From: a virus
Virus record (IMG/VR): IMGVR_UViG_3300046011_010905
Location: 1 to 21,876 of that record
Reading direction: 5' to 3' (one strand)
Length of the DNA: 21,876 bases
Of the stretch, positions 1 to 21,876 are shown piece by piece (the first letter of the stretch is position 1; every line of letters begins with the position of its first letter). The notes beneath the pieces are model-generated. The model did no database searches. It worked only from the letters and a program-made list of their open reading frames with translations, and was not told the origin of the DNA. Position numbers and translations under genes: made by a program.

Positions 1-2
1 TA

Positions 3-542
3 TTATAAAATTTCATCTACCAGCCCGTACTTCTTAGCAGTATTTACATCAAAGTACCATTCTTCTTGCTTACTTTTAACCTTTTTTAGTATAGCTGGTG
101 TGAGTTTTGTCTTAGAAATTAAGTAATCATCACATATTTTTTCAGTACGATCTGCTTCTCTTATTTCTTGTTTATGAGTAGCTACTTTTCCATTCATCTC
201 ATAATGTGACTCATGATACATAAATGTTGAATATCTACTTGCTGTTCTGTGATGTCCAGCTGCGTACACTATTAATCCCATTGACATTGCTGTACCATGG
301 CATATAGTATAAATTGGAGTCTGCGAGCTATCAATTACATCTATTAATGCAAGCCCACTATATACTTCCCCACCAGGTGAATTAATTATTAGTTTTATTG
401 GCTCTGCTTGCGCTTTTTTAATATCCTCTTCGTTTATCTCGTATATTAACTGTATAATATCATTGACTAATTCGGCATCAATGTAACCTAATGTCATTGT
501 TCTACTAAGCGGGTCTGTTTTAAATCGACGCATTTTAGACAT
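3..542 (-). CDS. clpP: ClpP-like serine protease
   Basis: A 179-residue ClpP-type peptidase, somewhat shorter than bacterial ClpP (about 195-205). In the family it forms the proteolytic barrel that works with Clp ATPases; phage copies may serve in virion maturation or host takeover. Visible hallmarks are NSPGGEVYSG (about 54-63), the nucleophile S87 in GTAMSMG, H110 in FMYHESH, and the C-terminal KYGLVDEIL typical of the family. Where E. coli ClpP has the catalytic Asp171, my hand alignment back from the YGLVD motif puts Glu161 (KQEEWYF), a conservative but unusual change. No propeptide is evident. It lies 24 nt after the GT2-type gene and is the last gene in the window. No Clp ATPase gene is seen here, so it may use a host unfoldase or one encoded elsewhere. 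Confidence 0.92.
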   Translation of the reverse strand: MSKMRRFKTDPLSRTMTLGYIDAELVNDIIQLIYEINEEDIKKAQAEPIKLIINSPGGEVYSGLALIDVIDSSQTPIYTICHGTAMSMGLIVYAAGHHRTASRYSTFMYHESHYEMNGKVATHKQEIREADRTEKICDDYLISKTKLTPAILKKVKSKQEEWYFDVNTAKKYGLVDEIL

Positions 543-566
543 AGGCTGAAGTTTCTCATATAAATA

Positions 567-1436
567 CTAAAATATTTCAAATTCAATTTCTGTATCTCCA
601 AATCCCCAAGAGTCAATATTTTCTGTTTTTTCTTGATAAATTATAGCTCTGTAATGGTCATTTGTTTTTTTATTAATACCATCAAGAAAACCACCCCCAC
701 CACGACCATGATTAATGTGGAATAAAGCTGGGTTGTAAAGGGCTTTAAGTCCAAAACCATGCATTACTGCTTTTTTCTGTACATTGGTATCACTATACAA
801 AACATATATAAGATCTTCTTCAAATCCTCTTACCTCATTCCAAACATGTTTAGTCGCTAATTGAAAATCACCACAACAGTTAATGATACTATAATCATCA
901 CCTTCATTTACTTTTTCCTCATAGTGACGTTCTTCTGAGTTTTTAATTAGGTATTCTCTTAATAATTTCCAATCTTCATATTTACATTCTCCACCATGAA
1001 ATTTTTTAATATCATCTAATTCTACTGGTCTTCTACTAATAGTATAGAATGTATTTGGATCAATTGAATTAATTAGTTCTTCTAAATGATCTCTACGAGG
1101 TTGGATTACATCAATATTTGTACTTATTATCCAATCTCCTTCTGCTCGTCTCAATCCAAGATTACGAGCTAAAGTTTCACAACACACCTGAGCATAAGGG
1201 TCATTATTGGTAATAAGAGAGGCTACTTCAGGAGATATTACAATGTGTTTTAAATTACCTTTAAATTTTAAATTATCTTTAATATCATAAAGTAAACTAT
1301 GAGTTGGTGAATTCCAATCAATATAAAATACTTCATCATAAGTATCAATTGCTGAATTGATGCAGTATGTTGCTCTTTCTAGGAGATTACCTCCATAGTT
1401 ATCGTTTCTAGAGATTATAACTGCTGATATTTTCAT
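567..1436 (-). CDS. GT2/GT7-like glycosyltransferase
   Basis: A 289-residue GT-A fold glycosyltransferase candidate. The N-terminus MKISAVIISRNDNYGG is a typical first strand and nucleotide-binding loop, and DEVFYIDWNSP follows as the second. GDWIISTNIDVIQPR (about 100-114) has the position of a DXD-like metal/nucleotide site (NID). The later GF-E and SDTN region plus FHINHGRGGGG resemble the C-terminal part of GT2/GT7 galactosyltransferase-like proteins. I chose the ATG at 1434-1436: the longer reading frame begins at a GTG at 1458-1460 and adds eight residues ahead of the domain. With this start the gene overlaps the end of the GDPD-like gene by 29 nt. Acceptor and donor cannot be read from sequence. 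Confidence 0.75.
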   Translation of the reverse strand: MKISAVIISRNDNYGGNLLERATYCINSAIDTYDEVFYIDWNSPTHSLLYDIKDNLKFKGNLKHIVISPEVASLITNNDPYAQVCCETLARNLGLRRAEGDWIISTNIDVIQPRRDHLEELINSIDPNTFYTISRRPVELDDIKKFHGGECKYEDWKLLREYLIKNSEERHYEEKVNEGDDYSIINCCGDFQLATKHVWNEVRGFEEDLIYVLYSDTNVQKKAVMHGFGLKALYNPALFHINHGRGGGGFLDGINKKTNDHYRAIIYQEKTENIDSWGFGDTEIEFEIF

Positions 1437-1869
1437 TTTTATATTTTGATATGTTATCACTACAAATTCCTAAACATGCAGAAATATTATCGTTATACAT
1501 TTCAGGTATTACTGCTATACTATTTTTAATCGGCTGTTTACCAGGATAAGCCCATATAACTCCCCTTGATGTTAAAGTAATTGTATCTTCCTCATGCCAG
1601 AAATAATTAAATCCATCAATCACATTAAACCATTCCATTGCCTCTATATTTTTACAATGTATCCATATATGTTTATACCTCTCATTTAACCAATGTTGTG
1701 TTATACCATATTGTGGTTTATCATGTCCCAAATATAAAACACTTTCAACCACCCACACATCAATTTCAACATCATAACCTAAGTTGAGTGCTTCATCTAT
1801 GTATTCAGGTTTATTTTCTAAGTGAGGGTTTTTAGTATCTATGTTTCCTCTATGTGATATCAGTATCAT
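1408..1869 (-). CDS. Short GDPD-like phosphodiesterase
   Basis: A 153-residue protein resembling the N-terminal catalytic half of glycerophosphodiester phosphodiesterases. It shows SHRGN (H6, R7), LENKPEY (E18, N19), VEID (E35, D37) and GHD (H49, D50), which match the HRG...EN...E-D...HD order of metal and catalytic residues in that family. Full GDPDs are about 240-300 residues, so this is a compact version or a truncated barrel; WIHCKN and VIWAYPG could be later barrel strands. It overlaps the upstream HAD-nucleotidyltransferase gene by ATGA, so the two are probably translationally coupled. Inference: it may act on a glycerol-phosphate or other phosphodiester on the glycan made by this cluster, but a non-catalytic or different substrate role is equally open. 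Confidence 0.65.
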   Translation of the reverse strand: MILISHRGNIDTKNPHLENKPEYIDEALNLGYDVEIDVWVVESVLYLGHDKPQYGITQHWLNERYKHIWIHCKNIEAMEWFNVIDGFNYFWHEEDTITLTSRGVIWAYPGKQPIKNSIAVIPEMYNDNISACLGICSDNISKYKNENISSYNL

Positions 1870-3242
1870 TTTTTGTAGTTTTCCAAGTAATGATTTAAAT
1901 CTTCAGGAGTACCTAAACCCCACATATTTTCAGCTGGGATTTGGTAGTTGTATATTTTTTTATCTTCTTGGATAGCTTCATTATAGACAGGACAAACATA
2001 AAATTCATTATTTACTCTGATATTTTTATCTATCATTTGTTCTGCTGATTTAACAAAATCAGACCCATGTTTCCAATAGTAAATTCCTGCTGTTGCTTGA
2101 TTTGAAATTGGATTTTTTTCGGCTACTTCAGTAATAATTCCATTTTCGTTTGTTTTAGCAAATGACCATTTTGGGTGTGTAGCTTCAAAACACATAATAG
2201 CACCATCGTATCCTTTTTCATTCATCTGATACATAAAATCAGTTGAATCCCATTCAATAAATTGATCTGAGTTGGTTAGTATTAGTTGATTTTCATTGTT
2301 AATATATTCCCTAGCTAATAGGACAGTACATGCTGCTCCTTCAGTCATCCCATCTACTTCAACTATTTTACAATTAGGAGTAATTAAATTAAGTAATGTA
2401 TCTAAATTATATTTTTCCCTATGTGATTTTTGAACTATATAGATAAAATTAGCTTCAATATTCATTGCTTCAACTACAACCTGGATCATTGGTTTTCCTT
2501 CTATGTCAATAAGAGGTTTAGGGAATGAATATCCTACCTTTTCAAAGCGGCTTCCAGCACCTGCCATAGGAACAACAATATTTAATTTTTCATCATGCCA
2601 TTTACTTTTATTCATATTATTTGTTTTCAATTTATTTTTAATTTTTTCTAAAGTAATGTCTACAGAATTTTTTACACGAAGTATAGAAGCATTTGAACGG
2701 TAAGCAGCTAATAATCCTTGAGGAGAATCCTCAATAATTAATGTTTCTTCAGGTAAACAACTCATCATTGAAATAGCTTTCCAATATACTTCAGGGTGTG
2801 GTTTTGGATTTTTAACATCATCATTTGTAACAATAACATCTAAATATTCAATCACCCCTGTTTTTGCTAAAGCCACTAATGCTGTTCTTCTAATACTATT
2901 AGTACAGCAACCAAGTAAATAACCCTCATCTTTTAATGATTTAAAGATAGATATTATTTTATTATCTATTTTTATTTTTGAAAATTCTTCTAAAGTTAAT
3001 TGTTGTTTCCTGTCGTATATTTGTTGGTGAGCCTCTACAGGAAGTCCTTTTTCTTTAGTTAACATTTTTAATTTAGTTCCTGTCTTTAATCCATCATATC
3101 GAGTAATATGTTCTTTTTCTGTAATAACATATATAGGATCTATTTCAAAAATAGCTTTATTTAGAGATTCATAGTGAATATCTTTAGTATCTGTTATAAC
3201 ACCATCTAAATCAAATAATATTAGTTTTATTTTAGAAAGCAT
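1866..3242 (-). CDS. HAD phosphatase-nucleotidyltransferase fusion
   Basis: A 458-residue two-domain protein. Residues about 5-205 are a HAD phosphatase of the beta-phosphoglucomutase type: LFDLDGVITDT (D11, D13), CCTNS (T114), NPKPHP (K147) and IIEDSPQG (E171, D172). Residues about 219-458 are a sugar-phosphate nucleotidyltransferase: PMAGAGSRF, then FPKPLIDIEGKPMIQ, with NSDQF as the metal-binding Asp region. Together they suggest removal of a phosphate from a sugar bisphosphate and activation of the sugar 1-phosphate to an NDP-sugar, as in heptose and capsule pathways; the substrate and base are not evident. A methionine (residue 210, codon at 2613-2615) sits in the linker behind an A-rich stretch like other starts here, so a separate transferase could also be made. 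A promoter-like element abuts the ATG. Confidence 0.85.
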   Translation of the reverse strand: MLSKIKLILFDLDGVITDTKDIHYESLNKAIFEIDPIYVITEKEHITRYDGLKTGTKLKMLTKEKGLPVEAHQQIYDRKQQLTLEEFSKIKIDNKIISIFKSLKDEGYLLGCCTNSIRRTALVALAKTGVIEYLDVIVTNDDVKNPKPHPEVYWKAISMMSCLPEETLIIEDSPQGLLAAYRSNASILRVKNSVDITLEKIKNKLKTNNMNKSKWHDEKLNIVVPMAGAGSRFEKVGYSFPKPLIDIEGKPMIQVVVEAMNIEANFIYIVQKSHREKYNLDTLLNLITPNCKIVEVDGMTEGAACTVLLAREYINNENQLILTNSDQFIEWDSTDFMYQMNEKGYDGAIMCFEATHPKWSFAKTNENGIITEVAEKNPISNQATAGIYYWKHGSDFVKSAEQMIDKNIRVNNEFYVCPVYNEAIQEDKKIYNYQIPAENMWGLGTPEDLNHYLENYKK

Positions 3243-3246
3243 ATTA

Positions 3247-3278
3247 TAAATATAATTTTATTTTTATGGTTTTCCAAA
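3247..3278 (-). promoter_or_regulatory. Bacteroidota-like promoter abutting the ATG
   Basis: On the minus strand TTTG (3278-3275) is followed by exactly 20 nt and TATATTTA (3254-3247), then four bases and the ATG at 3242. TATATTTA matches TAnnTTTG at seven of eight positions. The box lies inside a 14-bp dyad (3243-3256, ATTATA-AA-TATAAT). It sits in the only sizeable gap of the window (3243-3307). The element at 13481-13512 has the same layout. If used, the transcript would start at or near the ATG and be nearly leaderless. No terminator hairpin was seen in this gap. Confidence 0.5.
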
Positions 3279-3307
3279 TTATTTTTTTCTTAAATTGAAT
3301 TTTCATA

Positions 3308-4126
3308 TTAGTACATTTTATATAATTTGTTTATACCTTCTTCTAATGTTGTTTTTGGTTGCCAGAATTTTAAAATATAACTATCAGCATTATTCATAGC
3401 ATTCTTTTGAGTTTGATCCTGCCTAGTAGATGGGATTATTTCACATCCTGAAATATTTTGAATTATCTTTGCTACGTCAATTACTTTAACCCAGTCAAAA
3501 TTAGTTATATGATAATTTTTATTTCTATTTAATGTATGGTATTTTCTACTTAATACTAGGAGACATTCAGCGCAATCATCTCCATATAATAATTGTCTTG
3601 ATTCTTGTCCATCTGTTCTCATTTTAATAACACCTTCATACTTAGCCATTTTAATAAAGTCAGTTATAACGTGAGATTTTTCTTCATCCTTTTCATAACC
3701 ATATACATTCCAAAATCTAACAACTATACCATTTAAATCCTTAGTCATCTTTTCACCTATACTCTTTAATTGACCATAGGTAGAATAACCTAATTCAGAC
3801 ATTTGTGATGAAGCAAATAATACTGGTTTATTATACTTTTGAATCAATTCAAATGTATTAGCCATTATTTTTATATTGTTGCTAATAAATGGGTAGGTAT
3901 CTTGATATTTTTCAAGGTATTTAGCCCCACCAACATCAAATGCTAAGAAGTGAACTATATCACATTCTTTAATTTTACCTTCAAGAAGTAAATTATTTGG
4001 TATTCTAAGATCTTCATTTAAATCTCTTTCAATATCAAATTCAATTACTTCTTCTCCTTGATTTTTAAAATAATCTACAATACAATTACCTATTTGTCCT
4101 GATGATCCTAAAACTAGATGTTTCAT
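3308..4126 (-). CDS. NAD-dependent sugar epimerase/dehydratase
   Basis: A 272-residue extended short-chain dehydrogenase-like enzyme that would act on an NDP-sugar. The Rossmann motif GSSGQIG is at 7-13 and D31 after the second strand suggests preference for NAD(H). The active-site pair is Y117 and K121 (YGQLK) preceded by SSQMSE, and VRFWNVYG is the usual strand after it. It is somewhat shorter than typical UDP-sugar epimerases (about 310-340). The gene overlaps the upstream gene by ATGA and is followed by the 65-nt gap, so it closes the sugar block. The active site lacks the Asp-Glu pair of 4,6-dehydratases, so epimerase, reductase or decarboxylase chemistry is more likely; which one cannot be told. 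Confidence 0.85.
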   Translation of the reverse strand: MKHLVLGSSGQIGNCIVDYFKNQGEEVIEFDIERDLNEDLRIPNNLLLEGKIKECDIVHFLAFDVGGAKYLEKYQDTYPFISNNIKIMANTFELIQKYNKPVLFASSQMSELGYSTYGQLKSIGEKMTKDLNGIVVRFWNVYGYEKDEEKSHVITDFIKMAKYEGVIKMRTDGQESRQLLYGDDCAECLLVLSRKYHTLNRNKNYHITNFDWVKVIDVAKIIQNISGCEIIPSTRQDQTQKNAMNNADSYILKFWQPKTTLEEGINKLYKMY

Positions 4127-5016
4127 ATAATATTTTTACTTTTAGTCCATTGTTGAAGGTAATAAGAGAATTTTGATTCTATAACCTCTCTTTGATTTTC
4201 TATTTTATTTAAAACTAACATATTTTTATAATAATCCGCAAAATTATTCTTATCTTCCTTATCTGGGTGATATTCAAATATAATTTGATTTCTTAAGATA
4301 TATTCTTTAATATTGTACCCCTTTTGAACAGCTATATCTGATGCTAACATACTATAATAATCCCAAGGGCCGTATCCTTTCCATTCATCCGGTATTGGGA
4401 TTAACTCTATAAAATCTTTGCTATATAGGTCAAACCAACCAGCATATTTAAAACGAGTTGCTTGTTGTAGATAAGGTTCACCTAATACTTTAGACTGAAT
4501 TTCAAATATATCTGACTTATTCCAGTTTTCATAAGGGACACCTTGGTAGTTTTCATTTACTAACTCATCCCAAGTCCAATCCCATAGCTTATGAATTTCG
4601 GGAGTTATAATAAAATATTTATCTGGTATATTTTTAGCTGATTCAATCAGGTAATATAATAAATGTTCATGAAACCACATATCAGGACAAATAGGGATAT
4701 AATAGTCTATATGTGGTTCTATTTGGTTTTTTTGTAAATCTAAATGACCCCACAATTCATTTCCTTCATATATTGTAGAGCGTATTGTTGTCCAATCTAA
4801 TAATTTAAGTAAAACATTAAATTTATTGATGAAAAATTCTTTAGGTAATTTAGATTCCTTCCAGTTAATTACATAATCAGATAAATTCAAAGCAACATCA
4901 ATATGTACTTTATCTTCTGGGTTTAGGTGAGATGAGGCTTTTTTAAGTTGGGTAAATGTAAGTAGAGCATAGTCTATTTCCCACGGCATTATATGATATA
5001 TTAATTTAATATTCAT
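4123..5016 (-). CDS. Unrecognised, putative glycosyltransferase
   Basis: A 297-residue protein rich in aromatic residues (many Trp and Tyr) with no signal peptide or membrane segment. I do not recognise the family with certainty. The opening MNIKLIYHIMPWEIDYA, a middle YYIPICPDMWFHEHLLYYL and the strand YFIITPEI with a following WDWTWDE resemble the layout of GT-A transferases, where such a Pro-Asp segment lies near the donor site, but no clear DXD is present. The gene is coupled by ATGA overlaps to sugar-nucleotide enzymes on both sides, which makes a role in sugar transfer or modification the best guess from context only. Confidence 0.6.
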   Translation of the reverse strand: MNIKLIYHIMPWEIDYALLTFTQLKKASSHLNPEDKVHIDVALNLSDYVINWKESKLPKEFFINKFNVLLKLLDWTTIRSTIYEGNELWGHLDLQKNQIEPHIDYYIPICPDMWFHEHLLYYLIESAKNIPDKYFIITPEIHKLWDWTWDELVNENYQGVPYENWNKSDIFEIQSKVLGEPYLQQATRFKYAGWFDLYSKDFIELIPIPDEWKGYGPWDYYSMLASDIAVQKGYNIKEYILRNQIIFEYHPDKEDKNNFADYYKNMLVLNKIENQREVIESKFSYYLQQWTKSKNII

Positions 5017-5777
5017 TTTAATTTATTATATACTTCTTTGATACCTTGTTCTAATCCAGTAAAGTTAAGAGATAAATTATAAAAAGTTCCATTATACATT
5101 TTATCCCAATCATTCTCAATAGTTTTTACTTCTACTTTATAATCATTTAAACTATTAATGATATTTGCAATGTTTTCTAAACTATAAAATTTATTGTAAT
5201 TACAATTTAATTCTTTAGGACCATCATTATTTATATAATGCTCCACTATTTTAATTAAATCAGGCATATAAATAAAATCCATGTATTTATTTTGATAGAC
5301 TACTATTGATTCTTTATTTATATAACGTTTAATATTTGCCTTTATAAATCGTGTATCTAATTCATTTTCATCAAATGTACCAAATATTCGTAAATTATAA
5401 AAGTTATCTTTATTAAGTATAGATTGTCTAATTACATGTTTGCTTAATCCATAAGGATTATTTTGAGAATATATTTCTGCCCCTGATCCAAAATGTATGA
5501 ATTTTTTAAAGTGTGATTGTTGTTTTAATAGATTATAATATATAGAAAGATTATCATCCATTACACTCCAATCATCTTGTTGTAGTCTACTTCCTCCCTT
5601 TATAGCACAATGTAATACTACATCAAAATGTGTATTTTTGAAAAAATATTCGATTTGCCTTGAATCAGTTAAATCTACTTCTTTTCTAGTAAGAGTAGTT
5701 ACTCTATATTTATCTTTTAAAGCATTATGTAATGATCTACCTACATAACCATTAGCTCCAGTAATCAATATTTTCAT
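5013..5777 (-). CDS. SDR-family NDP-sugar reductase/epimerase
   Basis: A 254-residue extended short-chain dehydrogenase-like enzyme, close to RfbD/WcaG/YerF-type reductases in size. Residues 5-13 carry TGANGYVGR, the nucleotide-binding loop; LTRKEVDLTD follows the second strand; HFGSGAE and YGLSK (Y109, K113) form the active site. No Asp-Glu dehydratase pair is present. It overlaps the upstream acetolactate-synthase-like gene by ATGA, so the two proteins are probably made in step. In yersiniose synthesis the ThDP enzyme YerE is paired with the reductase YerF, which reduces the newly attached two-carbon branch; the adjacency here makes that role an attractive inference. A GDP-fucose-synthase-like or 4-ketoreductase role is an alternative. 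Confidence 0.82.
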   Translation of the reverse strand: MKILITGANGYVGRSLHNALKDKYRVTTLTRKEVDLTDSRQIEYFFKNTHFDVVLHCAIKGGSRLQQDDWSVMDDNLSIYYNLLKQQSHFKKFIHFGSGAEIYSQNNPYGLSKHVIRQSILNKDNFYNLRIFGTFDENELDTRFIKANIKRYINKESIVVYQNKYMDFIYMPDLIKIVEHYINNDGPKELNCNYNKFYSLENIANIINSLNDYKVEVKTIENDWDKMYNGTFYNLSLNFTGLEQGIKEVYNKLK

Positions 5778-7507
5778 AACATAATTTCTTTCATTTCATC
5801 ATCACTTAAATAAGGAAACATATTTTCTAATGAGTTAGATATAATTTTACCATTACTATCCTTAGATGATTGTACACGTGGTATTAATAATTGGTTTTCA
5901 ATCATCATTATTTCACACAATACTGGTCCTTCTGTATTTAATATTTCATCTATTTTATTTTCTAATTCAGTATTATTGTTAAGAATATATGTTTTAAATC
6001 CATAAGCGTCAGCTAATTTAGTAAAATTAGGATTACTAACCCCACTATCAGGATTAGATCCAATATATTTTCCTTTAAATAGATTATCTTGCATCAATGA
6101 AATAGCTAAATAACCATTATTATTAAGCAAAAATATTTTTAAAGGTATTTTATTATGAATTATTGTTTGTAATTCCTGAATATTCATTTGTAACCCTCCA
6201 TCTCCGGCAATTAATATAATATCTTTACTTGGATCTGCAAAATAAGCTCCAATAGCTCCTGGTAAACCAAATCCCATTGAACAGCAAGCACTAGATGTAA
6301 ATAATCTGGATTTACCGTTCATTTGCAGTGATTGCATTGTACATGTATAACTTGTACCCATATCAGTTACTACAATATTATTATCTGTTAATTTATTAGA
6401 TAATACCTCCATAAAATAAAATGAATTTATTTTTTCATTATTTATTTTATATTCAGGCTGAAATACTGGGTATTTTTCCTTCCATGATTGGGTTTTGTTA
6501 ATCCAATTAGTCCAATCTGGTATGTTTTTATTTTCTAGTTTGGCTTTAAGTATAGATAAGAAAAATTTTAAATCTTTATTGATAGGATAATCTATTTTAA
6601 TAGTTGGTTTTTTTAATTCATTTTCATCTATATCAACCATTATTTTAATAGAATTAGGAGAAAAAGACTGGTGTTGGTATCCTATATTAGGGATAGACAT
6701 TCTACTACCTAATATTAATAACAAGTCGGCATTTTGAACTGCAAAATTACCAGCTCTTTCACCTAATAATCCAAAATTTCCTACAAATAGAGGATCATTA
6801 TGATTTAATAAATCTTTAGAAGTCCAAGTTGATATTATAGGTATTTGTAATTTATCTTTTATTTCTAAAAATTCTTTTTCTGAGTTAGATAGGTGAATTC
6901 CGTTTCCTGTTACTATTATAGGTTTTTTAGATTTAAGTATAATATCTATAACATCGTCTACAAAATATTCTTTTGGATCAATTTTTGCATTTTGGATATC
7001 TAATGGAATATCTAACCAAACAGGGCCTTTTCTACCAGTAGTTGCTTCTTGATAAGCTTTTTCAAGGCATGATACTATATTATTAGGATTAGTTATCTGA
7101 ATAGCATATTTAGTAATAGGTTTTACCATACTAATTATATCACATTCTTGTACACCTAATTGTCTTAATTTAATATCTTTTAAACTACCTAATGATTGAT
7201 CTACTGGTACTTGTCCCGAAATTATGATCATTGGGATTGAATCTTGATAGGCTCCAACTACACCGGTAAGAGTATTAGTAGACCCAGGTCCATTAGTAAC
7301 TAAAACACAAGCTGGTTTATTGGCTATGCGAGCGTATCCTTCAGCTGCCATAGCACATGCCTGTTCATGATAATTACAGATATATTTAAAATCTCTTTCT
7401 GCTACTGAATTGAGTAGATGAGCTGCTGCTCCTCCAGATACTGAAAATATGGTATCTATTCCTTTAGATTTGAGAAAATCAAATACATAGTCTGAAACTT
7501 TTATCAT
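5774..7507 (-). CDS. Acetolactate-synthase-like ThDP enzyme
   Basis: A 577-residue, full-length three-domain thiamine-diphosphate enzyme of the acetohydroxyacid synthase superfamily. The Pyr domain has the catalytic glutamate E48 in NYHEQACAMAAEGYAR and the TNGPGSTNT loop (71-79). A central domain spans about 185-345. The PP domain has GDGG at 435-438 and NN at 462-463, the cofactor motif. The C-terminus (SLENMFPYL then acidic residues) recalls ThDP enzymes of surface polysaccharide clusters rather than IlvB. There are no other branched-chain amino acid genes here; the neighbours are sugar-nucleotide enzymes. Inference: like YerE, it may decarboxylate pyruvate and attach the two-carbon unit to a 4-keto sugar. 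Overlaps on both sides (ATGA) tie it to the HAD and the reductase. Confidence 0.88.
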   Translation of the reverse strand: MIKVSDYVFDFLKSKGIDTIFSVSGGAAAHLLNSVAERDFKYICNYHEQACAMAAEGYARIANKPACVLVTNGPGSTNTLTGVVGAYQDSIPMIIISGQVPVDQSLGSLKDIKLRQLGVQECDIISMVKPITKYAIQITNPNNIVSCLEKAYQEATTGRKGPVWLDIPLDIQNAKIDPKEYFVDDVIDIILKSKKPIIVTGNGIHLSNSEKEFLEIKDKLQIPIISTWTSKDLLNHNDPLFVGNFGLLGERAGNFAVQNADLLLILGSRMSIPNIGYQHQSFSPNSIKIMVDIDENELKKPTIKIDYPINKDLKFFLSILKAKLENKNIPDWTNWINKTQSWKEKYPVFQPEYKINNEKINSFYFMEVLSNKLTDNNIVVTDMGTSYTCTMQSLQMNGKSRLFTSSACCSMGFGLPGAIGAYFADPSKDIILIAGDGGLQMNIQELQTIIHNKIPLKIFLLNNNGYLAISLMQDNLFKGKYIGSNPDSGVSNPNFTKLADAYGFKTYILNNNTELENKIDEILNTEGPVLCEIMMIENQLLIPRVQSSKDSNGKIISNSLENMFPYLSDDEMKEIML

Positions 7508-7890
7508 AAGGTTTTTTCTATAAATTTTAATGTATCACTCCAATTTTCAAAACGATACCCATTATCATCAATATACAACTCAGCTCTTGGTTTTTCACTT
7601 GTAATACTATCAATATAATCTAAAATATTATATTTTTTAAACCACTCTTGTACCAACTCAGTTCCTGTTTTACCATTTACTAAAGGACGGTCTGGTTTGG
7701 CTTTAGCAGTGAAAATAATAATTTTATATTTTTTAGATAATTCCTTAATAGCATCTATAGCTCCAGGTAAAGGATCTCCATAACAAGTTCCATCACCCCA
7801 ACCTTGATAAGCATTGTGTAATACTCCATCAAAATCAATAGCAACTACATTTGATTGACTCTCAAACCCAGGAGGTGAAAAATTAGCCAT
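7504..7890 (-). CDS. Small HAD-family phosphatase
   Basis: A 128-residue HAD-fold protein without a cap domain. Motif I is AIDFDGVLH (D19, D21), motif II is IIFTAKA (T61), K100 could serve as motif III, and motif IV is YIDDN (D108, D109). The N-terminal 13 residues before the first strand are extra. Size and layout fit small C0-type HAD phosphatases seen in phages and in polysaccharide clusters, which dephosphorylate sugar phosphates or nucleotides. It overlaps the cupin gene upstream by 8 nt and the ThDP gene downstream by ATGA. It is distinct from the HAD domain of the fusion protein at 1866-3242, so this operon encodes two HAD phosphatases, possibly for two steps of one pathway. Confidence 0.82.
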   Translation of the reverse strand: MANFSPPGFESQSNVVAIDFDGVLHNAYQGWGDGTCYGDPLPGAIDAIKELSKKYKIIIFTAKAKPDRPLVNGKTGTELVQEWFKKYNILDYIDSITSEKPRAELYIDDNGYRFENWSDTLKFIEKTL

Positions 7891-8566
7891 TTTTAATAAT
7901 TGTCATTATAATAGTTTCAGGAATTACTCCATCTAATTGTTTTGATACTTGTTTAACAATATTAGCAAATCCAACATCACCCGGTATAGTGACGCAATGA
8001 GAAATTCCTTCTATATTGCGTACCATTCCTCCTTTAAGGAACATAATTAAATCTTCATCTTTTTTATTATTAATTACATCAATATCATCTATTGTTTCAA
8101 TTTTCAAAATACAGTTAGCAAATGAATATATTCTACATTCTCCTAATTTTGGTTCTTGTATCCATAAACAATCATTAGTTTTAGCTTCTTCAAATCTATC
8201 ATCTTCATAAGGTTTAGAAGTACGCCCATATTGATCATTTAACCTAACTAGATCTTGTTTATCTACTGGGGTTTCAATTTCAAATATAAAAGCTCCTTCA
8301 TCTGATGTTGCTTTGGTAGAATGAAATAGTCCTCTTCTAATCATTACTTTATCTAGGGCTTCTAATTGTCTTTTATCAGCTAAAAATGATATTTCAGCCT
8401 TACCATCTAATAACACTAATCCTGTTGTTTTTTTAGGATGACAATGCATTGAGGTACTTTGATTAGGTGCTATATAAAGAAACCATAAGCCTACATTTTC
8501 ATTCTCGTAAGCCAGATATTCATATCCCCAGGGTTTTTTTACTATATTTTTATTGTGATCACTCAT
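7883..8566 (-). CDS. Cupin protein, sugar isomerase-like
   Basis: A 227-residue cupin. The N-terminus KKPWGYEYLAYEN and the metal-site region SMHCHPKKTTGLVLLDG (H41, H43) resemble the cupin domain of type II mannose-6-phosphate isomerase/guanylyltransferase and of related sugar-cluster cupins. E16 in WGYE and the glycine-rich turn fit as well. The second half (about 130-227) looks like a second, degenerate beta-barrel without a visible His cluster (DLIMFLKGG, then ITIPGDVG-like turn). Metal-dependent isomerisation or epimerisation of a sugar phosphate is the family-based guess; binding without catalysis is possible. The start overlaps the DJ-1 gene upstream by ATGA. Confidence 0.75.
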   Translation of the reverse strand: MSDHNKNIVKKPWGYEYLAYENENVGLWFLYIAPNQSTSMHCHPKKTTGLVLLDGKAEISFLADKRQLEALDKVMIRRGLFHSTKATSDEGAFIFEIETPVDKQDLVRLNDQYGRTSKPYEDDRFEEAKTNDCLWIQEPKLGECRIYSFANCILKIETIDDIDVINNKKDEDLIMFLKGGMVRNIEGISHCVTIPGDVGFANIVKQVSKQLDGVIPETIIMTIIKNG

Positions 8567-9105
8567 TTGTTTCTTTCATTATGAACTTGATAAGCCGTTC
8601 TCATCCAATCACCCATAAAATCATAATGTGGGCATGAGATAATATTACCATCTACTACTACAGGACCTCTATCATAGATAGCACCTGCATTTTCAATATC
8701 AACATCAATTGAATAATATCCTGAAATTGTTCTGTCTTTCAAAATTTTAGCTGAAATTAGTAATTGAGCTCCATTGCAAACAGAAAATATAGTTTTATCT
8801 GCTGCGTTCCATTCTTGGATAAATTTGAGTACTCCTTTTTCTTGTCTTACCTTTTCAAGTGCTTTTACACCTCCTGGTACAAGTAGAATTTCATATTCAT
8901 TTAGATATTTTTGTCTTACTTCTTCACTTTCAAAAATTTTAGTTTCTATATCACAAGGCATATGAGTACCCAATGAACCCCAAATTTTACCTTGTTTATT
9001 AGCCATTAATGTTACTTCGTAACCATTTTCTTTTAAACTATAATATGGGTAAATTAATTCATGATCTTGAAATTTTTCCCATGTAATAATAAGTGCTTTT
9101 TTCAT
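8563..9105 (-). CDS. DJ-1/PfpI family protein
   Basis: A 180-residue flavodoxin-like protein of the DJ-1/PfpI superfamily. E16 (in FQDHE) matches the conserved glutamate beside the active site; LLVPGG (75-80) is the characteristic loop; the nucleophile elbow is FSVCNGAQLLISA with C110. Many PfpI proteases have CHG here, so N111 in place of His argues against a Cys-His protease mechanism. VVVDGNIISCP fits the usual C-terminal strand. Family members are deglycases, glyoxalases, hydratases or chaperones. The gene lies 9 nt after the E1-beta gene and overlaps the cupin by ATGA. A role in handling a reactive carbonyl produced by the ThDP enzymes is an inference only. Confidence 0.82.
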   Translation of the reverse strand: MKKALIITWEKFQDHELIYPYYSLKENGYEVTLMANKQGKIWGSLGTHMPCDIETKIFESEEVRQKYLNEYEILLVPGGVKALEKVRQEKGVLKFIQEWNAADKTIFSVCNGAQLLISAKILKDRTISGYYSIDVDIENAGAIYDRGPVVVDGNIISCPHYDFMGDWMRTAYQVHNERNK

Positions 9106-9114
9106 TATATAAAT

Positions 9115-9651
9115 TTATTTTGTTTTAGCATAATCAGCAAATTCAACTAAAATTGTACTAACACCATCTTCACGTCCTAATACTCTTTCATAGGCAGGCA
9201 TTATTTGTTCAGGTTCATGTAATTCAATTACTTCTATATTTTTAAGCATTGAGCGGAAAGCATCAGCAAAATTACCTTTATGTTGACATTGAGGATCTAC
9301 TGGGTGTTCACTACCAACGGCTACCCTAATTATTACTTTGGGTCTGCACCTACCATCAGACATAGTGGTAAATTTATCTAAATGATTTACTATCTGATCT
9401 GTCCCCATTAGTAGGAAATTCCATCTAGGGTATATTGATATAGGAATTAATCCTTCAATAGCCATTCCATTTGCTAATCCACTTTGTAGATATTCAGCTA
9501 CAGGTAGTTCTATTCTTTTATTGGATGGGAGGTGAGATAGCGAATCATATAATCCAGTTCCTTCATATTCTACTGCCTGTCCTATAAACATTGTTTTAGG
9601 ATGTTCAGCTAAGAAACTCATTGCTTGTTTTAATTCATCAAAATATCTCAT
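9115..9651 (-). CDS. E1-beta-like ThDP enzyme Pyr subunit
   Basis: A 178-residue protein corresponding to the pyrimidine-binding domain of 2-oxoacid dehydrogenase E1-beta/transketolase. The catalytic glutamate is E53 in RIELPVAEYLQSGLANGMA, aligned with the T-P-I-A-E signature of E1-beta. PISIYPRWNFLLMGTDQ and KVIIRVAVGS match the following strands. Normal E1-beta is about 325-340 residues and continues into a transketolase C-terminal domain; that domain is absent here and the stop is followed at once by another gene, so the protein is compact rather than broken. It starts 3 nt after the E1-alpha-like gene, and the two subunits should pair to build the cofactor site. Likely a ThDP-dependent carboligase or decarboxylase in the sugar pathway. 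Confidence 0.8.
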   Translation of the reverse strand: MRYFDELKQAMSFLAEHPKTMFIGQAVEYEGTGLYDSLSHLPSNKRIELPVAEYLQSGLANGMAIEGLIPISIYPRWNFLLMGTDQIVNHLDKFTTMSDGRCRPKVIIRVAVGSEHPVDPQCQHKGNFADAFRSMLKNIEVIELHEPEQIMPAYERVLGREDGVSTILVEFADYAKTK

Positions 9652-9654
9652 ATA

Positions 9655-10284
9655 TTAAAATTGAACCCTTACTCCAGCACCTGCATGGGGATATTTTTCA
9701 TTTGTGTATTGATAGTAATATAAATTCTTTTGTTTCAAGATACCACCTTTATATTTGGATTCCAAATAATAAGGAGTATCTCTACCCCAAATATTTGGTG
9801 TTGGAGTGCAGACTGATTTTTTATTATCTTCAACTATAAATGTGATTGGTAAGTCATGATTTAAACTATATTTATATGCTTCATGAAATGCTCCGGTTTC
9901 AGCACTCATATCACCTACCCAGCACCATACTCTATTTGTTTTATCTTGTAATTTTATTGCAAATGCTATTCCAGTAGCAATTGAAGGAATACCACCCACT
10001 ATTGAACTACAAATAAATTTATATTCAGGTAAGTTCATAACCATTGACTTACCATTCATAATGTTTTCTTTTAATACTTCTTTAGGAATACCTTTAAGTA
10101 ATCCTTGGTAATGGTTCCTCCAGGTGCAACATACCCAATCATTTTCAATATCAATATTATTAAATACTTCAATAATTAATTCTTCATTACCTGAGTATAG
10201 ATGGATAGGGGCTTTAATTTTGCCGGCATTGAATGTTTCTCCAATTTCTGTTTCAAATGATATTAATTCATCCTTAGTTACCAT
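9655..10284 (-). CDS. E1-alpha-like ThDP enzyme PP subunit
   Basis: A 209-residue protein matching the pyrophosphate-binding part of E1-alpha subunits of 2-oxoacid dehydrogenases. HLYSGNEELIIEVF aligns with the G-Q-E-A region, TWRNHYQGLLKGIP with the conserved Y-R-x-H loop, and the cofactor motif runs from G124-D125 (VGDMSAETGAFHEAY) to D153-N154 (VEDN). The third motif residue is Met where Gly is usual (GDM, not GDG). Typical E1-alpha has about 320-360 residues; the last 100 or so are missing, replaced by a short tail ending AGAGVRVQF. No frameshift is needed to explain this. It overlaps the 4,6-dehydratase gene by 7 nt. No lipoyl E2 gene is seen, so a true dehydrogenase complex is unlikely. 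Confidence 0.8.
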   Translation of the reverse strand: MVTKDELISFETEIGETFNAGKIKAPIHLYSGNEELIIEVFNNIDIENDWVCCTWRNHYQGLLKGIPKEVLKENIMNGKSMVMNLPEYKFICSSIVGGIPSIATGIAFAIKLQDKTNRVWCWVGDMSAETGAFHEAYKYSLNHDLPITFIVEDNKKSVCTPTPNIWGRDTPYYLESKYKGGILKQKNLYYYQYTNEKYPHAGAGVRVQF

Positions 10285-11240
10285 ATAAATTTGTTTTTAT
10301 AATATTCAACAATATGTAATAATTCTTCATCAAAATTCATTTTAGGCTCCCATCCTAAGGCTTTTAATTTAGAATCATCTAATGCATACCTAACGTCTTG
10401 ACCTATTCTTGAATATGATAAATCTAAATAATTATCTATTCCTTTAAACTTTTCTTCATCATTACTAAAAAATTCATAGATAACTTTTCTAACTGTTTCA
10501 TAATTCGCTTGTTCAAATCCACCAGCAATATTATAAATTTCGTTTTGAACTCCGGCTTCAATAATTTTAACTATTGCTTCCGCGGTATCGGCAGCATGTA
10601 ACCAATTCCTAATTGGTGTGCCGTTATTATGAAGAGATATTTTTCTTCCTAAATGAAGCATTTTACATGCTTTAGGAATTAATTTTTCAACATATTGTCC
10701 TATACCATAATTGTTAGTTGGTCTAACTATAATATAAGGTACATTATAAGTTCTACCCCAAGCTAAAACAAGCATGTCAGCTGCTGCCTTAGTAGCTGAG
10801 TATGGGTTTGAGGGTTTAAGTAGGTCTATTTCTGTATGAGCACCTTCATCTATATCTCCATAAACTTCATCGGTTGAGAAATGAAGTAATGTAGGTGTCT
10901 TAGCTGTTTCTTGTCTATAATTTTTAATTAATTCAAGTAAATTGTGAACCCCATTAATATTAGAATGTATAAATTCATCACTATTAGCTATTGAATTACC
11001 TACATGAGTTTCAGCTGCTGTATTAATTATATAATCACATTCATACAAAAATTTTAGATCATTTATATCACAATGAACAAATGAAAAATTTTCATATTGC
11101 TTAAATTCATTTAGTAAATCTTTATTAGCGGCATATGTAAGTTTATCTACACCCTTAACGTGCCATCCTTTTTTAAGGCAAGCTCGTGTTACATAAGATC
11201 CTATAAATCCTAAACAACCAGTTATATATACTATTTTCAT
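10278..11240 (-). CDS. rmlB: NDP-glucose 4,6-dehydratase, RmlB-like
   Basis: A 320-residue enzyme of the dTDP-glucose 4,6-dehydratase type, which converts an NDP-glucose into the NDP-4-keto-6-deoxy sugar with bound NAD. The nucleotide loop is TGCLGFIGS (7-15). The dehydratase-specific triad T123-D124-E125 lies in STDEVYGD, and the catalytic pair Y147/K151 in PYSATKAAADM. RPTNNYGIGQYVEKLIPK is the usual substrate-binding stretch. Length is slightly below RmlB (about 340-360). No RmlA, RmlC or RmlD genes are beside it; instead an RfbH-type dehydrase is two genes upstream, so its product may be deoxygenated at C3 rather than turned into rhamnose. Whether it uses a dTDP- or CDP-sugar cannot be told from sequence. 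ATGA overlap with the upstream gene. Confidence 0.9.
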   Translation of the reverse strand: MKIVYITGCLGFIGSYVTRACLKKGWHVKGVDKLTYAANKDLLNEFKQYENFSFVHCDINDLKFLYECDYIINTAAETHVGNSIANSDEFIHSNINGVHNLLELIKNYRQETAKTPTLLHFSTDEVYGDIDEGAHTEIDLLKPSNPYSATKAAADMLVLAWGRTYNVPYIIVRPTNNYGIGQYVEKLIPKACKMLHLGRKISLHNNGTPIRNWLHAADTAEAIVKIIEAGVQNEIYNIAGGFEQANYETVRKVIYEFFSNDEEKFKGIDNYLDLSYSRIGQDVRYALDDSKLKALGWEPKMNFDEELLHIVEYYKNKFIW

Positions 11241-12166
11241 TCAAAAATACAATTACATTTTGATTTTAAAAATTCTTTTGTTTCTTCATTAAACCACATA
11301 TGTTTAATTTCATAAACCTGTTCTTCATATGATAATTCATCAGTATCCATTCTATATCCTAATCCTTCACAAAAATGAAATACTTTAATTTGTTTATGAT
11401 CTTTAGTATAAAGTTTATCTTTATCAATATAAAATTCTAAAGAAGGATAAACATCATCTATTACTTGCCCTTTTCTTCCATTTAATACTTTTCCTCTTAC
11501 TAAGCAATATCCTCCAATAACTCCTTTAGATCTTACATTATATACAACTTTTGATTTATGATAAGGAAATTCAACAATAGATACTTTTATGTCTAATTCC
11601 TTTTGATGAAGATAACAATAATTCATTCCCCCCTGCTCAGCATGATCTGTCCAGTATTGAATAGAAACATCATATAAAGTATCTAAAACTTTTTGGTTAT
11701 TAAAGCAAACAACATCTCCATTAATTGATATAGTATCAGTAATAGTTATATCTCCTTCTTTAAATATAGCCGTAGGTGTGGTATAATGTATTGTTTCAAC
11801 AGTATGGTTAGCACCTAAAGTACAAATCATATCATCTTCATTATTATCTAAAAATTCATCTAATCTAGAGCAAGTTAATGTGTCTATACCTAAACTTATT
11901 AGTTTATCGTATTTATAATATTTCATTAATTCTTTAGAAAAATGGATTTTTAATAATCCAACATGATCATAATAATTGTCCATATTTAGTTTTTCTAAAT
12001 ATTCTAACAAATTATTATCGTCAATATAATGTACTTCAACTTCTGGGTTCCATTTTTTAAAGCTATTCACAGCATTAATAGCAAAGAAATTATCGGTAGA
12101 GTAATTTTCAAACTCCCTATCAAAGAAATTAGACTTTAAATTCAAAAATAAACATCCTATTTTCAT
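11237..12166 (-). CDS. GT8-like glycosyltransferase
   Basis: A 309-residue putative GT-A glycosyltransferase. MKIGCLFLNLKS is the first strand, VEVHYIDDNNLLEYL the second, and YDKLISLGIDTLTCSRLDEF (about 85-104) has the place of the DXD-like metal site of GT8-type enzymes, here G-I-D-T. INGDVVCFN and EQGGMNYCY correspond to the middle of such domains, and VFHFCEGLGYRM resembles the C-terminal H-x-x-G metal/acceptor motif. No membrane segment is seen. The DNA is very AT-rich (a sampled 60-base line at 11881 has 11 G/C). It is coupled by ATGA overlaps to RfbH upstream and RmlB downstream. Substrates are unknown. Confidence 0.7.
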   Translation of the reverse strand: MKIGCLFLNLKSNFFDREFENYSTDNFFAINAVNSFKKWNPEVEVHYIDDNNLLEYLEKLNMDNYYDHVGLLKIHFSKELMKYYKYDKLISLGIDTLTCSRLDEFLDNNEDDMICTLGANHTVETIHYTTPTAIFKEGDITITDTISINGDVVCFNNQKVLDTLYDVSIQYWTDHAEQGGMNYCYLHQKELDIKVSIVEFPYHKSKVVYNVRSKGVIGGYCLVRGKVLNGRKGQVIDDVYPSLEFYIDKDKLYTKDHKQIKVFHFCEGLGYRMDTDELSYEEQVYEIKHMWFNEETKEFLKSKCNCIFE

Positions 12167-13476
12167 AATTGATATATAAATTTATCTAATATTGTTTCTA
12201 TATAGTCTGTTTTTTCTTTATTAATTACAGGAGATGTACCTAAAAAGAAAGTGTCTGTTGTGACTTTTTTTGCAACTGGATACTTTGTAAGTACTTCTTG
12301 TGGATCCATAATTCCTTCATAAGCGGGTTGAAGCATAATATTACCTGCGAAGTAGGGTCTAGTTTGAATTTTATTTGCCTCGAAGAACTGACATATGTCT
12401 GATCTTTTAAATGGTGCTTCATCTTTAACTGTTATTGGGAAAGCAAACCAATCAACATCAGCTCCAGGTTGTGCTTCATGTAGATGGAAATATTGTTTGT
12501 ATTTACTAAATGCAACAAATAGATTTTTATAGTTTTCTCTACGTTTAATTCCTATTTCCTCTAGTTTTTCCATTTGAACAAGACCAATAGATGCTTGTAA
12601 TTCAATTGGTTTCAAATTATACCCAATTTCCTCATAAACATATTTGTGATCAAATATATCATTTGGTAGTGAAGGTAACCAATTACTAAATCTACAACCA
12701 CATGATCCTTTTTCTAGCAAATTTTGTTTACCTACACAATAACATCCTCTACCCCATTCTCTAAAACTACGAATAATACGTTCTGTGTTTAAATCTTTTA
12801 CAGCTACAAATCCACCTTCACCCATTGTAATATGATGTGCTGGGTAGAATGAGCAGCTAGCCATTTCACCAAATGACCCTAGTGGTTTGCCTTCAAATGA
12901 AGATCCTAAAGCATCACAGCAGTCTTCTAATAGAATTAGTTTATACTTTTCAATTATTTCCATTAATCGATTCATATTAGGTGGATTGCCTAATACGTGA
13001 GCGAATGTAATTATTTTAGCATCAGGATTATCAATACATGCTTGTTCTACTTGATCTAAATCAAGATTAAGTGTTTCTAATTCAATATCAACAAATATAG
13101 GAGTAAATCCTAACTGAATAATAGGGTTAATTGTAGTTGGAAACCCTGCTATTGGAGTAATTACTTTAGTTCCTTTAGGTAGATTTAAACCACGTTTAGA
13201 GGTTAAAGCCAACATCATTAATAAATTAGCACTTGAACCACTATTGGTTAATAATCCATACTCTTTATTGAATAACTTAGGAAACTTAGTTTCAAATTTA
13301 TTTGCTTCGGCCCCTAATACTAACCATTCACCTAATAATGTTTTAACAGCAGCTATATATTCGTCTGAGTTGAAGTATGGTCCGGCATATTGGACCCAAT
13401 CTTTTCCTGCTTCCCATGTTTTTTCAGAATGTTTTTTACTAATATATTCGTCTACTAATTTGAGTATTTCTTGCAT
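12163..13476 (-). CDS. rfbH: RfbH/E1-type NDP-4-keto-6-deoxyhexose 3-dehydrase
   Basis: A 437-residue PMP-dependent dehydrase of the RfbH/E1 (DdhC) type, the same length as known E1 enzymes. It removes the C3 hydroxyl of a CDP-4-keto-6-deoxyglucose, the committing step to 3,6-dideoxyhexoses. The aminotransferase lysine is replaced by histidine: SFYPAHHITMGEGG has H214 in that place. D185 (LLEDCCDALG) should hold the cofactor ring. The cysteines C245, C247, C259 and C261 (GCYC and SCGC) match the [2Fe-2S] ligands of E1, which the related ColD lacks. The flavin/Fe-S reductase partner (E3) is not in the window and would have to come from elsewhere. A promoter-like element abuts the ATG, and the gene leads the sugar-building block. 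Confidence 0.92.
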   Translation of the reverse strand: MQEILKLVDEYISKKHSEKTWEAGKDWVQYAGPYFNSDEYIAAVKTLLGEWLVLGAEANKFETKFPKLFNKEYGLLTNSGSSANLLMMLALTSKRGLNLPKGTKVITPIAGFPTTINPIIQLGFTPIFVDIELETLNLDLDQVEQACIDNPDAKIITFAHVLGNPPNMNRLMEIIEKYKLILLEDCCDALGSSFEGKPLGSFGEMASCSFYPAHHITMGEGGFVAVKDLNTERIIRSFREWGRGCYCVGKQNLLEKGSCGCRFSNWLPSLPNDIFDHKYVYEEIGYNLKPIELQASIGLVQMEKLEEIGIKRRENYKNLFVAFSKYKQYFHLHEAQPGADVDWFAFPITVKDEAPFKRSDICQFFEANKIQTRPYFAGNIMLQPAYEGIMDPQEVLTKYPVAKKVTTDTFFLGTSPVINKEKTDYIETILDKFIYQL

Positions 13477-13480
13477 ATTT

Positions 13481-13512
13481 TAAATATAATACATTTTATT
13501 AGGACTCCCAAA
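13481..13512 (-). promoter_or_regulatory. Bacteroidota-like promoter ahead of rfbH
   Basis: On the minus strand TTTG (13512-13509, inside the end of the GT61 gene) is followed by exactly 20 nt and TATATTTA (13488-13481), then four bases and the ATG at 13476. The last 17 bases, ATTATATTTA-W-AATATG, are shared with the element before the HAD-nucleotidyltransferase gene. TATATTTA is one mismatch from TAnnTTTG. Use of this promoter would let the sugar-building block be expressed apart from the glycosyltransferases, with a nearly leaderless transcript. Confidence 0.5.
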
Positions 13513-14590
13513 TACTATTATCGTCTATTTGTTTTAATACTTCTATTAACCCATCTATATTAGTTAGCTGCCAAGGTAAATTATCTTTATTAGTTTGTCC
13601 CGTTTCTTCTAAAGTTGATACACACTCTCCACCTCCATCTAAAGTTAATAGATTAGCTCCTGATTTAATTGCAAATTGACTGCATTTAAAATTTAACCAA
13701 TTTTCCATTACTGGGTGGGATATTATTATGTGGTTATTGTTAGGGGTGGAAAAGAATATATTTGTGTTAGATGCACTGCTTTGGTGGATTATATTTTTAT
13801 ATGATTTGAATATTTGGATTTTTTCTTTTAAAGTATAATCCATTAATTCTATAACATCGTAATTTAATTCTTTTTTTATTTTTTCTATTAGTTCTAATTC
13901 ATTCTTTAGTTCTCTTTTATGATACCATCCTCGTTTTATAGTATCTTGTCTTGAAATATAACAACCATTTGTTTTAACTTCAATAGGAGATATTTTATTA
14001 ACTGTTTCTACAATTCTATCAATTATAGGATCATCTCCATATCCTTCAGGAAACCAGTAAAAAACATTAGATAATGTTAAATTATTTACTTTATATCTTC
14101 TGTTCTTTTTAAATATGATTATATCTATATTTTTATCTTGATAATATAAATCTATCCATTCTTTAATAAAAGAGCTATTTCCTGTTTCTTTATAAAAATC
14201 CTCTAAAATTCCTAGTTTTAAATTAGGGTTGGTTTTCTTCAACTCATCAAAATATAAACATCTTCCAAAATAATCAAAGAAAAAATGAGCATAATTAGTT
14301 CCTGTTTCATCATGGATTAAAAATACATCTTCTTCTATTAATTCATCATAGTTAGTATTTTCATCTTTTACATCATAGTAAACTAAATCTCTTCTTCCTG
14401 CTTTTTGAATTTCTTTATCTATACCTGCTCTAACTTTTTTACCATCGTGTGTTATATTAACATATCCATAAACTATATCTGTTTTAATAATAGGATCTAT
14501 ATGTTCAACATAAGCACTAGAAAATACAGTACAGAATTGTCTAAAAGTATGAGGACATCCTTTAATAGGGACATCAATTATTTTATACAT
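13499..14590 (-). CDS. GT61-family glycosyltransferase
   Basis: A 363-residue protein of the GT61 (DUF563) glycosyltransferase type, common in capsule and exopolysaccharide clusters. The family pattern is visible in HDETGTNYAHFFFDYFGR (about 93-110), in GCYISRQDT (about 207-215) and in the C-terminal stretch from VIELMDYTLKEKIQIF to IIHQSSASNTNIFF, where the loop after IIHQ and the N-I-F-F strand are characteristic. No signal peptide or membrane segment is seen, so it would act in the cytoplasm. It starts 7 nt after the GT2 gene and ends 22 nt before rfbH, whose promoter-like element reaches into its last codons. The donor cannot be inferred. Confidence 0.8.
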   Translation of the reverse strand: MYKIIDVPIKGCPHTFRQFCTVFSSAYVEHIDPIIKTDIVYGYVNITHDGKKVRAGIDKEIQKAGRRDLVYYDVKDENTNYDELIEEDVFLIHDETGTNYAHFFFDYFGRCLYFDELKKTNPNLKLGILEDFYKETGNSSFIKEWIDLYYQDKNIDIIIFKKNRRYKVNNLTLSNVFYWFPEGYGDDPIIDRIVETVNKISPIEVKTNGCYISRQDTIKRGWYHKRELKNELELIEKIKKELNYDVIELMDYTLKEKIQIFKSYKNIIHQSSASNTNIFFSTPNNNHIIISHPVMENWLNFKCSQFAIKSGANLLTLDGGGECVSTLEETGQTNKDNLPWQLTNIDGLIEVLKQIDDNSIWES

Positions 14591-14597
14591 TGGTTGA

Positions 14598-15197
14598 TTA
14601 ATTTAATGTATTATAAAATTGATTTTGTTTTTCTTGTCTTTCTATTGTTTTAGGATGAATTAAATCATATCCTTCAGGCAACGGAACTGTATTTTTAGCT
14701 CCAACTAAACGCTCATGAACTTTATTTATCCATTTTATTTCAGGTATATTTTTAAGTATACGTGTTTGATAATCAGGATAATTAACCCATCCATTTTCAT
14801 TAACATTCCATCCCCATTTTTGAATATGTTCTTGAGTTAATCCTTCTACGGTATTGATTCTAGGGACAGCATATAATTCAACTTCAGGATTTAATTCTAA
14901 TATTTCTGGGAGTGAGGCTAGTAGTTCTTCTGAAAGATATTCATCTGCGTCAATCTGGAATATATAATCTTTAGTGCAGAATTTTTTTAAGTGATTTTTA
15001 AAAGAAGCAAAGTCACCATTTAAAGGATACATTGTGTATTTATTAGCTATTGTTCTTACTTCTTTAGTGGCATTATCCATGTCTAATTGAATTACAATTT
15101 CATCCTCATCACGGATATTATTTTCAAGTAATTCAAGTAAACGAGCAAGTTCAACATGCTCATTGCAAGCAGTAATAGCATAACTAATTGAAGGCAT
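14598..15197 (-). CDS. GT2-family glycosyltransferase
   Basis: A 199-residue GT2-type transferase with the start at the ATG 15195-15197; a longer frame opens with TTG at 15216-15218 but overlaps the previous gene, and the domain begins MPSISYAITACNE, so the ATG is preferred and lies 4 nt after the upstream stop. IVIQLDMDN and the DXD-type D83-A84-D85 (IFQIDADEYL) are the nucleotide and metal sites; FKNHLKKFC before it is the usual helix. EIKWINKVHERL near residue 160 fits the conserved W-x-x-x-H-E region of lipooligosaccharide-type GT2 enzymes. It ends close to the next gene. A cytoplasmic enzyme, likely adding one sugar of the phage-directed glycan. Confidence 0.85.
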   Translation of the reverse strand: MPSISYAITACNEHVELARLLELLENNIRDEDEIVIQLDMDNATKEVRTIANKYTMYPLNGDFASFKNHLKKFCTKDYIFQIDADEYLSEELLASLPEILELNPEVELYAVPRINTVEGLTQEHIQKWGWNVNENGWVNYPDYQTRILKNIPEIKWINKVHERLVGAKNTVPLPEGYDLIHPKTIERQEKQNQFYNTLN

Positions 15198-15201
15198 AAC
15201 G

Positions 15202-15597
15202 TTATTTTTGTTTTTCAAAGAAACCTATATAATCTAGGGCTTCCATAAATTCTTTTTCTTCAAAGTGTTTTACTGTTGTCATATCTGCTTTTCCATCTTT
15301 AGATTGAATACCTGCCCATTTCCAATCTTCAGTTGACTTGCCATCAGCAAATACCATTGCTTTATCATCTAAAATTACTGTTGATGGATACCAATTATAT
15401 CCTTTAGCATCTTTAAATTTTAAATCAATATAAAGTTGAGGCATTACTCCTTCAATATTTTCTAAATTTTCATCTACTGTAGTAATATTAGCTGTGAATC
15501 CACATCCAAAACAACTCCATACAGTGAATTTTTCATTTGATGCTTCGTGACAAGCGTTACCATTACATTTAGGGCATGTTCCAAGTGATTCTTTCAT
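15202..15597 (-). CDS. Zinc ribbon protein of unknown function
   Basis: A 131-residue protein with an N-terminal zinc ribbon: TCPKCNGN has C8 and C11, and SCFGCG has C29 and C32, spaced as a standard two-knuckle site. The remainder (about 45-131) is beta-rich with many aromatic residues (YNWYPSTVILDDKAMVF, then WKWAGIQ), possibly a small barrel. I do not recognise a named family for it. Its ATG shares a base with the stop of the GT4 gene upstream (TAATG), so it is coupled to glycosyltransferases, but nothing in the sequence links it to sugar chemistry; nucleic-acid or protein binding is just as likely. Confidence 0.72.
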   Translation of the reverse strand: MKESLGTCPKCNGNACHEASNEKFTVWSCFGCGFTANITTVDENLENIEGVMPQLYIDLKFKDAKGYNWYPSTVILDDKAMVFADGKSTEDWKWAGIQSKDGKADMTTVKHFEEKEFMEALDYIGFFEKQK

Positions 15598-16898
15598 TAG
15601 TCTACCTTTTTAAGTTTAGGTAATTCAATTTTCTTTAATTGAGGGAGTTTAAGTTGTACTGGTTTTGGTACTTTATTTTCAAGGATAGATATTAGGTTTT
15701 CTCCCATTTTTTCTAAACTAAATTCAGTACGTGAACGATAAGCTTGTTTCTTTGCCCCGTCAGTATACTTTTTATAATTTTTATAAACATCTTCAAGCGT
15801 TTCAGCTGCTTTTTTATAATCAACAGTAAACCAAGCACTTTCTGGAAGGATCATATCTGGTACTACTGCTGAAGGGTGAATTTGTTTTAATTCTCCAGAT
15901 AATAGAATCGACATTTCAGGATCAAGAAAATCCAAATGACCACTCCAATTACTTACTATTACTGGTTTTTGTGATGTAGATGCTTCAAGTAATGGGCGAC
16001 CATATCCTTCACCTTTAGTAAACGATACGTGTGCTTTTACTTTAGGGTGGTTATATAGATTATTTACTTCTTCATCAGATAGTTCACCATGAAGAAGATA
16101 TATTTGTGGTAAGTTATTTCCTTCTACAGTAGATATAATTTTTCTAATTCTATCTAATATTTCCTCTCTATCTAAAACAGAATAATCAACACTAGATGTT
16201 TTAAGAATAAGTCCTGGTTTTTGTTTTTGGTTTTTAAAGGTTTCAAGGAATGTCTTAATCAACATACCTGTATTTTTTCTATCTTCACCTAACTCACCCT
16301 GTAACCAATGACCAACATATAAGAAGTTAAATTCCTCACTAATGTAATCAAATACATCCCAAATTTCACTTTCATTAGCTTTATCTACTTTTTTATATAC
16401 GTCTGTATTAACTCCTTCAAATAATACTTCTATAGGTTTTTCAAGTTTAATATTACGAACTACTTGACCTGTTTGATTATTTTTTTCTTCAAATTTACTA
16501 TTTTCAAATATATTTTTAGCATGGTTTGAAGATACTAAAGTTAAATCCATTCTATTAATTCCATCAATCCATTGAGGAGCGCAAATTGTAGTTTCAATAC
16601 CCGCTGTCATCCCAATATTAAATTTGCCTACTGGTTGGAATTCATTTGGCACTGTAATTTGAATCCAACAATCTGGTTGCTTTGGTAATTGAGGGTTTAA
16701 TAATAAACAATCTTTAAGTAATTTATGATCAGGATTATCATTTTGTAAAAATCCCCAAGGAGTATTTCCCCATCTTTGTGGAAGTATTTTTACATCATAT
16801 TTTCCAGATTTAACAATAGGTAACACTACATCTCTAGATCTAGCTCCATAACCGGAAAATGTATCAATTGGACAGCTTATAACTATTAGTGGTTTCAT
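15597..16898 (-). CDS. GT4-family glycosyltransferase with repeat tail
   Basis: A 433-residue GT-B fold glycosyltransferase. The N-terminal half opens with IVISCPIDTFSGYGARS, a glycine-rich acceptor-side loop. The C-terminal half begins near FNFLYVGHW (about 191) and carries the EX7E motif of GT4 enzymes at E297 and E305 (KGEGYGRPLLEAS). The last 22 residues hold a near-duplicate of LPxLKK (KLPQLKKIELPKLKK), a basic, low-complexity tail outside the fold. It starts 1 nt after the preceding GT4 gene and overlaps the zinc ribbon gene. Retaining transfer from an NDP-sugar is the family expectation; substrate unknown. The two adjacent GT4 genes are only distantly alike. Confidence 0.85.
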   Translation of the reverse strand: MKPLIVISCPIDTFSGYGARSRDVVLPIVKSGKYDVKILPQRWGNTPWGFLQNDNPDHKLLKDCLLLNPQLPKQPDCWIQITVPNEFQPVGKFNIGMTAGIETTICAPQWIDGINRMDLTLVSSNHAKNIFENSKFEEKNNQTGQVVRNIKLEKPIEVLFEGVNTDVYKKVDKANESEIWDVFDYISEEFNFLYVGHWLQGELGEDRKNTGMLIKTFLETFKNQKQKPGLILKTSSVDYSVLDREEILDRIRKIISTVEGNNLPQIYLLHGELSDEEVNNLYNHPKVKAHVSFTKGEGYGRPLLEASTSQKPVIVSNWSGHLDFLDPEMSILLSGELKQIHPSAVVPDMILPESAWFTVDYKKAAETLEDVYKNYKKYTDGAKKQAYRSRTEFSLEKMGENLISILENKVPKPVQLKLPQLKKIELPKLKKVD

Positions 16899-16899
16899 A

Positions 16900-18360
16900 T
16901 TATTGTGCGATAACGTGTTTTACAAAATGTTTAGGTTGTTCAAGGGGTTCTACCTTAATTAATTCAAAATCATATCTAGGTTCCCATTTATCAAATGTTT
17001 TATCAATTCCATCAATTACATTCTTACACATCCATCTAGCAGACATCATTGATTCATCTGAAGTAGCCCATTTATTAGCAGCTTCACACTGTTCCTTATA
17101 TAATTCTGGGTTGTTTAGTTTAGTATTATACACGGCTTTTATTTGTTCTGCTATATCGTGTGGATTTGCTCTGTCATCAAATATGTAAGGTGTAGGGACA
17201 GAACCAATTAAGCTAATATTACTTGGAAATACGGGATATGCCCATTTACCATGTTTCTTATATTTACCTCTATGGTTAGATCCAAATTCAGGAGTGAATT
17301 TAACCCACTCACCATTTTCATCTTCAAAACGCATTTGATCTTGCATACCACCCGTTACTGTAGCGATAATTGGTTTACCACATATCATCCCTTCAGTTAA
17401 TGATAATCCCCATCCTTCATTTGAACTAATTAGAGCAACAACATCAGATGTATTATAAAGTAAATTCATTATATTAGCTGGGTAGCGGCCATTTGAGAAG
17501 GTAAGATTATACTTTGAATCGTTACCAAATAACATCTGTTGTACTGCAGGGAGATCAGTTCCATTATCATCAACAGGTTGTGTGTGTAGAGTAAATACAC
17601 ATTCTTTAGCCTGCTCTTCTGTAAGTGAATCTATAAAGATTTTCCAAGCTAACATCAAATCAGGAACCGATTTACGGCGAATATTTCTTGCATTATATAG
17701 AAGATTAAATTTATAATTTTTACCTCCATATAGTTGTTTTTTAAAGTCTTGAAGTGCAAGGTATTCAGGATGAGATGAATTAATCGGAAAGAATGAATCT
17801 TCATTTATTCCATGAGGAATATATTTGATTATTTTTTCAGATGCTATTTCCTCTCCCAATACACATCTATTAATATTTTCAGTTTGTTTTGAAATAGCAA
17901 GTAATGCATCACAAGATTCATAAAATGACTTATTATACATTGGATAAGGCAAGTCATCCCAAATGTTAAGGTAAATAAATGGAACTTTTTTTCTAAGTTC
18001 TTGTTCCATATGAAACAACCAAACCCAATACCTAGGATCTGTAAAGAACATAATGGCATCTGGTTTTTCCAGTTCCATTAATTGACGAATTAGTTCTGGG
18101 GATCCATACCCATCAATAGGGTAAAGATATACACTTGCATCTTCTATACCAGCGTATTTGTTTGTATCCGCATTAAGATCAAGACGTTTGCCTTTATCCG
18201 GGTGTTGAATTGCTCCTCCTACGTTTACCCAATTATAATGGTGAGCAGTACCAAGAACAATTTCACGAGCCATTGTAGAGATACCACTTGTCATTCTAAT
18301 GTCGTCACAAAGCAATAAGATTTTTTTTCGTTGTGCTTGGGGGATATAACCTTCTTTCAT
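16900..18360 (-). CDS. GT4-family glycosyltransferase
   Basis: A 486-residue GT-B fold glycosyltransferase. The N-terminal Rossmann half starts at KKILLLCDDIRMTSGISTM with the typical G-I/S-x-x-A loop. FNLLYNARNIRRK (about 218-230) opens the nucleotide-sugar binding half, and the EX7E motif lies at E315 and E323 (NEGWGLSLTEG), followed by GKPIIATVTGG. An insertion between about 335 and 400 is longer than in small GT4 enzymes. No membrane segment is visible. Base composition is higher in G+C here (22 of 60 in the line at 17281) than in the sugar block. It lies 11 nt after the ribbon-helix-helix-like gene and begins the glycan operon. Confidence 0.86.
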   Translation of the reverse strand: MKEGYIPQAQRKKILLLCDDIRMTSGISTMAREIVLGTAHHYNWVNVGGAIQHPDKGKRLDLNADTNKYAGIEDASVYLYPIDGYGSPELIRQLMELEKPDAIMFFTDPRYWVWLFHMEQELRKKVPFIYLNIWDDLPYPMYNKSFYESCDALLAISKQTENINRCVLGEEIASEKIIKYIPHGINEDSFFPINSSHPEYLALQDFKKQLYGGKNYKFNLLYNARNIRRKSVPDLMLAWKIFIDSLTEEQAKECVFTLHTQPVDDNGTDLPAVQQMLFGNDSKYNLTFSNGRYPANIMNLLYNTSDVVALISSNEGWGLSLTEGMICGKPIIATVTGGMQDQMRFEDENGEWVKFTPEFGSNHRGKYKKHGKWAYPVFPSNISLIGSVPTPYIFDDRANPHDIAEQIKAVYNTKLNNPELYKEQCEAANKWATSDESMMSARWMCKNVIDGIDKTFDKWEPRYDFELIKVEPLEQPKHFVKHVIAQ

Positions 18361-18371
18361 GTAACTAATTT

Positions 18372-18566
18372 TTAAATACTTCCTGTAAATTGTGTGTCTA
18401 GTTGATTGTGAATTTGTTTTCTGAATTCTTCATCTGTTAAGTATAAGAACATAGAGCGCTCTGTTAATTTTTGTACGCTAAATTTGTATCTTACGCATGC
18501 AATTTTAAATTGCTCAAATAAATCTTCAGGAACTTTTACGCTTGTTAATTGCATTTTGTTTCCCAT
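18372..18566 (-). CDS. Ribbon-helix-helix-like small protein
   Basis: A 64-residue protein with the layout of a ribbon-helix-helix DNA-binding domain: a strand LTSVKVP (7-13), helix EDLFEQFKIACVRY (14-27), a turn with F-S, and helix VQKLTERSMFLYL (31-43), then a charged tail. This is a structural reading of the pattern, not a family match. Such proteins bind DNA as dimers through the paired strand and often control their own genes. The start is ATG at 18566; a second Met at residue 5 is possible. It stands between the nuclease and the glycosyltransferase block, and an inverted repeat lies 4-26 nt ahead of its start, which would fit self-regulation. Confidence 0.6.
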   Translation of the reverse strand: MGNKMQLTSVKVPEDLFEQFKIACVRYKFSVQKLTERSMFLYLTDEEFRKQIHNQLDTQFTGSI

Positions 18567-18570
18567 AATA

Positions 18571-18592
18571 ATATATTTGAATATAAATATAT
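18571..18592. promoter_or_regulatory. Inverted repeat, possible operator
   Basis: ATATATTT (18571-18578) and AAATATAT (18585-18592) form a perfect 8-bp inverted repeat with a 6-nt spacer, in the 33-nt gap before the ribbon-helix-helix-like gene. A TATATTTA box is inside it on the minus strand, but no TTTG sits at the 20-nt spacing seen at the other two elements. Such a site could be an operator for the downstream protein. AT-rich DNA makes chance palindromes easy, so this stays tentative. Confidence 0.35.
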
Positions 18593-18599
18593 ACGCTTA

Positions 18600-19544
18600 T
18601 TAGAAAGAATGCACTTTGTTGCAAAGATCTTGTTTATCGTTGTATGGACACCACTTGCATGATTTTTCACCTGCATTTTTAAGATACGATTTTATTTGTG
18701 GTTTTCCAACTTCATCAAAACAATCCTTAACAAATGCTTCAAAGTTATCTATTGCTTGTTTTCGTTTATTTTTTCCACTAGCGGGTTTGAATGACTGAAG
18801 CCTGGGAATAGGGTATTCAGCTTGTTCATAGATTTTGCGCTTAACGATGAAGAATTCGACTTCGATTTGTTCAACGTCCCATCCAAACTGTCTTGCGAAA
18901 TATTCTTTGTATAGTAGGACTTGAGCAGTTTTTTGATCGTCTCTTTTTTCGTTGTCACTCCATCCACGAGTCGACGTTTTGATGTCATATATGTAAACTT
19001 TATTTAAACTTTCATCATATAAAGCAAAATCAATAAATGCCTTATAGTAGATATTATTATCTATTTTTAGTAATAGAGGTAACTCTATACCTAATAATTT
19101 AGTTCTGCGGATAGTGAATATCTGGTTTCTTTTTGGTTTAAGCCATCTTAATATTGCTATACCATCATCAAAGAATTCACTCATCTGCTCAGCATCAGTA
19201 AAATGAGCACCAGCTGCTTTATACTCTTTAGCATATACTTCTCTAAATCGCTCTTGAAATAATAATTCAAGATCCATTTTATCAGCAGCCGCTCCACTTT
19301 CCTCATACATTGTTGTAATATATGCTTGTAGTGTTTCATGAAATGCTGTACCAAATACAGTATGAATACTAGCTTGGTAGGGTTGCTTATTTTCTACATA
19401 AGTAAGATACCATTTATGAGGACAAGAAGCCCAAAGTGAATATTGAGAATAAGAAACGCTTTTTTGAAAAGCGTGATTTATTTCTGGTGGTTGGTAATTC
19501 TTTATTTTAAGTTCAATCTCAGATAACTTTTTCTTGGCTGCCAC
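18600..19544 (-). CDS. PD-(D/E)XK nuclease with Cas4-like Fe-S cysteines
   Basis: A 314-residue RecB/Cas4-type nuclease. FGTAFHETLQAY gives the motif with H69; FIDFALYDE gives the metal ligand D172; YDIKTST gives D187-x-K189; and QVLLY gives Q208 and Y212, the QxxxY motif. C41 (WASCPHKW) and C296, C299, C308 (SCKWCP...LC) are placed as the four ligands of a 4Fe-4S cluster in Cas4/AddB-like enzymes. Exonuclease action in phage recombination or host DNA breakdown is likely. The start is GTG: an in-frame TAA lies immediately before it (19545-19547), so it cannot extend, and no ATG occurs before residue 79. It overlaps the upstream gene by 26 nt. Confidence 0.88.
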   Translation of the reverse strand: MAAKKKLSEIELKIKNYQPPEINHAFQKSVSYSQYSLWASCPHKWYLTYVENKQPYQASIHTVFGTAFHETLQAYITTMYEESGAAADKMDLELLFQERFREVYAKEYKAAGAHFTDAEQMSEFFDDGIAILRWLKPKRNQIFTIRRTKLLGIELPLLLKIDNNIYYKAFIDFALYDESLNKVYIYDIKTSTRGWSDNEKRDDQKTAQVLLYKEYFARQFGWDVEQIEVEFFIVKRKIYEQAEYPIPRLQSFKPASGKNKRKQAIDNFEAFVKDCFDEVGKPQIKSYLKNAGEKSCKWCPYNDKQDLCNKVHSF

Positions 19545-19770
19545 TTATTATGTATTCTTGTTTAATTTTCTCTAAATATAAAATAGCATCCATATGTTCT
19601 TGTTTTGCATGCTCAATCCAGTCTAATAAATCTAAATCAGTACGATCTAAATCAACGCCATATTTTTCTTTACCTTTAAGTGAACGTTGTTCAAATTGTT
19701 CAATAATTGAACTAACTATTGAATCTAGTTTATGTAGATTTCCTTGTTTATCTTCTGTATAGTGATTCAT
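19519..19770 (-). CDS. Small MazG-like protein
   Basis: An 83-residue, mostly helical protein. The pattern EQRSLKGKEKYGVDLDR, then DLLDWIEHAKQEHMDAILYLEKI, is typical of small phage proteins related to all-alpha NTP pyrophosphohydrolases (MazG/dGTP diphosphohydrolase N-terminal type), where the H-A-x-x-E-x-x-D-A-x-x-Y-L helix carries acidic metal ligands (E58 and D61 by my count). It is too short for a full four-helix MazG domain, so it may work as a dimer or may only bind nucleotides. It overlaps the gp62-like gene by one base (TAATG) and the nuclease by 26 nt, within the replication block. Function inferred from pattern only. Confidence 0.62.
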   Translation of the reverse strand: MNHYTEDKQGNLHKLDSIVSSIIEQFEQRSLKGKEKYGVDLDRTDLDLLDWIEHAKQEHMDAILYLEKIKQEYIISGSQEKVI

Positions 19771-20141
19771 TACCCGTTGATTTGATTTACTATGTTTTCT
19801 AATTCTTCTTTAGGAAGCATATTAATGTATTCTTTAGCTTCATGTTTACTAACTTCATAATAAGCAGCAACTGCTTCTACTTGATCAGCTTTATATTCTT
19901 TTTTATTCTTAGCTTTAATATATTTAAGGTATTTATACTGTTTAGGAATAAGATCCTTATATAAATTATAAAGGTATTCTCCTTTCATTTGCCAAGTATT
20001 CTTTTGAATATAATTAACTACTTCACAGTAATCAGGATCCATACTTAAATAACGGTTGATCATCCAGTTATTCCAACCTTCATCACCTAAGTAGGGTCCT
20101 TTATTTGTAGTAATATTTTTAAGATGATCAAATATATTCAT
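19770..20141 (-). CDS. gp62: Clamp loader small subunit, gp62-like
   Basis: A 123-residue protein with the pattern of T4-type gp62 from marine myophages. MNIFDHLKNITTNKG, then WMINRYLSMDPDYCEVVNYI, then LIPKQYKYLKYIK and a C-terminal YYEVSKHEAKEYINML match in order the family features as I recall them: the FD start, the N-R-x-L-S segment, the P-K-x-x-x-Y segment and a final helix. gp62 has no ATPase site; one copy joins four gp44 subunits to load the sliding clamp. Size is smaller than T4 gp62 (187) but usual for the shorter marine versions. It lies three genes after gp44 here and overlaps both neighbours by a single base (TAATG). Confidence 0.78.
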   Translation of the reverse strand: MNIFDHLKNITTNKGPYLGDEGWNNWMINRYLSMDPDYCEVVNYIQKNTWQMKGEYLYNLYKDLIPKQYKYLKYIKAKNKKEYKADQVEAVAAYYEVSKHEAKEYINMLPKEELENIVNQING

Positions 20142-20359
20142 TAGTAATTTCTTGAATCGTTTTGATTATTATTATTAGTAGACATCTTCATATTAAGATG
20201 TTTTACTTCGCCTACCAAATTTAGATTTTGTTTATGTAAGCTATCTATTTGCATCTCATATTGTTTTAACTTTTCATCTGTTATTCTAAGATTATGAGAA
20301 ATTCCCATTATTTGAGCTTTAAGAGCTTCGTTTTCTTGTTTTAGTTGTTCTATAGTCAT
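20141..20359 (-). CDS. Small coiled-coil protein
   Basis: A 72-residue protein that is almost entirely a predicted coiled coil: MTIEQLKQENEALKAQI, then LKQYEMQIDSLHKQ and VGEVKHLNMKM, with leucine, isoleucine and methionine at heptad-like spacing, ending in an Asn-rich tail. I do not recognise a family. The ATG at 20357-20359 is preferred because it lies 7 nt after the upstream stop behind an A-rich stretch; an earlier ATG at 20398 would add 13 basic residues and overlap the zinc ribbon gene by 32 nt. Its location between two clamp loader genes suggests a replication- or transcription-related partner, but nothing shows this directly. Confidence 0.6.
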   Translation of the reverse strand: MTIEQLKQENEALKAQIMGISHNLRITDEKLKQYEMQIDSLHKQNLNLVGEVKHLNMKMSTNNNNQNDSRNY

Positions 20360-20366
20360 TTTATTT

Positions 20367-20627
20367 TTATTGAATAGTTTTTTCAGCAGATTTACCATAA
20401 AATTGTTTTAAAGGAGCAGGAATAAAATCTTCAAATAACACACCACATTTTTCACAGGCAATTAATTGAATAGGTACCATTCTATCCATTGGTAGTCCGG
20501 ATGCTAAACGAGATTCCTTACGCATGTACATTACTTCCTTAAATGTTTCATTACCGCATTCTTCACATGCTACTGAAAAAGTAGATGCTATATTTACTTG
20601 TTGTTGTTGAGGCTCAAATTGACTCAT
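20367..20627 (-). CDS. Zinc ribbon protein in replication block
   Basis: An 86-residue protein with two CxxC knuckles, C21/C24 (ACEECGN) and C58/C61 (ACEKCGV), spaced 34 residues apart, as in zinc ribbons. The N-terminal 15 residues are Gln-rich and probably flexible. A basic segment (MRKESRLASGLPMDRM) lies between the knuckles and could contact nucleic acid or protein. I do not recognise a specific family. Start ATG overlaps the stop of the gp44-like gene (ATGA), so it is coupled to the clamp loader. In T4 late transcription the clamp is also a transcription factor, so a small adaptor near the loader genes is plausible, but this is inference. Confidence 0.7.
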   Translation of the reverse strand: MSQFEPQQQQVNIASTFSVACEECGNETFKEVMYMRKESRLASGLPMDRMVPIQLIACEKCGVLFEDFIPAPLKQFYGKSAEKTIQ

Positions 20628-21544
20628 ATTACTTGTTTTTTAGTTGTTTCTAATATTTTTGCTATTGATGCTGCGAAATTAATTTCTTTATCAGGTACTA
20701 CACCTGCTCTCCAAATATGTTCATCTAATACTACTGATAATTCAGCATCATGTCCGTAACTAAATTCGGGTAATTGTTCAAACATATACTTATAAGCTAC
20801 TTGAAAATCATCAACTTGTGCATCAGCTACAAGTTGGCGAACTTGATACCAAGCATCTTTATCGCGCTTTTTTAATATTTGAATTAGTTGTTTAGTCCAA
20901 TTAGTATCTAAAGCAGCAATAGATAACTTACTATCTCTAACATTCTGTTGTAATACTTTAATAATAGAACGAACATCAGGATAGTATTCTTTAATTATTG
21001 ATACTACATCACTTACTTCATATTTAATACTTTCAACATCAAGTATATTAGTACAAATATGTCTTGCAACATCACCTTTAGTTGGTGGTTTTAGAATATG
21101 AATTTCACAACGTGATTGAAGTGGTTCAATTAAACGCTCAATGTAGTTACAAGTAAGTACAAAGCGAGTTGTAATTGAGTATTCTTCAATTAGGTTACGA
21201 AGCGCTGCTTGTGCTGGTTGAGTTAGGAAATCTGACTCATCTAGTATTACTACTTTAAGTGGTTGAAATGTAGATGTAGAGGCAAATCCTTTTACTTTAT
21301 CTCTAATAATATCAATCCCATTCTCATCACTAGCGTTAATGTAAAGATAATCACATTTGATATTCTTAACAATTAATTTAGCAAGTGTAGTTTTACCAGT
21401 ACCTGCTGTACCTGCAAATAGGAAATGGGGTATGTCGTTTTTATCAATACAATCGGAGATGCGGTTTTTAACCGCATCATTTCCGATGTATTGTTCTAAA
21501 TTTTCTGATCTATATTTCTCAATCCAGAGTGTATGTTGTTTCAT
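20624..21544 (-). CDS. gp44: Clamp loader ATPase subunit, gp44-like
   Basis: A 306-residue AAA+ ATPase of the replication factor C small subunit/T4 gp44 type (T4 gp44 is 319). The N-terminus LWIEKYRSENLEQYIGN is the usual W-x-E-K-Y-R start. Walker A is FAGTAGTGKTT (44-53), Walker B is VVILDESD (98-105), sensor 1 lies at TCNY (131-134) and the arginine finger in SRC (R145). A collar domain of helices fills the C-terminal third. Four copies with gp62 open and load the sliding clamp on primed DNA. It begins 20 nt after groEL and overlaps the zinc ribbon gene by ATGA. No Shine-Dalgarno sequence precedes it (AAATAATAAGTT). Confidence 0.92.
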   Translation of the reverse strand: MKQHTLWIEKYRSENLEQYIGNDAVKNRISDCIDKNDIPHFLFAGTAGTGKTTLAKLIVKNIKCDYLYINASDENGIDIIRDKVKGFASTSTFQPLKVVILDESDFLTQPAQAALRNLIEEYSITTRFVLTCNYIERLIEPLQSRCEIHILKPPTKGDVARHICTNILDVESIKYEVSDVVSIIKEYYPDVRSIIKVLQQNVRDSKLSIAALDTNWTKQLIQILKKRDKDAWYQVRQLVADAQVDDFQVAYKYMFEQLPEFSYGHDAELSVVLDEHIWRAGVVPDKEINFAASIAKILETTKKQVI

Positions 21545-21564
21545 AACTTATTATTTGTTTGAAT

Positions 21565-21876
21565 TTACATTCCAAATCCTGACATATCAACTTCTTCTTT
21601 CTTTTTATCTGTTGGTTTGTCATGAATTACACATTCAGTCATTAGAAGTGTAACGGCAGCTGCTGCTGCGTTTTCAAGTGCACAACGTACTACTTTAGTT
21701 GGATCAATAATGCCTGATTTAAAAGCATCTATTGTTCTATCACCTACAATATCAGGGACAGCATTCCTTTCTTTTAGGATTGAAACCCATTCATAATAAT
21801 CTTCACCAGCATTAGTTAAGATTTTATTAAGTGGAGTAGAACATGCTTTATATACGATTTGTCCTCCTAATCCTGA
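21565..21876 (-). CDS. groEL: GroEL chaperonin, C-terminal part only
   Basis: The last 103 residues of a Cpn60/GroEL chaperonin; the gene continues past the right edge and no start is in the window. Family features are NAGEDYY (compare NAGEE), SGIIDPTKVVRCALENAA, and TECVIHDKP, all in the right order for the end of the equatorial domain. The usual Y-G-Y-N loop is replaced by a region with VGDRTIDAF. The tail is DKPTDKKKEEVDMSGFGM: a charged stretch and one Gly-Phe-Gly-Met, in place of the GGM repeats of cellular GroEL. With clamp loader genes directly downstream it is a phage chaperonin, presumably for folding virion or replication proteins. Whether a GroES gene precedes it cannot be seen. 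Confidence 0.9.
   Translation of the reverse strand, partial: SGLGGQIVYKACSTPLNKILTNAGEDYYEWVSILKERNAVPDIVGDRTIDAFKSGIIDPTKVVRCALENAAAAAVTLLMTECVIHDKPTDKKKEEVDMSGFGM

Follow-up and report, generated by a model that had tools for sequence, protein, structure and literature searches.

A viral glycan island with YerE-like and minimal split ThDP enzymes that probably directs the synthesis of a carbon-branched deoxysugar

The window, i.e. the whole stretch of DNA that was analysed, comprises 21,876 nt (IMG/VR virus record IMGVR_UViG_3300046011_010905) and was compared with about 300 viral loci. Its island of sugar genes contains the following features.

13499..18360, minus strand: glycosyltransferase block (GT61, GT2 and two GT1-type), upstream of the sugar genes
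12163..13476, minus strand: RfbH/E1-type 3-dehydrase, 437 aa, with His at the PLP-lysine site and a Cys4 loop
11237..12166, minus strand: island protein conserved in part of the relatives, without Pfam match
10278..11240, minus strand: RmlB-type NDP-(dTDP-like)-glucose 4,6-dehydratase, 320 aa, assigned by profile models
9655..10284, minus strand: E1a, minimal PP-domain subunit of a split E1/alpha-keto-acid-dehydrogenase-type ThDP enzyme, 209 aa (Pfam E1_dh, 6.5e-15; phrog_34187)
9115..9651, minus strand: E1b, minimal PYR-domain subunit, 178 aa, catalytic Glu53 (Pfam Transket_pyr, 1e-4, under the gathering score)
8563..9105, minus strand: DJ-1/PfpI family protein accompanying the ThDP subclade of the window (Pfam and synteny)
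7883..8566, minus strand: cupin (Pfam); in the cellular relatives L156 and L157 a homologous region forms one protein with the ThDP enzyme
7504..7890, minus strand: small HAD-like protein, 128 aa, accompanying the ThDP gene; DFDG motif recognised by eye, without Pfam match
5774..7507, minus strand: YerE-like (JanthE-like) predicted ThDP carboligase, 577 aa, with all three Pfam TPP domains present
5013..5777, minus strand: SDR1, extended SDR and candidate reductase (S98/Y109/K113)
3308..4126, minus strand: SDR2, second NAD-dependent epimerase/dehydratase-family protein (Pfam)
1866..3242, minus strand: fusion of HAD and nucleotidyltransferase at the end of the island, possibly for a sugar-phosphate/NDP-sugar step

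The four genes on which the original prediction was built, namely RmlB, RfbH, the ThDP enzyme and a reductase, are all intact minus-strand open reading frames with the limits claimed for them, and the ATGA overlap of the reductase with the ThDP gene (5013-5777 versus 5774-7507) was confirmed. Overlooked at that stage were a second complete ThDP enzyme (E1a and E1b, 9115-10284) and the DJ-1, cupin and HAD-like genes. Since identical synteny is kept over many contigs, a chance arrangement is excluded.

The major capsid gene product gp23 was detected in all 14 long island contigs (in 13 of them above the cut-off) and was found in 9 of 20 contigs of a further set; a search of the latter 20 for NCLDV capsid proteins gave no match with a control that was silent as well, and this result was not used. 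The closest isolate by gp23 and GT1b is Immutovirus immuto, a Flavobacterium phage, with a gp23 identity of 60% to a relative of the window. The carrier is probably a T4-like phage, and its host, we infer, probably belongs to the Bacteroidota. The glycan island of immuto lies at the same site after the exonuclease and contains the same GT1-GT1-GT2 block, but harbors an aminotransferase and other sugar genes instead of RfbH, RmlB, carboligase and SDR1.

The 3-dehydrase (12163-13476) scores 457.6 bits with the NCBIfam RfbH model, above the cut-off of 423, and its best PDB matches are the E1 structures 3bcx and 3bb8 (E 2.7e-99). It displays the motif SFYPAHH, with His at the PLP-lysine site, as well as C-Y-C...C-G-C with four cysteines in a loop, in agreement with the RfbH/E1-type enzyme with His for Lys and Fe-S cysteines that had been proposed. 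Among the long phage RfbH homologues the His is present in 130/130 and three of the cysteines likewise in 130/130. ColD-type 3-deoxygenation was considered and rejected, as ColD has no cysteine loop, unlike the enzyme of the window, whose E1 score is also much higher. Neither an E3 reductase (PF00175) nor a ferredoxin domain (PF00111), used as a proxy for RfbI, was matched in the 14 long island contigs, which are perhaps incomplete, and RfbH would therefore need a partner from the host.

The RmlB of the window reaches 299.5 bits with the dTDP-glucose 4,6-dehydratase model TIGR01181 (cut-off 365) and only 76.8 bits with the CDP-glucose 4,6-dehydratase model TIGR02622 (cut-off 278). The phage dehydratases give 289-302 bits versus about 77-81 bits with the two models, respectively, and those of bacterial YerE-like clusters 214-518 bits with the CDP model. 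As TIGR01181, though the closest family, stays under its equivalog cut-off, dTDP is a presumptive nucleotide. An NTP_transferase domain occurs in 3 of the 14 long contigs, and the HAD-nucleotidyltransferase fusion of the window has no assigned base specificity.

Among solved structures, JanthE from Janthinobacterium sp. HH01 (PDB codes 8rph, 8rpi and 8rpj) comes closest in both sequence and fold to the 577-residue ThDP enzyme, which contains the ThDP motifs E48, G435-D436-G437 and N462/N463. JanthE ranks best in the PDB with 386 bits (next 265) at 34% identity, the alignment running through the C-terminal tail that is missing in AHAS structures, and comes first in Foldseek as well (1e-51; AHAS 8e-43). 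Differences from JanthE are found in the CDG motif, which is GDG in the window (a few phage homologues also have Cys), and at Lys567, which is replaced by Arg. In the phylogenetic tree, whose YerE side is represented by JanthE and not by Yersinia YerE itself, 102 YerE-side rows including JanthE and 62 of 63 phage rows are separated from the AHAS side by a split with 100% SH-aLRT, and the enzyme of the window is located on the YerE/JanthE side. (L037, which has an in-frame TGA, was left out of an alignment.) The column of Tyr466 holds Tyr in 39/39 YerE-side bacterial rows and Leu or Met in 36/36 AHAS rows, and that of Arg544 holds Met in 35/36 AHAS rows. The arginine of the AHAS DDR motif, which serves the acceptor carboxylate, is found in 36/36 AHAS rows and is Pro273 in the window; it was dropped as a clean AHAS marker because 22/39 YerE-side bacterial rows also have Arg. 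Furthermore, an RfbH-like gene is present in the fetched neighbourhood of 22/39 bacterial YerE-side genes versus 0/36 AHAS genes (Fisher p about 1e-8). By sequence, fold, tree and C-terminal tail the enzyme is thus a member of the YerE-like ketone carboligase group and not IlvB, with carboligation itself a predicted activity; the phylogenetic placement suggested with the original prediction did not yield the grouping with IlvB that was to speak against it.

The closest cellular relatives of the ThDP subclade of the window are the cupin-ThDP fusions L156 and L157, whose genomes gave no match to RfbH over the cut-off, so that this subclade could act on another acceptor. A search of a 50,697-record phage collection with the YerE-like gene returned only matches below 60% identity, which were not used as phage examples since host names and annotations suggest mostly bacterial contigs misfiled under phage names.

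The catalytic residues of the second ThDP enzyme, G124-D125...N154 of E1a and E53 of E1b, are conserved in at least 97% of rows among 80 viral homologues, and E1b matches the C-terminal part of phrog_34187. A transketolase C-terminal domain was not matched in E1a or E1b (209 and 178 aa), both of which are below full length. Among 296 Bacteroidota genomes no minimal E1 was found, only long-frame E1 alpha matches of about 30% identity, whose open frames span 330-372 aa. Related phages possess a split transketolase (TK) pair of about 205 and 158 aa, of which the window has none.

In 44 usable RfbH-anchored contig groups, the slot beside RmlB is occupied by a ThDP carboligase in 42 (YerE-like in 21, E1 in 10, TK in 9, YerE-like plus E1 in 2), and the near relatives L002, L082, L090 and L096 have their flanks in common with different slot contents. 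RmlB is present in 75/80 E1-anchored and 52/80 TK-anchored loci; RfbH is absent from some E1 and TK loci, and 3-deoxygenation would consequently not always be part of the route. After some YerE-like genes a PanB-type hydroxymethyltransferase is encoded, a family that acts on 2-keto acids. A 2025 review counts YerE-like, E1-type and split transketolase-type enzymes as sugar-branching classes, experimental proof for the last still being missing (PMC12247030). It is an evenly balanced proposition that in T4-like phages of lakes and seas three ThDP superfamilies replace one another in a single slot, between the dTDP-type dehydratase/3-dehydrase pair and the reductase, two of them as minimal split enzymes with subunits of about 160-210 aa (here virus-only), and that this exchange diversifies the branch of a phage-made sugar.

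SDR1 mostly comes after whichever carboligase occupies the slot, and a homologue lies within 400 nt after the split pair in 119/160 cases. The best Foldseek matches of SDR1 are 4-keto sugar epimerase/reductases; in a structural second look many SDRs are tied, with the top rows within about Z 2, and no specific reductase can be named.

The product of the island is probably an NDP-sugar of the C-branched 6-deoxy or 3,6-dideoxy type, made by a route in which the branching step is interchangeable and NDP-glucose and electrons come from the host. The data show what the genes are, their motifs, their place in the tree, their synteny and the exchange of modules; from these we infer the reactions, their order, the branch position and the use of the sugar as follows. 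Host NDP-glucose, probably dTDP-glucose, would be converted to the 4-keto-6-deoxy sugar by RmlB, and RfbH, supplied with electrons by a reductase of the host, would remove the C3 hydroxyl. Next, a 2-keto acid would donate its acyl unit to the ketone of the ring, with C4 as the expected position, in a reaction of the ThDP carboligase that leaves a tertiary alcohol. SDR1 would reduce the product, and the island's glycosyltransferases would transfer the sugar to a glycan of the virion or of the host surface. The branching step would be taken by a YerE-like, a minimal split E1-type or a minimal split transketolase-type enzyme, or by two of these as in the window.

This route has to be weighed against three other explanations. 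A genuine acetolactate synthase, encoded by an ilvB auxiliary metabolic gene that would raise the host's branched-chain amino acid supply during infection, is a scarcely probable reading of the ThDP enzyme, even though the NCBIfam AHAS model TIGR00118 is its best-scoring model and such a gene appears as K01652 ilvB in a viral survey (PMC8226683): the score of 374 bits does not reach the cut-off of 538, the gene sits amid nucleotide-sugar genes, and the same slot is taken by E1 and TK modules elsewhere. A role of the ThDP gene in amino acid metabolism was rejected on this cut-off together with the tree, the diagnostic columns, the PDB and fold rankings and the C-terminal tail, which point to JanthE. 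The original prediction had matched the gene order to yersiniose synthesis (RfbG, RfbH, YerE, YerF), and the gene set does fit deoxygenation and carbon branching, with an RfbH family member, a YerE-like carboligase and an SDR immediately after it. That the phage carries the yersiniose A pathway itself, from CDP-glucose through RfbG, RfbH/RfbI, YerE with pyruvate, and YerF, is nevertheless very unlikely. The dehydratase is dTDP-type and not RfbG, whereas bacterial YerE-like clusters carry CDP-type dehydratases, RfbI-type domains were not found in the 14 long contigs, RfbF is not clear, nothing in the yersiniose scheme corresponds to the DJ-1, cupin, HAD-like and second carboligase genes, and the closest solved structure belongs to JanthE, an enzyme whose natural substrate is not established (PMC12188165).

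It is also rather unlikely that the carboligase uses another keto acceptor, with a branch at C3 or in the side chain or with two branches made by two carboligases, and with RfbH and SDR1 perhaps serving separate sugars. Both C3 and C4 are known branching sites of E1-type (alphaKADH2) enzymes (PMC12247030), which is compatible with this, as are the E1 and TK loci and the cellular relatives of the window subclade without RfbH, and the repeated co-occurrence of both carboligases (window, L104 and L072/L155). The two carboligases in one window are a point against the best explanation. Against another acceptor, the same slot is flanked by RfbH and RmlB in most RfbH-anchored contigs, and a shared 3,6-dideoxy-4-keto substrate is therefore favoured.

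Among known systems, YerE of the yersiniose A pathway in Yersinia pseudotuberculosis (PMC12247030) is likewise a ThDP carboligase of the decarboxylase superfamily that adjoins an RfbH 3-dehydrase and is followed by a reductase, and a tertiary alcohol on a 4-keto deoxysugar is the product also predicted here; the phage-borne island differs in the features described above. The alphaKADH2 sugar-branching enzymes, e.g. KbDH-alpha/beta (PMC12247030), resemble E1a/E1b at class level as split E1 alpha/beta-type ThDP enzymes in a deoxysugar cluster, but the phage subunits have only 209 and 178 aa and the PYR subunit shows no C-terminal domain. Split transketolases proposed for miharamycin and amipurimycin (PMC12247030) correspond to the split transketolase-type ThDP pair in the sugar clusters of related phages, which is, however, minimal and placed beside RmlB/RfbH. 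The cyanophage 'transketolase central region' proteins of P-TIM68 and S-SM2 (phrog_34187) are single-chain homologues of E1a plus E1b in glycan islands of isolated phages, whereas their neighbours include alcohol dehydrogenase and heptose-type genes, and the annotation of the displayed regions lists neither RfbH nor a YerE-like gene. Acetolactate synthase, dTDP-glucose 4,6-dehydratase and transketolase genes of prasinoviruses, which infect algae, are alike by kind of annotation and were interpreted as amino acid synthesis and Calvin cycle genes (PMC5454428).

ThDP-made branched sugars are known in bacterial O-antigens and antibiotics, and a literature search found no account of their production by phages. 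Exchange of a carbon-branching enzyme, as the island suggests, would be a way for phages to diversify their glycans. The island also provides many new candidate ketone carboligases, very small split ones included, for a field with few characterised enzymes, and viral genes recorded in surveys as 'ilvB' or 'transketolase' may in part be glycan genes rather than genes of amino acid or central carbon metabolism.

All island genes of the 21,876-base IMG/VR contig lie on the minus strand. The open reading frames of the interval 5013-13476 are intact as first described, and the enzyme classes of the window genes are firmly assigned: RfbH passes the curated RfbH cut-off and matches E1 of Y. pseudotuberculosis over the full chain, the dehydratase is RmlB-like as named, all three TPP domains of the ThDP enzyme are present (Pfam) and the ATGA overlap of its gene with SDR1 is real. 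Overlooked within this interval was a second ThDP enzyme, encoded by E1a and E1b, which match the two ends of a single phage family, phrog_34187.

20624-21544: clamp loader, from which the island genes are read towards ClpP
9655-10284, minus strand: E1a, PP half of an E1-type ThDP enzyme (Pfam)
9115-9651, minus strand: E1b, PYR half of the E1-type ThDP enzyme (Pfam)
3-542, minus strand: ClpP-type protease, island end, kept in near relatives; best PHROGs family, head maturation protease

Mapping of the window genes onto 154 viral loci depicts a common order, exonuclease - GT1b - GT1a - g15 - GT2b - [GT61] - RfbH - [g112] - RmlB - {slot} - SDR1 - g41 - ... - ClpP, in which the slot harbors a YerE-like gene (alone or accompanied by DJ-1, cupin and HAD-like genes), E1a-E1b, or both. 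Seemingly empty slots (loci L144, L111, L143, L136, L133, L154 and L124) contain two genes, for products of about 205 and 158 residues, which correspond to transketolase-type PP and PYR domains (Pfam; three loci scanned). Among the contig groups of the RfbH-anchored search with RmlB and enough sequence (n = 44), the slot is YerE-like in 21, E1 in 10, transketolase-type in 9, both in 2 and other in 2, the latter with an HpcH/HpaI-type aldolase gene downstream of RmlB. Such aldolase genes lie downstream of RmlB at L089:20056-20853 and L102:18338-19138, where no ThDP carboligase was detected. Counted without dereplication, RmlB is found in 75 and RfbH in 54 of 80 E1-anchored loci, and in 52 and 33, respectively, of 80 transketolase-anchored loci. 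The ThDP catalytic residues are kept in at least 97% of the pair proteins of these 160 loci, and 119 of the 160 pairs are followed within 400 nt by the start of an SDR1 homologue. Direct evidence of exchange is provided by the near relatives L002, L082, L090 and L096, which share flanking genes at about 75-97% DNA identity but differ in slot contents. The three kinds of slot enzyme are the same three ketone-accepting, sugar-branching ThDP classes named in a 2025 review, namely YerE-like decarboxylases, alphaKADH2 and split transketolases, the last proposed only (PMC12247030).

An acetolactate synthase (AHAS/IlvB), the alternative reading of the window ThDP enzyme, is its second-best PDB match (265 bits), behind 8rph (386 bits), the JanthE carboligase termed YerE-like (PMC12188165). 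The C-terminal tail aligns between the window enzyme and JanthE and is missing in the AHAS structures shown. Phylogenetic placement, one of the checks originally proposed, groups the window enzyme with JanthE and not with AHAS (ML tree, 146 rows): 102 rows (JanthE, 62 of 63 phage rows and 39 bacterial rows) are split from 44 rows including AHAS with an SH-aLRT of 100%. Two alignment columns are diagnostic, Tyr466 (Tyr in 39/39 YerE-side bacteria, Leu or Met in 36/36 AHAS) and Arg544, equivalent to JanthE Lys567 (Met in 35/36 AHAS). Foldseek with the predicted model (pLDDT 77) ranked JanthE first, and an RfbH-like gene is present in the fetched neighbourhood of 22 of 39 bacterial YerE-side genes versus none of 36 AHAS genes. 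The window ThDP enzyme is firmly YerE-like rather than IlvB. On the tree the label 'phage' requires 11 changes, at least seven of them imposed by strongly supported branches, a pattern consistent with repeated acquisition or exchange. The YerE-like gene at L037:10001-11725 (IMGVR_UViG_3300035698_024406) contains two in-frame TGA codons (GVLGC*LDSIP, GPV*IDIP) at positions where Trp or similar tends to stand in relatives, suggesting that this phage may decode TGA as Trp.

For the tested dehydratases of bacterial YerE clusters, the best-matching model is that of CDP-glucose 4,6-dehydratase; five exceed its cut-off (438-518 bits) and two fall short of it (214-221 bits). Phage dehydratases score about 290-302 bits with the dTDP family versus about 80 or less with the CDP model, which points to dTDP-linked island sugars, albeit at scores under the dTDP cut-off. 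Yersiniose itself, whose synthesis the gene order had been taken to match, is an unlikely product; that the islands yield some branched deoxysugar is rather probable.

NDP-glucose would presumably be supplied by the host. RfbH needs an electron donor; since 14 long contigs yielded neither a PF00175 nor a PF00111 protein, its electrons are assumed to come from a host reductase. By family, the carboligase donor would be a 2-keto acid. A PanB-type ketopantoate hydroxymethyltransferase gene directly follows the YerE-like gene in phage loci L046, L048, L052, L055, L067, L072, L075 and L079, for instance:

L072:11793-12716: PanB-type ketopantoate hydroxymethyltransferase
L052:11793-12731: PanB-type ketopantoate hydroxymethyltransferase

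This suggests that a hydroxymethylated 2-keto acid may be the donor in this subgroup; the YerE-like ErwE uses hydroxylated donors (PMC12247030). In the window subgroup the partners are DJ-1, a cupin and a small HAD-like protein. Cupin and carboligase are fused in two cellular relatives (L156:7212-9797 and L157:7257-9806; 850-862 residues; Nitrospinaceae and a Pacearchaeota genome) with adjoining radical SAM genes. Since neither genome contains an RfbH over cut-off, the acceptor of the window subgroup is the least certain step. SDR1 adopts an extended-SDR fold with 4-keto sugar epimerase/reductases as top Foldseek matches, which a second structural look did not set apart from other SDRs.

A gp23-type capsid match is present in 14/14 long island contigs, 13 over cut-off. 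Contigs of 316 and 453 kb that carry E1 modules likewise encode gp23. The gp23 of a window relative shares 60% identity with Flavobacterium phage immuto gp23 and 51% with its counterpart in Microcystis phage Mel-JY01. Immuto carries the same glycosyltransferase block at the same site as the window island, but other sugar genes. A Bacteroidota host may reasonably be inferred for the window. In immuto, the nearest isolate, genes annotated as a DpdA-like DNA guanine transglycosylase and as QueF-like (918-3844) point to possible 7-deazaguanine DNA modification. The gp23-bearing phage contig L110, of the same group, harbors a tmRNA gene (2351-2747) with the tag DEMSTMTFEDLMSFVGADYALAA.

Among isolated cyanophages, S-H68 has RfbH but no detected YerE-like gene, while P-TIM68 and S-SM2 carry a fused E1-type protein. 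No description of phage-made branched deoxysugars was found in the open-access literature searched; ilvB and rfbG appear together among the auxiliary genes of a virus survey (PMC8226683). A prasinovirus paper lists genes for acetolactate synthase and dTDP-glucose 4,6-dehydratase plus two for transketolase, interpreting them as genes of amino acid metabolism or of the Calvin cycle and sugars (PMC5454428); these Micromonas virus genes, the last two being transketolase halves, may represent a similar sugar-branching kit. The main new point is a carboligase slot whose contents are exchangeable and include minimal split ThDP enzymes.
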